From: Collimonas sp. OK607
GTDB taxonomy: Bacteria; Pseudomonadota; Gammaproteobacteria; Burkholderiales; Burkholderiaceae_D
NCBI RefSeq assembly: GCF_900111995.1
Contig: NZ_FOKF01000013.1
Coordinates: 1 to 64,000, forward strand
Reading direction: 5' to 3'
Length of the DNA: 64,000 nt
The position numbers were made by a program, and so were the translations under genes. The notes below the pieces were generated by a model that was given only the letters and a program-made list of their open reading frames with translations, did not search any database and was not told the origin of the DNA. Shown in pieces: positions 1 to 64,000 of the stretch (its first letter is position 1; every line of letters begins with the position of its first letter).

Positions 1-13
1 GAGGCTTGTCCCT
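1..13 (+). rRNA. 3' end of 23S rRNA (partial)
   Basis: The first bases resemble the extreme 3' end of bacterial 23S rRNA (compare the E. coli ending GAGGCTTAACCTT), and a 5S gene follows 177 bases later in the same direction. Only the tail is in the window, and the exact mature end is a guess. Confidence 0.55.
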
Positions 14-88
14 ATAACCTTAGCAGGTTATATGATGAGCTTATTTGTTTGCCAAGGTGCTCAACACACCGTTTGGACATTCATACCC

Positions 89-121
89 AACCGACCTCAC
101 CCACCCTGGTGAGGTCGGGTT
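89..121 (+). other. Spacer stem-loop between 23S and 5S
   Basis: A 12-13 bp inverted repeat (arms near 89-100 and 109-121) followed by an A-run lies in the 23S-5S spacer. I infer an RNA-processing stem of the rRNA precursor, of the kind cut by RNase III. A terminator is unlikely because the downstream run is A, not T. Confidence 0.45.
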
Positions 122-190
122 AAAAAACTACTTCTTCTAGATTGCGTTGTGCGTTGCTCCACCTGGAGAACGAACAGCGGTTACAAGTTA

Positions 191-305
191 TGCCTGATGA
201 CCATAGCGAGTTGGTACCACCCCTTCCCATCCCGAACAGGACCGTGAAACGACTTTGCGCCGATGATAGTGCTGCAACCAGTGTGAAAGTAGGTCATCGT
301 CAGGC
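191..305 (+). rRNA. rrf: 5S ribosomal RNA
   Basis: The 115-base segment has complementary ends (TGCCTGATGACC with GGTCATCGTCAGGC) and the conserved 5S core with CCCATCCCGAACAGG and the GAAAGTAGG-type 3' part. It follows the 23S end in the same orientation and is followed at once by an intrinsic terminator. The sequence resembles 5S genes of Burkholderiales. Confidence 0.95.
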
Positions 306-312
306 TTTTATT

Positions 313-347
313 AAAAAACCCTCTGAACAAACGTTCAGAGGGTTTTT
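313..347 (+). terminator. Intrinsic terminator of the rRNA operon
   Basis: A perfect 10-bp GC-rich stem (CCCTCTGAAC with GTTCAGAGGG, loop AAAC) is flanked by A- and T-runs and begins 8 bases after the 5S gene. It ends the rRNA operon on the plus strand. Confidence 0.9.
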
Positions 348-402
348 GCTTTGGGGAAGCGGTTTGCAAAAAACTGCGAAACACCTCAACAATAGAAAGA
401 AA

Positions 403-518
403 GTAGGGTGGGCATTCTGCCCACGCGTGACCGCAATAACCGGAGCGCAAACTCACGCGATACCGAAATACACATCCGCACCAAGTGAATTCCGCGTGGG
501 CATCTGTGCCCACCCTAC
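403..518. repeat. 116-bp imperfect inverted repeat, MITE/REP-like
   Basis: The arms begin GTAGGGTGGGCA and end TGCCCACCCTAC, and each arm is itself a small hairpin (GGGCATTCTGCCC and GGGCATCTGTGCCC). The arms flank about 60 bases of centre. This hallmark is a dispersed non-coding repeat seen in many proteobacterial genomes. It fills most of the gap between the rRNA terminator and the patatin gene; I see no gene in it. Confidence 0.75.
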
Positions 519-614
519 GAAGTTCATACGCGATTTTTACGGACATAAAAAAGCCAGTCAGCTAAGATCTTGATATTACTGGCCACTATATCGCCAGTCT
601 CTGACTAATCCCGG

Positions 615-1460
615 TCAGTGCGAATGGGGCCTGAGTCCTCCTGGGATGTCGCGACTATCCAGCCCGCCGGCCGCCAGCCAGCGACGGGTTTCCGCTGCCG
701 CGCGGTCTATCAGCAAACCGCACTGGCTATAATCGTACGGCGAGACGTCCAGCGGACATAGCGGAGCAACCACAGCTATCGCAGCATGCGATGCCCAACG
801 TTCCAGATCAGATATCAATTGCCGTGCTACCAGCAGATTGAGCGCACTCATGGCGTGCTCAAGCGCGCCTTTCGGTTGTCGTCGCTCGGCGCAGGTGAAA
901 CCGGTAGCGAGTACGATGACGCGTGTTGCCCCAAGCCGTATCGCACTGGAAATAGGTGTGTTGTTGGCTACACCGCCGTCAATCAGCATGTTTCCGTTTA
1001 GAGGGACCGGCGGAAAGACACCCGGAATAGCCGTGCTTGCCAGCACCGCATCGACAGCCGAGCCGGAGGAAATAACAATTTCATTGCCGGTCTTCATCTC
1101 GGTGGCGACCACATGAACCGGAAGATCGGCATCTTCTAATGTGCGGTTGCCGTAATGTTCATAAAGAAGGCTGCGCAGCCTAGCCGGATTGACCAGATGC
1201 GTGCGGCGTGCAGCACCAAGAACCGAAAGAAATGACCAGGGCAATATTTGCTGGCGACGAATGCCGCGCCACAGGAATTCCAGGCGCATTGCGCCAGCGG
1301 TATGCGGCTGATAGGCAAAAAACACACTATTGATAGCACCTGCAGAGGCGCCGACCAGGAAATCGGGGCGCACACCTGACGCGATCAATTCTCGCAACAT
1401 GCCGGCTTCAATTGCACCGAGACTTCCACCACCAGCAAATACAAACGCGGTCTTTTCCAT
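615..1460 (-). CDS. Patatin-like phospholipase (RssA-type)
   Basis: A 281-aa cytosolic-looking acyl hydrolase. The family signature is complete: a glycine-rich oxyanion loop GGGSLG near residues 10-15, the nucleophile motif GASAG with Ser39, and DGG with Asp161, which form the Ser-Asp dyad of patatins. The length fits the short bacterial RssA/YlbK class, without the long C-terminal domains of secreted ExoU-like toxins. No signal peptide or membrane segment is seen. ATG start with a weak AGG-containing site. The neighbouring genes are on the other strand, so it is probably transcribed alone. The physiological lipid substrate cannot be read from the sequence. Confidence 0.88.
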   Translation of the reverse strand: MEKTAFVFAGGGSLGAIEAGMLRELIASGVRPDFLVGASAGAINSVFFAYQPHTAGAMRLEFLWRGIRRQQILPWSFLSVLGAARRTHLVNPARLRSLLYEHYGNRTLEDADLPVHVVATEMKTGNEIVISSGSAVDAVLASTAIPGVFPPVPLNGNMLIDGGVANNTPISSAIRLGATRVIVLATGFTCAERRQPKGALEHAMSALNLLVARQLISDLERWASHAAIAVVAPLCPLDVSPYDYSQCGLLIDRAAAETRRWLAAGGLDSRDIPGGLRPHSH

Positions 1461-1617
1461 AGTGGCAACCTGTGAACAGCCATAGGCGGTACATGGCGAT
1501 GTGTATAGCGTACTCCAGCGAGCATCGGCGCGCCAGCGATCAGGGGAGAGGCGATTCAGAGTTCAGGGATTCAGATAAAATTGTCCGATCAATCAAACGA
1601 ACATTCTGAAGGCGCAC

Positions 1618-2073
1618 ATGTCCGCATCGAACCGACCACTCGTCACGCTGGTCCAGGCAGTTGAATCTGATTTCGAAGAGTTGGTTGCATTGCGCATAGC
1701 CGCCATGCGCGAGAGCCTTGAACGCGTCGGCCGTTTTGATCCGGTTCGGGCGAGAGAACGGTTCCGCGCCAATTTTTCAGCGTCACATACGCGGCACGTG
1801 ATATTGAACGGACTGAAAGTCGGTTTTGTTGCAGTCAAACCAGCTCAGGACCAACTGTTGCTGGATCACCTCTATATCCGTCCCGGTAATCAAGGGCAGG
1901 GGATTGGGGCAGCGGTGCTCGCGCGAATATGCAAGGAAGCGGATGACCAGTCGATGCCGCTGCGCGTAGGTGCCCTGAGGGGAAGTGATTCCAATCGTTT
2001 CTACCAGCGCAACGGTTTTGAATTTCTCGCAGAAGAGGAATGGGACATTTATTACCTCCGACCGGCACGCTAG
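1618..2073 (+). CDS. GNAT-family N-acetyltransferase
   Basis: A 151-aa single-domain GNAT protein. The acetyl-CoA pyrophosphate loop is seen as QGQGIG (residues 92-97) after the beta-4 strand LDHLYI, and a C-terminal FYQRNGF motif is typical of the fold. The enzyme transfers acetyl from acetyl-CoA to an amine; the acceptor cannot be predicted. It starts with ATG after an AAGG sequence and stands divergent from the patatin gene. It converges tail-to-tail with the barstar gene, with only 18 bases between the stop codons. Confidence 0.85.
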   Translation: MSASNRPLVTLVQAVESDFEELVALRIAAMRESLERVGRFDPVRARERFRANFSASHTRHVILNGLKVGFVAVKPAQDQLLLDHLYIRPGNQGQGIGAAVLARICKEADDQSMPLRVGALRGSDSNRFYQRNGFEFLAEEEWDIYYLRPAR

Positions 2074-2091
2074 CCTTACTTCACCGTAGTG

Positions 2092-2418
2092 TCAGCGCAG
2101 TGTCAATTTCAGCGCCGGCTTTTCGCCATAATCCTCGTAACGTTCATTGATCGCGGTGACGCAAAATTCCAATTCTTCGATGATTTCAGCGGCTTGCTGG
2201 CGCAGTTTTTCGCTGTGCAATACCTCAATCTCCAGCACCTCGTTTTCCTGCAGCCGGAACTTGCTCATGCCGTCTTCATCGCGCAAATAGCTGAGACAAT
2301 CGATCCAGGCGTTCATGTTGCGTCCATAGAACTCGGGAAAACCGAATACCTCCGCGCATTCGGTATGAAAGCTATCCCAGTCGGTAATGATTTCGCCATT
2401 CAGGCGGGCGCTTGGCAT
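2092..2418 (-). CDS. Barstar-family ribonuclease inhibitor-like protein
   Basis: The 108-aa sequence matches the barstar fold: an N-terminal strand, the helix around WDSFHTECAEVFGFP, the conserved FYGRNMNAWIDCL segment (barstar contacts barnase through this region) and a C-terminal acidic helix. Start ATG with a strong AGGAG site. Barstar inhibits guanyl ribonucleases, but no barnase-like gene is adjacent, so this is an orphan inhibitor or a regulator with another partner. Convergent with the acetyltransferase gene. Confidence 0.85.
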   Translation of the reverse strand: MPSARLNGEIITDWDSFHTECAEVFGFPEFYGRNMNAWIDCLSYLRDEDGMSKFRLQENEVLEIEVLHSEKLRQQAAEIIEELEFCVTAINERYEDYGEKPALKLTLR

Positions 2419-2486
2419 AATGTTTTCTCCTGCTTATAGTCAATATCGTGGGCCGAATTTATCACATCTGCACTCATCTTATAGCT

Positions 2487-3851
2487 TCACAGTACCCACA
2501 TCTTCAGGATCAAGCCGATGATCGCACACACCGCAATTACGTGAATCACATTCCGCTTGAAACGGAACAGTGCGATAGCGGCGGCTAATGCGATCAATGC
2601 GGATATCCAGTCAAATGTGCCGCCCAAGCCTTGCGGCCAGAGCACGTGATAACCGAAGAACACCGCCAGATTCAAAATCACGCCCACCACGGCGGCAGTA
2701 ATCGCAGTGAGCGGAGCTGTGAATTTCAGGTCATGGTGGGTAGCTTCGATCAAAGGGCCGCCAGCCAGGATAAACAGGAACGATGGCAAGAAGGTGAACC
2801 AGGTCACCAGCGCAGCCGCAGTGGCGCCGGCAAGAAACAGACTGTCCGGCCCGAATATGGCTTTCACGTAACCACCCACAAAGCCGACAAAGGCCACCAC
2901 CATGATCAGCGGTCCGGGGGTGGTCTCGCCAAGCGCCAGGCCATCGATCATTTGCGTCGGTGTCAGCCAGCCGTAGTGTTCGATAGCGCCTTGATATACA
3001 TATGGCAGCACCGCATAAGCGCCGCCGAAAGTCAGCATGGCGGCCTTGGTGAAGAACCAACCCATCTGTGTCAAGGTAGCATGCCAGCCTTGGAACGCTG
3101 TCAGCAAGCCCATCGGGATCAGCCACAACAGCAAACCGATGGCGATTATGCGCACCAGGCTGCGCCAGCGGAATTGCGCATGTTCCGGTGTCGGCGTGTC
3201 GTCGTCGATCAGCGCCGGTCCAAACGATTGGTCTGCGTTGCCGTGCGCGCCTCCCGTCTTGAAGCGGTCGGGCGCGATGCGGCCGCCGATGTAGCCGATC
3301 AGGGCAGCCGCGGCGATGATGGCGGGGAACGGCAGGTCCAAAGCGAAGATGGCGACGAACGATGCGGCGGCAATCGCCCATAACGTATTGTTCTTGAGCG
3401 CGCGCGAGCCGATCCGGTGTGCCGCTTGCAGCACGATGGCGGTCACCGCCGGTTTGATGCCATAGAACAGGCCCGCGACCAGAGGCAAATTGCCAAACGC
3501 GATATACATCCAGGACAAGGCAATCAGAATCAGCAGCGAGGGCAACACGAATAAGACGCCGGCCGCGATGCCGCCCCGTGAACGGTGCATCAGCCAGCCT
3601 ATGTAAGTGGCAAGCTGCTGCGCTTCCGGGCCGGGCAGAACCATGCAGTAGTTGAGCGCGTGGAGAAACCGCCGCTCCGAAATCCAGCGTCGATTCTCTA
3701 CCAGTTCCTGGTGCATGATGGAAATTTGTCCGGCAGGTCCACCGAAACTGATAAAGCCCAGCTTCAGCCAAAACATGAATGCTTCGTGAAAGCTGACCGG
3801 AGACGGCAAGGTTTCAGCGCGTTCTGTCGATGGAATCTCAGATTGATTCAT
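2487..3851 (-). CDS. chrA: Chromate transporter, two-domain CHR family
   Basis: A 454-aa inner-membrane protein with about ten hydrophobic segments. It has two tandem CHR domains: the first carries FGGPAGQ (residues 36-42) and LPGPEAQQ (72-79), the second FGGAYAVLPY (275-284) and TTPGPLIM (310-317). This duplicated long form exports chromate, probably driven by the proton gradient. Residues 195-228 form a polar, acidic linker between domains. The ATG has only a weak upstream site. No chrB regulator is visible nearby. Confidence 0.92.
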   Translation of the reverse strand: MNQSEIPSTERAETLPSPVSFHEAFMFWLKLGFISFGGPAGQISIMHQELVENRRWISERRFLHALNYCMVLPGPEAQQLATYIGWLMHRSRGGIAAGVLFVLPSLLILIALSWMYIAFGNLPLVAGLFYGIKPAVTAIVLQAAHRIGSRALKNNTLWAIAAASFVAIFALDLPFPAIIAAAALIGYIGGRIAPDRFKTGGAHGNADQSFGPALIDDDTPTPEHAQFRWRSLVRIIAIGLLLWLIPMGLLTAFQGWHATLTQMGWFFTKAAMLTFGGAYAVLPYVYQGAIEHYGWLTPTQMIDGLALGETTPGPLIMVVAFVGFVGGYVKAIFGPDSLFLAGATAAALVTWFTFLPSFLFILAGGPLIEATHHDLKFTAPLTAITAAVVGVILNLAVFFGYHVLWPQGLGGTFDWISALIALAAAIALFRFKRNVIHVIAVCAIIGLILKMWVL

Positions 3852-3962
3852 TGCCTGGCTTTGTAAGTATCGGTAAAGGGTTGTGGCAGTCGTCGTGACG
3901 CCAACTGCACACGAGCTTGATGTGCTTGATATGCAAGCTTATCCCACAAAACCTGCAAAAGA

Positions 3963-3992
3963 AAAAGGGACTCCGATTGTGGAGTCCCTTTT
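3963..3992 (-). terminator. Intrinsic terminator
   Basis: A perfect stem AAAAGGGACTCC / GGAGTCCCTTTT with a 6-base loop lies just 3' of the binding-protein gene. It is A/T-flanked on both sides and could act on both strands; the natural role is ending the minus-strand transcript from 4837. Confidence 0.85.
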
Positions 3993-4021
3993 CAAATCCT
4001 ATGCAACCCGGCCCGGCGGTC

Positions 4022-4837
4022 TTACTCGATAGCGCTATGCAATACGCTGTCGGGCAATGGCGCCTTGAACCAGCGCTGGGCATTGACATTGAGCATGCCG
4101 TTTTGCTTGATGCGGCTCAGCATGGCGTTGATCTTAGCGAGCAACGCAGGTTCGTTTTTATTCACGCCGATAAAGCAGGGCGAGTCCTTCAGCACGATTT
4201 TCAGCTGGCTTGCTTCTACCTGCTCTTTGCTAAAGGCGGAGATCAGGACATTACCCGCAGCCAGCAATGTGGATTCACCCTGCAAATAGGATTTGACGGC
4301 CTCCGGTTCGGTGGCGAAGCGTTTGATATTGGTCGAGGCTGGCGCAACCTTGCTCAATTCGCCGTCTTCGATCGAGCCTTTGAGTACGGCGATGCTCTTG
4401 CCAGCCAATTCAGCAGCATTCCTGACACTGACATTCGGTGCGCCGAACACGCCCAGATAAAACGGTGCATAAGCTTGTGAAAAATCAATCTGCTTCTGGC
4501 GTTCCGCATTTTTACCCAAGCTGGAAATGACCAGGTCGACATGCCGGTTCAACAGCGCAGGGATACGCTCGCCGCTGTCCAGGGGCACCATATCCAGCTT
4601 GACCCCCAGTTCCAGCGATATCATCCTGGCGATCGACACATCAAATCCTTCCAGCGCCTTGTATTGATTGGTTGAGCCGAATGGCGGCGTATCCTTCGGC
4701 ACGGCGACGCGAATCGCGCGCCGGTTTTGCACATCTTCCAGTGCATCGGCGCGGCTTTCCCTGGCAGGAAGCAGGGTGCCAGCCAAGGCAACGGAATAGA
4801 CAAGAATGCATGCAAACACACCGGCGTAACGCTTCAC
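4022..4837 (-). CDS. ABC transporter periplasmic substrate-binding protein (amino-acid type)
   Basis: A 271-aa SBP_bac_3-type protein. An N-terminal signal peptide (basic MKRY, hydrophobic core, cleavage after about residue 31 at SRADA) sends it to the periplasm. The body has the family pattern VAVPKDTPPFG, then a FDVSIARMI helix and the region GKSIAVLKGS of the second lobe. It probably binds a polar amino acid; the ligand is not determined. GTG start with a good GGGAG site at 4845-4849. No permease or ATPase gene is next to it, so it is an orphan binding protein, possibly serving a transporter encoded elsewhere. Confidence 0.85.
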   Translation of the reverse strand: MKRYAGVFACILVYSVALAGTLLPARESRADALEDVQNRRAIRVAVPKDTPPFGSTNQYKALEGFDVSIARMISLELGVKLDMVPLDSGERIPALLNRHVDLVISSLGKNAERQKQIDFSQAYAPFYLGVFGAPNVSVRNAAELAGKSIAVLKGSIEDGELSKVAPASTNIKRFATEPEAVKSYLQGESTLLAAGNVLISAFSKEQVEASQLKIVLKDSPCFIGVNKNEPALLAKINAMLSRIKQNGMLNVNAQRWFKAPLPDSVLHSAIE

Positions 4838-5116
4838 AAGAAGACTCCCAGAATTAATTGAACGAACCCATATCTATTTTCAGCGACTAGCGACGCAATG
4901 GCAGCGCTCGCCAGGCAAAGGATTCTATGTCTGTGCGGAAAGTTTGTATACGGAATAATCGGGAATTGTGTCGTGCTGTTGCTTCAGTGTTTCTTTCTTG
5001 TGAATACTGAGGTGGCACGTAAAGGTTACGGTAGCCTAATCGGCCTTGACGCCACAGCCCGTTTCGTTAAACTTCGTGAAACGGAAGCGGTCCTTGCCGC
5101 ACCTTGCCACGCCACC

Positions 5117-6301
5117 ATGCCCACCGACATCGCCTCTCTGCTTTTCGCCCTCACCGTCAGCATGCTGACGATGGCGATCGCATTGCCTGCCGTGATGGGC
5201 AAGGTCAACGCGGCGGCGCGCCGGGCGCAGCTCGGCATCTTTCTACAGGCGACAGGTTGGGTCCTGTTGCTGCTCTCCGGACTGGTCGAGGCCGGTTCAT
5301 GGACTGACCGCTCATTGTCTACGCTGTCGATGGCTGGCATCGCCGGCGGCCTGGCGCTCAACGCTACAGCATTCGACCTGTGGTGCGGTCGCAAGGGACA
5401 TGCCCGTGCGCCGACGATCATTGCCATCGTGCTGACCCTGGGTTATGGGATTGGCTTCTCAAGTTATGCGTTTCGGGTGGGCTGGGCCAATGGCCTGCTA
5501 GCGCTCCAGATGGCTTTGGTGGCGATGACGCTTTGGCGCGCGCCGCTGGTGCCTGTGGGCAGATGGCGCTGGTTGCTGGTTGTCGCCCTGCTTGCACAAA
5601 TGGTGGTGACCGCCTGGCGCGGCGTGCTGGGCACCTTTTTTACCGAGCAGTTTCCGGCGTTCCTCACTCCGCACCCGGTGAATATTGCGTTCGCTCTGGT
5701 CGCCAACGCCACTGCCGTGCTGTCCCTGACAGGGATCCTGCTGGCGCATCGCGACGAGGCAGCGCGTGCGCTTGAGCGTTTGGCGACAGTTGATGGCTTG
5801 ACGGGCGTGCTCAACCGGCGCGCATGGCTGGTGCAATCCAACGTCGAACTGGAAAACAGCGTGCGATACGACCAGCCGCTTGCCGTGCTGATGCTGGACC
5901 TCGACCATTTTAAACAGATCAACGACAGCCGCGGGCACGAGGCCGGTGATCGCGCACTGCAGTTTTTCGCCAGGGCGCTCCAGGCGGCAGTACGCATCGG
6001 CGATATCGTCGGCCGGTACGGCGGGGAAGAGTTCGTCGTACTGTTGAATTATGCCAATCACTCAGCCGCAAAGACATTCGACCAGCGCATGCGTGCCTAC
6101 CTGGCTGAGGCGACGGTGCGCGAACTCGGCCATGAGCTGAGCTACAGCGCCGGCATCGCCATACGCAGGTCCGACGACGATACGCTCGAAGCTATGTTGC
6201 GGCGTGCCGACGTGGCGCTATACAGCGCGAAGGTCGAAGGCCGGTCGCGCACATTCGATGCGCAGGATTTGCAGCTATTGCATGCTGAAACAGCTGAATA
6301 A
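5117..6301 (+). CDS. Membrane-anchored GGDEF diguanylate cyclase
   Basis: About 394 aa from the ATG at 5117. The reading frame is open back to 4898, but the upstream 73 residues look non-conserved and I see no good ribosome site for either start. The N-terminal half has six or more hydrophobic segments. The C-terminal GGDEF domain begins near LERLATVDGLTGVLNRRAW, and the active site is GGEEF (302-306). Five residues before it lies RIGD, the RxxD inhibitory I-site, so product feedback is expected. It makes cyclic di-GMP from two GTP. The sensed signal is unknown. It leads a run of three c-di-GMP genes. Confidence 0.88.
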   Translation: MPTDIASLLFALTVSMLTMAIALPAVMGKVNAAARRAQLGIFLQATGWVLLLLSGLVEAGSWTDRSLSTLSMAGIAGGLALNATAFDLWCGRKGHARAPTIIAIVLTLGYGIGFSSYAFRVGWANGLLALQMALVAMTLWRAPLVPVGRWRWLLVVALLAQMVVTAWRGVLGTFFTEQFPAFLTPHPVNIAFALVANATAVLSLTGILLAHRDEAARALERLATVDGLTGVLNRRAWLVQSNVELENSVRYDQPLAVLMLDLDHFKQINDSRGHEAGDRALQFFARALQAAVRIGDIVGRYGGEEFVVLLNYANHSAAKTFDQRMRAYLAEATVRELGHELSYSAGIAIRRSDDDTLEAMLRRADVALYSAKVEGRSRTFDAQDLQLLHAETAE

Positions 6302-6527
6302 ATTTTTGAATTCTGCGACTCGTGCGTGACAAGACCAAGTAAGCAGCCCGCGCCGTGCCCGGCGGATGGGCTAGTGGCAGTCATCCTATGCCCGCACCGG
6401 TTGCAAGAATTGCTGGATGGCATCTCTTCTAAAAAAGTTCCTCTAAATTTGCAAATATTTCCAACAATTCTCACAATCTACGGCATCCTTATGCCGGGAT
6501 GCGATTTTGATAGATATTGGAAATAAA

Positions 6528-7319
6528 ATGACAACAACCAATCTGTTATCAGAAACAGAGTTAGAAGCAGGGGTGGAGACGTACCGGCCTTCAACGCTGA
6601 CAGCATCGTTGGCTGCGCTTGAGGATTTTCGGATCTCGTATCCGAAGGAGATCGCGAACGTGCTGCGCAAGTTCGTGCGCCAAATGGAGTTCCTGAATGT
6701 CACGTTTGGGAGACATGGCGAACGTATCGTCACACGTATCCTGGCGGTAGACGAACGCGCTGGAACCTTCGTTTACGATTACGGCGCTAGCGAAGCAGAA
6801 AACCAGCGTTTGCAGGACGCGGAAGAAAATTTGTTTTCGGGCATGCAATCGGGTGTGCACATCCAATTCGTTTGCGGCCGGCCACAGCCGCATCTGCATG
6901 AAGATTTGCCAGCGTTCAAATCACAGCTTCCCAAAAATCTGTATCGCATACAGCGACGTGAAAATTTTCGTGTCGAAACCCCCATCGCTAATCCGTACAT
7001 CTGCACCGCCACCTTGCCTGACAAGAGACGCATAAGTTTCGACATTGTCGATCTGTCTCTGACGGGTATCCGGTTACGCTCCACCGATGCCAGCACAGGT
7101 GATCTGGCAATCGGGATGACCTTGACCGATGCGACCTTTGATTATCGTGATCTCGGCGTGATGCAATCAGAGCTGAGAATTACCTTCGTTCACAACAGCC
7201 AGACTTTCAACAATCCGATTTATCACTTCGGTTGCCGTTTTTTGAGTTTGCCGAAAGCCAAGGAGGCGAGTTTGCAACGCTTGATTACCTTTCTGGAACT
7301 GAGTCGAAACCGGCGTTGA
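6528..7319 (+). CDS. ycgR: YcgR-type flagellar brake protein with PilZ domain
   Basis: About 263 aa. The N-terminal YcgR domain (roughly residues 20-140) is followed by a PilZ domain. The c-di-GMP-binding residues are present: RRENFR near 144-148 (RxxxR) and DLSLTG near 175-180 (D/NxSxxG). Ligand-bound YcgR acts on the flagellar motor to slow swimming. I prefer the ATG at 6528 because it is preceded by GGA at proper spacing; an in-frame start at 6507 would add seven residues. Its place between two c-di-GMP-metabolising genes supports the role. Confidence 0.9.
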   Translation: MTTTNLLSETELEAGVETYRPSTLTASLAALEDFRISYPKEIANVLRKFVRQMEFLNVTFGRHGERIVTRILAVDERAGTFVYDYGASEAENQRLQDAEENLFSGMQSGVHIQFVCGRPQPHLHEDLPAFKSQLPKNLYRIQRRENFRVETPIANPYICTATLPDKRRISFDIVDLSLTGIRLRSTDASTGDLAIGMTLTDATFDYRDLGVMQSELRITFVHNSQTFNNPIYHFGCRFLSLPKAKEASLQRLITFLELSRNRR

Positions 7320-7357
7320 TTATTGGCTGTTGATTATTAGTTGTTAATTGTGAATTG

Positions 7358-9481
7358 TTAATTCGGGATCGGGATCTCAATCGACCTCCCGGCAGACGCC
7401 GCGAACAACTCACTTTCCGCCAAGGCACGGTCGAGCGCACGCTGGAATTGCTGAAACGCTTCCGCCGGCAGCGGTTTCGCCAGTAGAAACCCCTGTGCCT
7501 GATCGCAACCGAGAGCGGTAAGCTTGACCAGTTGGGCTTCCGTCTCGACACCCTCGGCGACAACGTTCATGTGCAGTGCATGCGAGAGCGTAACGATCGC
7601 CGAAATCAATGCGCCCCCTTCAAGTTCATGCAAATCCAGTTCCTTGGTAAACGACTGGTCTACCTTCACCTGGCTAACCTGGAACTGCCGCAGGTAGGCG
7701 AGGCTGGAATGACCGGTGCCGAAATCGTCAATCGCCATCTGGAAACCGCTAGCGCGGAATTTGTGCAGGGTTTCCGTGGTCCTCTCGGCATTCTGCATGG
7801 CCGCGGTTTCGGTGATCTCGAACATGAGGTACTGGGGCGAGACATGCGCCGCGCGCACAATGGCCCCGATCCGCTCGACCAGGTCAGGTACGTTAAACTG
7901 GACCGGCGAAAGGTTGATGGCGATCTGGATCGGCGCCAGTCCTTCCGCTTTCCACAGTGCGATGCATCGGCACACTTCTTTGATCACCCACTCGCCGATC
8001 TGGATGATCTGCCCCGAGCGTTCCGCAATCGGAATAAACTCAAGCGGCGGAATATTGCCAAGCTCGGGGTGGATCCAGCGGATCAGTGCTTCCGCGCCGG
8101 TCATCGACTGTTCGACCATGTTGAATTTAGGTTGGAACGCGACGCTCAGGTGGCCGTCCTCCAACGCCTGCTGAAGATCCCGCTGCAGCGTCAGTGTCCG
8201 GGTCGCATTGCCATGCATGGCTACCTCGAAAAAGCGATACATGTTGCGCCCGCTCTGCTTGGCGTTATACATCGCAGAATCGGCGCTGTGAAGTAAGCCC
8301 TCTGTGCTGCGGCCATCTCGTGGAAACAAGGCGATGCCAATGCTTGTGCTTACCCGCAACCGCACGTTGTGGATGATGGCCTCCTCGCAGACCACGCGCA
8401 CCAGGCAGGCCGCGATGTGTTCAGCAGCGGACGGTTCGATCGGTCCATTGAGGACGATCACAAACTCATCGCCGCCGACACGGGCTACCACGTCGTCCTT
8501 GCGTACGTTTTCACGCAACCGTTGCGCGCACATCTTGAGTAGCTCGTCGCCGACGGCGTGACCGAGCGAGTCATTGATCGTCTTGAAGCCATCAAGGTCC
8601 AGGAACAGGACCGCGAATGTCGAGCCGCTAGGTGAGAAGGCGTCGATCGCGAGCTGGACGCGATTGGCCAGCAGAACCCGGTTGGGCAGGTTGGTCAACG
8701 CGTCGTGCGTGCCCAGGTGCTGCAACGTGACGTTCGCCCGCCTGAGAGAGTTGGCCAGGCTGCTGGTGTGCCAGCCGAGAAATATCAGCGTCCCGATCAA
8801 TACGGTCAGAGACGCCACCGACACGATCATCGCCAGCCAGTCCGGGTCAAGTTTGCCGACCGACAGACAGATGCTGCCGGTCTCGAAGTTTGCGGCACTC
8901 ATGCCGGTATAGTGCATACCGGTGATCGCCAGTCCCATAACCAAGGCTGCGGCTAGCCGTTTGAGGACGATATTCTGTTCCTCCGAGGCGCGCAGCGTAA
9001 AAGCGATCCATAACGCCGCAATGGAGGCGACGATGGCAATGGCGATCGAGGCTGCCACAATCCACACCGTATAACGAATCGGCGGCGACATCTGCATGGC
9101 TGCCATACCGGTGTAATGCATGCCGGCTATGCCGAGACCCATCGCGATACCACCTACGCTGATACGTAATGCAGAGAGGTGTCCGCGGTTTACCGTGGTC
9201 AGGGCAAGGAAGGATGCCGCACTCGCAAGCAAAACCGAAATTGCCGTGATGCCAAAATCGTAACCAAGCCGAATCGGCAGTGAGAAGGCCAGCATGCCGA
9301 TGAAATGCATTGACCATATGCCGATCCCCATGACCACAGCGCCGCCGATCAGCCACGGCAGTCGTGATCTCCCGTCTGGCAGGGATGAGATCCGGCCAGC
9401 GAGTTCCAGCGCCGTATACGAAGCAAGCGATGCCGTGGCGAGCGACAGGAACACCAGTAAAGGGTTGTAGGCGCCATTCAC
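7358..9481 (-). CDS. MHYT-GGDEF-EAL sensor with cyclase and phosphodiesterase domains
   Basis: 707 aa. The N-terminal seven-helix MHYT sensor has its metal-type motifs at residues 58 (MHFIGM), 121 (MHYTGM) and 189 (MHYTGM). GGDEF is intact at 336-340 with an RKDD I-site just before it. EAL is at 464-466, and the other phosphodiesterase residues are canonical: NLSP, EITET, DDFGTG, KVDQSF and AEGVET. Both activities are therefore possible. MHYT is proposed to sense a gas such as O2, CO or NO through bound copper. GTG start at 9481, whose G overlaps the end of a short leader ORF. Convergent with ycgR (38 bases apart). Confidence 0.92.
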   Translation of the reverse strand: MNGAYNPLLVFLSLATASLASYTALELAGRISSLPDGRSRLPWLIGGAVVMGIGIWSMHFIGMLAFSLPIRLGYDFGITAISVLLASAASFLALTTVNRGHLSALRISVGGIAMGLGIAGMHYTGMAAMQMSPPIRYTVWIVAASIAIAIVASIAALWIAFTLRASEEQNIVLKRLAAALVMGLAITGMHYTGMSAANFETGSICLSVGKLDPDWLAMIVSVASLTVLIGTLIFLGWHTSSLANSLRRANVTLQHLGTHDALTNLPNRVLLANRVQLAIDAFSPSGSTFAVLFLDLDGFKTINDSLGHAVGDELLKMCAQRLRENVRKDDVVARVGGDEFVIVLNGPIEPSAAEHIAACLVRVVCEEAIIHNVRLRVSTSIGIALFPRDGRSTEGLLHSADSAMYNAKQSGRNMYRFFEVAMHGNATRTLTLQRDLQQALEDGHLSVAFQPKFNMVEQSMTGAEALIRWIHPELGNIPPLEFIPIAERSGQIIQIGEWVIKEVCRCIALWKAEGLAPIQIAINLSPVQFNVPDLVERIGAIVRAAHVSPQYLMFEITETAAMQNAERTTETLHKFRASGFQMAIDDFGTGHSSLAYLRQFQVSQVKVDQSFTKELDLHELEGGALISAIVTLSHALHMNVVAEGVETEAQLVKLTALGCDQAQGFLLAKPLPAEAFQQFQRALDRALAESELFAASAGRSIEIPIPN

Positions 9482-9540
9482 GATCGTAACGCCGGCCGTA
9501 ACAGGCCAGCGAACTCGACCGCCTCGATATGACTGTTCAT
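9478..9540 (-). CDS. Possible 20-residue leader ORF upstream of the MHYT gene
   Basis: An ATG at 9540 follows a strong purine-rich site (AGGGGGA, 9546-9552) and opens a 20-codon frame ending in TGA at 9480-9478. That stop overlaps the GTG start of the MHYT gene as GTGA. The large gene itself has no convincing ribosome site, so its translation is probably coupled to this leader. The alternative is that it is a frameshifted N-terminus of the large protein. Too short to assign a function. Confidence 0.4.
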   Translation of the reverse strand: MNSHIEAVEFAGLLRPALRS

Positions 9541-9703
9541 ATATTTCCCCCTAAAAAGCATCTGGATCCGGATGACGCAGTGCTCCTGTTTCTCTCGCTA
9601 AACCTGAAAGGCGTCCGGGCGCCGACTATCCTGTCGGCCAGTTCGCCATTCTTTGTATAACGGCAGACGGCGTTGAAAATTTAGGGGATGGAGATCATTC
9701 CAT

Positions 9704-10906
9704 CTACCAGCTGGTTTCGCGTTCAGCGGTCGAAGATATTTTGTGGATCGAAAGATCGGCACCTTCGAACTCTTGTTCAGCATCGAGCCGGATGCCGATG
9801 AATTTTTTCAGCAAGCCGTAAACTATCCAGCCGCCGGCGCTGGCGATGGCTATACCCAGCAATGTGCCGCACAGTTGCGACATGAAAGACACGCCGCCCA
9901 GGCCGCCCATCGCCTTGAGTCCGAAAATGCCGGCCGCCAGCCCGCCCCAGACTCCGCATAAACCATGCAGCGGCCATACGCCGAGGACGTCGTCGATTTT
10001 CCATTTGTTTTGTGTCAGCGTGAACATCCAGACAAAAATGGCGCCGGCAGCGCCACCGGTGAACAGCGCCCCCAGCGGGTGCATCAAATCGGACCCGGCG
10101 CAGATCGCCACCAGCCCCGCCAGTGGACCGTTGTAGATAAAACCCGGATCATTCTTGCCGAGAAGCAGAGCTACCAAAGTGCCGCCTGCCATGGCCATCA
10201 GTGAGTTGAGCGCCACCAGGCCATTCATCTTGTCCAGTGTTTGCGCGCTCATGACGTTGAATCCGAACCAGCCGACCGTCAAGATCCAGGCGCCCAGTGC
10301 GAGGAACGGGATATTCGATGGTGGATGCGCCGCCACCGCACCGTCCTTGGTGTAGCGGCCACGCCGCGCACCTAGCAGCAGCACTGCGGGCAGTGCAATC
10401 CAGCCGCCCATAGCGTGCACCACGATCGAGCCGGCGAAGTCGTGAAACTCGGCGCCGAAGGTGGATTGCAGCCAAGCCTGGAAGCCGAAGTGATGGTTCC
10501 AGGCGATGCCTTCGAATAGCGGATAAACCAGGCCGACCAACACCGCGGTGGCTAGCAGCTGCGGGTAAAATTTCGCACGTTCGGCAATGCCGCCCGAAAT
10601 GATGGCTGGAATGGCGGCGGCGAAGGTGAGTAAAAAGAAAAATTTGACCAGTTCGAAACCGCTTTTGGCGGCAAGTTGTTCGGCACCGCGAAAAAAATCG
10701 ACGCCATAAGCAACGGTGTAACCGACGAAAAAATAAACGATAGTCGAAACCGCAAAATCGGCCAGGATTTTAACCAGCGCATTGACCTGATTTTTCTTGC
10801 GCACCGTGCCCAATTCCAAAAAGGCAAAACCGGCATGCATTGCCAAAATCATGATAGCGCCTAGCAAGATGAACAAGGCATCGGCACCGTTTTTATGATC
10901 GTCCAA
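9704..10906 (-). CDS. amtB: Ammonium transporter
   Basis: About 400 aa from a TTG at 10906 that has a GGGAG site 7 bases upstream. The frame is open to 11107, but that upstream part is non-conserved and lies over the sigma-54 promoter. Eleven hydrophobic segments are seen. Key Amt residues: the pore histidines lie in GSIVVHAMGGW and WPLHGLCGVWGG, and the phenylalanine/tryptophan recruitment region is present. It conducts ammonium across the inner membrane. No glnK gene adjoins it in this window. The promoter arrangement predicts induction by nitrogen limitation through NtrC. Confidence 0.93.
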   Translation of the reverse strand: MDDHKNGADALFILLGAIMILAMHAGFAFLELGTVRKKNQVNALVKILADFAVSTIVYFFVGYTVAYGVDFFRGAEQLAAKSGFELVKFFFLLTFAAAIPAIISGGIAERAKFYPQLLATAVLVGLVYPLFEGIAWNHHFGFQAWLQSTFGAEFHDFAGSIVVHAMGGWIALPAVLLLGARRGRYTKDGAVAAHPPSNIPFLALGAWILTVGWFGFNVMSAQTLDKMNGLVALNSLMAMAGGTLVALLLGKNDPGFIYNGPLAGLVAICAGSDLMHPLGALFTGGAAGAIFVWMFTLTQNKWKIDDVLGVWPLHGLCGVWGGLAAGIFGLKAMGGLGGVSFMSQLCGTLLGIAIASAGGWIVYGLLKKFIGIRLDAEQEFEGADLSIHKISSTAERETSW

Positions 10907-10952
10907 GAAAAATCTCCCAATAGTTGTGCAAAAAATTCGCGTCGCTGTGCAC

Positions 10953-10969
10953 AAGCAAAAATCATTCCA
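10953..10969 (-). promoter_or_regulatory. Sigma-54 (-24/-12) promoter of amtB
   Basis: Read on the minus strand, TGGAATG-ATTT-TTGCT gives the invariant GG (10968-10967) and GC (10956-10955) separated by exactly 10 bases, as sigma-54 requires. Transcription would start near 10943, leaving a leader of about 37 bases before the TTG start. Confidence 0.75.
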
Positions 10970-11039
10970 TTTTGGTGAGATTTGTAAGCTGTTGTATTTA
11001 AAGAGAAATATCTGATAAAAATTTGATGCCATAGCGTAT

Positions 11040-11080
11040 TGCACACTAATTGTGCGGCGCGTATGCAACTTCATGGTGCA
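11040..11080 (-). promoter_or_regulatory. Two NtrC-like operator sites upstream of amtB
   Basis: Site 1 (11040-11056) has TGCAC and GTGC half-sites around ACTAATT. Site 2 (11064-11080) has TGCA and TGGTGCA half-sites. Both are 17 bases and match the NtrC enhancer pattern TGCAC-N7-GGTGCA closely. They lie about 105 and 129 bases upstream of the predicted start, a normal enhancer distance. Confidence 0.65.
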
Positions 11081-11160
11081 TGCATGATTCCCGCCGCGCT
11101 GCTTCAAATCTTCGTGGTGGTGGTAGCGATAGTGGTGGCAGAGGTGCCGGGAGCAGACTC

Positions 11161-11526
11161 TTACCTGGTGGCTTGCACCGCGTCAGCCTGCCAGTCGCCA
11201 CCCAGCGCCTTGACCAGATAGACCGACGTCAGCAACAACTGGCCGTTGATCTGGACTACCTGGCGCTGGTTGGTCAACAGTGTTTGCTGCGCCGTGATCA
11301 CAGCCAGATGGGTGTCGAGACCGCCGGTGTAGCGGGTCGTTGGCAAGCCCCAGCACGCGCTGCGAGCTATGCACGCTGGCTTCAGCCTGCTTGCCGGCGC
11401 GGCCGAGCACCGCCAGGCCGTCTATCCCGTCTTCGACTTCCTGCATCGCGACCAGTGCCGTTTGGCGATAGTTGGCTACCACGGCGGTGTAGGAGGCTTC
11501 GGCAATCTTGACGCTGGCACGGGTTC
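11161..11526 (-). pseudogene. Remnant of an RND efflux outer-membrane protein (NodT family), C-terminal part
   Basis: Minus-strand translation gives ASVKIAEASYTAVVANY and ALVAMQEVEDGIDGL, then, in another frame, RYTGGLDTHLAVITAQQ and LLLTSVYLVKALGGDW. These are the conserved C-terminal segments of TolC/NodT efflux lipoproteins. The two frames join if one G is removed from the GGG run at 11334-11336. The N-terminal three quarters are missing, and the break at about 11526 coincides with a duplicated repeat. Intact members are about 480 aa. It is a decayed fragment with no product expected. Confidence 0.8.
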
Positions 11527-11586
11527 GATCTCCGGGGCATCAGTACCAATACAAAAGGCCACCCTGTGGGCGACCTTTTGTATTGG
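11521..11586. repeat. 66-bp hairpin repeat, copy 1
   Basis: Copy 1 of a direct duplication. It shares CGATCTCCGG, GCATCA and TACCAATA with copy 2 at 11694. Its 3' half is a hairpin with arms CCAATACAAAAGG and CCTTTTGTATTGG, resembling a bidirectional terminator. It sits exactly where similarity of the efflux pseudogene stops. Confidence 0.7.
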
Positions 11587-11693
11587 AGGCGGCGGGAATC
11601 CCCCCGGGTTTTCGCTTGCAAGCGAAAACCGCTCAGACAGCGGCAAGCATGCTTGCCGAAACCCTGTCTTCGCCCCGCGTCCGTACCGGACAC

Positions 11694-11760
11694 GGATTCG
11701 ATCTCCGGAGCATCAATACCAATAAAAAAGGCCATCCTGAAGGATGACCTTTGTTATTGG
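11694..11760. repeat. 67-bp hairpin repeat, copy 2
   Basis: Copy 2 of the duplication, with hairpin arms CCAATAAAAAAGGCCATCC and GGATGACCTTTGTTATTGG (a few mismatches). Between the copies lie two further small palindromes (TTTTCGCTTGCAAGCGAAAA and GGCAAGCATGCTTGCC). From 11761 to 12147 I see no gene, only degenerate sequence with one tRNA T-arm-like stretch. Confidence 0.7.
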
Positions 11761-12147
11761 TGGTGGAGGGATTGCACCCGGTGTCCTCCGCCGCTAGTAC
11801 AGTGGTTTCGGAGTGCCACGAACCGGAGCGGAATACTGAGAGTTTCGCAATTCAGGGGCAATCGCTCTTGCGCTGACGATGTCATTTGGATATAGCATTG
11901 CGATGGTAATTGGATGTCGGTCCGGTTCAAAATGGGAATCGAACCCGCGTCCGTCACCACTCTACGCTCAGTGCGACAAAAGGTGGAATGGCGTGCGCCT
12001 TGAGTGACGTTAGTACGCATTCGTGATCCGTTTCGAAAACCTGATTGTGAAAAAGGTGAGCTAAGCGGAGGCGATCTGTAGAAGGCATGTCTGTTTACCT
12101 TTTGGCTAGAAGTGGTAAAGTTGCAAAAAATTCATCAGGAGCAATTA

Positions 12148-12750
12148 ATGCTAAAAATCATTGCTGTAATCATCGTTGTCATGATCGTGTTGGCCGTTTT
12201 CGCCGCTGCGGCGGTAAAAAAAGGCAAGTCAACGATTACAAAAACTGAGTACGAATACAAAAAACGACAACTGCTTTCAGACAACGAAAAAAAGGTGTAC
12301 CAACAACTAATTGACGCTCTGCCCGGATATCGCGTATTTACACAGGTTGAGCTATCACGTTGCATTGAAGCTGAAGGCCCATCACACCTAACAATCAGCG
12401 GGAAAAGCCTTGATTTCGTTATTTGCAATAACGACTTTGATGTCATTGCAGGTATCGAAATTGACGACAAGTCACACGCAAAAACCAAACGAACAAAAGC
12501 TGATGCAAGAAAAAACAACGCTATGGAAGTCGCCGGAATCAAACTCATTCGTTGGCCTGCAACTCCCCTAGTCTCAATCACCAAAATCCAAAACGAATTT
12601 CCAGCTATCCCCGAACCGACACGAACAAAAACAGCAGTTGAAAACACCCAAGAGAAGAAAATCAAAATCCTTGAGCAGCAACTTTTCAACATGGCGCGAA
12701 AACTGGAAAAAGCGGAGATAACGATGGTCGCAGTACCAGCTACGAATTGA
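12148..12750 (+). CDS. DUF2726 domain protein with N-terminal membrane anchor
   Basis: 200 aa. The ATG at 12148 has AGGAG at 12136-12140. One N-terminal transmembrane segment (residues 3-22) is followed by a DUF2726 domain (about 40-145). Its core LDFVI then AGIEIDDKSH resembles a restriction-endonuclease-like fold, with the acidic residues and K/H in place. The C-terminus is a lysine-rich coiled coil. The composition is A-rich and different from the core genes, suggesting transfer. The function of DUF2726 is unknown; nuclease activity is a fold-based inference. It stands alone on the plus strand. Confidence 0.75.
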   Translation: MLKIIAVIIVVMIVLAVFAAAAVKKGKSTITKTEYEYKKRQLLSDNEKKVYQQLIDALPGYRVFTQVELSRCIEAEGPSHLTISGKSLDFVICNNDFDVIAGIEIDDKSHAKTKRTKADARKNNAMEVAGIKLIRWPATPLVSITKIQNEFPAIPEPTRTKTAVENTQEKKIKILEQQLFNMARKLEKAEITMVAVPATN

Positions 12751-12871
12751 ACGACATTCCTGAGCAAGGCGCGCCTATAGGCATGACTTGACTCGTGGGC
12801 GGAACAACGCGTTCATGGGCTTCTGCCAACTCATTCGCAAGGAGACCAAGATGGACATCGCTCACTTCAAT

Positions 12872-13123
12872 TCAATGTTGTACGCAATAGTTTCCTTGGG
12901 GGCTGTAGCCAGAAGGGCAAGAACCATTTTTTGGAATTACATTCTTCGGATTAGTGTTGTTGGCAACACAATAATTGCCTTGAGGGCTCCAGCCAGAAGG
13001 GCAAGAACCATTTTTAGGAATTGCAGGCTTCGCGTTTGCGTTCGGGACACACATGTTCCCTTGAGGGGAATAGCCTGACGGACATGATCCGTCTTTTGGT
13101 ATTGGCATCACTTGCATAGTCAT
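12872..13123 (-). CDS. Small three-repeat cysteine protein
   Basis: 83 aa made almost wholly of three near-identical repeats: IPKDGSCPSGYSPQGNMCV, IPKNGSCPSGWSPQGNYCV and IPKNGSCPSGYSPQGNYCV, joined by N-rich linkers. Each repeat has two cysteines 10 residues apart, suitable for an internal disulfide or a metal site. There is no signal peptide. The start ATG follows AAGG. It matches no family I know. The opposite strand is also open over this segment, but that frame is only the repeat read backwards. An interrepeat DNA identity this high suggests recent duplication. Confidence 0.6.
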   Translation of the reverse strand: MTMQVMPIPKDGSCPSGYSPQGNMCVPNANAKPAIPKNGSCPSGWSPQGNYCVANNTNPKNVIPKNGSCPSGYSPQGNYCVQH

Positions 13124-13244
13124 AGAGAACCTTTATTTAAAGCGGCGTAAACGGTGACGCCGACACACCTTTGTTATTTGAATCTGAGCGCTGGTAGCAG
13201 ACCGTTGTTGAATTGCTCGGGTTCGATGCCTTCCTCGCCGATGA

Positions 13245-14033
13245 CTACGGCATTTCATACCACTTATTCGCGCCATGGTGCTGGATTAGGATGGGCTGTT
13301 GAGGGTTACCCTGCATGAAGAAAAGAACGTCAAACACGCGCCCGGGTTCGACACTGAGTGCCCTGTGATTGCTTCCTGATAGACCCGCTGCAAACTGCGC
13401 CGCGTAGGCTGACCAACACTGCCCGAGAAGAAATGGTAGGCGGGCTACCTTCATACCGCCCGCGTACAGAGCGTTCCTTGGCAAGAGGTGCTGAGTCTTG
13501 TTCATCCCTATGAATCCGCCGCGTTGCAAACCTCGCCTCACTTGGCTATCGAATGCGGGCATCACTCCTGCAATCAGGAGCGCAGCTTTCATTGGGTAAG
13601 TGACGTTCGTGTTTCCGTTAAAGAGGCCGGTTGACAGAGCTGCAAGTGTTCGAAACAGGCAGGCATCGAAAGCCGCAACAGTCACGGCTGGCGTCGATGA
13701 GTTTGCCAGGCTGGGTTGATTGCCAACTAGTGTTAGGCTGGAAAGCGGGAGGGCATGAAGCAACGCGAGGTCCCTATGCAGCGCAGGTGCATTAAGCGAT
13801 ATCTTAAATGAGTCGACGCTTCGAAGCGCTGGAGCTTTGCGACGACCTGCGCCCCAATTAGCGAGAACCTCTCTAAGGGCCTCTGACAACGCGGAAACGT
13901 TAGCGGTAGACTGGCTATGGATATACATCCGACCAAAGTCTCGCAGCAAAGCAAAGTCGTTATGGTAGGCTGTGGAGAAGCCGTCAATCGCGGCAGAAAC
14001 CTCGCTGACGGTCCCGATTAAACGCGCTGTCAC
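13245..14033 (-). CDS. Hypothetical protein, 262 aa
   Basis: I do not recognise a family. The protein is alanine- and leucine-rich and soluble, with no signal peptide, membrane segment or obvious catalytic motif. The middle (near residues 140-200) contains a LIAGVMPAFDSQVR / GFIGMNKTQHLLP stretch that looks conserved-type rather than random. It lies 102 bases downstream of the ScoMcrA-like endonuclease gene on the same strand, so the two may form a transcript and it could be an accessory of that restriction enzyme. The link is positional only. Confidence 0.6.
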   Translation of the reverse strand: MTARLIGTVSEVSAAIDGFSTAYHNDFALLRDFGRMYIHSQSTANVSALSEALREVLANWGAGRRKAPALRSVDSFKISLNAPALHRDLALLHALPLSSLTLVGNQPSLANSSTPAVTVAAFDACLFRTLAALSTGLFNGNTNVTYPMKAALLIAGVMPAFDSQVRRGLQRGGFIGMNKTQHLLPRNALYAGGMKVARLPFLLGQCWSAYAAQFAAGLSGSNHRALSVEPGRVFDVLFFMQGNPQQPILIQHHGANKWYEMP

Positions 14034-14135
14034 TTGACGTCCCCTAAGACGTCAAACGCGCCGAAGTTAGCTTTGGGCCATGACTGGCGGATTGCCGGTC
14101 GGCGACCGGTTTCGCCAGTCGCCGCGACAAGTAGC

Positions 14136-15305
14136 TCATAGACCGGTTGCTTCACGATGTAATCTCAACGCGTCTGCATTTGGGTGATCGGAGGGAATGG
14201 CCGGTAGTGTAACCGCTTTGCCATGCCACTGCTCATAGTCCGTGGTGCGCAGCGCCGGGGCCACAATGAGTGACATGGACTGTTGATCGACTGCGATTAG
14301 TCCAAGATCGAAGAGTGTGTGCAAATCGGCACGCAGCAAAAGGCCGTTGCTGATGTGGTTTGTATGCGGGCCGCGATACGGCATGATGTGTGCGGCTTCA
14401 AGTGCTTCTGTGACCTGGCAACCTGTCACCGCGCAGCGCCCGCTATAGGCGCGCAAGAGTTCACGCCGAAAAGCCGGCTGACCTTGCCGCCGGACAATCG
14501 CCGCCATCATTTTTTTGCGAGCGTCTTCAACGTTGGACGGATCGAAGTCACCGGCGACCTCAACTTCTGCTCTCGCCAGGTCAAGATCAGTCGCCACACG
14601 CCGCAGAGTGAAGTCAGTGGGCTCCTTTCCTGAATGCGATACATATTTAAAACACCCCTCGTACCGAAAGCCCGCGCCGTCATGCTCATATTTTTGCTCG
14701 CGATAGAACACCAGTAATTCCAAACCACGTCGCTGATGCTCAATTATGATTGGATCGGTTCTACCTCTACTTTGCCCCTGCCAATGCAACGTTTCGCCAT
14801 CGAGATGATCAGCGTATTGGGTACGATCTTGAGTTTTGTCCTTGGTGACAAAGAGCAGCACGGATGAAAAACCCGCAGGACGGAAAACGCCGGTGTTGAT
14901 CGTCGCATCTTGCGTGGAAAGGATGCGCTTCAGGTCGTCCCGAGTATAAATCGAGCCTGAAATGAATAATTTCGACGCCATCTCCTGTCCGGGATTTCCA
15001 GCCCAATCGTCAGCGTCACCGGATCCACGCTCAACCGTGAAACCTAGCTGCCGCAACTTGCGCTCAACTGTTGCCGCGCCGCCGCTGAATTCGTCGGCAG
15101 GGAGGGGGCCAAGACCCGGAAATTCGTAGCCATGTGCCGCGCCGAGAATTGCCTTGGAGTCAAAACGCTGCCCGTCGACCATGAGATAGTACTCACGGGC
15201 AGAACCAAAGCCGTATTTCTGAAGAAACGCCTCACGGCCGATGTCCTTGAACTCTACCACTGCTGCAAGGACAGAAGCCGGGTTTTGGATGTCATTTAAG
15301 GACAT
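14136..15305 (-). CDS. ScoMcrA-like HNH endonuclease (type IV restriction)
   Basis: 389 aa in three parts. Residues 1-95 match the N-terminal head domain of ScoMcrA-type proteins (YLMVDGQRFDSKAILGAA). Residues 115-240 resemble its SRA-like modified-base-reading domain (TRDDLKRIL, GQSRGRTDPIIIEHQ). Residues 285-345 are an HNH nuclease with C291, C296, H306 (EAAHIMPY), N320 (SNGLLLRADLH) and H329. ScoMcrA cuts DNA carrying 5-methylcytosine or phosphorothioate. The preferred modification here is unknown. There is no cognate methylase beside it, as expected for type IV enzymes. Confidence 0.85.
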   Translation of the reverse strand: MSLNDIQNPASVLAAVVEFKDIGREAFLQKYGFGSAREYYLMVDGQRFDSKAILGAAHGYEFPGLGPLPADEFSGGAATVERKLRQLGFTVERGSGDADDWAGNPGQEMASKLFISGSIYTRDDLKRILSTQDATINTGVFRPAGFSSVLLFVTKDKTQDRTQYADHLDGETLHWQGQSRGRTDPIIIEHQRRGLELLVFYREQKYEHDGAGFRYEGCFKYVSHSGKEPTDFTLRRVATDLDLARAEVEVAGDFDPSNVEDARKKMMAAIVRRQGQPAFRRELLRAYSGRCAVTGCQVTEALEAAHIMPYRGPHTNHISNGLLLRADLHTLFDLGLIAVDQQSMSLIVAPALRTTDYEQWHGKAVTLPAIPSDHPNADALRLHREATGL

Positions 15306-15471
15306 GGTATTTGGCCATTAGGTTTTCAATCAATAAGCTAAGCACGCGACTTTGATGCATCTTGAACGTGCCATCTATCGGCAAGATTCATTCAACCGAG
15401 CCGCGACCGGGATTACAAATGGGGCCACCTCTGGCAGCCCTTGGAATAAGCGGTGCAATCTGGCGTAAATC

Positions 15472-15888
15472 TCACTCATGGATTCGCTTGCCCAAATACT
15501 GCAGCTGCTTTCCGATAGTGAGTCCTTTCATGGGTACCTCGAAGGATGCAAGGTGCGGCTCCAAGAATTTCCGGTATTTCTGCCCCGCCAGGAACACAAA
15601 ATGATCTTTTCTAGGCTCAGCACGATCTTTAAATTGCTCCAGAACCCGCTGCGCCCAGGCCTGCACCTGGCAAGAAGGCATATTGTTGAGCGTGAGGTCG
15701 TAGGGCTCGATTTCAGTGTCCAAATCGAGTAAACCATATTTGGCCGAGAGGATGTAAATTGCGTCTGGCTTTAGTTTCCTGGCAAACTCCAGATTTAGCT
15801 GAAACAGGGGGCTGATGTAAATATCTTGCGATTTGGCTCTGTAGGATAGTTTCTTGCGCACGCATGAAATTAGGATGATTTTCTTCAT
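15472..15888 (-). CDS. DUF6884 domain protein
   Basis: 138 aa. It begins with the family pattern KKIILISCVRKK and contains YISPLFQLNLEFA, ILSAKYGLLD, EPYDLTL and HFVFLAGQKYRK. This is the DUF6884 layout, a small alpha/beta domain often found beside restriction and other defence genes. The biochemical role is unknown. The ribosome site is weak. It is on the same strand as the McrA-like gene, 166 bases upstream of it. From 15889 to 16169 (281 bases) I see no gene. Confidence 0.7.
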   Translation of the reverse strand: MKKIILISCVRKKLSYRAKSQDIYISPLFQLNLEFARKLKPDAIYILSAKYGLLDLDTEIEPYDLTLNNMPSCQVQAWAQRVLEQFKDRAEPRKDHFVFLAGQKYRKFLEPHLASFEVPMKGLTIGKQLQYLGKRIHE

Positions 15889-16169
15889 TTTCTAATTACT
15901 CAAGGCGCTGTTCCGGTCTATTGATGACCAAAAGCATTTCGACACTGCCAAGATCACAATATCAATCATCGATGTGGTTAATGTCAGCAGGTATTTTTTA
16001 CTTATCAAGGGTACCACGACGCCGACCCCCGAATGACGCCGTAGTTGCGGCCCACGTGCATTTTTCTTCTGACTTGGCCCGGCGCAGACGTAACCGCATG
16101 CCTCTGAAATTTTCATTTACATGTATTGTCGCGCACTCTTCATGCACGATTTGTGCATGGAGAAATTTC

Positions 16170-16637
16170 ATGAAGATCAAGCATTGCTCAGCATGCGGCC
16201 AGGTATTTCAGCCACGCCCTCAGGTACCACTGCAGTGCTATTGCGAAAACAAGGATTGCCAACGCGAGCGCCGCCGACGCTGGCAACTGCTCAAGCGTCA
16301 GAGCGATCCGGACTACCAAGATAACCAGGCACGAGCACAGCAGGCGTGGAACCAGCGCAATCCAGGCTACTGGCGCGAATACCGCATCACGCACCCAGAG
16401 TATGCCGAACGAAATCGTGCGTTGCAACGTGGGCGTAACGCCAGCACCCCTAGCGACCCAATTGCAAAGATGGACGCGTCAACGCCAGAAATGCCTCTGC
16501 CATCAGGGATATATCGTCTCAGTATGGTCACGACCGGTGCAATTGCAAAGATGGACGTCTGGACAGTCGAAATAACTGCACACGCGTGCCAGTGCGTGCC
16601 AGACGTAAAAATTGCAAAGAGAGGACGTGTTCGATGA
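16170..16637 (+). CDS. Small CxxC protein of the recombinase/ParB cassette
   Basis: 155 aa from the ATG at 16170, which has GGAG 8 bases upstream. The N-terminus has CSAC (C6, C9) and CYCENKDC (C23, C25, C30), a probable zinc knuckle, followed by a very basic RERRRRWQ helix and aromatic YWREYR repeats. The C-terminal half repeats the peptide IAKMD (at DPIAKMDAS and GAIAKMDVW). I recall relatives of this protein next to serine recombinases and ParB-like genes in other bacteria. Probably a DNA-binding accessory of the element; the function is unproven. Confidence 0.7.
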   Translation: MKIKHCSACGQVFQPRPQVPLQCYCENKDCQRERRRRWQLLKRQSDPDYQDNQARAQQAWNQRNPGYWREYRITHPEYAERNRALQRGRNASTPSDPIAKMDASTPEMPLPSGIYRLSMVTTGAIAKMDVWTVEITAHACQCVPDVKIAKRGRVR

Positions 16638-16805
16638 TTCGATACATGGTGCTACCGTATCGCACACATGCACTCTCGACACGTCACGCGCGACCTCGAT
16701 TTTGAGCTCCTGGTTTCTAGGCAGGAGTTTGCCTTGATGGCAATCGCCATGTGGTAGGTGAAATTCCGAGAGCAGAAATTCCAATTGACTGGGGCGATCG
16801 GGATC

Positions 16806-18371
16806 ATGCAACAAGACGAACCAAGCGATGTTGGCGGGGAGCCGCCGCCGCAACTCAGGGCGGTTGAGTATGTTCGGATGTCGACCGAGCACCAGCAGTA
16901 CTCTACCGAAAATCAATCTGACAAGATCCGGGAGTACGCCGCCGCGCGCGGCATCGAGATCGTCAGGACCTACGCAGATGCCGGCAAAAGCGGCCTGCGC
17001 ATTGATGGCCGAGCGTCTTTGCAGAAACTGATCAAAGACGTTGAAAGTGGTTCGGCGGACTTTACGATCATCCTAGTCTACGACGTCAGTCGCTGGGGCC
17101 GCTTCCAAGATGCCGACGAGAGCGCCTATTACGAGTATCGGTGCCGACGTGCCGGCATTCAGGTCGCCTACTGCGCCGAGCAGTTTGAAAATGACGGCTC
17201 CCCAGTATCCACGATCGTCAAGGGTGTCAAACGGGCCATGGCCGGCGAGTATAGTCGAGAGTTGTCCGCCAAAGTATTCGCGGGGCAGTGCCGACTGATT
17301 GAGCTCGGCTACCGCCAAGGTGGGCCCGCCGGGTATGGGCTGCGCCGAATCCTTATTGACCAGAATGGCGCCATCAAGGCCGAGTTGACGCGTGGTGAGC
17401 ACAAGAGCCTGCAGACCGACCGCGTTATCCTCATGCCCGGCCCGGAAGATGAAGTTCGCACCGTGAACCTGATGTACCACTGGTTCATCAATGATGGCCT
17501 TGTGGAGTCAGAGATCGCCGGGCGTCTAAATGGCATGGCGGTGCATACCGACCTTGACCGGGAGTGGACGCGCGGTACGGTGCACGAGGTGCTGACCAAC
17601 GAAAAGTACATCGGCAACAACGTCTACAACCGGATTTCGTTCAAGCTCAAGAAGCTGCGCGTGGAAAACACGCCCGATATGTGGATCAAGAAGGAGGGGG
17701 CCTTCGAGCCGATCGTGCCACCCGACGTGTTCTACACGGCACAGGGCATCGTGCGGGCCAGGGCGTACCGTTACACTAATGATGAATTGATCGAGCGCCT
17801 GCGCAATCTGTACCAAAACCGGGGCTTTCTGTCCGGTCTGGTTATTAATGAAACCGAGGGTATGCCATCGACCTCTATCTACTCGCACAGGTTCGGCAGT
17901 CTGGTCCGTGCCTATCAAATGGTGGGTTTCACACCTGATCGCGACTACCGATACCTGGAAACCAACAAGTTCTTGCGCCGCTTCCATCCCGAGATCGTCA
18001 ATCAGACTGAAAGCCAGATCGCCATGGTGGGTGGATCGCTCCGGCGCGACCCCGCCACGGATCTTCTTCGGATCAACGACGAATTCAGCATCTCGCTGGT
18101 GCTGGCGCGCTGCCAGACACCGGAGAGTGGCCGGCATCACTGGAAGGTTCGGTTCGACACCAGTTTGGTGCCGGACATTACCGTGGCAGTCAGACTGGAC
18201 CAAGCCAATCAGGCAGCGCTGGACTATTACCTATTGCCGCGGCTGGACTTCGGGCAGCCCCGCATCAATCTGGCAGAACGTAACCCGATCGAGTTTGAGA
18301 GCTATCGATTTGACAGCTTGGACTACCTGTACGGGATGGCAGAGCGGATACGCGTCAGGAGAGCAGCATGA
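16806..18371 (+). CDS. Large serine recombinase
   Basis: About 521 aa from the ATG at 16806 (in-frame alternative 16758). The resolvase catalytic domain covers residues 18-170. The nucleophile is Ser26 in YVRMSTE, and the conserved arginine segment is YDVSRWGRFQD. Next comes a 'Recombinase' domain (about 185-300, GYRQGGPAGYGLRR and LTNEKYIGNNVYNR). The C-terminal part lacks an obvious zinc ribbon. Such enzymes catalyse site-specific DNA integration or excision. Its stop overlaps the next start (ATGA), so it is translated in an operon with two ParB-like proteins. Confidence 0.9.
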   Translation: MQQDEPSDVGGEPPPQLRAVEYVRMSTEHQQYSTENQSDKIREYAAARGIEIVRTYADAGKSGLRIDGRASLQKLIKDVESGSADFTIILVYDVSRWGRFQDADESAYYEYRCRRAGIQVAYCAEQFENDGSPVSTIVKGVKRAMAGEYSRELSAKVFAGQCRLIELGYRQGGPAGYGLRRILIDQNGAIKAELTRGEHKSLQTDRVILMPGPEDEVRTVNLMYHWFINDGLVESEIAGRLNGMAVHTDLDREWTRGTVHEVLTNEKYIGNNVYNRISFKLKKLRVENTPDMWIKKEGAFEPIVPPDVFYTAQGIVRARAYRYTNDELIERLRNLYQNRGFLSGLVINETEGMPSTSIYSHRFGSLVRAYQMVGFTPDRDYRYLETNKFLRRFHPEIVNQTESQIAMVGGSLRRDPATDLLRINDEFSISLVLARCQTPESGRHHWKVRFDTSLVPDITVAVRLDQANQAALDYYLLPRLDFGQPRINLAERNPIEFESYRFDSLDYLYGMAERIRVRRAA

Positions 18372-19270
18372 CGGAAAAGATGGAGTCTGGAGAGATGCGA
18401 ATGATCCCGATCGATCTAATCGATGTCCTCAATCCCCGGGAGCGCAACAAGGGGGTATTCGATGAGATTGTCGGCAACATCCAGACGATCGGGCTGAAAA
18501 AGCCGATCACCGTCACCCCGCGCGCCGGACCAGATGGCACTGAGCGCTACATGTTGATTTGCGGCGAAGGTCGTATGAAAGCGTTCCGATCCTTGGGTGA
18601 GAATACCATTCCGGCCTTGGTGGTGACAGTCAGCGATGAGAACGCGTACATCATGAGTTTGGCTGAGAACATAGCCCGCCGTCAATACCGTCCGCTGGAA
18701 TTGCTCGTCGGCATCGAGCAACTCCGCGACCAGGGATATGACAAAAAGATCATTGCCCAAAAGACCGGACTGACCGCTGAGTACGTCAACGGCATCCTAT
18801 TGCTTTTGAAAAACGGCGAGGAACGCCTGCTGGTGGCGGTAGAAAAGGGACGCATCCCCCTGAACGCTGCTCTGACCATTTGCGGTGCGGGGGATGACGA
18901 CAAAGCCATTCAGGCCGCGCTACAGGATGCCTATGAATCCGGCAAACTGCGCGGCAATCGACTGATCCAAGCTCGGCGCGTCATCGAACGCCGGCAAACA
19001 CTGGGCCGTTCTGTTCAACGTGGAACGCCACGTAAGTTGCCAGACGTCACGACGTCTAGTTTGGTCAGGACCTATCAAAAGGAAGTCGATCGTCAAAAGC
19101 AGATGGTGAAAAAGGCGGAGATCGCCCAGCAGCGTCTGCTGTTTGTCGTCAGTGCCATGCGCGAACTGCTGGCCGACGAGAATTTCACCACCCTGTTGCG
19201 TGCGGAGGGCCTGGATACCCTGCCGAAATACCTCGCTGAACGTATCTTGTCAGGAGGGCGAGCAGCATGA
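18368..19270 (+). CDS. ParB/Spo0J-type protein A of the recombinase cassette
   Basis: 300 aa. An N-terminal ParB domain (about 12-110) has the box GEGRMKAFRSLGE (the CTP-binding GxxRxxA segment) and AENIARRQYRPLE. A helix-turn-helix region follows (KKIIAQKTGLTAEYVNGIL), then a basic C-terminal coiled coil. Overlaps both neighbours by 4 bases (ATGA). True ParB needs ParA and parS, but no ParA gene is present, so partition is doubtful. More likely a DNA-binding partner of the recombinase. Confidence 0.82.
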   Translation: MTEKMESGEMRMIPIDLIDVLNPRERNKGVFDEIVGNIQTIGLKKPITVTPRAGPDGTERYMLICGEGRMKAFRSLGENTIPALVVTVSDENAYIMSLAENIARRQYRPLELLVGIEQLRDQGYDKKIIAQKTGLTAEYVNGILLLLKNGEERLLVAVEKGRIPLNAALTICGAGDDDKAIQAALQDAYESGKLRGNRLIQARRVIERRQTLGRSVQRGTPRKLPDVTTSSLVRTYQKEVDRQKQMVKKAEIAQQRLLFVVSAMRELLADENFTTLLRAEGLDTLPKYLAERILSGGRAA

Positions 19271-20145
19271 CCAAGGTATCTCTCGGATTCGATCTTGAGC
19301 CGCTGATAGTACCCATCGACAAAATCCTGCCGTCTCGCAAAACGCCGATGGGCGTGGCCACATCCAAAAAATTCATGCAGATCCGCTCTTCAATTCAGGA
19401 AATCGGACTGATCGAGCCCTTGTCAGTGGGGCAGGCGGATCCCAAGACGGGCCAGCACATCCTGCTTGATGGCCACATTCGCGTCATCGCGTTACGGGAG
19501 TTGAGCTTTGGCGAGGTGCAGTGCTTGGTTGCTACAGATGATGAGAGCTACACGTACAACAGTCGAATCAACCGCCTGTCCACGATCCAGGAGCACTATA
19601 TGATCCGGCGTGCAATTCAACGTGGGGTTACGCCGGAACGACTGGCGAAGGCGCTCAGCGTCGATACGCGCACGATCACGCGGAAGGCGACACTGCTCGA
19701 GGGGATCTGTCCGGAGGCCGGTGAACTGCTGAAGGACCGTCACTTCGCCACCGACATTTCCCGGGTGTTGCGCAAAATGAAGCCCACGCGCCAGGTCGAA
19801 TGTGTTGAATTGATGGTTTCGGCCAACACTGTCACTGTCGCCTATGCCGAAGCGATGTTGGTCGCAACCCCCACGGAAATGCTGGTCGAGGGGAAAAAGC
19901 CAGCGAAGTTGACGGGCCTGACCCAGGAGCAGATGGCAAAAATGGAGCGCGAGATGAGCAATTTACAAGGGCAGTACAAAATGGTCGAGCAGACCTACGG
20001 GCAGGACGTTTTGAATCTAGTGCTGGCCAAGGGCTACCTAGCCCGGCTCCTGGAAAACAAGTCCGTCGCCCGTTACCTGAAACAGCGCCAGCCTGACGTG
20101 CTGGCCGAGTTCGAGGTAATCGTGCAAACGGTGTCGCTTGATTGA
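19267..20145 (+). CDS. ParB/RepB-like protein B of the recombinase cassette
   Basis: 292 aa. The ParB-type N-terminus contains GQHILLDGHIRVIALRE, where the usual GxxRxxA box is DGHIRVIA. It continues as a RepB-family plasmid partition-like domain (HYMIRRAIQRGVTPERLA, a helix-turn-helix and a glutamine/methionine-rich coiled coil near 215-245). It starts inside the stop of the previous gene (ATGA). Two different ParB-like proteins in tandem without ParA are unusual. A role in the same mobile element is inferred from coupling. Confidence 0.8.
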   Translation: MTKVSLGFDLEPLIVPIDKILPSRKTPMGVATSKKFMQIRSSIQEIGLIEPLSVGQADPKTGQHILLDGHIRVIALRELSFGEVQCLVATDDESYTYNSRINRLSTIQEHYMIRRAIQRGVTPERLAKALSVDTRTITRKATLLEGICPEAGELLKDRHFATDISRVLRKMKPTRQVECVELMVSANTVTVAYAEAMLVATPTEMLVEGKKPAKLTGLTQEQMAKMEREMSNLQGQYKMVEQTYGQDVLNLVLAKGYLARLLENKSVARYLKQRQPDVLAEFEVIVQTVSLD

Positions 20146-20486
20146 TGAGGAAATCTTGGTTGGGGAAGCGGGAAACCAAACCGCGTCCGCATATTGAGAT
20201 AGATAGTAACATGTCCCCATAGGGGCATGAAATCGAGAGTTTGGACGTTTTCCCCTGAAGAGCGCTTTGCTTTGGGGCGCTGCGTACTTGATTGGTGACT
20301 TCTCGGTCAGTAGGCTAGTCAAACATCAATGTGATTCCGGCGTCGCTCCCCCAATTTCGCGTTCTCACGTTGGTTGAGTGCCCTCGGCGCCGTGATCTCC
20401 CTGGCTCCGCGCATAGCGCAGGCTCATCCAATGCCCCCTGGCCCTACGCAATGTTCCCGAATCCTACCAAATCCAGCCATTTACAG
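20146..20486. other. Gene-free spacer before the defence operon
   Basis: About 340 bases without a supportable coding region between the cassette and the defence operon. The right part is C-rich (many CCC runs, GGGGCATG near 20221). I see no clear terminator or terminal repeat. Confidence 0.5.
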
Positions 20487-20515
20487 TTGCTGCCTTGAAA
20501 ATTTTGCACTATCCT
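20487..20515 (+). promoter_or_regulatory. Candidate sigma-70 promoter of the defence operon
   Basis: TTGCTG (20487-20492) and TATCCT (20510-20515) are 17 bases apart, about 30 bases before the HTH gene start at 20546. Each box has two or so mismatches to consensus, so this is tentative. Confidence 0.35.
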
Positions 20516-20545
20516 GTCGTCGTTTGTCCTAATTTGGTCATCACC

Positions 20546-20800
20546 ATGTCAACAAGTACCAGCGAGGGCCAGATCCTCACAATTAAGCAGGTCGCGGACT
20601 ATCTGAAGGTCACCGAGCGAACGATCTACAGATTGGCTGCCGCCAAAAGAATCCCGGCCTTCAAGGTTGGAGGGACGTGGCGGTTCTCGCGCGCAGACAT
20701 AGACAGCTGGATCAAGCAGCAGTCTATGGAGGCGCTCGACCCGAGCCGTGAAGAGGAATACACGGGCAAGAGCCAAATTAATGATGGGGAGCGAAAGTAA
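20546..20800 (+). CDS. Excisionase-type helix-turn-helix protein, first gene of the defence operon
   Basis: 84 aa. The HTH_17 signature is complete: LTIKQVADYLKVTERTIYRL, then IPAFKVGGTWRFSRADIDSW. The ATG at 20546 (TCACCATG) is chosen because the domain begins ten residues later; a longer frame to 20495 adds non-conserved sequence. The stop TAA overlaps the start of the DUF499 gene (TAATG). Such proteins act as excisionases or small repressors. Here coupling to the operon suggests a built-in transcriptional regulator. Confidence 0.82.
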   Translation: MSTSTSEGQILTIKQVADYLKVTERTIYRLAAAKRIPAFKVGGTWRFSRADIDSWIKQQSMEALDPSREEEYTGKSQINDGERK

Positions 20801-23625
20801 TGCTTGGACTGACACTAAGAGAAGAATTTCGGGGTAAACGTCTCAAGGGGACGGCCATTGAGCTGTCCAACGAATCAAATACCGGCGCGACTCAGATTGC
20901 AGCGCAGGATTTTCTGGATATCACGTATCCCACGCACGATCTGCTGAAAGGTATCGAGGCCGTTGGCCCGAACCAGGGGCGACCGGTAGTGGTGATTGGC
21001 GAGCGCGGTCTCGGTAAGTCGCACTTGATGGCAGCTCTCTACCACGCAGTGAACGATGCAACATCGACCGGCGCTTGGCTGAATTCCTGGGCGACCACGC
21101 TTGGCGATCCGCAGATTAGCAAGATCGCGCTCCGCAGCGAGATGCTCGTGATCGGCGAAAGCCTGCACCGCCAGCGCTACAAATTTCTGTGGGATCTTCT
21201 GCTTGAACGCCATCCCCACGGCACCTACATCAAGGGCAAGTGGGAAGGCATGGGAGCGGCGAAGACCGACATCCCTTCAGATAAGCTGATCCTTGAGCTG
21301 TTGCAGCACACGCCCACGATGCTGCTGCTGGATGAATTCCAGACGTGGTACGACGGCCTGACAAACACTAAGCAGTACCCGTGGAAAAACTGGGCGTTCA
21401 ACTTCATTCAGATCTTGTCGGAGATCGCCAAAGAGCACCCTGAACTACTGGTGCTCGTCATTTCAGTGCGCAACGGTGGCAGCGACGCTTACCAGCAGGT
21501 ACATCGTGTCAATCCGGTCGCTATTGATTTCAAGGCTGGGGGCAATGCTGAACGTATCCAGCAGGATCGTCGGCGGATGTTGCTGCATCGATTATTCGAC
21601 AACCGTCTACAGATTTCTAGTACCACCGTCGAATCGCTGGTGGCCAAACACATCGCGGAATATTTCCGCCTGATGGATATTCCAACCTCAGAGCAAGAAC
21701 GGAAACGAAGCGAATTTGTTGAGTCCTGGCCATATGCACCGCATCTGCTACGTTTACTAGAAGAGCAGGTGTTGATAGCGACTGACGCACAGGAAACGCG
21801 TGACATGATTCGCATCCTAGCTAACCTCTACAAGAGTCGCGGCGAGGCCGTTCCGGTACTTACTGCTGCTGACTTCCGCCTCGATGACGATGCGTCGGGG
21901 ATCGGTGCGTTGTTGGATTCAGTATCGAACGAGCACCACCGCACGCTGCGCGCCAAGGCACAGCAGAACATTATCTCGGTGACCGAAGCCGTGCCTAACC
22001 ATGCAAGCCTTGCACCTCACCTGCAGGAAATCGTTGGGGCGTTGTGGTTGCGCTCGATTGCTGTGGGCAACCTTGCCGGTGCAGAGCCCGTGACACTGCA
22101 GGCCGACATCACGCGAGCCAAGGCTATTGACGACAACGCCTTCCAAGTTGAACTGGCCACGGTCGTCGAGAACAGCTTCAACATCCATCAAGACGGCTTC
22201 CGTCTCGTCTTCCGCGAGGAAGAGAACCCACAGGCCAAACTGATGGCCTGTGCGCGTAACGACAAGCTGTTCTCTGATGGCTCTGACCTTGCCCAACTCG
22301 CCAAGGAAATACGTTACGTCATTGGCGGTACTGAAGAGGTTGCCAAGACCTTCCGCGTCATTGCACTCCCGAAATCCTGGCCGTCTGACCCGTGGTCGCC
22401 GCTCGACGAAACCGAGCAGCCCGACCGGTGGGATGACCGCCTGCCAATCCTCGTATTACCGGAGGAGCCGGACAAGCTCAATGAGCGCCTGGGTCGATGG
22501 GTGAAAGACCATCTGCAGAAGCGTCGTAACACCGTTCGCTTCCTGCTACCGCGCTCGGGCTTTTCGAATGCTTTCCAAGACCGCGATCTTCTGATCCTCG
22601 CCCGCGCCGAAATGAAGGCGCAGGAATGGAGCGGCCAGAATCCTGAGTATAAGAAACTGCACACCAAATATCAGGGCGAGCTGCGCGAAATCCTGAAGAA
22701 GCGCTTTGACCGTTTTGCCGTGTTGCATCGCTGGAATTTCGGCGACCCGAGCCAGTGCGAATTCAGTATCGAGAGCTTGAAGAAGCAAGGCGCGCAGATC
22801 CCCGAAGGAATCGAGGAAGCCTTGGTCAACGATCTGTTCGTGCCAGAGGACTTTGAAGATCTCGTTCTGGAGGCCGCTGGCGACAACTCGCCAGTCGGGA
22901 AGCTGCTGCGCGAATTGCAAGAACCGCGACCAGCTGGACAGGACTGCATTCCGTGGCTAGGCGAGACATCGATGAAGGAGCGCATCCTTCGTCTTTGCGC
23001 GCGCGGCAGGGTCGCAATCAACCTGCGCGGCATGGAATTCCTGCAAGCCCAGCCCGGCGAGGATGAGGAAACGGCGTGGAAGCGCCTGCGTCCAAAGCTC
23101 TCCTACACCGGACGCCAGCTTGACGAAGTCTTCCTATTGGAACCGTCTGCAGTGCCGACAACGGGTGGCACTACACTACCCACGCCGCCTGCCGGAGATC
23201 CCAATGGTGGTGGCCTATTTGATAGCGGGGTAACACCACCGGCGTCACCTACAGGTGGCGGCACCGCACCCGGCGGATACACAACACCCCCCCCGATCGG
23301 TGGTGGGATTTTTGGCGGTGAGTCGACCAGTGTCGACGGTAAGCCGCGCGTGAGCCTGAGTAACCCGGCCACCTCGGCGCTGAACCTTATCGGCAGACTT
23401 GAGGGATGGGGCGTAAATGCTGCGACTCGCCTTCACGAGATTCAAATCAATGCTTCCGGTACGAGCAATAGCAGGCTCGTTGATGCATTGAAGATCGTCG
23501 GCGAAATCAACACCGAGGTAACGATCAAAGTGTCTGCAGCCACGGGCGCGCAGGTGAAGGAACTACTCAAGAAACTGCCTGATGGCATGACTTTCGAGAT
23601 CGCCCTTGAAAAGGAAGACAACTGA
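20800..23625 (+). CDS. DUF499 AAA+ ATPase, BrxC/PglY-like
   Basis: 941 aa. Walker A is GERGLGKSH (67-75) and Walker B is LLLDEFQ (175-181). The layout (ATPase at the N-terminus, long helical middle) is that of DUF499/COG1483 proteins, the large ATPases of BREX-like systems. Residues about 785-845 form a proline/glycine/threonine-rich low-complexity linker, then a small C-terminal domain. A GGGGAGC-type ribosome site precedes the ATG. The stop overlaps the PglZ start (TGATG). It probably powers recognition or methylation of DNA; the exact role in BREX is not settled. Confidence 0.88.
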   Translation: MLGLTLREEFRGKRLKGTAIELSNESNTGATQIAAQDFLDITYPTHDLLKGIEAVGPNQGRPVVVIGERGLGKSHLMAALYHAVNDATSTGAWLNSWATTLGDPQISKIALRSEMLVIGESLHRQRYKFLWDLLLERHPHGTYIKGKWEGMGAAKTDIPSDKLILELLQHTPTMLLLDEFQTWYDGLTNTKQYPWKNWAFNFIQILSEIAKEHPELLVLVISVRNGGSDAYQQVHRVNPVAIDFKAGGNAERIQQDRRRMLLHRLFDNRLQISSTTVESLVAKHIAEYFRLMDIPTSEQERKRSEFVESWPYAPHLLRLLEEQVLIATDAQETRDMIRILANLYKSRGEAVPVLTAADFRLDDDASGIGALLDSVSNEHHRTLRAKAQQNIISVTEAVPNHASLAPHLQEIVGALWLRSIAVGNLAGAEPVTLQADITRAKAIDDNAFQVELATVVENSFNIHQDGFRLVFREEENPQAKLMACARNDKLFSDGSDLAQLAKEIRYVIGGTEEVAKTFRVIALPKSWPSDPWSPLDETEQPDRWDDRLPILVLPEEPDKLNERLGRWVKDHLQKRRNTVRFLLPRSGFSNAFQDRDLLILARAEMKAQEWSGQNPEYKKLHTKYQGELREILKKRFDRFAVLHRWNFGDPSQCEFSIESLKKQGAQIPEGIEEALVNDLFVPEDFEDLVLEAAGDNSPVGKLLRELQEPRPAGQDCIPWLGETSMKERILRLCARGRVAINLRGMEFLQAQPGEDEETAWKRLRPKLSYTGRQLDEVFLLEPSAVPTTGGTTLPTPPAGDPNGGGLFDSGVTPPASPTGGGTAPGGYTTPPPIGGGIFGGESTSVDGKPRVSLSNPATSALNLIGRLEGWGVNAATRLHEIQINASGTSNSRLVDALKIVGEINTEVTIKVSAATGAQVKELLKKLPDGMTFEIALEKEDN

Positions 23626-24614
23626 TGACGCTCGACGCCGGAGTCCTACACCGCCTGACCAAGGGCGCGCCTGAAGACGCGTGGCGCGTCATCATCAACA
23701 AGGCAGTCGAGATCGCTGCGAAGCCGCTGGCTGCAGGCAACGCCCCGAGTGAGGTTACCAAGCGCGACCGCGAGATTGGCACGCTTGATCACTTCCTGTC
23801 CACCAGCGGATGGGATCTGTGGCAAGCCTTCGGTGATACCGTCGAGCGCACCTCGGATCGGCTGGTGCGTTGGTGGAACGAGCCTTACAGCGCCAAAGCA
23901 GTGCTGATCCTCGACGGCCTCTCGCTACGCGAACTACCTTGGCTTCTACAAGGCGCGAAGGAACGTGGCTTTACCCTGCACGAGGTCACCGCTAACGCGT
24001 CCGAATTGCCGGGTGAGACAAACGAGTTTGCCCGCGCGCTGGGCTTCGGCAGCCGCAGTCAGCTTCAAAACAACGGCGGCGGTCTGGCCCATAGCCTCCA
24101 ACCGGCACACACCGAGTGCGTCGACATGGCGTGGAAGGATTGCGCAGGTCTGATCGATGCCGCGCCCAACTGGGTGTTCTGGCACCACTGGCCGGACAGC
24201 AAGGTACACGACGGCGCTGGCGCAGGCCAAGGCCTCGACACCCTGACACGAGACGCGACCGAGCAATTGGGTAGCGACGATTTCTGGACCTTCGTCGAAC
24301 GCTTGGCGACAGGACGTCGGCTGGTAATCACGTCCGACCATGGTTACGCCGCCACAGGCTACTTCCCCGATGCCGATGGCGAGGTCAGTCAGTTTCTAAA
24401 GAAGACCTTCGCCAGTGGGCGCAGCAAGGCTGGCGCTGGTGAGACCGGCCCTTTCGTGCCACCCGTCGCGATGCAAATTAATAGCCCTCACGGTGCTCAC
24501 CTTCTGGCCGTTGGCCGCTGGAAGTGGAAGAGCCAAGGCGGGTACCCAACGATGACGCATGGCGGCCTCTCGCTGCTCGAGGTGTTGTCGCCGTTCGTCG
24601 AAATCACGAAATAA
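23625..24614 (+). CDS. pglZ: Short PglZ-domain protein
   Basis: 329 aa. The alkaline-phosphatase-like PglZ fold is seen in KAVLILDGLS (D97) and VITSDHGYA (D238, H239), with a histidine- and tryptophan-rich middle WVFWHHWPDSK. BREX PglZ proteins are usually 650-900 aa, so this is a compact form with little more than the domain. The start overlaps the DUF499 stop. PglZ is the hallmark protein of BREX and Pgl systems and is needed for defence. The predicted hydrolase chemistry is a family inference. Confidence 0.85.
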   Translation: MTLDAGVLHRLTKGAPEDAWRVIINKAVEIAAKPLAAGNAPSEVTKRDREIGTLDHFLSTSGWDLWQAFGDTVERTSDRLVRWWNEPYSAKAVLILDGLSLRELPWLLQGAKERGFTLHEVTANASELPGETNEFARALGFGSRSQLQNNGGGLAHSLQPAHTECVDMAWKDCAGLIDAAPNWVFWHHWPDSKVHDGAGAGQGLDTLTRDATEQLGSDDFWTFVERLATGRRLVITSDHGYAATGYFPDADGEVSQFLKKTFASGRSKAGAGETGPFVPPVAMQINSPHGAHLLAVGRWKWKSQGGYPTMTHGGLSLLEVLSPFVEITK

Positions 24615-24626
24615 GGAACGCGCTGC

Positions 24627-27600
24627 ATGGCAACTAAAAAAGAACAATTGGCGCAAGAAGTCGCCAAAGTGGTAGGCGCAGGCAAGGCCGTCGCGATGGA
24701 CACTGTCGACTTCAATGACTCGAACCGCCCCAAGACATGCCTAGAGGTCGATTTTCCGATCTTGCCCGTCAATCAAGTGGCCATCATCGAAGGGAACGCC
24801 GGTAAGCCGATCTACCAAATGTCGAAGTGGTGGGCTCGGCGACGTTCGAGCGTATTCCGCTCGATGTTGATCGCAGCGGCTACGAAGGCTCCCGAAGACA
24901 AATCGCACGCAGCCAAGTTGGTGTGGGACAACTACTACGCCAACCACCAGAAAAAAGGCGCATTTAAGCACCTAAAGGTGGCTGATATTTTCATGGGTGG
25001 CGGCACTACTTTGGTCGAGGGCTCGCGTCTAGGTATGCAGATGTACGGAAACGACCTGAACCCTGTCGCGTGGTTCGTCGTCAAGCAGGAACTCGCCAAC
25101 GTCGATCTCGATGAAGTGAAGCGCCTGCTTGCCGCCATCGAGGCCGAGGTCAAGCCGCAGATCATGCCGTACTACTACTGCGACGGCCCAAATGGCGAGA
25201 AAGGAAAATGGACCCACGTGCCAACCAAGCATGTGATGGAGTCAGACTTTGATCCCCTAAGTCTGACAATTGAACAACGCCGCGAATACAGCTACGAAGG
25301 CCCTGAAATCATTTACACCTTCTGGGTCAAGCACGGCCCATGTCAGGTCACGGGTTGTGGCCACCGCACGCCGATTATGACCAGCCCGGTGATTGCCGTG
25401 AAGACTTTGACCGTCAAGCATTGGGAGCACACATGCAGTAAATGCGGTAAGGATTTCCACGTCGAAGACGTCCCAGCTCGCATGGCTCCCGATGTGCCGC
25501 TCTATGTAGCACCGGATGAGTACCCATATTCAGTGATCGATCCGAAACGCGGAGTTGTTTGCCCCCACTGTAGCCATGCAGCAATGGTCAAATTGGGGAA
25601 GGGAAAGAATAAGAAAGTTGAACTGTCGCTGCTGGTGCATCCGCAGTGGCTTTCAGGCAGCCCAAAGCAGGACGCCAACGGTCAGCCGTTTGGCGGATCG
25701 GCGCAAGACGATGCAATATCAACTGCTCGCTGGAATCAAGAACGTGCCAAGAAAATTCGCCTTCTGGAAGTTAGAGGTGTATTGCCAGATGAAGTGACGT
25801 GCCGGGAGACGAAGACCACTTTTAGGACCGGCAAGGAAGGCGGGACAGTTCCAAAGAAATCGAACTACGCGTGCGGCGCGTGCGGAACGGTGCAAGATGT
25901 TTTGGACACAGTGAAGGCATCGGGTAAGACAGGTCCAACGGCCGGATATGCCATTCAGGGCTACGCACCAAAGGCTGCTGACAAAGGCGATGCTTATAAC
26001 GGGCGCTTCTTCGCGGCCTTTGACGAAAAAATCGCTGCGCAGTATGACGCCGCCCAGAATGAATGGGATGCGCGTAAGGACGCAGATCTCTCCCCGTATT
26101 GGCCCAAAAGCGAACTGCCATATGGGTTCATGACCCATCATCTCCAAGGCGGTGTGCCGAATCACGGATTCACGCACTGGTGGACGATGTTCAGCCCCCG
26201 CCAGCTACTAGTCCATGCGCAACTCCTCAAAGCTATCGTCACGCTGGACGGATACTCATGGGAGTCACGCGAGTACGTTCTTGGTGCATTCCAGCAATAT
26301 CTCAGAAATCAAAGTCTTTTCACGCTCTGGAATGTCAAGGCCGACAAGCTTGAGCCAATGTTTGCGAACAATAATTACCATCCGAAATCGACAGTAGTTG
26401 AAAACTGCGTATTCGCAAATCTCGGGAGGGGTAACTGGGCGTCTTGCGTTGAAGGGATTATCGAAGGGCGCGATTGGGCTAAAAATCCTTGGGATACAGT
26501 CAGCGTCGAGGCATTGCGGCGATTGAATCCATTACTTGGTGCTGAATGCACGGGCAAGAGCGAAAAGGTTCTACCTGGTGATCCGCTTGTTCCTGCAACG
26601 ATTTTCCAAGGGTCATCAACCGAGCTTGCCCAGTTGAAGGACGGCTCGCTTGATCTTGTGATAACTGATCCACCCTTTGGCGGACTGCTGCACTATTCAG
26701 AGCTATCTGATTTCTTTTATGTTTGGCTTCGCCTTGTCCTGAAATCGAAATACCCCGATGTCTTTGGCGCGGAGTTCACGCCGAAAGCGATGGAGGTTGT
26801 GGCCAATCGGGCGCGCGAACCTGAAGACGCTGATGGTTTTTATCAACGGTTGCTCACGCAATGCTGGCGAGAAGCGCACCGTATTTTGAAACCGGGTGGT
26901 ATCCTTGCCTTTACCTTCCATCACAGCGAGGACGAGCCTTGGGTAGCAGTGCTGGAGTCGTTGTTCGATGCCGGTTACTACCTAGAGGCGACTTATCCTA
27001 TTCGCTCGGATGAGACCAAGGGCGAAGGCGAATTCGGCTCTAAGACCATTGAATACGACATCATCCACGTCTGCCGCAAGCGTACCGAAGAGCCAAAGGC
27101 GGTCAGCTGGGGCCGCATGCGTCGTGAGGTACTGGCCGACGTGCGCCAGTTGCAAGCGATGCTGGAGAACCACGCCAAGGAAGGCCTGCCCGCCGCGGAC
27201 ATCCAGGTAATCCGGCGTGGCAAAGCGCTCGAATATTTTTCACGCCACTATGGCAAGGTCTACGTTGACGAGGGACGTGCGATCACGGTGAAGGAAGCGC
27301 TGGTCGGTATCAACCAGCTGATCGATGAGGACAGCAAAGGTGGACAGGAACCTCCACCGGTGAATGCGGAGCCGGTCTCGCGCCAGTTCCTGCGCATTTT
27401 TGACGGCAAGACCGAGGTTGCTCGCGACCAGATGCAGAAATTTATGAAGGGTTCTGGCAGCGCGCCGGACGAATTCGAACAACGCGGCTGGTGCAGCGAA
27501 AAAAATAAGGTGTTCACTCTAGTCGATCCCCTCGACTTTGCGCGCGATTGGCAAGGCAAGCACAAACGCAAACTCACAGCCGATCTGGATCAGGCAATCG

Positions 27601-27836
27601 TACTGATAGGAGCGTGCTTTGACGGCAGCGGCATCAATGCGGCAGACACTTTGAAGAACGATAACTTCAAGCCGCATGTGGCATTGAAACCGCTGCTTGA
27701 ATGGCTATCCAAACGCGGTGCCAATTCATCGACCCGAAATGCTGCGTCTCGCGCGGTGTCGATTTTCAATAGCTGGGCCGCAACACAGGCTCCCAAATCA
27801 CTGCAGGGATCGCTGTTTGAGGAGTATGAGCTATGA
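24627..27836 (+). CDS. DUF1156 adenine-specific DNA methylase (PglXI-like)
   Basis: 1069 aa. The DUF1156 head lies at residues 45-100 (IYQMSKWWARRRSSVFRSM). The SAM site is DIFMGGGTTLVEG (about 120-132), and the catalytic motif is ITDPPFGG (about 680). Between them four CxxC-type pairs (CQVTGC, CSKC, CPHC, CGAC) suggest two zinc ribbons. The family is COG1743, predicted N6-adenine methyltransferases, including PglXI of type 3 BREX. It would mark self DNA and set the target motif. The stop overlaps the next start (ATGA). Confidence 0.9.
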   Translation: MATKKEQLAQEVAKVVGAGKAVAMDTVDFNDSNRPKTCLEVDFPILPVNQVAIIEGNAGKPIYQMSKWWARRRSSVFRSMLIAAATKAPEDKSHAAKLVWDNYYANHQKKGAFKHLKVADIFMGGGTTLVEGSRLGMQMYGNDLNPVAWFVVKQELANVDLDEVKRLLAAIEAEVKPQIMPYYYCDGPNGEKGKWTHVPTKHVMESDFDPLSLTIEQRREYSYEGPEIIYTFWVKHGPCQVTGCGHRTPIMTSPVIAVKTLTVKHWEHTCSKCGKDFHVEDVPARMAPDVPLYVAPDEYPYSVIDPKRGVVCPHCSHAAMVKLGKGKNKKVELSLLVHPQWLSGSPKQDANGQPFGGSAQDDAISTARWNQERAKKIRLLEVRGVLPDEVTCRETKTTFRTGKEGGTVPKKSNYACGACGTVQDVLDTVKASGKTGPTAGYAIQGYAPKAADKGDAYNGRFFAAFDEKIAAQYDAAQNEWDARKDADLSPYWPKSELPYGFMTHHLQGGVPNHGFTHWWTMFSPRQLLVHAQLLKAIVTLDGYSWESREYVLGAFQQYLRNQSLFTLWNVKADKLEPMFANNNYHPKSTVVENCVFANLGRGNWASCVEGIIEGRDWAKNPWDTVSVEALRRLNPLLGAECTGKSEKVLPGDPLVPATIFQGSSTELAQLKDGSLDLVITDPPFGGLLHYSELSDFFYVWLRLVLKSKYPDVFGAEFTPKAMEVVANRAREPEDADGFYQRLLTQCWREAHRILKPGGILAFTFHHSEDEPWVAVLESLFDAGYYLEATYPIRSDETKGEGEFGSKTIEYDIIHVCRKRTEEPKAVSWGRMRREVLADVRQLQAMLENHAKEGLPAADIQVIRRGKALEYFSRHYGKVYVDEGRAITVKEALVGINQLIDEDSKGGQEPPPVNAEPVSRQFLRIFDGKTEVARDQMQKFMKGSGSAPDEFEQRGWCSEKNKVFTLVDPLDFARDWQGKHKRKLTADLDQAIVLIGACFDGSGINAADTLKNDNFKPHVALKPLLEWLSKRGANSSTRNAASRAVSIFNSWAATQAPKSLQGSLFEEYEL

Positions 27837-28333
27837 AACAGTTACGAGACACCGTATGGCAACGACGCGGTACGAGCTGGTTGTGGGATGCCGAGGCTCT
27901 GGCCCAAGTGTGCAAGGCCAGCGAGGCGTGGAGCTTGCGCCAATTCGTTCAGGCAACCGGACATTGGCTCGAAGATCTGCCCAGCAATAACAACAATACT
28001 CTTGTGGTGGCGGGCCTGGATGGCTGCTTGGATTTGCTTTCACCTGCCGATGCAGAAAATTGGCTGGGCGCGGAGATGAAGGACGCCATCCTGTCCTTCC
28101 AAGAATTTTACGACGGGCAAGCGGCTCTGGTGTTTTGGTTGCCATCTGGTGCTGGCCGGATTGCCTCTAACTCTGCTACAGACGCCGTGAGCTGGCGCTG
28201 TGCTCACCCAAATGCCAACGAAAACATCGATTTTGGTCGAGTTTTGTGGGGCGAAGCGCACGAATATCCGCAGGAAATCATACTCCGCGAAGGGGCAAAG
28301 GCCGCTGGACTTTTTCACCTACGGATCACCTGA
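27833..28333 (+). CDS. Uncharacterised 166-aa defence-operon protein
   Basis: I recognise no family. The protein has tryptophans spread along its N-terminal half (TSWLWDAEALAQV, WSLRQFVQ), a beta-rich centre (TLVVAGLDGCLDLL) and a YDGQAALVFWLPSG strand. No Walker motif, membrane segment or signal peptide is seen. It starts in the methylase stop (ATGA) and ends 8 bases before the helicase start, so it belongs to the operon. By position it could stand in for the small BrxF or BrxA subunits of type 3 BREX, but I see no sequence likeness. Confidence 0.75.
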   Translation: MKQLRDTVWQRRGTSWLWDAEALAQVCKASEAWSLRQFVQATGHWLEDLPSNNNNTLVVAGLDGCLDLLSPADAENWLGAEMKDAILSFQEFYDGQAALVFWLPSGAGRIASNSATDAVSWRCAHPNANENIDFGRVLWGEAHEYPQEIILREGAKAAGLFHLRIT

Positions 28334-28340
28334 GGCTTCG

Positions 28341-31112
28341 ATGACGGATCAACCTCAATTTACCCCAGGAGAACGGATCACCCATACGGAGTTTGGTCAG
28401 GGTGTCGTTCTTGATGGCGAGCACGACGGCTACCTTCGCGCTTTCTTTGGTGTCGGTGAGCGTCGAGTTCCGCTCGCGTCGATCCGCCTGGAACGTTCGC
28501 GCACCGAGCGCATTCTGCATGCGGTCGACGGTGGCGTGGATCGGGCGCGAAAGGCTTGGTTGTCCTATGAGGCTCACGCGCTGCCGGTAATGGAGAGTGC
28601 CTCGGCGCTTACGTCTGCCAAGATCGATCTATTGCCACACCAGGTGGTGTTGACCCACCGGATCGCGACCGCATCACCTCGCCGCTACCTGATCGCGGAT
28701 GAAGTGGGGCTTGGCAAGACTATCGAGACTGCGCTCATCCTGCGCGAACTGGCGAGCCGGGGTGAACTCACACGGGCACTGATGGTGGTGCCTGCTGGTC
28801 TGGTGAACAACTGGCATCGTGAGTTAAACGAGGTTTTCAACCTCGACTTCGAGGTATTCGGTTCCGAGGGCGACATCACCGATCGCAAGACCAATGCTTT
28901 CGCCAAACACGACCGACTTATCACGAGCATCGACACCCTCAAGCGCCCGGCGCGTATCAAACGCCTGCTGGATGCACCGCGCTGGGACCTGGTGGTGTTC
29001 GACGAAGCGCACCACCTCACCGCCTATCGCACCGGCGGCAAGATCAGGAAAACCGAGAATTACAAACTGGCCGAGGCACTGAAAGATCATTCGCGCGATC
29101 TGTTGTTGCTCTCGGCCACGCCGCACCAAGGCAACCATTTTCAGTTTTGGATGTTGGTGCAGTTGTTGAACCCCACGCTATTTAGTAGTCCTGAGGAGAT
29201 GCTGGAGAACCGTCACCGTTTGAACACGGTGATGTACCGGCGTACCAAGGCAGACGCTTGTCAGCCGGATGGATCTCCGCTGTTTGCCCGTCGCTGGGTG
29301 CACACTGAATCGTTCGTGATGGGCGAGGAGGAGCGTCGCTTCTACGAGAAGCTGCGCGAGTATCTGGAAGACGGATTCAATCTCGCGCGCCGTCAGGGAG
29401 GCAAAGGCCAAGCCCTTGGTTTCCTGATGGCCATCTTCCAAAAAATTGCCGCATCAAGCTTTGCCGCCGTTCGGCGCACGCTCAAGAGGCGCCTGCTGAT
29501 GCTGACGCTGCACGAAGCGTTTCTGCGCGACAAAGATCTCGACATCGAGGGTCGTGAGCGGCTGACGGATGAAGCGCGCGAGCTGATCCACCAAGAATTC
29601 AACCTTTCACGCGACAGTATCGGTCGCAGCGAGGTCGACCGCGTGTTGGCTGATCTCAAGTACCGGTTGGTGAAGAAGCTAGACGAGGAAGCACTGGAGA
29701 TGGCCTCCGACCCCTATGGCAGCGAGTATTCTGCAAGCCATGGCGAGGAAGCTGCATCGGCCGTGGTTGAGCTTCATTTGCCGGAGGAGCGCTTGCGCAT
29801 CGGTGAATTGTTGGCGGTGTTTCCGCAGCAACGCGAAACCAAGGCACAGAAGCTGCTCGATGGGCTGGGGACGCTGTGGCGACAAAACCCAAACGAGAAA
29901 ATCGTGGTGTTCGCCACCTACCTTGGCACGGTGGATTTGATCGCCCGTGAAATCGAACAGACTTTTCCTGGGCAGGGTGTGGCGGTATTGCGTGGCGGCG
30001 ACCACGGAGCCAAAGTTGCGGCAGAACGTCGCTTCCGTCTGAAGGATGGCCCACGTGTGCTCGTCTGTACCGCAGCCGGCCGGGAAGGTATCAATCTGCA
30101 GTTCGCTCGCATCCTGTTCAATTTTGATCTGCCGTGGAACCCGATGGATGTGGAACAGCGCATCGGGCGCATCCACCGCTACGGGCAAAACCACACAGCG
30201 CAGGTCTACAACCTCGTCTTGTCGGACACCATCGAGGGCCGCATCTTCTTGTTGCTCGATGAAAAGCTGACCGAGATCGCACGAACGGTGGGCAAGGTCG
30301 ACGACCAAGGCAATGTGGCAGAAGACCTGCGCGCTCAGATTCTTGGTCAGTTGTCAGAGCGACTCAACTATGACCGGCTGTACCAGGAAGCGTTGTCTGA
30401 CCCCGAGCTGAAACGCACGCAGGTGGAGCTTGAGGCAGCTTTGTCAAATTCGCGCGAAGCGCGACAGGTGGTATTCGACCTGTTCCAAGATCTCAATGGC
30501 TTTAGTCTCGACGACTACAAACCATTTTCCGACGTGTCCTCGGGATTGGATCGACTGGTCCGCTTCATTTCTGCGGCGGTGGCAGATAGGCAGCAGCGGA
30601 TGGTCAAAGTGGATGATGAAACCTATGACCTCGTAACAGTTGATGGTGCCCGCCGCGCACGTTTCACGTTGAGTCGCGACACAGCCACAAGCCGCGACGA
30701 CGTGGAGTTGATGGGTCTGGATCATCCGTTGGTGCAGGAAGAGCTTGGCCGCTGGCGCAGTGTGCCACCGGAAGAGCTCGGTATCGCGGTTGCAGCCGAT
30801 GTTGAAGCGCCAGTGCTATTGTCGTTTTGGCTGGTAGAGACATCTGCCGGAAACGGCGAGCGCCGTGTAGTGGTGCAGCCGATTGCGGCCAAAGTGGATG
30901 GCACTCGAGTGCCGTCGGTGGAGCGCCAATGCGAACACTACTTGCAGGGACCAACCACCACACCGAAGTTTTCGCCGGAGCAACGGCTTGACATTTTTTC
31001 CCGGATCGTAGAACCGACGCTGCAACGAGAAATCAAGCACAAAGGGGCTGCGAATGGGGGTGGAAGTTACTCGGCAGACCTAATTGGGTATGTAGAGGTG
31101 TTACCGATCTAA
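28341..31112 (+). CDS. SNF2-family helicase (BrxHII/DrmD-like)
   Basis: 923 aa from the ATG at 28341, which has TGAGG just upstream; an in-frame earlier start at 28200 would overlap the preceding gene by 134 bases and adds unconserved sequence. Superfamily 2 motifs run in order: DEVGLGKTIE (I, about 118-127), VFDEAHHL (II, about 219), LLSATPHQGN (III, about 257), and GREGINLQFA to QRIGRIHRYGQ (V-VI, about 580-617). SNF2-type helicases move on DNA and occur in BREX type 3 and DISARM. Last gene of the coupled block. Confidence 0.9.
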   Translation: MTDQPQFTPGERITHTEFGQGVVLDGEHDGYLRAFFGVGERRVPLASIRLERSRTERILHAVDGGVDRARKAWLSYEAHALPVMESASALTSAKIDLLPHQVVLTHRIATASPRRYLIADEVGLGKTIETALILRELASRGELTRALMVVPAGLVNNWHRELNEVFNLDFEVFGSEGDITDRKTNAFAKHDRLITSIDTLKRPARIKRLLDAPRWDLVVFDEAHHLTAYRTGGKIRKTENYKLAEALKDHSRDLLLLSATPHQGNHFQFWMLVQLLNPTLFSSPEEMLENRHRLNTVMYRRTKADACQPDGSPLFARRWVHTESFVMGEEERRFYEKLREYLEDGFNLARRQGGKGQALGFLMAIFQKIAASSFAAVRRTLKRRLLMLTLHEAFLRDKDLDIEGRERLTDEARELIHQEFNLSRDSIGRSEVDRVLADLKYRLVKKLDEEALEMASDPYGSEYSASHGEEAASAVVELHLPEERLRIGELLAVFPQQRETKAQKLLDGLGTLWRQNPNEKIVVFATYLGTVDLIAREIEQTFPGQGVAVLRGGDHGAKVAAERRFRLKDGPRVLVCTAAGREGINLQFARILFNFDLPWNPMDVEQRIGRIHRYGQNHTAQVYNLVLSDTIEGRIFLLLDEKLTEIARTVGKVDDQGNVAEDLRAQILGQLSERLNYDRLYQEALSDPELKRTQVELEAALSNSREARQVVFDLFQDLNGFSLDDYKPFSDVSSGLDRLVRFISAAVADRQQRMVKVDDETYDLVTVDGARRARFTLSRDTATSRDDVELMGLDHPLVQEELGRWRSVPPEELGIAVAADVEAPVLLSFWLVETSAGNGERRVVVQPIAAKVDGTRVPSVERQCEHYLQGPTTTPKFSPEQRLDIFSRIVEPTLQREIKHKGAANGGGSYSADLIGYVEVLPI

Positions 31113-31154
31113 TCGATGCTCATATAGTTTCTCTCCGCTTTCGGAGTTATTGGC

Positions 31155-31188
31155 AAGCCCACGTCTTCGCGATGCGGGCTTTCTTCTT
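31155..31188 (+). terminator. Possible terminator after the helicase gene
   Basis: AAGCCC (31155-31160) and GGGCTT (31176-31181) can form a short stem followed by TCTTCTTC. The stem is weak, with a 15-base loop that itself contains CG-tcttc-GCG. It would separate the six-gene block from the next two genes. Confidence 0.4.
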
Positions 31189-31205
31189 CACTAAAGGAAA
31201 AATCC

Positions 31206-31637
31206 ATGGCCCTTAAATCTAAAGAATGGTTCTACAAAAAATGCTTGGCTGAGGTGAAAGAATATGGACAGTTCAGTCACCTTTGTTGGGGGATTCTTCA
31301 GAAAGGTATTGGTCAGTCTGACGGTACCCGTGGGCATGTAACTCAAGCGATTGGCGTTTGCCAAGAGTTTCTTGAGGCCTTTCCTGAGCACATTGCTACG
31401 ATACGAAATGCAGATCCCACTTTACCATTCGACGTGGCGGGTAATCGCCGAGTGCAAACCGACTTGACAACGTGGATTGCTGCGCAAGCGGGGACATTTG
31501 GTCGTGCTGCTTACGGATACAGCTATGACACGTTTCAACGCAACACGACTGCTACTTTGGGCGGCACTCGGCAAGGTGGTGGTGGTGCGGACGACGAATT
31601 TAAGCGTGTTCTGCGACTAATGGCGGAGTTTTTATAA
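31206..31637 (+). CDS. Uncharacterised 143-aa protein next to the defence operon
   Basis: I do not recognise it. AAAGGA at 31194-31199 supports the ATG at 31206. The protein is mostly helical with a basic, aromatic N-terminus (EWFYKKCLAEVKEYGQF), two cysteines there, and a glycine-rich loop TRQGGGGADDEF before the last helix. It is on the same strand as the defence operon, 93 bases downstream, after a possible terminator. Probably an island passenger or an accessory subunit; nothing in the sequence decides. Confidence 0.65.
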   Translation: MALKSKEWFYKKCLAEVKEYGQFSHLCWGILQKGIGQSDGTRGHVTQAIGVCQEFLEAFPEHIATIRNADPTLPFDVAGNRRVQTDLTTWIAAQAGTFGRAAYGYSYDTFQRNTTATLGGTRQGGGGADDEFKRVLRLMAEFL

Positions 31638-31711
31638 AAGGGTGCTGTTCTGGTGAACAACAGCGAGGGGTAGAGCCCCCTCGTCTGCAACGACCGAAGG
31701 AAGGAAAACCG

Positions 31712-32542
31712 ATGGCATCGCAAATCGAACGCATCTTGATTCTGGCTAAGACGTACCCGTCGCCCAGCGCACAGCACGTTGAAACGTCGTGCGTCGCTGG
31801 TATCAACGAGCACGGTGCGATGCGCCGCTTGTATCCTGTGCCATTCCGCTTAATTGAGGAAGGCCAGAAATTCAAGAAATGGCAATGGGTCGAAGTGCGC
31901 GTCGAGAAGGCTAACAAAGATCATCGGACTGAAAGCCACAAGCTCTACGTCGACACGATCACCTGCCGTGATGTGATCGATACGAAAAAGCAATGGGATG
32001 CCCGGTGGCCGTGGATCGAAAAGCTACCAACGTTCACGAGTTTCGATGATCTCGAAGCTACCCGAACCGAAACGGGGCTGTCGTTGGCGCTGATGCGACC
32101 AAAGCAGGTGTTGACGCTGGAAGTCGTTGAGGCAAGGGCCGCTGAATGGACGGACGAGGAGCGCGAGAAGTTACTGCGCTACGAGATGCAGGGGCAGCTT
32201 TTCAGCGACACCGAGGTCAAGAAAATGGCCCAGACGCTTCGGAAGGTGCCATTCGATTTCTACTACCGATACACCTGTGAAACGCCGGAGGGCGACAAGG
32301 TGTTCAAGCACAAAATCGTCGATTGGGAAGCGGGTGTGCTGTTCTGGCATTGCCGCCAGAGTCATGGCATTGAATGGGAAAAGCCTTTCCGAGCCAAACT
32401 CGAAGAGGATTTAACAGGAAAAGACTTGATGTTCCTGATGGGCAATCAGCACCGGTTCCAAGATCAGTGGCTGATCATTAGCCTGATTTACCCACCTAGG
32501 CGAAAGCCAGTTGAGGTGACGCTACAGAGCTCGCTTTTTTAG
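31712..32542 (+). CDS. Uncharacterised 276-aa protein paired with a DUF488 gene
   Basis: A good AGGAAGGA site precedes the ATG. The N-terminus IERILILAKTYPSPSAQHVET and AGINEHGAMRRLYPVPFRL look strongly conserved-type, and from memory such proteins are often coded beside DUF488 genes. It is rich in tryptophan and charged residues and has no membrane segment. Its 3' end overlaps the convergent DUF488 gene by 47 bases, so the two last C-terminal stretches are coded on opposite strands of the same DNA. The function is unknown. Confidence 0.75.
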   Translation: MASQIERILILAKTYPSPSAQHVETSCVAGINEHGAMRRLYPVPFRLIEEGQKFKKWQWVEVRVEKANKDHRTESHKLYVDTITCRDVIDTKKQWDARWPWIEKLPTFTSFDDLEATRTETGLSLALMRPKQVLTLEVVEARAAEWTDEEREKLLRYEMQGQLFSDTEVKKMAQTLRKVPFDFYYRYTCETPEGDKVFKHKIVDWEAGVLFWHCRQSHGIEWEKPFRAKLEEDLTGKDLMFLMGNQHRFQDQWLIISLIYPPRRKPVEVTLQSSLF

Positions 32543-32978
32543 CTGAAGCCTTGATGTGCATGACACGCGCACCGCAGTATTCCTTGACTGCATTGGCCAC
32601 CATCGAGCGATGGCAAAAGTTCGAGTCAGCCTCGTAGCAAAGAAGTGCACAGTTCGCCGACGCAGCCAATGCTGAGAGCTCTGCGATGGCATCGTCTTGC
32701 GTCTTGAGGTATTTCATGAACCCTTCAGTGTAACGCTTCCAGTTCCCATCCTCGCGGTAGCGATTACGAACTAGTTTTGGACAACCCAGATCAACCATAT
32801 GGACGTACTCGCGCCCTGAGAGGTTCAGTACATTCGCGAGCGCCTTCTTCGAGAAGCCGACTTTGCGAGACAGCGGTAGCTCGCGGACGTCGACAATCGT
32901 GTCAATGCCGTGCTCGGCGAGCAGCGACATAAACGCGTCAATATCAAGTCCTTCGTAGCCTATGGTGAAAACATTCAT
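32496..32978 (-). CDS. DUF488 family protein
   Basis: 160 aa. The family signature is complete: FTIGYEG at the start, TIVDVRELPLSRKVGFSK, VHMVDLGCPK and the C-terminal LLCYEADSNFCHRSMVA. The CYEA...CHR motif with two cysteines and a histidine may bind metal or act as a catalytic site; the family has no settled function. Start ATG with GAGAGG upstream. Convergent with, and overlapping, the 276-aa gene. It is the last island gene before the prophage. Between 32979 and 33129 I see no gene, and an attachment site may lie here but none is recognisable. Confidence 0.85.
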   Translation of the reverse strand: MNVFTIGYEGLDIDAFMSLLAEHGIDTIVDVRELPLSRKVGFSKKALANVLNLSGREYVHMVDLGCPKLVRNRYREDGNWKRYTEGFMKYLKTQDDAIAELSALAASANCALLCYEADSNFCHRSMVANAVKEYCGARVMHIKASAKKASSVASPQLAFA

Positions 32979-33129
32979 TGAGTAGCCTCTCTATCCCGCC
33001 ATTTTAACGGAGGTTCGCGTTGCTGACGAGCCCTGATATCATCAAGGGTTTGTCATTTCCGTCGTCTTGTTGACAACAAAACATCGCATCACGTTCCAGT
33101 GTGCCAGCACGGTGTATTTCGGTGCAGGC

Positions 33130-33582
33130 TTACCGCAGCAGAACGACTTCTGCCTGTCGCCGAGTCACCAGTCCCGGTAAGATTTTTCCACCGCCATAGA
33201 CCCACCGGTGCAGTTCCTGCCCGGCGGCACTCCAGTCCCGCTGGTTGATCCGCCGTCGCAGCGTCGACGTCTGCAGACGCCCCGTCCCGAGGTTGAACGT
33301 GAAATCCACGATGGCCGCGAGCCGCCCCTCCGGCTCGGTGGCCAGCACCGGGCAGTAACGCAGCGTGGAGTTCAACGCTTTCACGAGATCTTGTGCCAGA
33401 TAGGCTTCGGCCTCGTCCTGAGTGATTGGCGGGTGATCGTGTACACAAAGGTGGCCGTAGCCAATCGTCCAGAATCCTGCGGGACACACGTACGGGACGG
33501 CGGCAATCTCCGTTCCGCGCTTCACACGCCTTTCAAAGCCCTCGAAGCGCTTGGCCAGTTCGATGGCCGTTTTTGGCGCCAT
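33130..33582 (-). CDS. Phage lysozyme (endolysin), GH24 family
   Basis: 150 aa. RFEGFE carries the catalytic glutamate (residue 14). CPAGFWTIGYGHLC carries the conserved Cys34/Thr40 and is diagnostic of GH24 T4-type lysozymes of the C-variant, with the usual insertion between the two motifs. It hydrolyses the murein glycan at the end of infection. There is no hydrophobic N-terminus, so it needs a holin for export. The ATG overlaps the stop of the holin-like gene (TGATG). Last gene of the late transcript. Confidence 0.9.
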   Translation of the reverse strand: MAPKTAIELAKRFEGFERRVKRGTEIAAVPYVCPAGFWTIGYGHLCVHDHPPITQDEAEAYLAQDLVKALNSTLRYCPVLATEPEGRLAAIVDFTFNLGTGRLQTSTLRRRINQRDWSAAGQELHRWVYGGGKILPGLVTRRQAEVVLLR

Positions 33583-34058
33583 CACGACCGCACTCGATCA
33601 AACACACGGCCCAAGAACCAGAAATTCAGCACCCCGGCCCACAGCGCTTGATCGGCATCAGTCCAGGCGTGCAGGATGGCAGTTCCCCAACCAGCACCAG
33701 CAGTGACAGCCGCAGCGAACGCCACGGTCTTGGCAGCGCAGTACAGCGCCATGAACCAGTAGGTGATTACGGGGCGCACACTGGACGATAGCGCATCGGC
33801 CCAGCGCACGCCGGTTTTCTCGCCTTGTGTGCGCACCGCATCGCGCAGGGTTTCGATGGCTCCAGTGTTCCAAGCGGCCTCGGCACTGGCACCGATTTCG
33901 TCCATCCGCTGCGCGCCACGCAGTTTTTCAAATTCCAGCGCCTTATCTTGCATCGCCAGTTCGTGGCCGCGCTCACCTTTGCGGTCGAGCCACTTGAGAA
34001 GTTCAGGCGCCAGGCGGAAGGCGCCTCCGAGCAGGCCGCCAAGCAGGGTCTCGATCAT
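33582..34058 (-). CDS. Holin-like membrane protein (3TM type)
   Basis: 158 aa from the ATG at 34058, which follows GGGAGG. The N-terminal part is an amphipathic and charged helix region (EFEKLRGAQRMDE). The C-terminal half carries two to three hydrophobic segments (PVITYWFMALYCAAKTVAF, AAAVTAGAGW and ALWAGVLNFWFLG). The pattern fits the three-segment holins of gene-transfer-agent type, which open the membrane for the endolysin. Its start overlaps the previous stop (ATGA), and its stop overlaps the lysozyme start. Confidence 0.6.
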   Translation of the reverse strand: MIETLLGGLLGGAFRLAPELLKWLDRKGERGHELAMQDKALEFEKLRGAQRMDEIGASAEAAWNTGAIETLRDAVRTQGEKTGVRWADALSSSVRPVITYWFMALYCAAKTVAFAAAVTAGAGWGTAILHAWTDADQALWAGVLNFWFLGRVFDRVRS

Positions 34059-34354
34059 TGCGGGCCTCCCATCAGCTTGAGCTTGATGGCCGCACCAACC
34101 AGAAGCGCAGCCAAAATCCCGGTGGTGATGACTTTGACCGTGGTCTGCCACGCCGTGCGGCGTGCGTCGCGCCAAGCTTCGAGGAGCGAGCGCAGCTCTC
34201 CGATGTCGCGGGCCGCGCGGCCGTTTTCGAGGCCAAGATGGGCCAGTACGCGCTCGGCGCCGCGTTCGGCGGCCCGGCTCAATAATTCGTCGAAGTCTTC
34301 GCGGCGCACGAGAAGCATGTTTTCGGCCAGGGCGGGTTTGTCAGAGTCAGTCAT
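34055..34354 (-). CDS. DUF6127-like phage protein with C-terminal membrane segment
   Basis: 99 aa from the ATG at 34354 with GGAG 8-9 bases upstream. MLLVRREDFDELLSRAAERGAERVL is characteristic of DUF6127 phage proteins, followed by a coiled-coil stretch and one transmembrane segment (VKVITTGILAALLVGAAI). Placed first in the lysis cassette, 20 bases after a terminator-like hairpin. The role is unknown; a spanin or holin accessory is possible from position only. Confidence 0.65.
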   Translation of the reverse strand: MTDSDKPALAENMLLVRREDFDELLSRAAERGAERVLAHLGLENGRAARDIGELRSLLEAWRDARRTAWQTTVKVITTGILAALLVGAAIKLKLMGGPQ

Positions 34355-34373
34355 GGGCAAGCTCCAGAAATGC

Positions 34374-34410
34374 GAAACCCGCCCGATGCGCAAACATCAG
34401 GGCGGGTTTC
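34374..34410 (-). terminator. Hairpin between fibre gene and lysis cassette
   Basis: An 11-bp perfect stem (GAAACCCGCCC with GGGCGGGTTTC). It lies 20 bases upstream of the DUF6127 start and about 100 bases after the end of the 348-aa gene. Its T-tract is short. The stretch 34411-34509 holds no convincing gene, only a 20-codon frame ending in TGA. Confidence 0.7.
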
Positions 34411-34509
34411 AGGTTGATTAGTTGGGCAGCGGCGGCTGATCAAATTTCGATTAGCTCCAGCTTCAGACAGATACCCGTCTGGTTCGCACCAAGGCGGGAC
34501 ATGGCAATG

Positions 34510-35556
34510 TCACGTAACCGACTTGATGCCGACATTGAAGCCGGCTGCTGTCAGGTCGCTGGCGGTCCAGGCGCTGCCGGTTGCAGGATTGGTACTCCAT
34601 ACGTTGCTGATGCGGCTAAGCGAAACCGGCAAGGCAATGTCCGCTGACGCATAATCGGTGCCCCCGGTTCGCACCATGAGGTCAACGTTCTGTGGTCCGG
34701 TCCCGCCTTTTTGGGCACGGGCGTTGAGCACCAGTGCCACAATACCTGGCGTGCCTGCGAGGGATGTGGATGTGACGGTGGTCTCGGCAATTTGTCCTGC
34801 CGTCAGGCTGATGATCTGTGTGGTGTCATCCAAAGTGATTTCGCTGATATCGGTCGCAGCCCCCGTCCATGCGAAGGCGTTGCCTGCGGCAGCGGGCGGT
34901 AGGGTCGCCAGCGACATGGCGCGCGTGTCCGTAGTGGCGGCAATGACTTCTGACCAATAGGTCGAGGTAATGCCGTAGATGCTGTTTCCGCTATCTTCCG
35001 CCAATGGTTCGCCAAGTACCACGCTCGCCAGCGCGGTGGCGCTGTCGGTCGTCACATCACCGCTGTAGTCGATGATCTTGGTGCCACCCGAATACACTTG
35101 TACCTGCCCGGCCACCGCATAATTGATAAACACGTCAAACTTGCTCAACACATTGCCAGTAATGCCACTGCTGGACGTGGCCAATATCGTCTGCGTTCCG
35201 GCGGCATTTAGCTTGACCAGCTGCCAGTGAAGTGACCCTAACGTTGAATAGGAATTGAGCTGCGGAACCAGAGCCAGTCGCCGAACCCCCGCCGAATCCT
35301 GGAATGCCATCAACTGCGACGCGGATGCAGAAACCGTATTGAGCGTGTCAAGGATGTACCCTTGTGCGGTCAACCAGAACGAAGAGGATGGCACAGACAG
35401 AACTGCTTGCCATCCGTCTCCTCTAGCAGACGACGCCACCTTGAGAGAGCAACGCGCATTGGCTGGTCGGCGTGCGGCACTTGTGACCGTATCGACGCTC
35501 ACTCCGCCCAGGCGATTGAAGTCGGCGTCCTCGCCGCCGGCAAATAAGATGGTCAT
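34510..35556 (-). CDS. Phage tail-fibre/virion-associated protein, 348 aa
   Basis: A beta-rich, serine/threonine-rich protein without cysteines after the N-terminus. It opens with MTILFAGGEDADFNRLGG, typical of phage proteins that carry a concanavalin/LamG-like jelly-roll (residues 60-210, with SFWLTAQGYILDTL and VQVYSGGTKIIDYSGD). It sits at the distal end of the tail genes, where receptor-binding and fibre proteins are usual. Assignment is by composition and position; I do not recognise a named family with certainty. Confidence 0.6.
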   Translation of the reverse strand: MTILFAGGEDADFNRLGGVSVDTVTSAARRPANARCSLKVASSARGDGWQAVLSVPSSSFWLTAQGYILDTLNTVSASASQLMAFQDSAGVRRLALVPQLNSYSTLGSLHWQLVKLNAAGTQTILATSSSGITGNVLSKFDVFINYAVAGQVQVYSGGTKIIDYSGDVTTDSATALASVVLGEPLAEDSGNSIYGITSTYWSEVIAATTDTRAMSLATLPPAAAGNAFAWTGAATDISEITLDDTTQIISLTAGQIAETTVTSTSLAGTPGIVALVLNARAQKGGTGPQNVDLMVRTGGTDYASADIALPVSLSRISNVWSTNPATGSAWTASDLTAAGFNVGIKSVT

Positions 35557-35568
35557 GTGTTCCTCTTT

Positions 35569-35823
35569 TTAAAACATTAGGAAGTTGCTGCTGGCTGCCG
35601 AGATTGGGCCAATGGCAGTATGGATAATGGCGTAGGCCGTCAGCTTGGAAACCGTTGCGCCATTGGGCGTGCCGCCTGTGATCGCGTAGGTTGCGAGTTT
35701 TGAAACCGTCGCCCCGTTGGGCGCACCGCCTTTGATGGCATACGCTGTCAATTTTGAAATCGTTGCGCCATTCGGGATGCCGCCGGTAATGACGTAGGCC
35801 GTCAGCTTGGAAGTCGCTGCCAT
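35569..35823 (-). CDS. Four-repeat phage protein (84 aa)
   Basis: From the ATG at 35823 (the frame is open 10 codons further). Four tandem 18-residue units of the form ATVSKLTAYAITGGTPNG, coded by 54-bp DNA repeats, are followed by a hydrophobic C-terminus ending SNFLMF. Units 2-4 differ at only a few positions. The short beta-repeat is reminiscent of fibre-shaft or virion-decoration peptides. It lies between two tail-fibre-type genes, 3 bases after the end of the upstream gene. The function is unknown. Confidence 0.6.
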   Translation of the reverse strand: MAATSKLTAYVITGGIPNGATISKLTAYAIKGGAPNGATVSKLATYAITGGTPNGATVSKLTAYAIIHTAIGPISAASSNFLMF

Positions 35824-35825
35824 GC

Positions 35826-36524
35826 TCAGTATCCCTTGACCACTGCCACGCAATCGTACTTGTTCAGGCCGGCATTGGCCTGAAACCCGATGCGGTCCAT
35901 CTTGGAGGCGATGGTCGTGAGCGTTGGTGCGGGCAGATCGGCAGAAAAACGCGTCGTGGCAGGCCAGGTAACGAGGCGGCTGCCGGCGCCGTCCTGCAGC
36001 AGTTCAAGCATACAGTTTTGCCCGTCGGTGGCACCCGTGAACGTGAAGGTGGTGGCACCGCTAAGCGTGATGCGGTACACGTCATAGCTGGACCAATCGA
36101 GCGTTATGGTAGCGGACCACGTCGGCGCGGCGATGCGCTTGGCAGGTGTGCCGATGCTGCCACCGCCGACGGTGCGCTGGTCGGTGTAACTGTTCACGGT
36201 CGCGGCGCCGGTGATCACGGTGTACAGTGCTGTACGTCCGACGGTGAAGCCGGCAGTGTTGGCGCTGACCACGCCCGAGCTGGTGGCCTCGACATAGTTG
36301 GTGGCACTGGCGGTCAGGGCCACGGTGCCATTGCCGATTTGCGTCGGCAAGCCGCTGACCAGCACGGTGCCGCCGTAGTAACCCCAGGTCAGTGCAGCGG
36401 TGGTGGGGGCGCGACGCCCAAACAGCATGGCCGGGCTGGCCGCGTCGAGCAGGCTGTTGGCCGTGACCTCTTTTTGGGCCTGGCTGCTGGACAGCAAATC
36501 CAGGAGGGTGGTGGAGTGACTCAT
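35826..36524 (-). CDS. Phage tail-fibre-type protein (232 aa)
   Basis: The N-terminus LLDLLSSSQAQKEVTANSLLDAASPAMLFGRR is a pattern I know from phage tail-fibre and baseplate proteins. The rest is threonine- and alanine-rich beta structure with a C-terminal module (YRITLSGATTFTFTGATDGQNC) like the tail-fibre tip domain that follows 'DGQ' motifs. No catalytic motif. Located between the tail hub genes and the repeat protein. Confidence 0.65.
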   Translation of the reverse strand: MSHSTTLLDLLSSSQAQKEVTANSLLDAASPAMLFGRRAPTTAALTWGYYGGTVLVSGLPTQIGNGTVALTASATNYVEATSSGVVSANTAGFTVGRTALYTVITGAATVNSYTDQRTVGGGSIGTPAKRIAAPTWSATITLDWSSYDVYRITLSGATTFTFTGATDGQNCMLELLQDGAGSRLVTWPATTRFSADLPAPTLTTIASKMDRIGFQANAGLNKYDCVAVVKGY

Positions 36525-36537
36525 GGTGTCCCTGTTG

Positions 36538-37446
36538 TCAAATGGTGGCGCGCGCTTCGTAACCCCGGCCGACCACGGCGCTCAATTGGTAGACTGAAAA
36601 ATATAGCGTCGCCTGCGCACTGCCAAAGTCGGCGATCTGTTGCGCAGCGGCGTAGGTCGTGCTCGTGCTGCTCAGACTGCTGAACGTGCGTTTGAGCGTG
36701 GTGCGTGCACTATCCCAAATCTCCATGTCGTAGACTTCGCTGTTCTCTCCCAGCGGCACGTCCACTGCATCGCGCCATTCTCCAGACAGGCGTCCGCGCC
36801 GCACCCAGGAAAGGGTGACATCGCCCGCCGCGTTGCGCCCTCCGCCCACCAGGACGCAGGCATAAGGCTTTAAGCCCGCCCCGGCATTGGTGAAGTTATG
36901 TTCAAGTGTGGCTGCCAAGGTGGAGCCAAACGTTACTGCCTTGTACAAGCGTGCTACGCCGATGTCGGCTGTGCTGGCCACTATGCGCGTCACCGTGGCA
37001 GGATTGAGCAGCACGAATCGCTCTGCTGCCCCATGCGTACCCATGGCGTATTCGGAGCCGCGCCGTCCGCGCAACAAGCCCTGGAGCGTGTAGCTGCCGT
37101 CACCATTGAGCGTGGCGTCACGAAAATAAATGATCTCCGCGCCGACCACTGCCACCTGCGCACCGCCGATGAAGCTGGAGTAGGGGACTGACGATAGCGT
37201 GCCGTGGACCAATGAGACAGTGATCGTGTTGAGTTCGTCCGGGATGTTACCGCCATGGAAGTCGCCAAGCGCCCTCGCCACCGTGCCCAGAGTCGCATTG
37301 CCAGTGAGCGACGCTATCATGTTGTAGGTCGCGCCCGCGTCATCTGAGCGGAACAGCGCTGCCCCCGCCCATCCCTTTTTGACCCCGCAAGCCGTGGCAT
37401 AAAAGCCGGCATCATTGTCGATGTCCCGCAGCATATTGATGTTCAT
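36538..37446 (-). CDS. C-terminal half of a split tail hub/tip protein (302 aa)
   Basis: Matches the distal part of gene-transfer-agent type hub proteins: GYTLQGLLRGRRGSE-like segment (here SYTLQGLLRGRRGSEYAMGTH), ERFVLLN, KAVTFGSTL, and VTLSWVRRGRLSGEWRD-type strand near the C-terminus. In many phages this is fused to the preceding TIM-barrel-like protein in one chain of about 1200-1300 aa. Here the ATGA overlap with the 816-aa gene separates the two, and I infer both parts assemble in one tail-tip complex. Confidence 0.7.
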   Translation of the reverse strand: MNINMLRDIDNDAGFYATACGVKKGWAGAALFRSDDAGATYNMIASLTGNATLGTVARALGDFHGGNIPDELNTITVSLVHGTLSSVPYSSFIGGAQVAVVGAEIIYFRDATLNGDGSYTLQGLLRGRRGSEYAMGTHGAAERFVLLNPATVTRIVASTADIGVARLYKAVTFGSTLAATLEHNFTNAGAGLKPYACVLVGGGRNAAGDVTLSWVRRGRLSGEWRDAVDVPLGENSEVYDMEIWDSARTTLKRTFSSLSSTSTTYAAAQQIADFGSAQATLYFSVYQLSAVVGRGYEARATI

Positions 37447-39893
37447 AGCAGCTCCAGTCTGGTGTCCCCAGGAACGAACACGATTTTTCCACTGTCGGGT
37501 GTTTCCGTCATCACCACGTTCGGCACGTAGTAATTGGCGTCGTCTGCCACTGCCTCACACTTGAACACGCCCTTGGGAGATGCTGAAATTTTGCTCATGA
37601 GCATGGTGCGGCCCTTCACTCCCACGATATCGGTCGGTTCGAGGAAAGCATATTTTTTCGGCAGGCTGAAACTGTAGGTCAGGCGATGCACCCATGCGAC
37701 ATGCAAATTCACATCGGCAATCTGCTGCGCCTTGGTGTCGCTCAGGACCATTGGTAACTCCATGGTCTGCTCAGTGCCACTAGCGCCGATCAGTCGCTTT
37801 GACAGCTTGGTGGCGCTGGAATAGTCGGTCGCAGCCAGCAGGTAATTCACGTTCAGGATACGCGGCAACTCGACTTCCATCTGGCGCGTGGTGAGCAGCG
37901 CGTCCGATGCAGTCTGCCCGGCCTCATGCGCCGCCAAATCGTCATCAGGAATCACTGCTGCGAGAGTGCCGCCGCGCTTAACGTACTTGACCAGACCAGA
38001 GGACTCCACACCGTCGAAATAATAGGCCGGCCGTAATGCATCAATGGCAGCGCGCACTGTGGTCTGCCGGGCAATCGCATAACCATCGACCATGTCGGTC
38101 AAGGATGTGACGTCATATTGACTGCTGTTCAATCCCGCTTTATCGGACAGATCGGCCACTACGTTCGCCAAGATCGTGCCACCCATACTTGAAGGCTTGA
38201 AATACAGCCTTTTGACATGCTTGGCATCGAAACTGAACAAATACGGTTTATTGCCGACAGGTACCAGCAAGGGCGATGTCAGCTGGAAGGCGGCGTAGGG
38301 TTCATAGGTGAATGTGTGTTCCGTGACAAATGAGTCTGGATTCACTGCATATAGCGTTGTGCCGAGGGAAGCACCGCCGCCGCCATTCGCGCCGAACACA
38401 TATTTCCCGCCTGCGTAGATGCCGGTCTTCACGCCATAGGCGGGGGAGGGCGACGTGTCCGCATCAGCCGATGGCGAAAAGGTATGCTCCGATGCACTGG
38501 CCGTGGCGATGTCGACGACCGTCACGGAGATCGTGAAGGCACCAGCGCCATGCACAATGACGATCCGATCACGATCTGGGTCATAGAATCCCTGGCCGTT
38601 CTCGCCGCCCACGTACGGAATGTCTACCTGCGCATAAAAGCCGTAGTCGCTCAATCGGTGCAGCACGCATTTGGTATAGCTGCCATAGACCAGGGCCGCA
38701 ATGTGGTGACGCGTGATCAACACCTCATCGACCCAGACGGTCCCAAGCGATACCCCGAGATGAATGTCGCTCGACAAGGGGGGTGCCGAGAGCGGGTCTA
38801 TGACCATCCATGCGTTGGACCTAAAGCCAAGCAACACATTATTCAGCGGGTCATACGCGCTGGCATTGAGGTCGCCAGTGCCATGGTATGTCCCCTCGAT
38901 TTGACCCATATAAACCTGTGCATCGGCATCGAACAACAGAAAGCTGTCCGTGAACGACCCGAAGCTCGCGCCTGTAATGACCATCAGGTTGACGGGAGCG
39001 CCATAGCCAGTGGCGACCATGATGGCCGGCCAGTTGGTCACCGACGTTCCTGGCACATAGGTGATGGTCGCATTGGAATAGGGATGGGCTAGCGTGGGAA
39101 TGGAAAATGATTTAACTTGCGTCTTTGTCACATCGCTGTTGATGCGCACTTCCACCACGGCAGCCAGGAAGGCATGTTGCATTGACCAGATCAAGCCGGT
39201 TTTTGGGTCAACAGCAGCCAGTCCAGGGGTGTAGGACTCAATCAGGGCGGACTCGCCGAGATAGACCGGCGCGCGATCAACGGTTCCCGAGGTGGTACCG
39301 ACTTCTGCCGTAATGAAGGGGATGCGGTTGCCGTCCTTTTCTAGTGGGAAATGGTCGAAAACCACGTAGGTAATGCCCCTGTAAGCCGGAACATGACCGA
39401 TGCCCAAAAAACTCTCGATCAACGGGTCGGGCAACTGATCTTCTGCACCGGTGTAAATGCGAACCGAGCCGCTACCTTCCAGAGTCACGCCATCGTAGAT
39501 CAGTCGCTTTTCGGGCCCGGCCCACAGCCGCCCGACGTCACGCTCGCCTTCGCAAATGGCAATGGCGAAATTGGCGTAATACGCGTAGGTCGTCGTGCTC
39601 TGCGACGGCCCGCCTTTGCCGCCTTGTTCGGTGGTCGTCGCAACCTCGATCAGGTCGCTGGCCCAGATGACGTTGCCGCCTATGCCCACGGTGCCATAGA
39701 CTAGTGGAATGGGCCTGCCGTACTCAGACGCCTGAGGGTGCAGATCGCTCAGGCGTGGCCCTTGCTGGTCCGGTAGGGAGCCAGGCATCAGCGTACCGCC
39801 CACCATGGATCCAATCATCCATCCCAGCTGGGGCGAGCCGGCCATGAAGCCAATGGCGGCCCCGATGACGCCGCCAATCAGTGCGCCGCTCAT
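37443..39893 (-). CDS. Tail tip/hub protein, GTA TIM-barrel-like
   Basis: 816 aa from the ATG at 39893 with a GGAAG site; the frame opens 16 codons earlier. The N-terminus is a glycine-rich hydrophobic segment (GALIGGVIGAAIGFMAG), then a domain with GRPIPLVYGTVGIGGNVIWA, typical of phage tail hub proteins. A central domain unlike the host-like TIM barrel follows, then a Phage-tail_3-type part (LPRILNVNYLLAATDYSSA, LPMVLSDTKAQQIAD). Start overlaps the NlpC stop. It is the central baseplate hub at the tail end. Confidence 0.82.
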   Translation of the reverse strand: MSGALIGGVIGAAIGFMAGSPQLGWMIGSMVGGTLMPGSLPDQQGPRLSDLHPQASEYGRPIPLVYGTVGIGGNVIWASDLIEVATTTEQGGKGGPSQSTTTYAYYANFAIAICEGERDVGRLWAGPEKRLIYDGVTLEGSGSVRIYTGAEDQLPDPLIESFLGIGHVPAYRGITYVVFDHFPLEKDGNRIPFITAEVGTTSGTVDRAPVYLGESALIESYTPGLAAVDPKTGLIWSMQHAFLAAVVEVRINSDVTKTQVKSFSIPTLAHPYSNATITYVPGTSVTNWPAIMVATGYGAPVNLMVITGASFGSFTDSFLLFDADAQVYMGQIEGTYHGTGDLNASAYDPLNNVLLGFRSNAWMVIDPLSAPPLSSDIHLGVSLGTVWVDEVLITRHHIAALVYGSYTKCVLHRLSDYGFYAQVDIPYVGGENGQGFYDPDRDRIVIVHGAGAFTISVTVVDIATASASEHTFSPSADADTSPSPAYGVKTGIYAGGKYVFGANGGGGASLGTTLYAVNPDSFVTEHTFTYEPYAAFQLTSPLLVPVGNKPYLFSFDAKHVKRLYFKPSSMGGTILANVVADLSDKAGLNSSQYDVTSLTDMVDGYAIARQTTVRAAIDALRPAYYFDGVESSGLVKYVKRGGTLAAVIPDDDLAAHEAGQTASDALLTTRQMEVELPRILNVNYLLAATDYSSATKLSKRLIGASGTEQTMELPMVLSDTKAQQIADVNLHVAWVHRLTYSFSLPKKYAFLEPTDIVGVKGRTMLMSKISASPKGVFKCEAVADDANYYVPNVVMTETPDSGKIVFVPGDTRLELL

Positions 39894-40321
39894 GGACCAG
39901 CTTCCGGGAAGCGCCAGACGCCTACGATGCGTGCCATCCACGACGCGTCCAGCCGGTGCTCCACCACACAGTTTAGGCCCGAGCCGTTATAGGCATGGAT
40001 CAGCGAAAAGCCACCGTAGGGATAATCGCCGACGATGGCAAAGTGCTGCGGCGCGTGCTCAAACCGAATCCACGCTACATCGCCAGGTTGCATGGCGGCC
40101 TTTGCCACACGTACCAGGTTTTTGTCGAGCGCGGCGCGCATTTCAGCGGGAACGGGAAGTCGGCCGTAGTTCACCACGTCCTCAATGGAGATGCCCAGAC
40201 GCTGTGCCACAAACACCGGCACCCCAGCGCAGTCGAGCGCCAGGCCATTGATGCGTTGCTGGTGCTGATAAGGTGTGCCCAGCGTTTCGCGGGCAATGGC
40301 CACGATCTCTTCGCGCCTCAT
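39890..40321 (-). CDS. NlpC/P60 cell-wall peptidase of the tail tip
   Basis: 143 aa from the ATG at 40321. The cysteine peptidase motifs are ALDCAGVPVFVAQRLGI (nucleophile Cys) and HFAIVGDYPYGGFSLIHAYN (His, Asn). The family cleaves peptide cross-links in peptidoglycan; on a phage tail it opens the wall at infection. The gene order DUF2460-DUF2163-NlpC-hub is that of gene transfer agents. Both ends overlap neighbours by 4 bases (ATGA). Confidence 0.85.
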   Translation of the reverse strand: MRREEIVAIARETLGTPYQHQQRINGLALDCAGVPVFVAQRLGISIEDVVNYGRLPVPAEMRAALDKNLVRVAKAAMQPGDVAWIRFEHAPQHFAIVGDYPYGGFSLIHAYNGSGLNCVVEHRLDASWMARIVGVWRFPEAGP

Positions 40322-41160
40322 GCCACGCCGCCGACCTTGTAAATGCTGCTGCCAGGCAAGTGTGGAAAACCACGAAAATTGACGCCGTTGGCAAACTTGG
40401 CGATGCAGTCCTCGGCAAACCGCTTCGTGCACCCGGCATAGACGCTGTAGGTGTCGCCCACCGCAATGGGGAAAGGCATCACTTCGTGCAGCTCTAGCTG
40501 TCCGGCGACGCTGTTTTTCACTTCCATGGCCAGACCGGTGTTCATGCCGCTGGTAAATGTCAGCTTGCCGGCTGTGAACCAGCCGGTGGCCTCTGTGCGT
40601 GCCGCATCGTTAATGACACGATTACCGCTCACGCTGCCCACGGCACCGACTACCGTGAACGCGGCCAGCGATTTTTTGCATCGCTCGTCGCCCAGGTCAG
40701 CCGTGCAGTCCTTGGTGGTCAGCCGAACGATGGTGCGGGAGTAAGCCTGCGTCAGTCCGCGCAGCTCCGCATTGAAGGTGGCGCGGCCGGCCCTTACCTC
40801 GCCCAGTGTGCCGGAGCGCAGCACGTTCTTGCCCATGCTCAGGTCGGCGTAATTGACCTCGAACAGCTCGATGGCGGCATAGTCCCAACGACCGGACTGC
40901 ACATCGGCATCGGTGATGGCGGGGGAGGCCAGAAAGCCGGTCACCTCCAAGTTGTCGGGGTTTAGCTCGGCCGTGCTGTCGATGTTGGTGGGGGAATAGC
41001 TAGATGTTGCCAGATAGGTGACGCCGCCAAAAACGATGTCCTGGTCCAGCGAGGTAGCGGCCACCACCGTGCCATTGGTCAGCGTGGCTTTCCAGCAGGT
41101 CGTCAGCGTGGTGGTGCCCAGCGCGTAGTGTGCCTTGAGGGCGGCAGACATCGTTTTCAT
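40318..41160 (-). CDS. DUF2163 phage tail-tip protein
   Basis: 280 aa from the ATG at 41160 (MKTMSAAL). The C-terminal signature KRFAEDCIAKFANGVNFRGFPHLPG is diagnostic of DUF2163, which in gene transfer agents forms part of the distal tail hub with an iron-sulfur-like or cysteine-rich patch. Here four to five cysteines occur (CTADLGDERCK, CTKRFAEDC). Overlaps both neighbours by ATGA. Confidence 0.85.
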   Translation of the reverse strand: MKTMSAALKAHYALGTTTLTTCWKATLTNGTVVAATSLDQDIVFGGVTYLATSSYSPTNIDSTAELNPDNLEVTGFLASPAITDADVQSGRWDYAAIELFEVNYADLSMGKNVLRSGTLGEVRAGRATFNAELRGLTQAYSRTIVRLTTKDCTADLGDERCKKSLAAFTVVGAVGSVSGNRVINDAARTEATGWFTAGKLTFTSGMNTGLAMEVKNSVAGQLELHEVMPFPIAVGDTYSVYAGCTKRFAEDCIAKFANGVNFRGFPHLPGSSIYKVGGVA

Positions 41161-41783
41161 TCCCGAATCTCCTGCAGTACTACGGAAGGACCGGCCACCA
41201 GGCGCTGCTCGGCCGGACCTGACATCACCAGGTCCCAATCAATCACGTCGTCGATGAAATGCACCGGCACGTAAAACGGCCCGCTCCAGGCCAGGGTGCC
41301 GACCGCAGGTGCGGACGGGATGGCGATGCGGCCGGTGGTCACATCCAGCGTGTAGCTGGTTGGTGCCAATGGCATGCTGGCCACCGTGGGCACAAAGCCA
41401 GCGGCTTGGGGCCGGGTGATCTTGCGGGTCTTGAACCGTGCCGATGCGGCGTGCAGATAGCGCTTGTGGAGTTGATAAACGCCAGCGCTCACGAGCGTCA
41501 TGACGCCGTCGCTGACGGTGCTGTCCTTGGGATCTTGCAACAGCAGGCCGTAGGCGCCACCCTCGGTGATTTCGTGCAGCGTCTCAATGGCCTGCCACTG
41601 CTCCAGGCACAATGGCACCAGGCCCAGCGTGTACTGGCGCAGCGTCTGGGTCCAGATGATGTTGATGGACTCGTAGCCGTTATCGGTGGGCACGCGAGCA
41701 TTGAGGCGCAGGTTTTTACCCTTCACGCCGGCCGCCAGCACGCTGCTGGACAGGATCACGTCGCCAAATACGGTGATGGCCAT
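41157..41783 (-). CDS. DUF2460 phage distal-tail protein
   Basis: 208 aa from the ATG at 41783 (MAITVFGDVILSS). The conserved end LAWSGPFYVPVHFIDDVIDWDLV is typical of DUF2460 distal-tail proteins of gene-transfer-agent type phages, which connect the tail tube to the hub. The start overlaps the stop of the tape-measure gene (ATGA). Confidence 0.83.
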   Translation of the reverse strand: MAITVFGDVILSSSVLAAGVKGKNLRLNARVPTDNGYESINIIWTQTLRQYTLGLVPLCLEQWQAIETLHEITEGGAYGLLLQDPKDSTVSDGVMTLVSAGVYQLHKRYLHAASARFKTRKITRPQAAGFVPTVASMPLAPTSYTLDVTTGRIAIPSAPAVGTLAWSGPFYVPVHFIDDVIDWDLVMSGPAEQRLVAGPSVVLQEIRE

Positions 41784-44200
41784 CAGCCATTCCTTCGCAA
41801 GGCATGCTGCAGTTGGCGGCCGGCCGTGGCGCCCCATTGCTGCGCGGTTTCTCGGGACGAGCCAGCGGGCGGCGTGACCTGTACGGTGACGTAGGTGTCC
41901 CCGCGTGCGGCCGAGGCTGCTTGCGGCGTGACGGTGCCGCCTTGGCTGCCCATCATCAAATACTGCTTGCCGCCCGACGCCAGCAACTCGGGCTGGCCGC
42001 TCTCGTTGACTTCGTAGAGTCCGCCCGATGAGACGGGGCCGCCGAGAGCGCGCCCCGGCGCGGTGCCGAAGGCATTGGTGAGATTCATCATGTTGTCCAA
42101 CGCATCGCCACCCATCGAGCTGGCCACCGCAGCAGTTCCAGACGTCCCGAACAGGGCGCCCGCCGCCATGCCGGCCAGGTTGGTGAGCCAGCCACTGCCT
42201 CCCCCGTTGCCGCCACCACCGATCGCAGCGGCGATCTGTTGCTTGATGATGATGCGGGTGATGTCGGCCACAATTGAGTCGGCCAGGTTTTTGAAACTGA
42301 GCTTGCCGGTGGTGACGAAGGTGACGAGTGCGTCCTCCATACCCTGGAAGGCACGGGTCATCGCATTTTCAATATGCAAGGCGCTGTTGGTGGCATCCTC
42401 CTGGTATTTGCGAACCGCTTCGGAAGCGCCAAATATCGCATCACGCTGCCGGTTGTAGGACAGCTCGATGATGGACGTGGCGGCGGCCGTTTGTAGGGCT
42501 GCCTGCGCGACGGCTGCGGAGGTATCGGCCTCGGGATCGAGTTTCTTCAGGCGATAAATCCGCTCTTCCAAGTCCATCTGGATTTTTCGTGCAGCGGTGA
42601 GCTTCTCGACTTCGAGAGTGTTTCTCCCCATCAGGTCGATCTGAAACAGTGCCTGCTCATTGGCAATGCTGTCGGTCCGGGTGCGTTCGGTTGTGGCCAG
42701 GTCGAATTGCCGCTGAACTGCCAGCAGACGGTTTTGCGAATCACCGAGTTGTTTGTTGACTTCGATCTCGGCAGCGGCGCGCTTTTTCTTGGCCTCGGCA
42801 ATTTTGTTGCGGCCGTCTTGCCGTTCAACCTCTTTTTCCGCCTGATTGACATAGGCCTGGATGGCTGCAATCTCTTTGTCGTAGGCCGCCTGCACCACTT
42901 GCAGGTTGTCTGTCAGCAGGGCTTGCTTTTTCTGCTCAGCCTCTCGCAGCGAGAAATATTCGAGATTGCGGTAAAAATCCAGGTACTGCTCACGCGTTTG
43001 CAGCTGCGTTTTTTCGGCAGCAATGATGTCTTCCTGGGCTTTGAGCTGGCCCTCGAGCAGCTTTTTGGCGGGATCGTCCTTGGGCCCGGCGTTGGCATTG
43101 CCTAACTTGGATGTGTCAATCCGGCCTCTGGGTGCAGTTTCATGATTCTGCTTGCGCGCGTCTTCGAGTTGCTTGGCCAGACGGGTACTGAAAAGCTGCT
43201 TTTGGAGGATATCGTCGATATCCTTGTACAACTCTTTTCCCACCTGCGAGGCGGCTTTGATTTCGCCCTGACCAAGAAGTACCGCTTGTGCCGCCGCTGC
43301 GCCGATTGTTTTACCGGTGATTTGGACCGCACGCGACACTCCATCAAAAGCATCCACCACGAAGCCCACCACCTTCGCCGCCCCTTCGGCCCAATCGCGA
43401 ATGGAGCCATCCTTGGCCAGACCGTCAATTGATTTGCGCACGCCGTCGTTGGCGTTCTGGGATTCGAGCAATGCCTTGGTGAAGGCATTGAGAACCGGGA
43501 CCAGTTCCAGGCCGATTTTCTTGAAGATCGCATCGGTCGACGCCTTCAGACGCAGCTGGTTTTTCTCCAGCTCATCGGCCGCCTCTGCCTGCTCCTTGGT
43601 AACTTTGACCTGCAGGTCGCCGACCTTCGCCAAGTCCGTCATCACCGGTAATAGGTTGGCGCCGGCTTTGCCGAGCAGCGTTTGGGCAATGACGGTTTTC
43701 TCGACACCATCCTGGTAAGTCGCCATGCGGTCAGCGATCAGCTTGAAAACCTGATCAGGACCTTTGCCCTTCAGGTCATCGACTGCGATGCCGATGGCAT
43801 TGAAGGCGGCGGTCGTTTTCGCGCCACCATTCTGGGCATCGACAATCGCTTTACTGAGTTTTTGCAATCCGCCTGCCAGCGAATCCATGTCGGTACCCGA
43901 CAGCTTGGCCACAGCGGCCAAGCCGGACAGGGACTCGACGGCGGCACCCGTGCGTTCGGACAGCTGCTGCAAACCGGCTGCTGAGGCAATGGCACCTTCG
44001 ATTTTCTCTTTGACTTTGTCAACGGTTGCCCCAAGCGCAAAGCCCAGCCCAATTGCGCCAAGTCCGGTCTTGACCAGGCCGACGGCTTTGTCAATTTGCT
44101 TCATGCGGTCTTCCGCGATCTGCGCGGCCTTGCCCATGTCAGACTGGAACTTGGCAAGGTTGGCGGATAGCTCGACGACAACAGAACCCAATGCGGCCAT
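41783..44200 (-). CDS. Tail tape-measure protein
   Basis: 805 aa. Long helical protein with an N-terminal region typical of tape measures (LGSVVVELSANLAKFQSDMGKAA), a hydrophobic glycine-rich segment near residues 45-60, a coiled-coil middle, and a lambda-family C-terminus (QQIAAAIGGGGNGGGSGW, then GGPVSSGGLYEVNESGQPELL). It sets tail length and is carried in the tube. Length predicts a tail of the order of 100-130 nm if the usual relation holds. Follows the G/GT chaperone pair, as in lambda-like phages. Confidence 0.9.
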   Translation of the reverse strand: MAALGSVVVELSANLAKFQSDMGKAAQIAEDRMKQIDKAVGLVKTGLGAIGLGFALGATVDKVKEKIEGAIASAAGLQQLSERTGAAVESLSGLAAVAKLSGTDMDSLAGGLQKLSKAIVDAQNGGAKTTAAFNAIGIAVDDLKGKGPDQVFKLIADRMATYQDGVEKTVIAQTLLGKAGANLLPVMTDLAKVGDLQVKVTKEQAEAADELEKNQLRLKASTDAIFKKIGLELVPVLNAFTKALLESQNANDGVRKSIDGLAKDGSIRDWAEGAAKVVGFVVDAFDGVSRAVQITGKTIGAAAAQAVLLGQGEIKAASQVGKELYKDIDDILQKQLFSTRLAKQLEDARKQNHETAPRGRIDTSKLGNANAGPKDDPAKKLLEGQLKAQEDIIAAEKTQLQTREQYLDFYRNLEYFSLREAEQKKQALLTDNLQVVQAAYDKEIAAIQAYVNQAEKEVERQDGRNKIAEAKKKRAAAEIEVNKQLGDSQNRLLAVQRQFDLATTERTRTDSIANEQALFQIDLMGRNTLEVEKLTAARKIQMDLEERIYRLKKLDPEADTSAAVAQAALQTAAATSIIELSYNRQRDAIFGASEAVRKYQEDATNSALHIENAMTRAFQGMEDALVTFVTTGKLSFKNLADSIVADITRIIIKQQIAAAIGGGGNGGGSGWLTNLAGMAAGALFGTSGTAAVASSMGGDALDNMMNLTNAFGTAPGRALGGPVSSGGLYEVNESGQPELLASGGKQYLMMGSQGGTVTPQAASAARGDTYVTVQVTPPAGSSRETAQQWGATAGRQLQHALRRNG

Positions 44201-44229
44201 GTAAAAACTCCGTACGTAGATGGATGAAG

Positions 44230-44939
44230 TCAGCTGTCGCGGTTGAACAACTGTTTGATGAGCCGCGATTGCGCCTCTGGGTCTGCCAGCAGCGTGCCAT
44301 CGCTCTCAGTTCTGACTACGCGGTGAGACTGATGCCAGGGAATGAAATCCTCGGGCCGATAGGGCTCGCGCCTGCGCTGGGGATCGCGGTGCAAATTGGC
44401 CAGCGCCGACAGCGCGATACCGTGGCGCTGGTCGGCCAGCTGCTCGCCAAATGGCTCAAGCACCGAATAGGCGCGCCATTCGGTCAGCTCCGCACTGTTG
44501 ATTTCTGTGAGCAGTTGGCGCACGGTCTTGCCCAGCGCCAGCGCCAAGCGGAAATAAAACCGCCGCTCGGGCTGGCCCGTCAGTTTTTTATCGCGTCGTC
44601 TTGTGCAGCGGCGCCGATGCCATTGATGCGCTGGGCCACATCGAAAACCCGCTCCAGCGCCGCCGCCGATTTTAGCGCCAGGCGCGGGATGTCGGTCACA
44701 TCAAACAGCCGGTTGTTGGCCTCATCGACGAGGGTCAGGGCGACCAGCTTGGCCCGTAAATTGGTCATGTCTGGCTTGCGCGAGCCGTCGGTGGACACGG
44801 TAATCATGCTGGTCTCGAACGCATCGCGATCAAAGCCGGTCATGGTGCGCACCAGCACGGAGCCGCCCCATTCGGGGACATCGACGGCCTCGCTGTGGAG
44901 GTCGGCGGCTTCGAGGATTTGATCTTTAGTCAGCAGCAT
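44230..44939 (-). CDS. Tail assembly chaperone GT fusion made by -1 frameshift
   Basis: The product joins the G frame (44580-44939) and the T frame (44230-44547 and upstream in frame) through a -1 slip at 44583-44589. After the slip the chain reads LTGQPERRFYFRLALALGKT, which matches the usual start of the T part (DUF4035-type, ELTEWRAYSVLEPFG). The T part is about 117 codons and has no good ribosome site of its own; the fusion is therefore the likely product, made at a low ratio to G, as in lambda. Confidence 0.82.
44580..44939 (-). CDS. Tail assembly chaperone G
   Basis: 119 aa. Small alpha/beta protein with MLLTKDQILEAADLHSEAVDVPEWGG, typical of phage tail assembly chaperones (family of the Rhodobacter-type and lambda-like G proteins). 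It binds the tape measure and guides tail-tube polymerisation. It ends at a TGA immediately after the slippery heptamer, so it is made alone in most translation events and as GT in a minority. Two bases downstream of the tail-tube gene's stop (44942). Confidence 0.82.
   Translation of the reverse strand: MLLTKDQILEAADLHSEAVDVPEWGGSVLVRTMTGFDRDAFETSMITVSTDGSRKPDMTNLRAKLVALTLVDEANNRLFDVTDIPRLALKSAAALERVFDVAQRINGIGAAAQDDAIKN
44583..44589 (-). other. -1 ribosomal frameshift slippery heptamer A AAA AAC
   Basis: On the minus strand, the frame of the G protein reads ATA AAA AAC TGA. The seven bases A AAA AAC form the canonical slippery sequence, directly before the G stop (44582-44580). A -1 shift continues in the T frame without any break. 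Downstream structure was not evaluated. Confidence 0.85.
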
Positions 44940-44941
44940 GA

Positions 44942-45580
44942 TTACAATCCTCCGACTGCGCCAGAGATGCGCAGGTCCACGGCGGTTTTAGCAACCGCAT
45001 CGACGCCACCGCCCAGGCTGAATTTTTTGACATAGGCCGAGAAGGTGATGACGGTCGCGTTAGGCAGCGTCAGCTTGAAATTGCTCAGGGTGCCGGAGAT
45101 CTGCCTGGCGCGTAGCGCAATATGGCCGGCGTTGTCACTGTCGTAATCGATCTCGAACGTGAACTGGCCGGGATCGGTCAGGCCAAGCCGGAATTCTTTC
45201 GCGATGCTGTCGAGGTTGGTGACATCGATCTCGGACGCCGAGCCGTCAAAACCGCTGAACGTGCGAACATTGGCGATGTTGGTGAAGGTCGTGGAAGTGG
45301 CACTTCCTGCGGCGGTGATGGTCTTGCCGGTGGTGTCGATGTTGACGGCAAAGGTATTGGCAGTGATGTTGCGCGCACTCACGGTCTGGCCATTTAGCGT
45401 GGCGGCGTCGGTGCCTGTGAAACCAGCCAAGGTGACGACGTCGCCATTGGCGAAGCCATGGGCCGTACTGGTTAGGATGGTCGGGTTGCCGAGCGCGATC
45501 GCGGTGAGCGTTTTGGCGGCGCCGGCACCGGTGCCGATTGCCAGCACGCTGCCTTGAGCAGAGATTGCAGAGGAGGACAT
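44942..45580 (-). CDS. Major tail tube protein
   Basis: 212 aa. Composition and order (before the chaperones and tape measure) fit a siphovirus tail tube protein. Residues 25-90 form a Ig-like/beta insertion (NPTILTSTAHGFANGDVVTLAG) common in phage tubes. The C-terminal part holds the conserved FEIDYDSDNAGHIALRARQ and FSAYVKKFSLGGG segments. The start has a good site (GGAAACCC) 15 bases after a U-tract hairpin. Confidence 0.85.
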   Translation of the reverse strand: MSSSAISAQGSVLAIGTGAGAAKTLTAIALGNPTILTSTAHGFANGDVVTLAGFTGTDAATLNGQTVSARNITANTFAVNIDTTGKTITAAGSATSTTFTNIANVRTFSGFDGSASEIDVTNLDSIAKEFRLGLTDPGQFTFEIDYDSDNAGHIALRARQISGTLSNFKLTLPNATVITFSAYVKKFSLGGGVDAVAKTAVDLRISGAVGGL

Positions 45581-45594
45581 GGGTTTCCTTCAGA

Positions 45595-45618
45595 AATAAA
45601 AAACCCGCCGAAGCGGGT
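45595..45618 (-). terminator. Hairpin with U-tract upstream of the tail-tube gene
   Basis: Minus-strand stem ACCCGC-TTCG-GCGGGT followed by a T-run. It is 15 bases upstream of the tail-tube start and 30 bases after the DUF3168 stop. It could stop or attenuate transcription, or protect the new mRNA 5' end after processing. Confidence 0.75.
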
Positions 45619-45647
45619 GGATGATGAAATGCGGGCTGTAGGTCAAT

Positions 45648-45998
45648 TCAGGGATGCCAGATCGAGTAGTCGATCGAGGCGCGGTGCAGCTTGGCGTCAG
45701 GCTCATAGAAGTCCTGTGACAGGACCGATACGTTTTGCACATTCCAGGCCGCCATCAGTCCATCGATCGCGGCCGCGATGTCCTGCGCCTGGGCGTAAGT
45801 GGTTGCATACACATCCAGCTGAATCCGGGTGTTGATGAGGCCGGAACTGCCATACAGGATGTTTTCTGTGTTGGCAGATACGCGTTGAAAAATCACATAC
45901 GGTCGGGCCACCGCGTCGGGCGCGATCAGGGGATAAACACGTTCAGCGGCCGGCGTGGCGTTGCTTAGCAGCGCGAAGAGTTGCTCTTGGATCGTCAT
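45648..45998 (-). CDS. DUF3168 tail-completion protein
   Basis: 116 aa. The family pattern is clear: VYPLIAPDAVARPYVIFQRVS at the N-terminal part, then RIQLDVYATTYAQAQDIAAAI. DUF3168 proteins close the head-tail joint or complete the tail end. The start overlaps the stop of the HK97-gp10 gene (ATGA). Confidence 0.86.
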   Translation of the reverse strand: MTIQEQLFALLSNATPAAERVYPLIAPDAVARPYVIFQRVSANTENILYGSSGLINTRIQLDVYATTYAQAQDIAAAIDGLMAAWNVQNVSVLSQDFYEPDAKLHRASIDYSIWHP

Positions 45999-46471
45999 TT
46001 CTTGCGCGCCTTGTCGACCTCGTCGGGAATGCGTTTGAGCAGGTAATCCTTGATGGCATCAACGGCAGCCATCTTCTTGGCTTCAAATGCCGGTCGCATG
46101 AAGGGTTTGGCGACCATCTTGCTGGTGCCGAATTCAACGAAGCGTGCATACCAGGCGTCGATGCGTCCCTTTTTGGTCTTTTTGGCGCTCCTGCCTTGGC
46201 GTACACCGACGAAAAACGTTTGCAGCACAGCGCTGGACTTTTCCCGGATCTGCTTTTGGTACAGAGCCCGCTTTAAGGTGCCGGGCGGCGGTTGATCCTT
46301 GATGGGTGGCCCCGAGGGCTGCGGTGCGCGGGTCTTGGCCTCTTCCCGAATGACGGTTGCGCCGGCGTTGACCGCGCCGCGCAGCACGTTTCGGGCAATG
46401 TTGGCGGGCAACTCCTTCATGGCGGCCTGAAGCTCTTTCAGGCCCGAGATATTCTGAAGCTCAGCCATCAT
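45995..46471 (-). CDS. HK97 gp10-like head-tail joining protein
   Basis: 158 aa. The fold is recognisable from LQAAMKELPANIARNVLRGAV near the N-terminus, the basic Lys-rich middle (RQGRSAKKTKKGRI) and YARFVEFGTSKMVAKPFMRPAF near the C-terminus, which is the gp10 signature. Start at the first ATG of ATGATGG (46471; 46468 is equally possible). It overlaps the head-closure stop by 11 bases. Confidence 0.86.
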   Translation of the reverse strand: MMAELQNISGLKELQAAMKELPANIARNVLRGAVNAGATVIREEAKTRAPQPSGPPIKDQPPPGTLKRALYQKQIREKSSAVLQTFFVGVRQGRSAKKTKKGRIDAWYARFVEFGTSKMVAKPFMRPAFEAKKMAAVDAIKDYLLKRIPDEVDKARKK

Positions 46472-46811
46472 TAAGCCCCTCGCTGGCCAGCAAAGTGACG
46501 ACCGCATTGCGCTCGTCCTCGTTCATGCAGGCCTGGATATTGAAAATTCGCCCCTTGTAGAGGGCGCGGTACTCGGCGACGACGCGCGTATCGGAGAAGA
46601 GTGGCTGAAAGCGCACAATGATCTGATGGGACACTTCGCTGACCATCCGTTGTGCGCTTTCCAGTTCACGCCCCGCCAATGGCTGGATATCGGCCCAGAC
46701 CGTGATCAGATCCGTCCAGATCAACTGCTGCTGACCAAAGCTGTCCTGTACGCTGCTGCGACTCTGGATGCGCAGGCGGCGGGACAGTTGGCCTGCCCGT
46801 ACCGAGGTCAT
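46461..46811 (-). CDS. Phage head closure protein
   Basis: 116 aa. SPP1 gp16-type head-closure proteins share GQLSRRLRIQSRS at the start, WADIQPLAGRE in the middle, and YKGRIFNIQACMNEDERN near the end. The protein seals the connector after packaging. It follows the connector gene with an ATGA overlap and precedes the gp10-like gene. Confidence 0.87.
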   Translation of the reverse strand: MTSVRAGQLSRRLRIQSRSSVQDSFGQQQLIWTDLITVWADIQPLAGRELESAQRMVSEVSHQIIVRFQPLFSDTRVVAEYRALYKGRIFNIQACMNEDERNAVVTLLASEGLNDG

Positions 46812-47431
46812 GCCGTCACCACCTTGAATGGATCGAGCAAGCCATCGATGAAGGGCAATGGCTCGATCTTGCCGCGATTGATCAGGGCGACTTCCTCGCG
46901 ATGGGCATAGAGACTGCCCACGCGCAGCTTGATCCAGATCTTGATGCCTTCTGGAACGCTCGCGGCATCGCCATATCCGGCATCAAACGTGACGGACACG
47001 GCACCGATCTGCGGCAGGCAGATCGGCCAGATCCGACCAAATACCGGCGTGATGCGGGCCGGCTCACAGGCAGACTCCACGGTGTAGTCGGTCGCGGGCA
47101 TGGTTTGCAGCACGCTGGCCATGTCTAAATACCCGATGCTTACCACCGACTGCACCGGGCATTTGGGCAGCAGGATGGCGTGCCCGGGCAAGGAAAATAC
47201 CTCGCCGTTGGGCACGCCCATCAGGCTCGGTCCCGGAAAGCTGTCGAGTACCATCTTCCAGCGCGCGGTGATGATCTGCCTGCCGGTCAGCGTCTCTGCC
47301 GCCTGCCGTGCGGCAGAGATCAGCGCCGTGATCAACGCGTCGTCATCCGCAAAATCCACCCTCAGGTGAAGTTTGGCCTCAAGCATCGACACCGGCTCCT
47401 CGGCAGGTGGGGTGACTAGTTGCAAGGGCAT
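46808..47431 (-). CDS. Head-tail connector (phiE125 gp8-like)
   Basis: 207 aa. The N-terminus EEPVSMLEAKLHLRVDFADDDALITALISAA is diagnostic of the gp6/gp8 connector family, with the usual TGRQIITARWKMVLDSFPG follow-up. The family forms the ring between portal and tail. Overlaps the head-closure gene start by 4 bases. Confidence 0.88.
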   Translation of the reverse strand: MPLQLVTPPAEEPVSMLEAKLHLRVDFADDDALITALISAARQAAETLTGRQIITARWKMVLDSFPGPSLMGVPNGEVFSLPGHAILLPKCPVQSVVSIGYLDMASVLQTMPATDYTVESACEPARITPVFGRIWPICLPQIGAVSVTFDAGYGDAASVPEGIKIWIKLRVGSLYAHREEVALINRGKIEPLPFIDGLLDPFKVVTA

Positions 47432-47442
47432 GGATCAGCCGA

Positions 47443-47892
47443 TCACAGCACTTGCGCCACGGCGGCCTGATTACCCGCATCAGCCGGGGCAAAGCGCGGG
47501 TTGACCCCGAGCACTTGTGCCGCAGCGAGGCTGGCTGCCACACCGACGGTGAGCGACAGGCGCACGAAGCCAAAGCCATTCACCGTATCGAGCTCCTCCG
47601 GCCTCAGGTTGATCAGCGCCTGCTTGTTGGAGCCGCTGGCAGCTTGCGTGAGCTGCGTGATCGCCTTGCCGTTGATGTCCTTGGCGCCGGTACCGGCACT
47701 GTCGATGGCCTGCTGCAATTTGGCGTCCAGCGTGGCGTTGGTGCCCAGCGCCCCGGACTGGATGACGGCCAGCAGACCGTGATGGTTGGCCACCGAGATC
47801 CAGCCAGTGGTGGCGGCGCCAGCGGCCTGACTGGCAGGATCGATGGTGGCGAGGACGGCGAGCAGTTCGCTGCCTTTTGCATTGAGAAACAT
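47443..47892 (-). CDS. Phage structural protein of unknown function (149 aa)
   Basis: Located between the connector and the major capsid protein. It is alanine-rich and soluble, with LLAVLATIDPASQAAGAA near the N-terminus and SLAAAQVLGVNPRFAPADAGNQ near the C-terminus. A head decoration or stabilisation protein is possible from position, but no family is recognised. The C-terminus has a hydrophobic stretch, not long enough for a membrane segment. Confidence 0.6.
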   Translation of the reverse strand: MFLNAKGSELLAVLATIDPASQAAGAATTGWISVANHHGLLAVIQSGALGTNATLDAKLQQAIDSAGTGAKDINGKAITQLTQAASGSNKQALINLRPEELDTVNGFGFVRLSLTVGVAASLAAAQVLGVNPRFAPADAGNQAAVAQVL

Positions 47893-47922
47893 TGGATTAC
47901 TCCTTGAGAGTCAGGCGGCGGA

Positions 47923-49224
47923 TCAGCGCGCGCCCAGTTGGATGAAGGGCGACATCGTGGTGCTGCCCTTGGCGGGCGAGATCGCAGCGGTGATCTTCGA
48001 TTGGCCGTCCATGCGGAAGGTCGTGCGAAACGCTGTCAGGTCGGCATCGAAATACAGGTGCATCGAGGTCGCGGTCTGCAACCCACCGGCCTTGGTGATG
48101 GTCTGGTAATACTTGAGGTCAACGAGCAGGATGTCGCCCTGGCTGGAGAAGGTGTTCGCGTGCTGAGAGACGAACACCGGACGCCCGAGCAAGGTGCCGT
48201 AGGGCGACACCTGCAAGCCGCCGACCGGCAGGCCGGTGGGCAGGTAGATCGGGTAATTGCCCAGCGTCAGCGTGAACAGCGCCGGCAGCACATCGTTGTT
48301 GACGATCCAGACCGCATTGGCAAACGAGCCCGCCGGCAGACGCGCGATCATCTTGGCGAGATTTTGCGGCACTAGCGTCTGCGTGGCCTGACCCGATTCC
48401 TTGGCGACCGTCACCGTGGCACCGGCGCTAAGCGCCCCGACCGGCACACCATTGCCGGCGCCGAACAGGATCGACTCATTGGTTTTCCAGCGGATCGAGA
48501 GAGCCACCTTTTCCGGGAGGTAGGTGGTCAGCGCATTGGCATCGTCCAGCAACTCGTCAGTGGTAGGCACCAGTGCCATCAACTTCTTCAGGCGCAGCGT
48601 GGCCAGACCCAGCACGGGCTTGCTCGCCACGGCGGAAGTGGCTTCGCCCTGCCAGTAGGCGCGGATACCATTCGTGCCCCAGGGCGTGGTCTCATCCTTG
48701 GGGAAGGCCATGCTGTTGCCGCTGATTTCAACGTTGTCAGTCAGCGGCAGGAGCGAATCTTCACCGAGGGACAGCTTGAAGATCTCTTGCGAGAACTGCG
48801 GCGGCACCAGGAAACCACCATCTTGGCCAGCAGCCTCGTTGCTGAAGTTGCCGGGTGCGGAGGCACCGACTCCGCCCAGCAGCAGCCGAGCGTCGGTCGA
48901 CTGGCCGGGCTTATCGGCCTGGTAGACGGCCTGCATGAATTCGCCTAGGGACCCGAAGCCGCGCTTGGGATCCGCTTCGCGGTTATCGGTGACGATCGGG
49001 CCAATAGCACTGCTGACACCGATGCGCGCCTCGTCAGCGATCAATGCGGCTTCGCGATCGATTGCAGCAGAGGCGGCATCGATACGCGTGCGCAGTGCAT
49101 CGAAGGCGGTCACTTCTTCGTCGGTCATGTCGCGCCCATCGGCGGCGACGCGATCCGTGAGACTGCGTGCCTCTTTGACCAAGGTGGACTTGCGAGCCTG
49201 AAGCTCGCGCAGTTGCTTACTCAT
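47923..49224 (-). CDS. Major capsid protein, HK97 fold
   Basis: 433 aa from the ATG at 49224 with GGAG 8 bases upstream; the frame is open 20 codons further. Residues 1-100 form the scaffold-like delta domain (coiled coil, LRELQARKSTLVKEARSL and DEEVTAFDALRTRI). The E-loop/P-domain follow (QDGGFLVPPQFSQEIF, PWGTNGIRAYWQGEA). The delta domain is normally removed by the upstream protease before maturation. Confidence 0.93.
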   Translation of the reverse strand: MSKQLRELQARKSTLVKEARSLTDRVAADGRDMTDEEVTAFDALRTRIDAASAAIDREAALIADEARIGVSSAIGPIVTDNREADPKRGFGSLGEFMQAVYQADKPGQSTDARLLLGGVGASAPGNFSNEAAGQDGGFLVPPQFSQEIFKLSLGEDSLLPLTDNVEISGNSMAFPKDETTPWGTNGIRAYWQGEATSAVASKPVLGLATLRLKKLMALVPTTDELLDDANALTTYLPEKVALSIRWKTNESILFGAGNGVPVGALSAGATVTVAKESGQATQTLVPQNLAKMIARLPAGSFANAVWIVNNDVLPALFTLTLGNYPIYLPTGLPVGGLQVSPYGTLLGRPVFVSQHANTFSSQGDILLVDLKYYQTITKAGGLQTATSMHLYFDADLTAFRTTFRMDGQSKITAAISPAKGSTTMSPFIQLGAR

Positions 49225-49243
49225 GAATGGTTCTCCAGAAATG

Positions 49244-49265
49244 AAAAAACCACCCGAAGGTGGTT
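49244..49265 (-). terminator. Hairpin with U-tract upstream of the capsid gene
   Basis: Minus-strand stem AACCACC-TTCG-GGTGGTT followed by TTTTT. It is 20 bases upstream of the capsid start and about 65 bases after the protease stop. It is built like the hairpin at 45595. Confidence 0.75.
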
Positions 49266-49329
49266 GTGGTTTGGGTACGACCAACGGGTCGTGTCAGCGA
49301 TTGGCGCAGCTCAACGGAGCCCGGCCGGA

Positions 49330-50256
49330 TTACAGAATGTCGAGTGCTCTTTGTGCATGGGCGAGGCGGTTTGCTTTGGGCTTGACTATTGCCTTGGCAT
49401 CGCGGCGCATCTTCCTGATGACGTCATCGAACGTTGCAATACCATCGACCATGTTCTGCGCCAGCGCAGCGTCCGCTCCGAGCACGCGGCCCTGGCCCAT
49501 GCCGTCGCGCACTTGGGCGATCGGCACACCACGACCACGCGCGACCGCCTTGGTGAAGCTGGCGTAGTAGTCGTCCACGCGGGACTGCATGAAACCTTGG
49601 GCATCCTCGTCCAGCGGCGCATACGGATTGCCCTCCACCTTGTACTTGCCGGCCGAGATCAATGTCGGCTTGACGCCTTCGGCAGCCATGGCCTGCGAGT
49701 GGTCGAAATGGGCCTGCCACACACCGACGGATCCGACCTCGCCACCCGGCGACACGTAGAACTCCGAGGCAGAGCAGCCGATCCAGTACGCGGCCGACGC
49801 TGCCAGGCTGTTGGCAATGGCCACCACAGGCTTCTGTGAGCGGGCTTGTGTGATCTCATCGGCCAACTCAGACACGCCGTAGACACTGCCGCCCGGGCTG
49901 TCGATGTCGATCAGGATCTGGCTCACGGTGTCGTCGGCCAGTGCCTGACGCAAGGTGGACGCAAACTGCTGGGTGCTAACGCTGCCGGGCCCCGATACGT
50001 CGTCGACCATATTGCCGCGCTGCGTGACAACGCCATACAGCGGCAGGACTGCGATGCCACCACTCGATACTGCAGTGGCCGCTTGGCGACGGGCTTCTCG
50101 GACCGCACGATCGGCATCGATGCCTGCGAGTACATCCGTGCTGGCAGGCACGTTCTGCGACCAGCGCGCCATCACTGCAGTGACCGCATTTAAGCGTTCG
50201 GGCATCAGCGCCCAGGGTGTCGCCAGAAATTCAGCGATCAGCAATTGATGGTTCAT
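49330..50256 (-). CDS. Prohead protease, S49/ClpP-type
   Basis: 308 aa. S49 motifs: the oxyanion/strand core LIDIDSPGGSVYGVSE, the catalytic serine in NSLAASAAYWIGCSA and the lysine in SAGKYKVEGN. N-terminal extension MNHQLLIAEFLATPWAL. It cleaves scaffold/delta regions of the capsid protein. Just downstream of the portal gene and upstream of the capsid gene. Confidence 0.9.
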   Translation of the reverse strand: MNHQLLIAEFLATPWALMPERLNAVTAVMARWSQNVPASTDVLAGIDADRAVREARRQAATAVSSGGIAVLPLYGVVTQRGNMVDDVSGPGSVSTQQFASTLRQALADDTVSQILIDIDSPGGSVYGVSELADEITQARSQKPVVAIANSLAASAAYWIGCSASEFYVSPGGEVGSVGVWQAHFDHSQAMAAEGVKPTLISAGKYKVEGNPYAPLDEDAQGFMQSRVDDYYASFTKAVARGRGVPIAQVRDGMGQGRVLGADAALAQNMVDGIATFDDVIRKMRRDAKAIVKPKANRLAHAQRALDIL

Positions 50257-50287
50257 GGTGTCATCCCAAGTAAAATCAGTGGTGCGG

Positions 50288-51544
50288 TCAGTCCGGCTCC
50301 GTGGATCCCTGCGCTGGCGGCTCGGTCTGTCCGGTATCGACCGCCAGATTCTCGGCCGCGCCTTCCTCGACCATGTTCAGTGGTCGCAGTGGCGCGTCCA
50401 GACCATCGAGCGGATTGAGGTTTTCGGCGATACGCGCCTCGTTGCGGGTGAGCCAGCCGTTCTGGATGCCGCTCTGGTAGTAGGACGACCGGCTAGCGGC
50501 GTCACCCCGCATCAGATTGGAAAAATCAAACTCCACTTCCAGATCGTCACCATCGAACAGCAGCTCGGACTCGATGCTGGCTTCCCAGCGCTCGGCCCAT
50601 GGCGTCATGGTGTGCATCACGAACTCGAGGCTTTGCTGCTCGATGTTCGAGAACGTCGCGCGCTCCAGGTCCGCAATCATGTGCGGCGGCACCCGAAACA
50701 GCCGGGCAATATCCGTGATCTGGAACTTGCGCAGCTCCAGGAACTGGGCGTCCTTGTTGGTGACGCCCACTTCGTGGAACTTCATGCCGTTTTCGAGGAC
50801 CAGCACCTTGCCCCGGTTTGCACCGGACTGCGCTGCCTGATAGGACTCGCGGAACACCTTCTTGGCCTCGGTGTCCTTGAACGAACCCGGAAACTCGATC
50901 CAGCCGCCGGTGGGCTTGGCGTCGTTGGCGAAGAATCGTGCGCCGTAGTCCTGCGCGGCCAAGGCCATGCCCAGGCTCTCACGCGCCAGGTCGATTGGAC
51001 TCATGCCCATCAGGCCGTCCGAGGACAGGCCGCGTAGATGCCATATCTCGCCGCGCGGCACGATGGATTCCTCGCCGAGTCGATCCATCACGCGGTAGCG
51101 GTAATCGCCGGCGGGTGTCAATTCCATCTTGATCCGGTCTGGGTGGATCGGCACCAATTCTTGAATCTCGCCCCGGCTGTTGGCCACAATCCGGTTGTAG
51201 GCGTTGCCGCGCAGTGCCAGATGGCCCTGCAGCATTTCACGCCACTCATACGGGTTCTGGTATCGATTCGGGTGTTTGGCCAGCAATCGATACAGCCAGT
51301 GGTCCGTGACCCTTTCCTTGCCGCCATCGGCGCGCTGGCGGTAGAGAACAAAGGGCAAGGACGCCATGGTCTCTGCCAGGATGCGCACGCTGGCGTACAC
51401 CGCCGCCACCCGCAGGGCGTTGTCGGCTGACACGCGCATGCCGCTGGACGTGCGCATCGTGACCGGCTCGAACCAGAAATCGCCCCAGGGCGAGCGGTCT
51501 CCGGATGAAGCGCGAAAGCGGTCCAGGAAACTGAACATGCCCAT
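50288..51544 (-). CDS. Phage portal protein, HK97 family
   Basis: 418 aa. VAAVYASVRILAETMASLPFVLY, PNPYEWREMLQGHLALRGNAY and the GAAARPVG-type tail are the conserved HK97 portal core; the C-terminus is proline- and glutamate-rich. It forms the DNA gate at the capsid vertex. The ATG at 51544 overlaps the terminase stop (TAATG); an alternative start is two codons later. Confidence 0.92.
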   Translation of the reverse strand: MGMFSFLDRFRASSGDRSPWGDFWFEPVTMRTSSGMRVSADNALRVAAVYASVRILAETMASLPFVLYRQRADGGKERVTDHWLYRLLAKHPNRYQNPYEWREMLQGHLALRGNAYNRIVANSRGEIQELVPIHPDRIKMELTPAGDYRYRVMDRLGEESIVPRGEIWHLRGLSSDGLMGMSPIDLARESLGMALAAQDYGARFFANDAKPTGGWIEFPGSFKDTEAKKVFRESYQAAQSGANRGKVLVLENGMKFHEVGVTNKDAQFLELRKFQITDIARLFRVPPHMIADLERATFSNIEQQSLEFVMHTMTPWAERWEASIESELLFDGDDLEVEFDFSNLMRGDAASRSSYYQSGIQNGWLTRNEARIAENLNPLDGLDAPLRPLNMVEEGAAENLAVDTGQTEPPAQGSTEPD

Positions 51545-53256
51545 TAGAGCATCACCAGTTCATAGTCGGAACCCAACACGACGCTGGTGCCAGGGGTGAT
51601 GGCACGCGACAGGCCCATGATCAGCGCCACGATGCCGTCGATCTTGTTTTCCGGGCGCTCCTTGCGGGGGTAGATGTTGTCCTTCGCGTCTAGATGCGCC
51701 ACCACGTTACTGGCCATCCAGCCCAGCACAGGGCAGCCGTCGTGAATTAGCTTTCCTTGCAAGACCAGGGCTTCGAGGGTTTTCATCGGCTCGCTAAAAT
51801 TCAGGACCGTGGGACGAACTTCGATCATGGGCAGGCCCTCGCTCATCATCCGGGTCGAAAGTTGTGTGGCCTGGAACGGATCGAATGCCACAGCCTGCAC
51901 AGCAAAGCGCGAGGCAAACTCGATCAGATCGGCCTCGATCCAACTGAAATCGATCACATTGCCCGGGGTGACCGTCAGCCGGCCAGAGCCCATCCAACCC
52001 GGGTACTGACTGTTGCCGTTGGCATGCACCGTGTCCTCCGGCAGGTAGTAGCGTCCGAACACGGCAAAGGCACCATCGATCTCCGGATGCGCGAAAACCA
52101 GCAGCAAGGCAGCAATGTCGGTCTTGCTGGCCAGATCCAACCCGATCCAGCAGGACTGGCCGACATAGGTGTCTAGGTCCAGAGATGAGTCGGCACAGCG
52201 GTCCCAAGACCGCATGTCCATCCACGCGGTGTCCGCGTTGACCCACTCATTCAAGTGCTTAGTCTTGAAGTTGTTTACAGCGCTGGGCATCTGCATGGCC
52301 TTGGCTTGCAGCGGCGCCAGCACTTATGGGCGCACCGAGATGCCCCAGTTGGGATTGGCCTTGATCAGCGACGATTCCAGAGTCCAGTCATCCCCGTCAT
52401 TGAGCCCGTAGACGATGCCGAACTGGCTGTCATCCTCGAACACGCCATCAAGCAGCCGTGTCACGAAGGTGCGGATCTCGTAGCAAATGCCGGAGCGGTT
52501 GCTGCCTGCCGTCGTGATTACCCAGAGAAGCGAGTTGTCGCGCTTGCCGGTCCCGGTTTCCACCACGTCATAGACGGTGCGGGTCTTGTGGGCATGCAAC
52601 TCGTCAACGCAGCCGAAGTGGATATTCAAGCCATCGAGTGTCGATCCCTCTGCCGACAGCGCTTCGAACTTGGAGCCGCTGGTCATCACATGCATGTTGT
52701 GCGCGCCGACTCCCACCCCAAAGCGGCTGCGAAACCCGGCTGACTGCCGCGCCATGGTTTGCGCATCGCCAAACACAATCCGGGCCTGGTCACGGGTGGT
52801 GGCCAGCGAATACACCTCGGCTCCGCCTTCACCGTCGGCGGCCAGCATGTACAGCGCTAGCGCGGAGGACAGCGTGGACTTGGCGTTGCCGCGCGGAACC
52901 TCGATGTAGGCCCGGCGAAACCGGCGCTTGCCATCCGTTTTGATCCAGCCAAAGACGGTGGTCAGGATGAACACCTGCCAGGGCTCCAGATGGATCGGTT
53001 CCCCGGCCAGCGGTCCCTTGACGTGCGGCAGGCGTTCGATGAACGCGCACAGATTGTCGGCTGGGTGGAAACTGCGGCCCAACTTGTCCGTCAGCTTCGG
53101 ATTGAAGCGGTACGGACTATCCTTGCCCTTGAACTGGTCCAGATCATCCAGTTGGCGCTGGCACGCCGCGCGCACCCACTTGCAGGTCAGTACTTTGCCG
53201 GACACGACATCCTTGGCATACTGGCGCGCGGTGGCGACATAGCTGCGTGACGTCAT
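51544..53256 (-). pseudogene. terL: Terminase large subunit, interrupted by in-frame TAA
   Basis: The ATPase half (53256 to 52327) carries VPRGNAKST (Walker A) and IHFGCVDELHAH (Walker B). It reads to NPNWGISVRP, then TAA at 52326-52324. The same frame continues at once with VLAPLQAKAMQMPSAVNNF and the RNase-H-like nuclease half, with aspartates in IGLDLASKTDIA, DPFQATQL and KIDGIVAL. The junction is exactly where intact terminases read NPN(Y/W)G(I/V)SV..P.LxxxxxxAMQMPSA. One substitution (CAA, GAA or AAA to TAA) explains the split. The nuclease half could start at GTG 52323. Confidence 0.88.
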
Positions 53257-53720
53257 CAGCCAGCAATCTCCGACCAGGGGTCGTTATCTTTTGGGGCATC
53301 CGCAGGCATCGAAATCCGCGATCGTGAAGCCGGGGTAAAACCCATCTCCGACTCGTAGCCCTTCATCTCCAACGCCAGGTCCCGGATCACGTCCATCAAT
53401 GGCGAGCGCCGCAGGATGCCGCTGGGCGTCTTGATGATCATCCCAGACACGCCGGCACGGTTGATTTTGGACAGCGCCTCGCGGTACAGGCCCGAGCAGT
53501 TGGCCCAGCGCTCCAGCACCGCGCCGTCGAGCGCAGACAGCAATCCGGGCGGCGAATTGGCCACTGCGTAATCCCAGGCTTCTTTGGCACTGTCCGACAT
53601 GTACTCGGGTGCCGTGCACAGAGCGCCGGCAGGCCGTGGCTCGTGCGGATTGGTCCGGCATTTCTGTAACGTCCCTTTGATCTTCTTGACCGCCACCGGC
53701 AGCGGTTTACGTCCGGCCAT
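53256..53720 (-). CDS. terS: Terminase small subunit, P27 family
   Basis: 154 aa. MAGRKPLPVAVKKIKGTLQKCR, EAWDYAVANSPPG-like, and PLMDVIRDLALEMKGYESEMGFTPASRSRI are the P27-family pattern. It recognises pac or cos DNA and loads the large subunit. Coded directly before the large-subunit gene with a shared base. Confidence 0.88.
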   Translation of the reverse strand: MAGRKPLPVAVKKIKGTLQKCRTNPHEPRPAGALCTAPEYMSDSAKEAWDYAVANSPPGLLSALDGAVLERWANCSGLYREALSKINRAGVSGMIIKTPSGILRRSPLMDVIRDLALEMKGYESEMGFTPASRSRISMPADAPKDNDPWSEIAG

Positions 53721-53902
53721 GGCCGCTCACAGGGAGGGGGCGCAGGATCGGATCGTCCGCCGCGATGGCCAGCGTGCAAGAGTCTGTGTTCAATTGGCAT
53801 CCTCACCAAAAAAAGTATTTCAATTTGCACGCGCAAAAATCTGTGCTGGCGCACGCATCGCGGGCTCGCGACTCCAGAGATTCGATCCCCCTATGGGGGA
53901 GG

Positions 53903-54268
53903 TCAGCGACGCCGGGCGGTCTCGCCAGCGGTTTTGCTGTTGTGGCAGGCCACGCACAGCGCCTGCAGGTTGGTCCAGTCAAACCGTGCACCGCCGTCCT
54001 TCAACGGCTGGACGTGGTCTGCCACCACCGCCGCAACAACGCGCCCACGCCCCGCACAACGCACGCACACCGGGTGCTGGCGCAGGAATGCAGCACGCAC
54101 CGCACGCCAGGTCGCCGACTGATAGAAGCCGCGTTCGATATCGAAGCTACGGCGGGTGCGACCGTAGTCACGATACGCTGCGCCACGGTGCTTGTCGCAG
54201 TAGCCGGGCTTCGCTAGCACCATGCCACAACCAGGGTGCCGGCACGGTGTAGGGGCGGAGCGGGGCAT
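53903..54268 (-). CDS. Phage HNH endonuclease
   Basis: 121 aa. Zinc cysteines CRHPGC and YCDKH at the N-terminus, HPVCVRC, the H of VVADHVQPLKDGG, N of WTNLQALC and CxxCHNSKT build the HNH nuclease. Such HNH genes sit beside the terminase of cos-type phages and help in DNA packaging cleavage. The ribosome site is weak. Confidence 0.87.
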   Translation of the reverse strand: MPRSAPTPCRHPGCGMVLAKPGYCDKHRGAAYRDYGRTRRSFDIERGFYQSATWRAVRAAFLRQHPVCVRCAGRGRVVAAVVADHVQPLKDGGARFDWTNLQALCVACHNSKTAGETARRR

Positions 54269-54542
54269 ATCAGTTTTTGTTCAATCGATTAGCAACGATT
54301 CGCAAGCACAAGCTTGGCTTTTTGCTTGAATGAAGCGTTCACGGGGCGCGGTTGGCAGGCTCATGCTGTGCACGTATACCGCGTTGCCTGATCCTCCAGC
54401 TTGCCGCAGCCAACCTCTGCGACGTGGCGACTGTCTCCGACAAAAGATACGCGCTGACATAATTCCAGTAAGCCAAAGTTAACTAGATGTCGGCCCCGGC
54501 CGTATAATCCGATGTCCTATCTCAGTGACCAACACGAAAACC

Positions 54543-55208
54543 ATGTCTTTTGAATTGCTCATCTCGGACCTGACTCAACCGCTTGCCGGCCAATATCCGA
54601 GACCTTGGATGACCAGCCTACGTGACCCGCAAGCGGCTAGGGTGTTCATTGTCGGCGCGAATCAGGCCAAGCAGTATCCCGTCGAGGCAATTTCACACAC
54701 GCGGCACATGGATGCTCTGTTTAATCGCGATGGCGAATCCTGCCGAGGACTCTACGATGAGCTGTATCCTAAGCCCTCGCGCTCTCGACCCAACATTGAC
54801 GGATTCACGGCGCGCCTCGCTGCTGCGGGGGTAACTGAAGTTCTGGAAACGAATGTCGTCTGCTATTCGACGGGAATGGCCGCGGACCTGAGGAAGAGGG
54901 AGCATCGGCTGGGTGCCATGGTCGGAGGTCGCATTTTTCAATCCTTGGCCCAGGCTATTCGTCCGAAAATCGTGGTTCTCCATGGAAAAGGTACATGTGA
55001 CGAGTTCGAGAAACAGTTTGGGATCGCTGTGCCGCGACCTTATGACGAGGAGGGGCAGGGCATTTGCAAGATAAATCTGCTTTTCAGTGGCGTCGAGACC
55101 GAATTCATTTCTATTCGCTCCCTCGCACAGCCACAGTACAATGCTTGGGCTGCATGGGCACCCCGGCATTTGGATGCTGTGAGTAAGTATATCGCTTCAT
55201 GTCTTTGA
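54543..55208 (+). CDS. Plus-strand moron-like gene; possible uracil-DNA-glycosylase-like fold
   Basis: 221 aa from the ATG at 54543 (GTG at 54525 possible). It is the only plus-strand gene in the prophage, between the HNH and methyltransferase genes. VFIVGANQAKQYP, ETNVVCYSTGM and KIVVLHGKGTC sit in the order of UDG-superfamily motifs (FVGxxP, TNxxxC, xxLG), but the catalytic residues cannot be matched with confidence. It is flanked by non-coding DNA (about 275 bases upstream) that could hold its own promoter. Candidates: an exclusion or defence gene carried by the phage. Function unknown. Confidence 0.55.
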   Translation: MSFELLISDLTQPLAGQYPRPWMTSLRDPQAARVFIVGANQAKQYPVEAISHTRHMDALFNRDGESCRGLYDELYPKPSRSRPNIDGFTARLAAAGVTEVLETNVVCYSTGMAADLRKREHRLGAMVGGRIFQSLAQAIRPKIVVLHGKGTCDEFEKQFGIAVPRPYDEEGQGICKINLLFSGVETEFISIRSLAQPQYNAWAAWAPRHLDAVSKYIASCL

Positions 55209-55295
55209 TTTATATGACCAAGTGGCTATAGCGGATGGTGATCCAATGGGCAATGTTCGCAATGGCCGAGGAGTGTAGATTGAATAAGTTTCGTC

Positions 55296-56531
55296 TTATT
55301 CAGATGTAGCCCGATCCACAAATTTCACGCCGTCACTGGCACGTTTCGCCTCCTGGCCCGTGAACTCCTGCCAACGACGTACGATCACGTCCACATATTT
55401 CGGATCCAACTCAATCAGGCGCGCCCGACGCCCGGATTTTTCACAGGCGATCAAAGTGCTGCCTGATCCGCCAAACGGGTCGAGCACAAGGTCGCGGCTT
55501 TTGCTGCTGTTCCTCACTGCCTTTTCAACCAGTTCAACTGGCTTCATGGTCGGATGCAAATCGTTCTTGTGCGGCTTTTTGATAAACCACACATCGCCTT
55601 GATCGCGCGCGCCGCACCAGTAGTGTTCGGCACCGTCACGCCAGCCGTAGAGAATCGGCTCGTACTGGCGCTGGTAGTCGGCCCGCCCGAGCGTGAAGGT
55701 GTTCTTGGCCCAGATAACAAAGGTTGACCACTTGCCGCCGGCCGACCGGAAGGCCAGTTGCAGCGTGTCAAGTTCGCTGGAACTCATGGCGATGTAGACG
55801 CCACCCTTGGTCACATTCAGAATATTCTGGCACGCCGCTTGCAAGAAGGCGCCGAAGCCTTCGCCCATGTTGTCGTTCAGGATAGGGCGGTTTGTGCCGC
55901 GCATTTTGTCTTTGGCTGTGTTGGCATAGTTGACGTTGTATGGTGGATCCGTGAACGTCATGTCGACCAGCTCATCGCCCAGCAGGGCGTGGAAATCATC
56001 GGCATTGGTCGCGTCGCCGCAGAGCACCTTGTGGTCACCCAGCAACCACAGATCACCAGCGCGGGACACCGGTGTCTCAGGGACACCGGGTACTTTGTCC
56101 TCATCGGTCTTGCCTTCGGTGTTGTCAGCTGCGAGCAGGGCATCCAGCTCGTCGGTGCCAAATCCCAGCAATTCAAGGTCGACATCGGCGAGTTTGAGTT
56201 CACCTAACTCGAGGCGCAGCAGTTCCTGGTCCCATCCGGCGTTTTCCGCTAGGCGATTGTCAGCAAGGATGTAGGCCTTCTTTTGGATTGCAGTCAGATG
56301 CGACAGCTCGATGACCGGCGCCTCCTTCAAAGCCAACTTGCGAGCTGCCAGCAAACGTCCGTGTCCCGCAATGACACCACGCTCGCCATCGATCAAGATG
56401 GGGTTGGTCCAGCCAAACTCGGTGATCGAGGCTGCGATCTGCGCCACTTGTTCATCGCTGTGACTCCTTGCATTACGGGCATAGGGGATCAGCGACTCGA
56501 TCGGGCGGTACTCGATTTGCAAAGCATGCAT
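55296..56531 (-). CDS. ParB-domain/DNA methyltransferase fusion
   Basis: 411 aa from the ATG at 56531; the frame opens 11 codons earlier, inside a hairpin. Residues 5-90 form a ParB/Srx-type domain (ERGVIAGHGRLLAARKL). Then come a methylase with catalytic TDPPYNVNYA and SAM motif DPFGGSGSTLIACE, in the order typical of beta-class N6-adenine/N4-cytosine enzymes. Phages use such enzymes to escape restriction; the ParB part may bring it to DNA or act as a nuclease. The stop codon lies inside a perfect 8-bp palindrome (55281-55302). Confidence 0.9.
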   Translation of the reverse strand: MHALQIEYRPIESLIPYARNARSHSDEQVAQIAASITEFGWTNPILIDGERGVIAGHGRLLAARKLALKEAPVIELSHLTAIQKKAYILADNRLAENAGWDQELLRLELGELKLADVDLELLGFGTDELDALLAADNTEGKTDEDKVPGVPETPVSRAGDLWLLGDHKVLCGDATNADDFHALLGDELVDMTFTDPPYNVNYANTAKDKMRGTNRPILNDNMGEGFGAFLQAACQNILNVTKGGVYIAMSSSELDTLQLAFRSAGGKWSTFVIWAKNTFTLGRADYQRQYEPILYGWRDGAEHYWCGARDQGDVWFIKKPHKNDLHPTMKPVELVEKAVRNSSKSRDLVLDPFGGSGSTLIACEKSGRRARLIELDPKYVDVIVRRWQEFTGQEAKRASDGVKFVDRATSE

Positions 56532-56543
56532 GGGGATCCGAAC

Positions 56544-56577
56544 AAAAAAACCCGCGAGAAGCAAAGCTCGTCGCGGG
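56544..56577 (-). terminator. Hairpin with U-tract upstream of the methyltransferase
   Basis: Minus-strand stem CCCGCGA / TCGCGGG with an inner AGC/GCT stem, followed by TTTTTTT. It lies 13 bases upstream of the methyltransferase start. It separates the early operon (56717 and right) from the methyltransferase; 56578-56716 holds no gene. Confidence 0.78.
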
Positions 56578-56716
56578 CTGTTGAATGTGATTCGATGCGA
56601 GGCACATCTCTCGCAACCATAGCCAGAAATATAGCAAAAATCTGGGGAAACGCGACACCTTCAAAACGTCGCTACTTTCGCAATCCTCCTCACCCAACAG
56701 CTATGGCGCGCAAGTC

Positions 56717-57115
56717 CTATCCACTACCCGCAATTATTCCTGACTGATTCAGTTTTCCGCATACCACCGACAGAGCGGATCGCCATCGGCGCTGTGCCGT
56801 GCGGATCACGCAGCCATTGCGTTTGGCGATGTCTGACCATGGATAGCGCTGGGCACGCATCCACACCAGATGACGCTGCTCTTCCTCAAGCCACTGCATC
56901 CAGGCCATCGTTTCCAACATGCGGTCGATATCCTTGGGGCTCGGTGGAAATCGCTGGGGTGGGGCATGCTCACCTGCCATGCGCTCGTACACGGTACGCA
57001 CAAACGGCGGCCATACGTTGAAATAGCCCTGAACCCGAACAGGTGGTAGTCGTCTTGCTGTCTGGTCAGCATCGCCAAGCCGTTCCGCCACAGCTTCGAT
57101 CGTCCAATCATTCAT
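56717..57115 (-). CDS. DUF6362 phage protein (helix-turn-helix-type C-terminus)
   Basis: 132 aa from the ATG at 57115. TIEAVAERLGDADQTARRLPPVRVQGYFNVWPPF is diagnostic of DUF6362. The C-terminus (DIAKRNGCVIRTAQRRWRSAL) looks like a winged or sigma-type helix-turn-helix. Possibly a late-gene regulator. The 3' neighbour on the same strand is the methyltransferase, separated by the hairpin at 56544. Confidence 0.82.
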   Translation of the reverse strand: MNDWTIEAVAERLGDADQTARRLPPVRVQGYFNVWPPFVRTVYERMAGEHAPPQRFPPSPKDIDRMLETMAWMQWLEEEQRHLVWMRAQRYPWSDIAKRNGCVIRTAQRRWRSALSVVCGKLNQSGIIAGSG

Positions 57116-57323
57116 GCCGTCCTCCGCCGCTGGTTGTTCCGTACAGCCGTTGACCCAGGCGGCGGATGAAATCACGCTCGACGAAATCGAGCCGATCATC
57201 GGTTTCTGACACCACCAGGATACGTTGCTGCTGCCAGCCGTTTTGCTTGATCGCATCGAGATTGATGGATAGAGGGTGCAGGCGGCCCAAGGGGCAGCGG
57301 TAGGGTTGCGCTGGAATTTTCAT
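57108..57323 (-). CDS. Small phage protein (71 aa)
   Basis: From the ATG at 57323; a longer frame exists but lies over the end of the previous gene. MKIPAQPYRCPLGRLHPLSINLDAIKQNGW then VVSETDDRLDFVERDFIRRLGQRLYG. No family recognised. It overlaps the DUF6362 start by 8 bases and follows the RuvC-like gene stop by 1 base, so it is coded within the early operon. Confidence 0.6.
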   Translation of the reverse strand: MKIPAQPYRCPLGRLHPLSINLDAIKQNGWQQQRILVVSETDDRLDFVERDFIRRLGQRLYGTTSGGGRHE

Positions 57324-57324
57324 G

Positions 57325-57954
57325 TCAGGCCTCCTGCGTTTCGATGGCCCAGTGCAGCAAGGCCAGGGCGTCCGCTTCGTTGTCATCCGTCACCGGATGA
57401 CCCTTGGCGCGCATGGCGACAATTACATCCTCCTTACCGGCATTGCCTTTGCCGGTGGCGTGCTTTTTGATCGTGCCGACCGGCACGCCCTGGTACGGAA
57501 TGTTGTGGTGCTCGCACCAGGCGGTAAGCGTGGCCATCAAACCGCCATAGACATGGGCGGCATCTACGCCGGCATGACGACGCACTTCCTCGAAGTACAC
57601 AGCATGGATGTCGTTCGCAGCCACCTTGATTTCCGATAGCCAACGCTTGAATCGTAGGTAGCGCATACCACCACCCTCGAACCTCTGTGGCCGCAGACTG
57701 ACGAAGCCGTGGGCAATCTGATGGTCACGCGAGCGCAGTGCCCACCCTGTGGTGGTACCCAGATCAATAGCCAGAACGGTCAACGCGCCACCGATTTGCG
57801 GAGGCGGCTCCACAGCATCGCCGACACGGTCTGACGCAGCCGACTCGGAACAACACAACTTCTCTTTAGGTGCGCACGCGCGCACGTGTAGCAAGTTAAC
57901 GTTATCGGTTGTCAGCTGCGTCAGACTGTGGCTGAAACTTGAGTTTTTTGTCAT
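57325..57954 (-). CDS. RuvC-like Holliday-junction resolvase
   Basis: 209 aa. Catalytic acids are seen in VLAIDLGTTTGWAL, YFEEVRRHAGVDAAHVYGG and TDDNEADALALLHW, the RuvC/RNase-H arrangement of phage resolvases. Residues 1-58 are a low-complexity polar extension. The ATG at 57954 has GAGGA 7 bases upstream. It resolves recombination or replication intermediates before packaging. Ten bases downstream of the primase stop. Confidence 0.85.
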   Translation of the reverse strand: MTKNSSFSHSLTQLTTDNVNLLHVRACAPKEKLCCSESAASDRVGDAVEPPPQIGGALTVLAIDLGTTTGWALRSRDHQIAHGFVSLRPQRFEGGGMRYLRFKRWLSEIKVAANDIHAVYFEEVRRHAGVDAAHVYGGLMATLTAWCEHHNIPYQGVPVGTIKKHATGKGNAGKEDVIVAMRAKGHPVTDDNEADALALLHWAIETQEA

Positions 57955-57963
57955 GGCAAGTCC

Positions 57964-60273
57964 TCAGTTATCGTTGTACGGATAGGACGAACGCGGGATG
58001 CTGGTGGGCTCTTTCAAGCCGATGCCAACAAAGCCGCGCACGCCGGAACTATTGCGCCATTTCTCGAAGCGACGTGCTAATAGCGCATCCGAGAATCGGC
58101 GCATCGCGCCCAAAAATTCGCCGTTGGCCTCGGCCCACTGCTTCCAGTCGTTAAAAAGCTCAAAGGTCAGCGCCTTGGCGTTGCTGTGCAAAACACACCG
58201 ATCTTCGATCCAGCGACCCATGGCATCCTCTGCTTCGAAATACTCTTCAGTGGCATCCATCACGCTTTGCGGCTGTTTGAGGCCGGTCCGCTGCCACAGC
58301 AGACAACCCTCCAGGGCCCAGGCCAAGATGCCATCGCGCTCCTGGAGCAGTTTCTCGGTGAGCTTGCCGTCCCGTCGCTCTGGCGGAATCGTTACCGTGA
58401 ATGGGATCAGGTGCAGCCGCCGCTTCATGGCCTCGTCCACGTTGCGAATGGACGGTTTGTGGTTGCCGGCAATGACCAGCTTGAAGTGCGGCGTGTAGTC
58501 GAAGAAGTCCTGACGCATGAAGCGTGCGGACACCTTGTCGCCACCCGTGATCGTCTTGATCTTGGATTCGTTCCAACGCCGCCCCTGTTCGGTCTCGATC
58601 GACGCGACAAAGCGCGCGCCACGCAAACCAGCCAGATCGGTAGGATGCCGGTCCGAACGGGTTTCCATGAACGTGTCCATCGGCGCGTTGGCGGCATAGT
58701 CCCCGAGGATGGTGGCGATCACATTGACGAACACTGACTTGCCGTTGGCCCCGGTGCCGTACAAAAAGAACAACGCGTGCTCACTAGTCACTCCGGTCAG
58801 GCAGTAGCCCACCATGCGCTGCAGATAGACCATGAGTTCCGCATCGCCGCCGGTCACGTCCGACAGAAAGCCGCGCCATGTCGGACAGTGGCCCTGGGGC
58901 AAAGCGGTGCAGACCTTGGTCATGCGGTCGGCCCGATTGTGAGTGCGAATCACGCCGCTGCGTAGATCGACGACACCGCTGGGCGTGTTCAAGAGCCAGA
59001 CATCGGCGTCCCAGTGCTCGGCCATCGAGGCGTGCTTTGGGTCGCTGCGTGCGATGCGCTCCACGGCGCTGATGGTGGAGGAGCTGGCCAGTCGCGCACG
59101 CAGACGCGGCGTGTCGGCTTTAAGGGACGCGGCCCGGCAGATGTTGCGCGACAGGTGCTGGATGTAGAGTAACTGATCCGGATTCCAGCGGATCCCGGTC
59201 CACACCAGCCATTTTCCCCATTGGGCACAGTAGCGCCAGTCCTCACCATAGCGGAGTGTGAAGGCCGTGGCCAGCCCGTCCTCGGTCGTCCAGTCGAGCC
59301 CTCCCACCAGGTCGTCGTCGAGGGAGGCTTCTGTCTGACGTGCAACGGGGACACGATCACCTGCAAGCAGGAAGCCCTGGACGTCGAACCCTTGCGCGAT
59401 GGCATCTGCCGCATCCCAGCCGCCCGGCTTTTCTGCTGGCGGATAGAGGATGCTGCAGGACTGTGCGCCAGCGGCCAAGATCGCCTGAGATGCACGGTCG
59501 GCGTAGTCCCAGCCCGGCTTATCACGGTCCGGCCAGATCAGTACGATCTTTCTTTCTAGTGGCGACCAGTCAGTTTTGTCGGATGGCGCGTTGGCCCCGT
59601 GCATGGCCGTGGTGGCGCAGATGCTCAGGTCAATCAGCGCCTGAGCGCATTTCTCGCCCTCAACCAAAATCACTTGGTTCGCTTGCGCGATGCCCGGCTG
59701 GTTGTACAGTGGTCGTGGATCCGGCGGCGCCATCTTGCGGCGCTTCGCATCCCAAGGTCGGAACTCCTTGCCCCGACCGGGTGGGTCGTAGCGATAGACC
59801 ACGGCGATCAATTTACCGTTGATGTCCAGATAGTCCCACTTGGCGGTGGCCTGTCCGAGATCATCGACCGGCGCTTCGCGTTTGACTTTGCGTACTGATA
59901 TCGATGGAACTCGACCCAGCAGATCGCCGGCGTGTTGCAGCACCTTGGCGAAATCAGTGTGCACGTCGGCAGCCATCTGCCGTGCAATCAAATCAAAAAT
60001 ATCGCCGCCATCGCCGGTCGCGCGATCGGTCCATAAACCCGCTTTTTGACCGTCGAGCACGATTTCTAGACTGTCTCCCGGACTGCCCAAGATGTCACCG
60101 ATATGGAATTTATAGCGACGCTTTTTGCCTGCCGGAAACAGAGTGAACAACACCGGTTCGAGCCGAGCCAAGAGCGCGGTGCGAATCTCTTCGCGCTCTG
60201 CACTGCGGTCGACTGCGACCGGCGAGGCACAATCGTTGAAATCCAATGGGCCTCGGTTTTCTTGTTCAGTCAT
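57964..60273 (-). CDS. Phage/plasmid primase-helicase, P4/D5 type
   Basis: 769 aa. The N-terminal region has a CHC2/DUF927-like part, then a toprim-type VILVEGEKCAQALIDL (about 215-230) and a D5_N linker. The C-terminal SF3 helicase has Walker A LYGTGANGKSVFV (about 505-518), and IETEQGRRWNESKIK and KLVIAGNHKPSIRNVDEAMKRR motifs. It primes and unwinds phage DNA. The start overlaps the stop of a 42-aa ORF. Confidence 0.9.
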   Translation of the reverse strand: MTEQENRGPLDFNDCASPVAVDRSAEREEIRTALLARLEPVLFTLFPAGKKRRYKFHIGDILGSPGDSLEIVLDGQKAGLWTDRATGDGGDIFDLIARQMAADVHTDFAKVLQHAGDLLGRVPSISVRKVKREAPVDDLGQATAKWDYLDINGKLIAVVYRYDPPGRGKEFRPWDAKRRKMAPPDPRPLYNQPGIAQANQVILVEGEKCAQALIDLSICATTAMHGANAPSDKTDWSPLERKIVLIWPDRDKPGWDYADRASQAILAAGAQSCSILYPPAEKPGGWDAADAIAQGFDVQGFLLAGDRVPVARQTEASLDDDLVGGLDWTTEDGLATAFTLRYGEDWRYCAQWGKWLVWTGIRWNPDQLLYIQHLSRNICRAASLKADTPRLRARLASSSTISAVERIARSDPKHASMAEHWDADVWLLNTPSGVVDLRSGVIRTHNRADRMTKVCTALPQGHCPTWRGFLSDVTGGDAELMVYLQRMVGYCLTGVTSEHALFFLYGTGANGKSVFVNVIATILGDYAANAPMDTFMETRSDRHPTDLAGLRGARFVASIETEQGRRWNESKIKTITGGDKVSARFMRQDFFDYTPHFKLVIAGNHKPSIRNVDEAMKRRLHLIPFTVTIPPERRDGKLTEKLLQERDGILAWALEGCLLWQRTGLKQPQSVMDATEEYFEAEDAMGRWIEDRCVLHSNAKALTFELFNDWKQWAEANGEFLGAMRRFSDALLARRFEKWRNSSGVRGFVGIGLKEPTSIPRSSYPYNDN

Positions 60274-60394
60274 CGGATACCTCCTGCGCCGTGTTGGTCA
60301 GGTCGTGCATCGGCCGATTCATCGTGTAGGTCGCTTCGTGGGCATCGACAAACGGCCCGTTCGTCGCCACAGACGGTGTTGTCATTGTTTTCAT
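60266..60394 (-). CDS. Tiny ORF between nuclease and primase (42 aa)
   Basis: ATG at 60394 (overlapping the nuclease stop, ATGA), ending in TGA at 60268-60266. The sequence is MKTMTTPSVATNGPFVDA and so on, with no recognisable motif. It fills the only gap between two early genes and overlaps both, so it is probably translated; the ribosome site of the primase (GGAGG, 60281-60285) lies inside it. Confidence 0.5.
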   Translation of the reverse strand: MKTMTTPSVATNGPFVDAHEATYTMNRPMHDLTNTAQEVSDD

Positions 60395-61128
60395 GGAGCA
60401 GTTCTCCAGCAACGATCTGCCCACACGCAGAACTTGCATTCAAAATGGGTGGAGTCGGTGAACGAGCGGGGTAGCAGGTCACCCGATTCAGTGGCGGTGA
60501 TCACGCGTGCCGCGCGGTCCGACATGCGCTGCGCCAGTCCCGCATCAAACGGAATCAACTCGGCGTAGATTTCCATCGTGTCTGCGTTCACCGCTGTGAA
60601 CAGTGCAGGGTGCTCGTGCAACTCCAGGTAGCTCTGGTACAGCGCAATCTGTGCGGCATAGATGGGCTTCGATACGGCCAACTTGTGCTTCTCCACATCG
60701 CGCCACGACTTGGCTCCGAGACACTTGTTTTCCCAAAGCGATGGGTAGGCAAAGCCGTCTGGGCCACCGATCAGTACGCCATCGACGTGACCGCGCAGCC
60801 GCCCGCCTGCGACTGAGAAACCAAACTGGCGGCCATCGGCATCCTCAGTTTTGAGGATGAATCCAGCCAGCCGAAGCCAGCGGATCACCATGTCCTCGGT
60901 GCGATGGCCGCGCTCGAAGATGCGCAGCAACCGTCCCGAAAAACCTTTGCGGTGATCGACCGGCGCCTTCGCATATTCGTATTGCAGTTGGCGCTCGCAG
61001 GCAGCACCCAGGCGCGATGCGCCCAGGTATTCACGCGGGGCCGTGGCATCCCGCTCGGTTTCCAGCGCCTGGTCAAACAGTGCCTGGAGCCGGCCCGAAA
61101 GACTTGCCGTTGCATTGAAATCGATCAT
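60391..61128 (-). CDS. PD-(D/E)XK nuclease (Cas4/RecB-like)
   Basis: 245 aa. GASRLGAACERQLQYEYA at the front, the acidic core GHVDGVLIGGPDGFAYPSLWENKCLG (with E-N-K as the E-x-K position) and a C-terminal cysteine cluster FECKFCVWADRC, as in Cas4/RecB-type exonucleases with an iron-sulfur site. It processes ends for phage recombination. Overlaps both neighbours by 4 bases. Confidence 0.85.
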   Translation of the reverse strand: MIDFNATASLSGRLQALFDQALETERDATAPREYLGASRLGAACERQLQYEYAKAPVDHRKGFSGRLLRIFERGHRTEDMVIRWLRLAGFILKTEDADGRQFGFSVAGGRLRGHVDGVLIGGPDGFAYPSLWENKCLGAKSWRDVEKHKLAVSKPIYAAQIALYQSYLELHEHPALFTAVNADTMEIYAELIPFDAGLAQRMSDRAARVITATESGDLLPRSFTDSTHFECKFCVWADRCWRTAP

Positions 61129-61616
61129 GGCTTGGTCTCCCAGAGCCGGTCATCCTCGAGGTCCGCGAAAGAATCCGCAGTTGGCGGCATGATGGGATCG
61201 CTGATCGGCGCCGTTCCCAGCATGTGCACCGGCGGATATTTGCTGCGCTCGTGCTGCGCAGCCATTTCATCCACGTAGGCGGTGACGATGGCCTCGATCA
61301 CTGACAAGGCATCGACTTCCGAGTAAGCCCCGAGGGGTTTGTCGAAGCCGATCGCGCTGGCCGCCTCTCCGAAGAATTTGAGGCACGTGCGCATGGCTGC
61401 TTTTTCCAGGGGGGTGGCATCAACCATGGCAGCCTCTGGCGACAAGCCCTTGTTGAGCGCGTGGCTCCACGTCCCATACAGTTTGTGGAATGCGTTCTGG
61501 CACCGGCGTGAGCAGAACACCCAATCGACGGGGTAGCGTCGGGGATCTCCGCAGCGGTAACGGTTGTCGCTGCAACCCAGGCCCCGCGCCTGACGTGAGC
61601 AGATCCAGCATTTCAT
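61125..61616 (-). CDS. DUF6511 zinc-finger phage protein
   Basis: 163 aa. MKCWICSRQARGLGCSDNRYRCGDPRRYPVDWVFCSRRCQNAF, with CxxC and CSRRC pairs as a zinc binder, is the DUF6511 signature. Function unknown; probably a DNA- or RNA-binding early gene. GAGGAG precedes the ATG. Confidence 0.83.
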   Translation of the reverse strand: MKCWICSRQARGLGCSDNRYRCGDPRRYPVDWVFCSRRCQNAFHKLYGTWSHALNKGLSPEAAMVDATPLEKAAMRTCLKFFGEAASAIGFDKPLGAYSEVDALSVIEAIVTAYVDEMAAQHERSKYPPVHMLGTAPISDPIMPPTADSFADLEDDRLWETKP

Positions 61617-61628
61617 GACTGCTCCTCA

Positions 61629-62273
61629 TCACTGCGCCCACGATGGCTTGCCCGTCGCGGCCGGCAGGGCAGGCCGTGCCGGTGCGGCATAGACTGGCGC
61701 AGCCTGCGCCGGAGCACCGGAATTACCTCCACCGGTCCCACCCTTGGACACACTCCCCATCAGGACAGCGTAGTCCTTGTGATCGGGCTCGATCGCGATC
61801 TTGACGACATTGCGATCCTCGCCCTTGGCATCCTTCTCCACATCGACGCGGGCGATGAACTCGATCCCGTCCAGATCAGCGAAGCTGTTGATGCGGCGCG
61901 CGGCCGCCGCCTGCGGCGTGTTGTCCTGCGGGTGGACATTGCGCGCGCTGTTGAGCGCGGCGCGGATGAAGCTGCGACCCATCTGGCCCCAGGTCGGCCC
62001 CTTCTTGGAATGCAGTCCGATGTTCGACCACATCTTGCGTTTGGCGAACGGGCCGCAGGTGACGACAAACTCACAAGCGAGATACACTGCGCCAGTCTCA
62101 AAGGACTCGGTGGCATAGCCGCCAGTCCACCCTTGGCTGTGGTCGTCATGACCACCGGGTTTGATGGTCATGCGCAGTGGCACGATGGTGCCCTTGGGAA
62201 TCAGGTCGAATGCACCATGCTGGGCTTCGGCATCATTGAAATCGTTCCAGTTGCTCGGTGTTTGGTTGTTCAT
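61629..62273 (-). CDS. Candidate ssDNA-binding protein (214 aa)
   Basis: An oligosaccharide-binding-like core (KGTIVPLRMTIKPGGHDDH, AVYLACEFVVTCGPFAKRKMW, and GIEFIARVDVEKDAKGEDRNV) is followed by a glycine/alanine/proline-rich tail that ends PSWAQ. That layout (core domain plus flexible tail) is like phage single-strand binding proteins, and it sits next to a Sak4-like annealing ATPase. The assignment is by fold and neighbourhood. Confidence 0.6.
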   Translation of the reverse strand: MNNQTPSNWNDFNDAEAQHGAFDLIPKGTIVPLRMTIKPGGHDDHSQGWTGGYATESFETGAVYLACEFVVTCGPFAKRKMWSNIGLHSKKGPTWGQMGRSFIRAALNSARNVHPQDNTPQAAAARRINSFADLDGIEFIARVDVEKDAKGEDRNVVKIAIEPDHKDYAVLMGSVSKGGTGGGNSGAPAQAAPVYAAPARPALPAATGKPSWAQ

Positions 62274-62283
62274 GAGATGTCCT

Positions 62284-63120
62284 TTAAATTGATGGGTCCT
62301 GCTGTGCCGGCAGGTCTTGGTCCTTGTCTTGGCCCAGGCACTTGGCGATCAGTTTTCCGAGGTGGGGCTCCTCGATGGCTTCCAGCCGGCCGCTGCGGTC
62401 CTTGGATGGATAGCCAAACGGGTTGTCTGCGCGGGTGACAAAACCCCGGTAGCTGGTACCGTCATCGGCCTTGAGGATCGCCAGCGTCACGACCTCATCA
62501 AGGACACCGGGCAGCTCCAGCGCGGTCTTGCTGCCTTCCAGTTGCAACTGGTAAAAGCGCCGGTTGAAGTCGTCGGTTTTCTCTTCCAGGATGGCGACGT
62601 AGATGACGTGCTTGTCCCGCACGTGCTGCAGGTGCGTAAGCGCCGTAATCATTTCCTGCCCCAGCAGGCCATACGCACCCCGGTTGTCGGGTTTGCCGGT
62701 CTTCTCGCTGAAGGCCTGCGGCTGGGTCTTGCACCAGGCAAAGCACAATCGCGAGAGGACCGTCAGGCTGTCGACGAAGTAGGTGTCGTACTTGGCCAGC
62801 TGCGCCGGGTCCCCGAATTTGGTGCAGACGTGCTGGAAATGCGGTTCGGAGAACGCCTGTTCGGCACTGGCGGTGGGCATGGGCCCGGCCAGGAATACCA
62901 CCAGATCACGGAACTCCGGCCAGGTGCGCGGGCGCACCGTGTCACCGGGCCAGTCCCGCACCGACAGGTCGCCGGCCTCGAGGTCGACGAACAGGGTGGT
63001 GTCGGCAGGCAGTGTTTTGAGCTGGGTGGTTTTACCCACGCCCGGGAATCCGACCAGTCCGACCTTGGCGCTGTGGCGTTCCTTGAGCCGTTCTTCGGCG
63101 GAGATGATTGGCAGTGCCAT
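62284..63120 (-). CDS. Sak4-like RecA-fold ATPase
   Basis: 278 aa. Walker A GFPGVGKTTQL (about 25-35), Walker B-type YDTYFVDSLTVLSRL, and HVIYVAILEEKTDD are the Sak4/phage RecA-like pattern. It works with a single-strand binding protein in phage annealing recombination. The ATG overlaps the antirepressor stop (TGATG). Confidence 0.83.
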   Translation of the reverse strand: MALPIISAEERLKERHSAKVGLVGFPGVGKTTQLKTLPADTTLFVDLEAGDLSVRDWPGDTVRPRTWPEFRDLVVFLAGPMPTASAEQAFSEPHFQHVCTKFGDPAQLAKYDTYFVDSLTVLSRLCFAWCKTQPQAFSEKTGKPDNRGAYGLLGQEMITALTHLQHVRDKHVIYVAILEEKTDDFNRRFYQLQLEGSKTALELPGVLDEVVTLAILKADDGTSYRGFVTRADNPFGYPSKDRSGRLEAIEEPHLGKLIAKCLGQDKDQDLPAQQDPSI

Positions 63121-63869
63121 CACGCCACCTCGCGAATCAGCTCAGTCACGGCCGGGTTCCAGAGGATCTGGTAGCCGGAGTGCCCGTTGCGCGAGAATGG
63201 CAGTGCCTCGGCCCACTGCTGGCCGGCATCCGTCAACTCCCAATCATCGCGGTCGTTTTTGAACTGAAATCCCAGGGTCTGCAAGCGCGTATTGATGGCG
63301 CGCGCCGACATACCGACCCGTTCGCCCACTTGGGTGGGGTTGAGGCTGCAGATCGGTTCATTAGCCGCTGGCAGCACTTTGCGCAAGGACTCGACCGCCA
63401 GACCGGTGTTGTCATGGATCACGGTCAGGGTTGCTGCCATTGCGATACCGGGTTTGACGCCAGGCACCCGGGCAATTGCTTCGCCGATGGACAGGATGGC
63501 GTTGACTTTGTCGTGCGTCGGCGTTGGCAGGGCTGCAATCGGCCCGCCCGGCGCATACGATCCGGTCTTGCGGATCGATGGCAGAACGTCGTGGGTGACC
63601 CAGCGCTTGAACCGCTTGGCTTCAGGTTTGCGGCTGCCAAGCACCAGATTGAAGAGCCCAGACTCGTTGACCACGGTCATATCCTGCGGCCCACCGGGGG
63701 TGTGAATTGAATTCACACCCTTTTCGTCATCATCAAGGCGCTCCAGAGCTTTGCGATCGAGGCTCAAGGTAGACAACACGTCGGCTGCGACAAACATCGG
63801 TTCGCCGTTGTCATCCATGCAGACGCGCACGTTGTGGGTCTCGAAATTGAAAGCGACGAGTTGATTCAT
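63120..63869 (-). CDS. BRO-domain antirepressor-like protein
   Basis: 249 aa. The N-terminal BRO-N domain (NFETHNVRVCMDDNGEPMFVAADVL; NESGLFNLVLGSRKPEAKRFKRWVTHDVLPSIRKTGSY) is followed by a C-terminal winged helix (ALVGERVGMSARAINTRLQTLGF-type). Such proteins relieve repression in lambdoid prophages. GGAGGTGA before the ATG is a strong ribosome site. Confidence 0.87.
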   Translation of the reverse strand: MNQLVAFNFETHNVRVCMDDNGEPMFVAADVLSTLSLDRKALERLDDDEKGVNSIHTPGGPQDMTVVNESGLFNLVLGSRKPEAKRFKRWVTHDVLPSIRKTGSYAPGGPIAALPTPTHDKVNAILSIGEAIARVPGVKPGIAMAATLTVIHDNTGLAVESLRKVLPAANEPICSLNPTQVGERVGMSARAINTRLQTLGFQFKNDRDDWELTDAGQQWAEALPFSRNGHSGYQILWNPAVTELIREVA

Positions 63870-64000
63870 TTCGTCACCTCCGCAGCGATTGCGCCGATGG
63901 TGTCTGCGCCGAGGCAGCCGCGATCACGAGCAAGGGTGTAGAGGTTTTCCAGTGCGCTGCGGCGGCGGTAGATGACGCTGCCCTCTACGCTGAGCGTCTG
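63866..64000 (-). CDS. Partial phage early gene at the right edge
   Basis: The last 44 codons of a frame entering from the right, ending in TGA at 63868-63866 and overlapping the antirepressor start (ATGA). It reads SVIYRRRSALENLYTLAR then DTIGAIAAEVTK. No family can be named from this fragment. Confidence 0.65.
   Translation of the reverse strand, partial: QTLSVEGSVIYRRRSALENLYTLARDRGCLGADTIGAIAAEVTK

Follow-up and report, generated by a model that had tools for sequence, protein, structure and literature searches.

We read the operon at positions 20,546 to 31,112 of a 64,000-nucleotide stretch of Collimonas sp. OK607 DNA (the window, meaning the whole stretch analysed) as a bare Type-3 BR defence system whose first gene would encode an autorepressor, a MAD1-type HTH, and which works as proposed below, and we put the probability of this reading at roughly 0.7. 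Type-3 BR, the DUF499-centred BREX-related system, was defined in January 2026 with 569 taxa (PMC12839542; papers are cited here by PMC number, from partial texts). Its published set comprises a DUF499 ATPase, a stand-alone PglZ, a zinc-finger N6-methylase, a small protein and a nuclease-free SNF2 helicase (PMC12839542). The gene set seen here fits it, and therefore the "separate subtype" that the first-pass annotation had suggested is already in print. The compact PglZ and the small subunit, which that annotation listed as oddities of the locus, are both ordinary traits of the published type (PMC12839542). Its remark that an excisionase-type HTH is unusual as a first gene has fared better; the available part of PMC12839542 holds no mention of such a gene that we could find, and "excisionase" has 0 occurrences in its main text. 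Of the six genes, the head HTH proved the most informative. We found no account in print of how such a head behaves.

Gene set, order and protein families

The six open reading frames of the tight operon described in the first-pass annotation were all found intact, on one strand and at the positions it had given (Table 1). The HTH and ATPase genes overlap by one base, as do the ATPase and PglZ genes, and the methylase and 166-aa genes overlap by four; gaps of 12 nt (PglZ to methylase) and 7 nt (166-aa gene to helicase) make up the other junctions, the latter counted from a helicase start at ATG 28341, which we prefer to the mechanical start at GTG 28200. The mechanical ORF of the HTH gene also begins upstream, at TTG 20495. 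Of the 56 relatives counted, 47 show all five core genes, and every one of these has them in an identical order and on the same strand; the arrangement is therefore not due to chance. One locus (L063), with only fragment matches to PglZ and helicase, was left out of the counts, and several of the relative loci are MAG contigs. Relatives with a PglZ 88-93% identical to this one occur in several families, and a search of phage records for PglZ gave 0 matches. Two MAGs, one from Verrucomicrobiota (L013) and one from Proteobacteria (L019), carry an identical PglZ, where contamination is possible.

Table 1. Features of the operon and its surroundings (positions in the window)
Feature	Position	Strand	Basis
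Serine recombinase, ParB_N/RepB, RepB; separate three-gene module upstream	16758..20145	+	Pfam Resolvase, Recombinase, RepB, ParB_N
Putative weak sigma70-like promoter, TTGCTG, 17 nt, TATCCT; overlapped by proposed operator	20487..20515	+	Predicted; read from sequence
Conserved 20-mer GAAAATTTTGCACTATCCTG, 49 nt before HTH start	20497..20516	+	Comparison of loci
Four tandem 10-bp repeats TTTTGCACTA, TCCTGTCGTC, GTTTGTCCTA, ATTTGGTCAT; proposed HTH operator	20502..20541	+	TG-pair phasing
HTH_17 / MAD1-like regulator, 84 aa	20546..20800	+	Pfam and NCBIfam matches
DUF499 AAA+ ATPase, 941 aa	20800..23625	+	Pfam DUF499, Walker motifs
Stand-alone PglZ, 329 aa	23625..24614	+	Predicted fold, invariant residues
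N6-adenine-type methylase, HmaB / PglXI-like, 1069 aa	24627..27836	+	PADLOC HmaB, motifs
166-aa protein, candidate iSTAND (inactive STAND) subunit	27833..28333	+	Position kept in relatives
SNF2 helicase, BrxHII-like, 923 aa	28341..31112	+	PADLOC, Pfam
PDC-M19B, candidate defence gene	31712-32542	+	PADLOC 192.7 bits
PDC-M19A/DUF488, candidate defence gene	32496-32978	-	PADLOC 117 bits

The first-pass annotation had seen a BREX-like operon of the DNA-modifying defence type, and this holds: the helicase is BrxHII-like and the methylase type-3-like, in an operon distinct from type 3 BREX. Its narrower claim of a BREX core does not hold for the ATPase, which matches Pfam DUF499 (30.8 bits, cut-off 23) and, apart from AAA-type and minor matches, nothing else, with neither Pfam DUF6079 nor PADLOC BrxC found at E <= 0.1; the operon is thus not BREX proper. 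Counting the window with its relatives, the ATPase keeps its Walker A residues G67 (57/57), G72 (58/58), K73 (57/58) and S74 (58/58) and Walker B residues D178 and E179 (58/58). The published ATPase belongs to a Type-3 clade of DUF499 proteins and carries a C-terminal RRM-like domain (PMC12839542). The PADLOC profiles proposed as a check recognised the methylase as HmaB and the helicase as BrxHI|BrxHII; matches of PglZ to the BREX profiles were weak, and the 166-aa protein had none.

PglZ has no Pfam match at E <= 0.1 and only weak matches to BREX PglZ in PADLOC and NCBIfam, and its fold was recognised from an AlphaFold model (pLDDT 78.4, poor at 243-250 and at 297-314, around H312). The PglZ profile model drew on 44 of the 54 full-length relatives listed plus the window, and the structure alignments exclude L002-L005. 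Foldseek placed the AlphaFold model with PorX (E 2.2e-9) and with chain B of the BREX entry 9zn5 (E 6.3e-6; 879 aa, taken as the PglZ of that entry), at TM-scores of only 0.4-0.5. The sequence profile reached PorX among PDB sequences at no better than E 0.68-0.75, and gave just a 19-column HGG match to one type-1 BREX PglZ. Residues D97, S100, D191, H195, D238, H239 and H312 are present in all 65 sequences, and we predict a stand-alone PglZ of the active type, free of fused domains and with metal-type catalytic residues. The PglZ of type I BREX is reported to be a metal-dependent nuclease (PMC12205998).

The methylase is supported by PADLOC HmaB (131.9 bits) and also matches PglXI (83.4 bits) and Pfam N6_N4_Mtase (30.5 bits, cut-off 26.7). 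The annotation had called it a DUF1156 methylase; the methylase part is borne out, but DUF1156, published as a helical N-terminal domain of the Type-3 BR enzyme (PMC12839542), scores 16.7 bits, under the Pfam cut-off of 24. Motif I (at 122, FMGGGTT, 54-55 of 55) and motif IV (at 681, DPPF, 55 of 55) enclose two groups of four Cys, C239/244/270/273 and C312/315/416 in 55/55 and C419 in 50/55, consistent with an N6-type enzyme whose TRD insert carries putative 4-Cys zinc fingers. For the 166-aa protein, neither Pfam nor PADLOC nor NCBIfam gives a match at E <= 0.1, and the window's copy lacks the Walker A pattern GxxxxGK[ST]; its gene occupies the same place in 47/47 loci with all five core genes. 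Its sequence profile matches nothing in the PDB and not the one BrxB sequence compared. Its model is confident (pLDDT 90.9), and the top PDB structures were P-loop folds of the RAD51/Dmc1/FlaH type at E >= 0.42, with none at E <= 0.001, so the iSTAND identity, a subunit found in 82% of Type-3 BR taxa (PMC12839542), stays a candidate one. The helicase, with Pfam SNF2 (83.2 bits) and Helicase_C (63.5 bits) domains, has PADLOC BrxHI|BrxHII (344.9 bits) as the best among the matches listed, ahead of HmaA (307.1 bits), and shows no Pfam nuclease family at E <= 0.1. Its GLGKT, DEAH and QRIGRIHR motifs are kept in 43-44 of 44, and by these profiles it is BrxHII-like, with no nuclease fusion detected. 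The published helicase is BrxHII-like and has lost the nuclease fusion, with TUDOR and inactive REase parts (PMC12839542).

The tmRNA gene is the site of a 62-kb insertion that contains the operon, and two congeners with matching flanks lack this insertion. The adjoining PDC-M19B and PDC-M19A pair lies next to the operon in Undibacterium too, and one relative (L009) aligns to window positions 20467-33011 as four gapped pieces that are 81-88% identical in DNA sequence. The recombinase-ParB-RepB module upstream was considered as a part of the system and rejected, since elsewhere it is set beside varied neighbour genes; the recombinase occurs with ParB1 in 20/20 stretches and with both ParBs in 19/20.

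The head gene and the DNA before it

The head protein matches Pfam HTH_17 (70.5 bits, E 1.4e-19) and NCBIfam MAD1 (NF047737, 82.4 bits, above the cut-off of 80); HTH_BldC scores 24.7 bits, far under its cut-off of 77. In other Type-3 BR relatives the leader slot holds a WYL, RHH-like or HigA-type regulator instead, which fits regulation rather than catalysis for the HTH. On the best PglZ tree the leader type changes 13 times, five of these changes being forced by well-supported branches, with the bootstrap unsettled. The one-base overlap of the HTH stop with the ATPase start recurs in many Type-3 BR loci, HTH start positions in relatives being derived from alignments. We read the head as a portable, BldC-like autorepressor, whose binding and repression we infer.

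Similar HTHs also lead type-1 BREX, Hma, type III R-M-like, MADS-like and Schlafen-ParA operons. Out of 38 HTH places, one of them the window's own, 24 were inspected, hand-picked mostly from the top of the list. These comprise four Type-3 BR loci (two by blast and two by ORF resemblance), one type-1 BREX, one Hma, one Schlafen-ParA, two single SF1 helicases, two SNF2 plus type III R-M, two HKD-Snf2 plus type III R-M (L166 and L178, each partly scanned), three UvrD plus methylase (L176 and L177 via ORF resemblance only), one MADS-like operon whose methylases are closer to a type II model than to mad2, three Hsp70-AAA operons (L162, L169, L172) and four places with no class (L164, L170 on a short contig, L174, L180). 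Three genomes (L128, L130, L179) were already present in the first set, and G753 (L129) is a weak case because its HTH match contains a stop and its operon is fragmented.

The DNA before the head gene holds a promoter-like element with 7 of 12 consensus positions, which a consensus promoter scan did not call, and, overlapping it, a conserved 20-mer. With up to 4 mismatches allowed, the 20-mer is present in 17 of 29 HTH-led Type-3 BR loci and in 0 of 33 led by another or by no recognised regulator, although one locus tallied among the latter (L120) carries an HTH_17/MerR protein (53.3 bits). Among the 24 inspected HTH places it occurs in eight at the same tolerance and is absent or weaker in the other 16. 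A degenerate pattern of it, with no mismatch allowed, hit 5 of the order's 399 genomes (0 for the reversed pattern as control), and it occurs once in its own genome; the exact operator pattern had 0 occurrences in viral contigs. The phasing of the repeats was observed in the 29 Type-3 BR heads as 52 TG pairs at a lag of 10, against 17.0 in shuffled sequence (0/300 shuffles reach this), and in the HTH heads of other operons as 25 against 7.0 (0/300). Pairs at a lag of 9 are raised in the full Type-3 BR set as well (31 against 17.0).

Proposed working and alternative readings

Beyond the observed gene set and order, conserved catalytic motifs, PglZ fold, interchangeable leader and phased repeats, the working we infer, from repression through methylation, assembly of a complex and cutting to phage defence, would begin with the HTH assembling head to tail, in the manner of BldC, on the four phased repeats between promoter and start codon, which would hold the operon low; a newly received operon would be fully expressed until the repressor accumulates. 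The methylase would mark short sites, recognised by its zinc-finger insert, in the DNA of the host, and the DUF499 ATPase and the 166-aa subunit may form a checking complex on unmarked DNA, which the SNF2 helicase would move on or remodel and the metal-dependent PglZ would cut.

The head may be truly autoregulatory and its 10-bp period nonetheless reflect DNA curvature, or common descent from one promoter, rather than protein binding. The heads are homologous, so that common ancestry could have kept the repeats without function, and A/T-rich tracts phased at 10 bp bend DNA. The signal is also modest in part of the divergent heads: in the 10 non-redundant Type-3 BR heads that lack the 20-mer, lag 10 gives 8 against 4.1 (40/1000 shuffles) and lag 9 is equally strong, 9 against 4.0 (20/1000). 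We nevertheless consider this reading rather unlikely, in that the period persists in the heads without the 20-mer once near copies are dropped (20 kept of 24; 21 against 9.1, 0/1000) and is flat both where the same operon has a head lacking this HTH (31 heads) and at 300 bp further upstream (28 stretches). A doubtful alternative makes the HTH no regulator of the operon but an excisionase (recombination directionality factor) that the adjacent recombinase left behind or still uses, and the repeats excision sites. It draws on the match to TIGR01764 excise (63.5 bits), on a serine recombinase ending 2.2 kb upstream and on the precedent of RdfS, an oligomeric wHTH excision factor (PMC11963761), but the HTH is the first gene of many operon kinds, is joined to the ATPase by the recurrent one-base overlap and gives way to ordinary regulators in relatives, and the recombinase-ParB module accompanies just two Type-3 BR stretches (L022 and L037), stretch lengths varying.

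That the operon adds a subtype to BREX itself, as a variant of type 3 set apart by gene order and compact PglZ, we judge very unlikely. The PglXI match of the methylase, the BrxHII match of the helicase and the PglZ-like fold speak for it; against it stand the lack of BrxC, BrxA, BrxB and BrxF among the matches listed for the six proteins, a PglZ score of 14.2 bits against a cut-off of 250 for BREX-3 PglZ (NF033449) and the identical gene set published as Type-3 BR (PMC12839542). The absence of the insertion from two congeners would also suit an operon that is degenerate, non-functional cargo, a reading that is scarcely credible given six intact frames, conserved catalytic motifs and the spread of close PglZ relatives over several families.

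Returning to the Type-3 BR reading, the operon offers a complete representative, in bare form, of a defence type that the texts consulted know from comparative genomics, and it makes tractable the question of a stand-alone PglZ cutting DNA in a system without BrxC. Its HTH bears on how costly immune operons stay silent up to the time of need and survive transfer into an unmarked host. It is an even call whether the MAD1-type HTH, together with its operator of tandem 10-bp repeats, is a portable head that unrelated defence operons (Type-3 BR, type-1 BREX, Hma, the two type III R-M plus SNF2 kinds, MADS-like, UvrD plus methylase and Schlafen-ParA) acquired in repeated, independent events, and that represses them via a BldC-like head-to-tail filament reaching from the promoter to the start codon. 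If so, the operator would serve as a beacon in genomes for defence operons missed by protein searches, with the Hsp70-AAA operon as the first prediction of that type; a common switch with a recognisable site across unrelated systems would serve as a DNA-level marker for further ones and make the silencing of immune operons testable in one assay.

Comparison with known systems

With published Type-3 BR the operon shares the DUF499 ATPase, stand-alone PglZ, N6-methylase with TRD insert, nuclease-free BrxHII-like helicase and small extra subunit, as well as a bare locus without a stand-alone nuclease; the two 4-Cys groups of its methylase are a trait of a published "smaller subset" (PMC12839542). 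It differs in the head HTH and proposed operator, unmentioned for the type in the available part of that paper. Type 3 BREX has in common a PglXI-type methylase, a BrxHII-type helicase and the PglZ fold, but here DUF499 replaces BrxC/DUF6079, PglZ has 329 aa against the 642 positions of the BREX-3 model, and BrxA, BrxB and BrxF are not among the PADLOC and NCBIfam matches listed for any of the nine proteins in the scanned region. BREX proper was rejected on the ATPase and on the lack of BrxA and BrxF among these matches. Hma (Type-1 BR) shares the DUF499 ATPase, HmaB-type methylase and HmaA-type helicase core; the operon here adds PglZ and the 166-aa gene, and Hma was rejected because the helicase has no C-terminal nuclease and HmaC scores only 17.1 bits, against 1426.9 for the Hma operon of L168. 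MADS (methylation-associated defence system) has the MAD1-type HTH as first gene and nothing else in common, and was rejected for want of a MAD2-MAD8 set among the matches listed (mad2 32.0 and mad8 15.5 bits, both weak); DISARM was rejected on a DrmD similarity of 312.8, under the NCBIfam cut-off of 610.

Among regulators, BldC is a 68-residue MerR-like protein that forms a head-to-tail oligomer on direct repeats, with AATTXXXX(C) per protomer (PMC5859096). The head here is likewise a small MerR-like wHTH protein with direct repeats; it differs in lying under the family cut-off, in a repeat unit of mainly 10 bp and in binding that is predicted. Portable defence regulators are known in BrxR/CapW (WYL), CapH+CapP and CapK+CapS, of which CapS binds TTAA palindromes (PMC13373217), and RptR has as its minimal site the palindrome TAGCTA inside 9-bp direct repeats (PMC12255303). 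All share with the present head a small DNA-binding regulator ahead of diverse immune operons and a site at the promoter, whereas the HTH here belongs to another protein family and stands with tandem 10-bp direct repeats.

Class and gene content of the operon

Rakesh and Krishnan (NAR, January 2026; PMC12839542) define DUF499-centred BREX-related (BR) systems, and their text describes Type-3 BR as combining a DUF499 ATPase, an N6-methylase, a nuclease-free BrxHII-like helicase, and a stand-alone PglZ that is "near-universal" across 569 taxa; an inactive STAND subunit is reported for 82% of taxa. The window operon agrees with this description on the points that were tested. Between motif I (residue 122) and motif IV (681) its methylase carries two four-Cys groups, a trait that the same paper ascribes to a "smaller subset"; seven of the eight cysteines are kept in 55/55 sequences and C419 in 50/55. 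The operon is a further member of this already published kind, and the separate subtype suggested in the first-pass annotation has already been described.

ORF reading bears out the six genes, their lengths and their tight packing, with junctions in gene order of -1, -1, +12, -4, and +7 nt, the last on the assumption of a helicase start at ATG 28341. Family searches identified the HTH, DUF499 ATPase, methylase, and SNF2 helicase, and gave no match for the 166-aa protein (p166), which had been listed as unknown. The predicted structure of PglZ resembles PorX (E 2.2e-9) and BREX entry 9zn5 chain B (E 6.3e-6), at TM-scores of 0.4-0.5; no Pfam family matches at E ≤ 0.1, and the matches to BREX PglZ families are only weak. 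The model is poor in residues 243-250 and 297-314. Residues D97, S100, D191, H195, D238, H239, and H312 are invariant in 65/65 sequences, and S100 may be the nucleophile. For p166 the model is good (pLDDT 90.9), but no PDB entry matches it at E ≤ 0.001; the top hits (E from 0.42) are mostly RAD51/RadA-type P-loop folds, the rest including macro domains and a viral helicase. The Walker A pattern is absent from the window protein, which, given the weak P-loop resemblance of its model, would be compatible with an inactive STAND domain.

Spread, inserted systems, and genomic setting

A PglZ alignment scan returned 57 loci in named genomes, of which one (L063) was dropped and 56 were counted. In 47 of the 56 all five core genes can be seen, with order and strand kept in 47/47. 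For seven of the other nine the contig runs out; the remaining two, L014 and L051, show no methylase match in the 3.2 and 10 kb past PglZ, respectively. At least the L051 operon looks broken, since its PglZ is matched only to residue 244 and no methylase follows in 10 kb. PglZ was found in 2/368 other genomes of the class, in 37 PLSDB plasmid records (28 from Klebsiella; 32 predicted conjugative), and in 7 IMG/VR contigs; none was found in the phage records searched. On one conjugative Klebsiella plasmid (L121, NZ_CP023186.1), the operon lies near a carbapenemase gene and encloses a SIR2 gene together with an ATP-binding gene; the DUF499 gene annotated there, at 705 aa, is shorter than that of the window.

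Gaps of more than 500 nt separate PglZ from the methylase in 17/51 relatives, p166 from the helicase in 9/47, the methylase from p166 in 4/47, and the ATPase from PglZ in 2/56. The inserts include complete known systems, namely SIR2-HerA, IetAS, and HEC-01 (AAA_21 + DUF4276), as well as Schlafen-type genes, with one or two examples of each kind identified by family scans and the others by blast clusters or ORF resemblance. Some loci are doubly loaded: L031 holds SIR2-HerA and HEC-01, and L043 holds IetAS and a HEC-01A-type ATPase. The window operon is the bare form, free of such inserts. Defence systems nested within other such systems are already known (PMC12255303), and nuclease effectors embedded in BR loci are described in PMC12839542, in whose main text the terms "sir2", "subtilisin", and "iets" are absent.

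Among the 15 genus genomes searched, two congeners, G1125 and G1113, have flanks that match and join window ~11769 straight to contig ~73743, and the defence region therefore lies within a 62-kb insertion. This junction falls at the tmRNA gene's 3' end and has a 9-bp shared core, TGGTGGAGG. By ORF reading only, a phage-like region lies in the insertion as well, and so does a second serine recombinase, so that either recombinase may have made the insertion. An Undibacterium stretch (L009) matches window 20467-33011 at the DNA level, with gaps, and nothing else in the 21 kb compared. The recombinase left of the operon (E ≤ 1e-60) occurs in 37/398 genomes of the phylum, with both ParB genes alongside in 19/20 stretches opened, amid varied genes. 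In L094 and L111, too, HNH relatives sit close to the recombinase module.

Features of the window and its contig, and of the loci compared
Locus	Position	Content	Remark
Window and contig	11769 to contig 73743 (L006:9743)	62-kb insertion	missing from two congeners
Window	14136-15888 (-)	HNH_2 protein and DUF6884 protein	immediately left of recombinase
Window	16758-20145	serine recombinase and two ParB/RepB-type genes	
Window	31712-32978	both halves of PADLOC candidate system PDC-M19	adjoins operon, likewise in L009
L006 (same contig)	4264-5616	second serine recombinase	toward far end of insertion; from ORF start only
L007, L031; L008, L024, L026, L043		insert in PglZ-methylase gap	
L018, L031, L032		insert in p166-helicase gap	
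L036, L040, L044, L052		further inserted defence systems	
L165		type-1 BREX (BrxA, B, C, PglX, PglZ) behind HTH	element with 2 mismatches
L168		Hma behind HTH	
L166, L178		HKD-Snf2 or type III R-M parts behind HTH	
L181		MADS-like operon behind HTH	mad2, mad5, mad6 matches
L175		UvrD and methylase behind HTH	
L163		Schlafen and ParA behind HTH	
L162	831-8387	Hsp70-AAA operon behind MAD1-type HTH	also L169, L172

The operon head and its proposed operator

HTH_17-type proteins, recognized with our own profile, make up 27/60 nearest upstream ORFs; the HTH of L012 is the second nearest ORF and stands outside this count. Elsewhere the leader slot holds a WYL regulator (7/7 scanned, of which one is partial), an RHH-like protein (two examples scanned, scoring below the Pfam cut-offs), a more distant HTH_17/MerR protein (L120), or, per annotation, a HigA-type regulator, and in many relatives it has no recognized regulator. 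On the best PglZ tree (52 rows), 13 changes are needed to account for the HTH label, and well-supported branches force 5 of these; the mean in shuffles is 17.8, so the label is partly inherited. The leader is thus gained, lost, or swapped while the core remains. Two MAGs of different phyla (L013 and L019) have identical PglZ sequences, with a WYL regulator leading in one and the HTH in the other; this reflects either contamination or a head swap that came with a recent transfer.

A conserved 20-mer lies 48-53 nt ahead of the HTH start in 17/29 HTH-led loci (≤4 mismatches). It is found in 0/33 loci led otherwise (to 1.5 kb upstream) and elsewhere across all loci once (L117), and the exact element occurs in 5/399 genomes of the order, the reversed pattern in 0. 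Because the motif was built from the first set, the 33-locus contrast and the genome search weigh more. The window has four 10-bp units, the first two of which the 20-mer overlaps; the row of units stops 4 nt short of the start codon. For 29 Type-3 BR heads the count of TG pairs at lag 10 is 52 against 17.0 shuffled (0/300), with lag 9 also high (31 against 17.0); for 18 heads of other operons it is 25 against 7.0 (0/300). Neither control, 31 heads without this HTH (10; other lags 4-18) or 28 stretches taken 300 bp further upstream (9, with other lags at 3-11), peaks at lag 10. With near copies removed separately within each set, heads without the 20-mer (20 kept of 24) give 21 pairs against 9.1 (0/1000); the signal is 14 against 5.2 (2/1000) for other operons (n=11) and weak, 8 against 4.1 (40/1000), for Type-3 BR (n=10).

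The same head precedes other defence operons. In two of the five genomes the exact element stands ahead of an SNF2, methylase III, and REase III operon (L131, family-scanned, and L129, fragmented). The HTH protein (E ≤ 1e-14) occurs in 35/399 genomes of the order, our own included, and 24 of its places were opened for downstream content (see table). Four of seven scanned HTHs exceed the NCBIfam MAD1 cut-off of 80, the others scoring 79.1, 75.5 (L131), and 69.4. At three loci a MAD1-type HTH stands first in an operon with genes for a small protein, for an Hsp70-like one and for an AAA ATPase, as well as other unknown genes; we regard this as a candidate new defence operon, and the one Hsp70 protein scanned (L162) has no PADLOC match at E ≤ 1e-10. 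A MAD1-type HTH as common regulator of diverse defence systems was not found in searches of the open-licence PMC literature.

Proposed mechanism and known regulators

BldC, a small MerR-like protein, is reported to form a head-to-tail oligomer on direct repeats (PMC5859096). By analogy, the HTH would act at the phased repeats as a repressor of its own operon. The later steps would be DNA marking, checking, remodelling, and cutting, after the model in PMC12839542 and in line with PMC12205998, which reports that PglZ is a metal-dependent nuclease. The window HTH is a distant relative of BldC at best (24.7 bits against a cut-off of 77); the arrangement of protein and repeats is the same in kind. 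As a head placed before defence operons, it resembles the known WYL, CapH+CapP, CapK+CapS, and RptR regulators.
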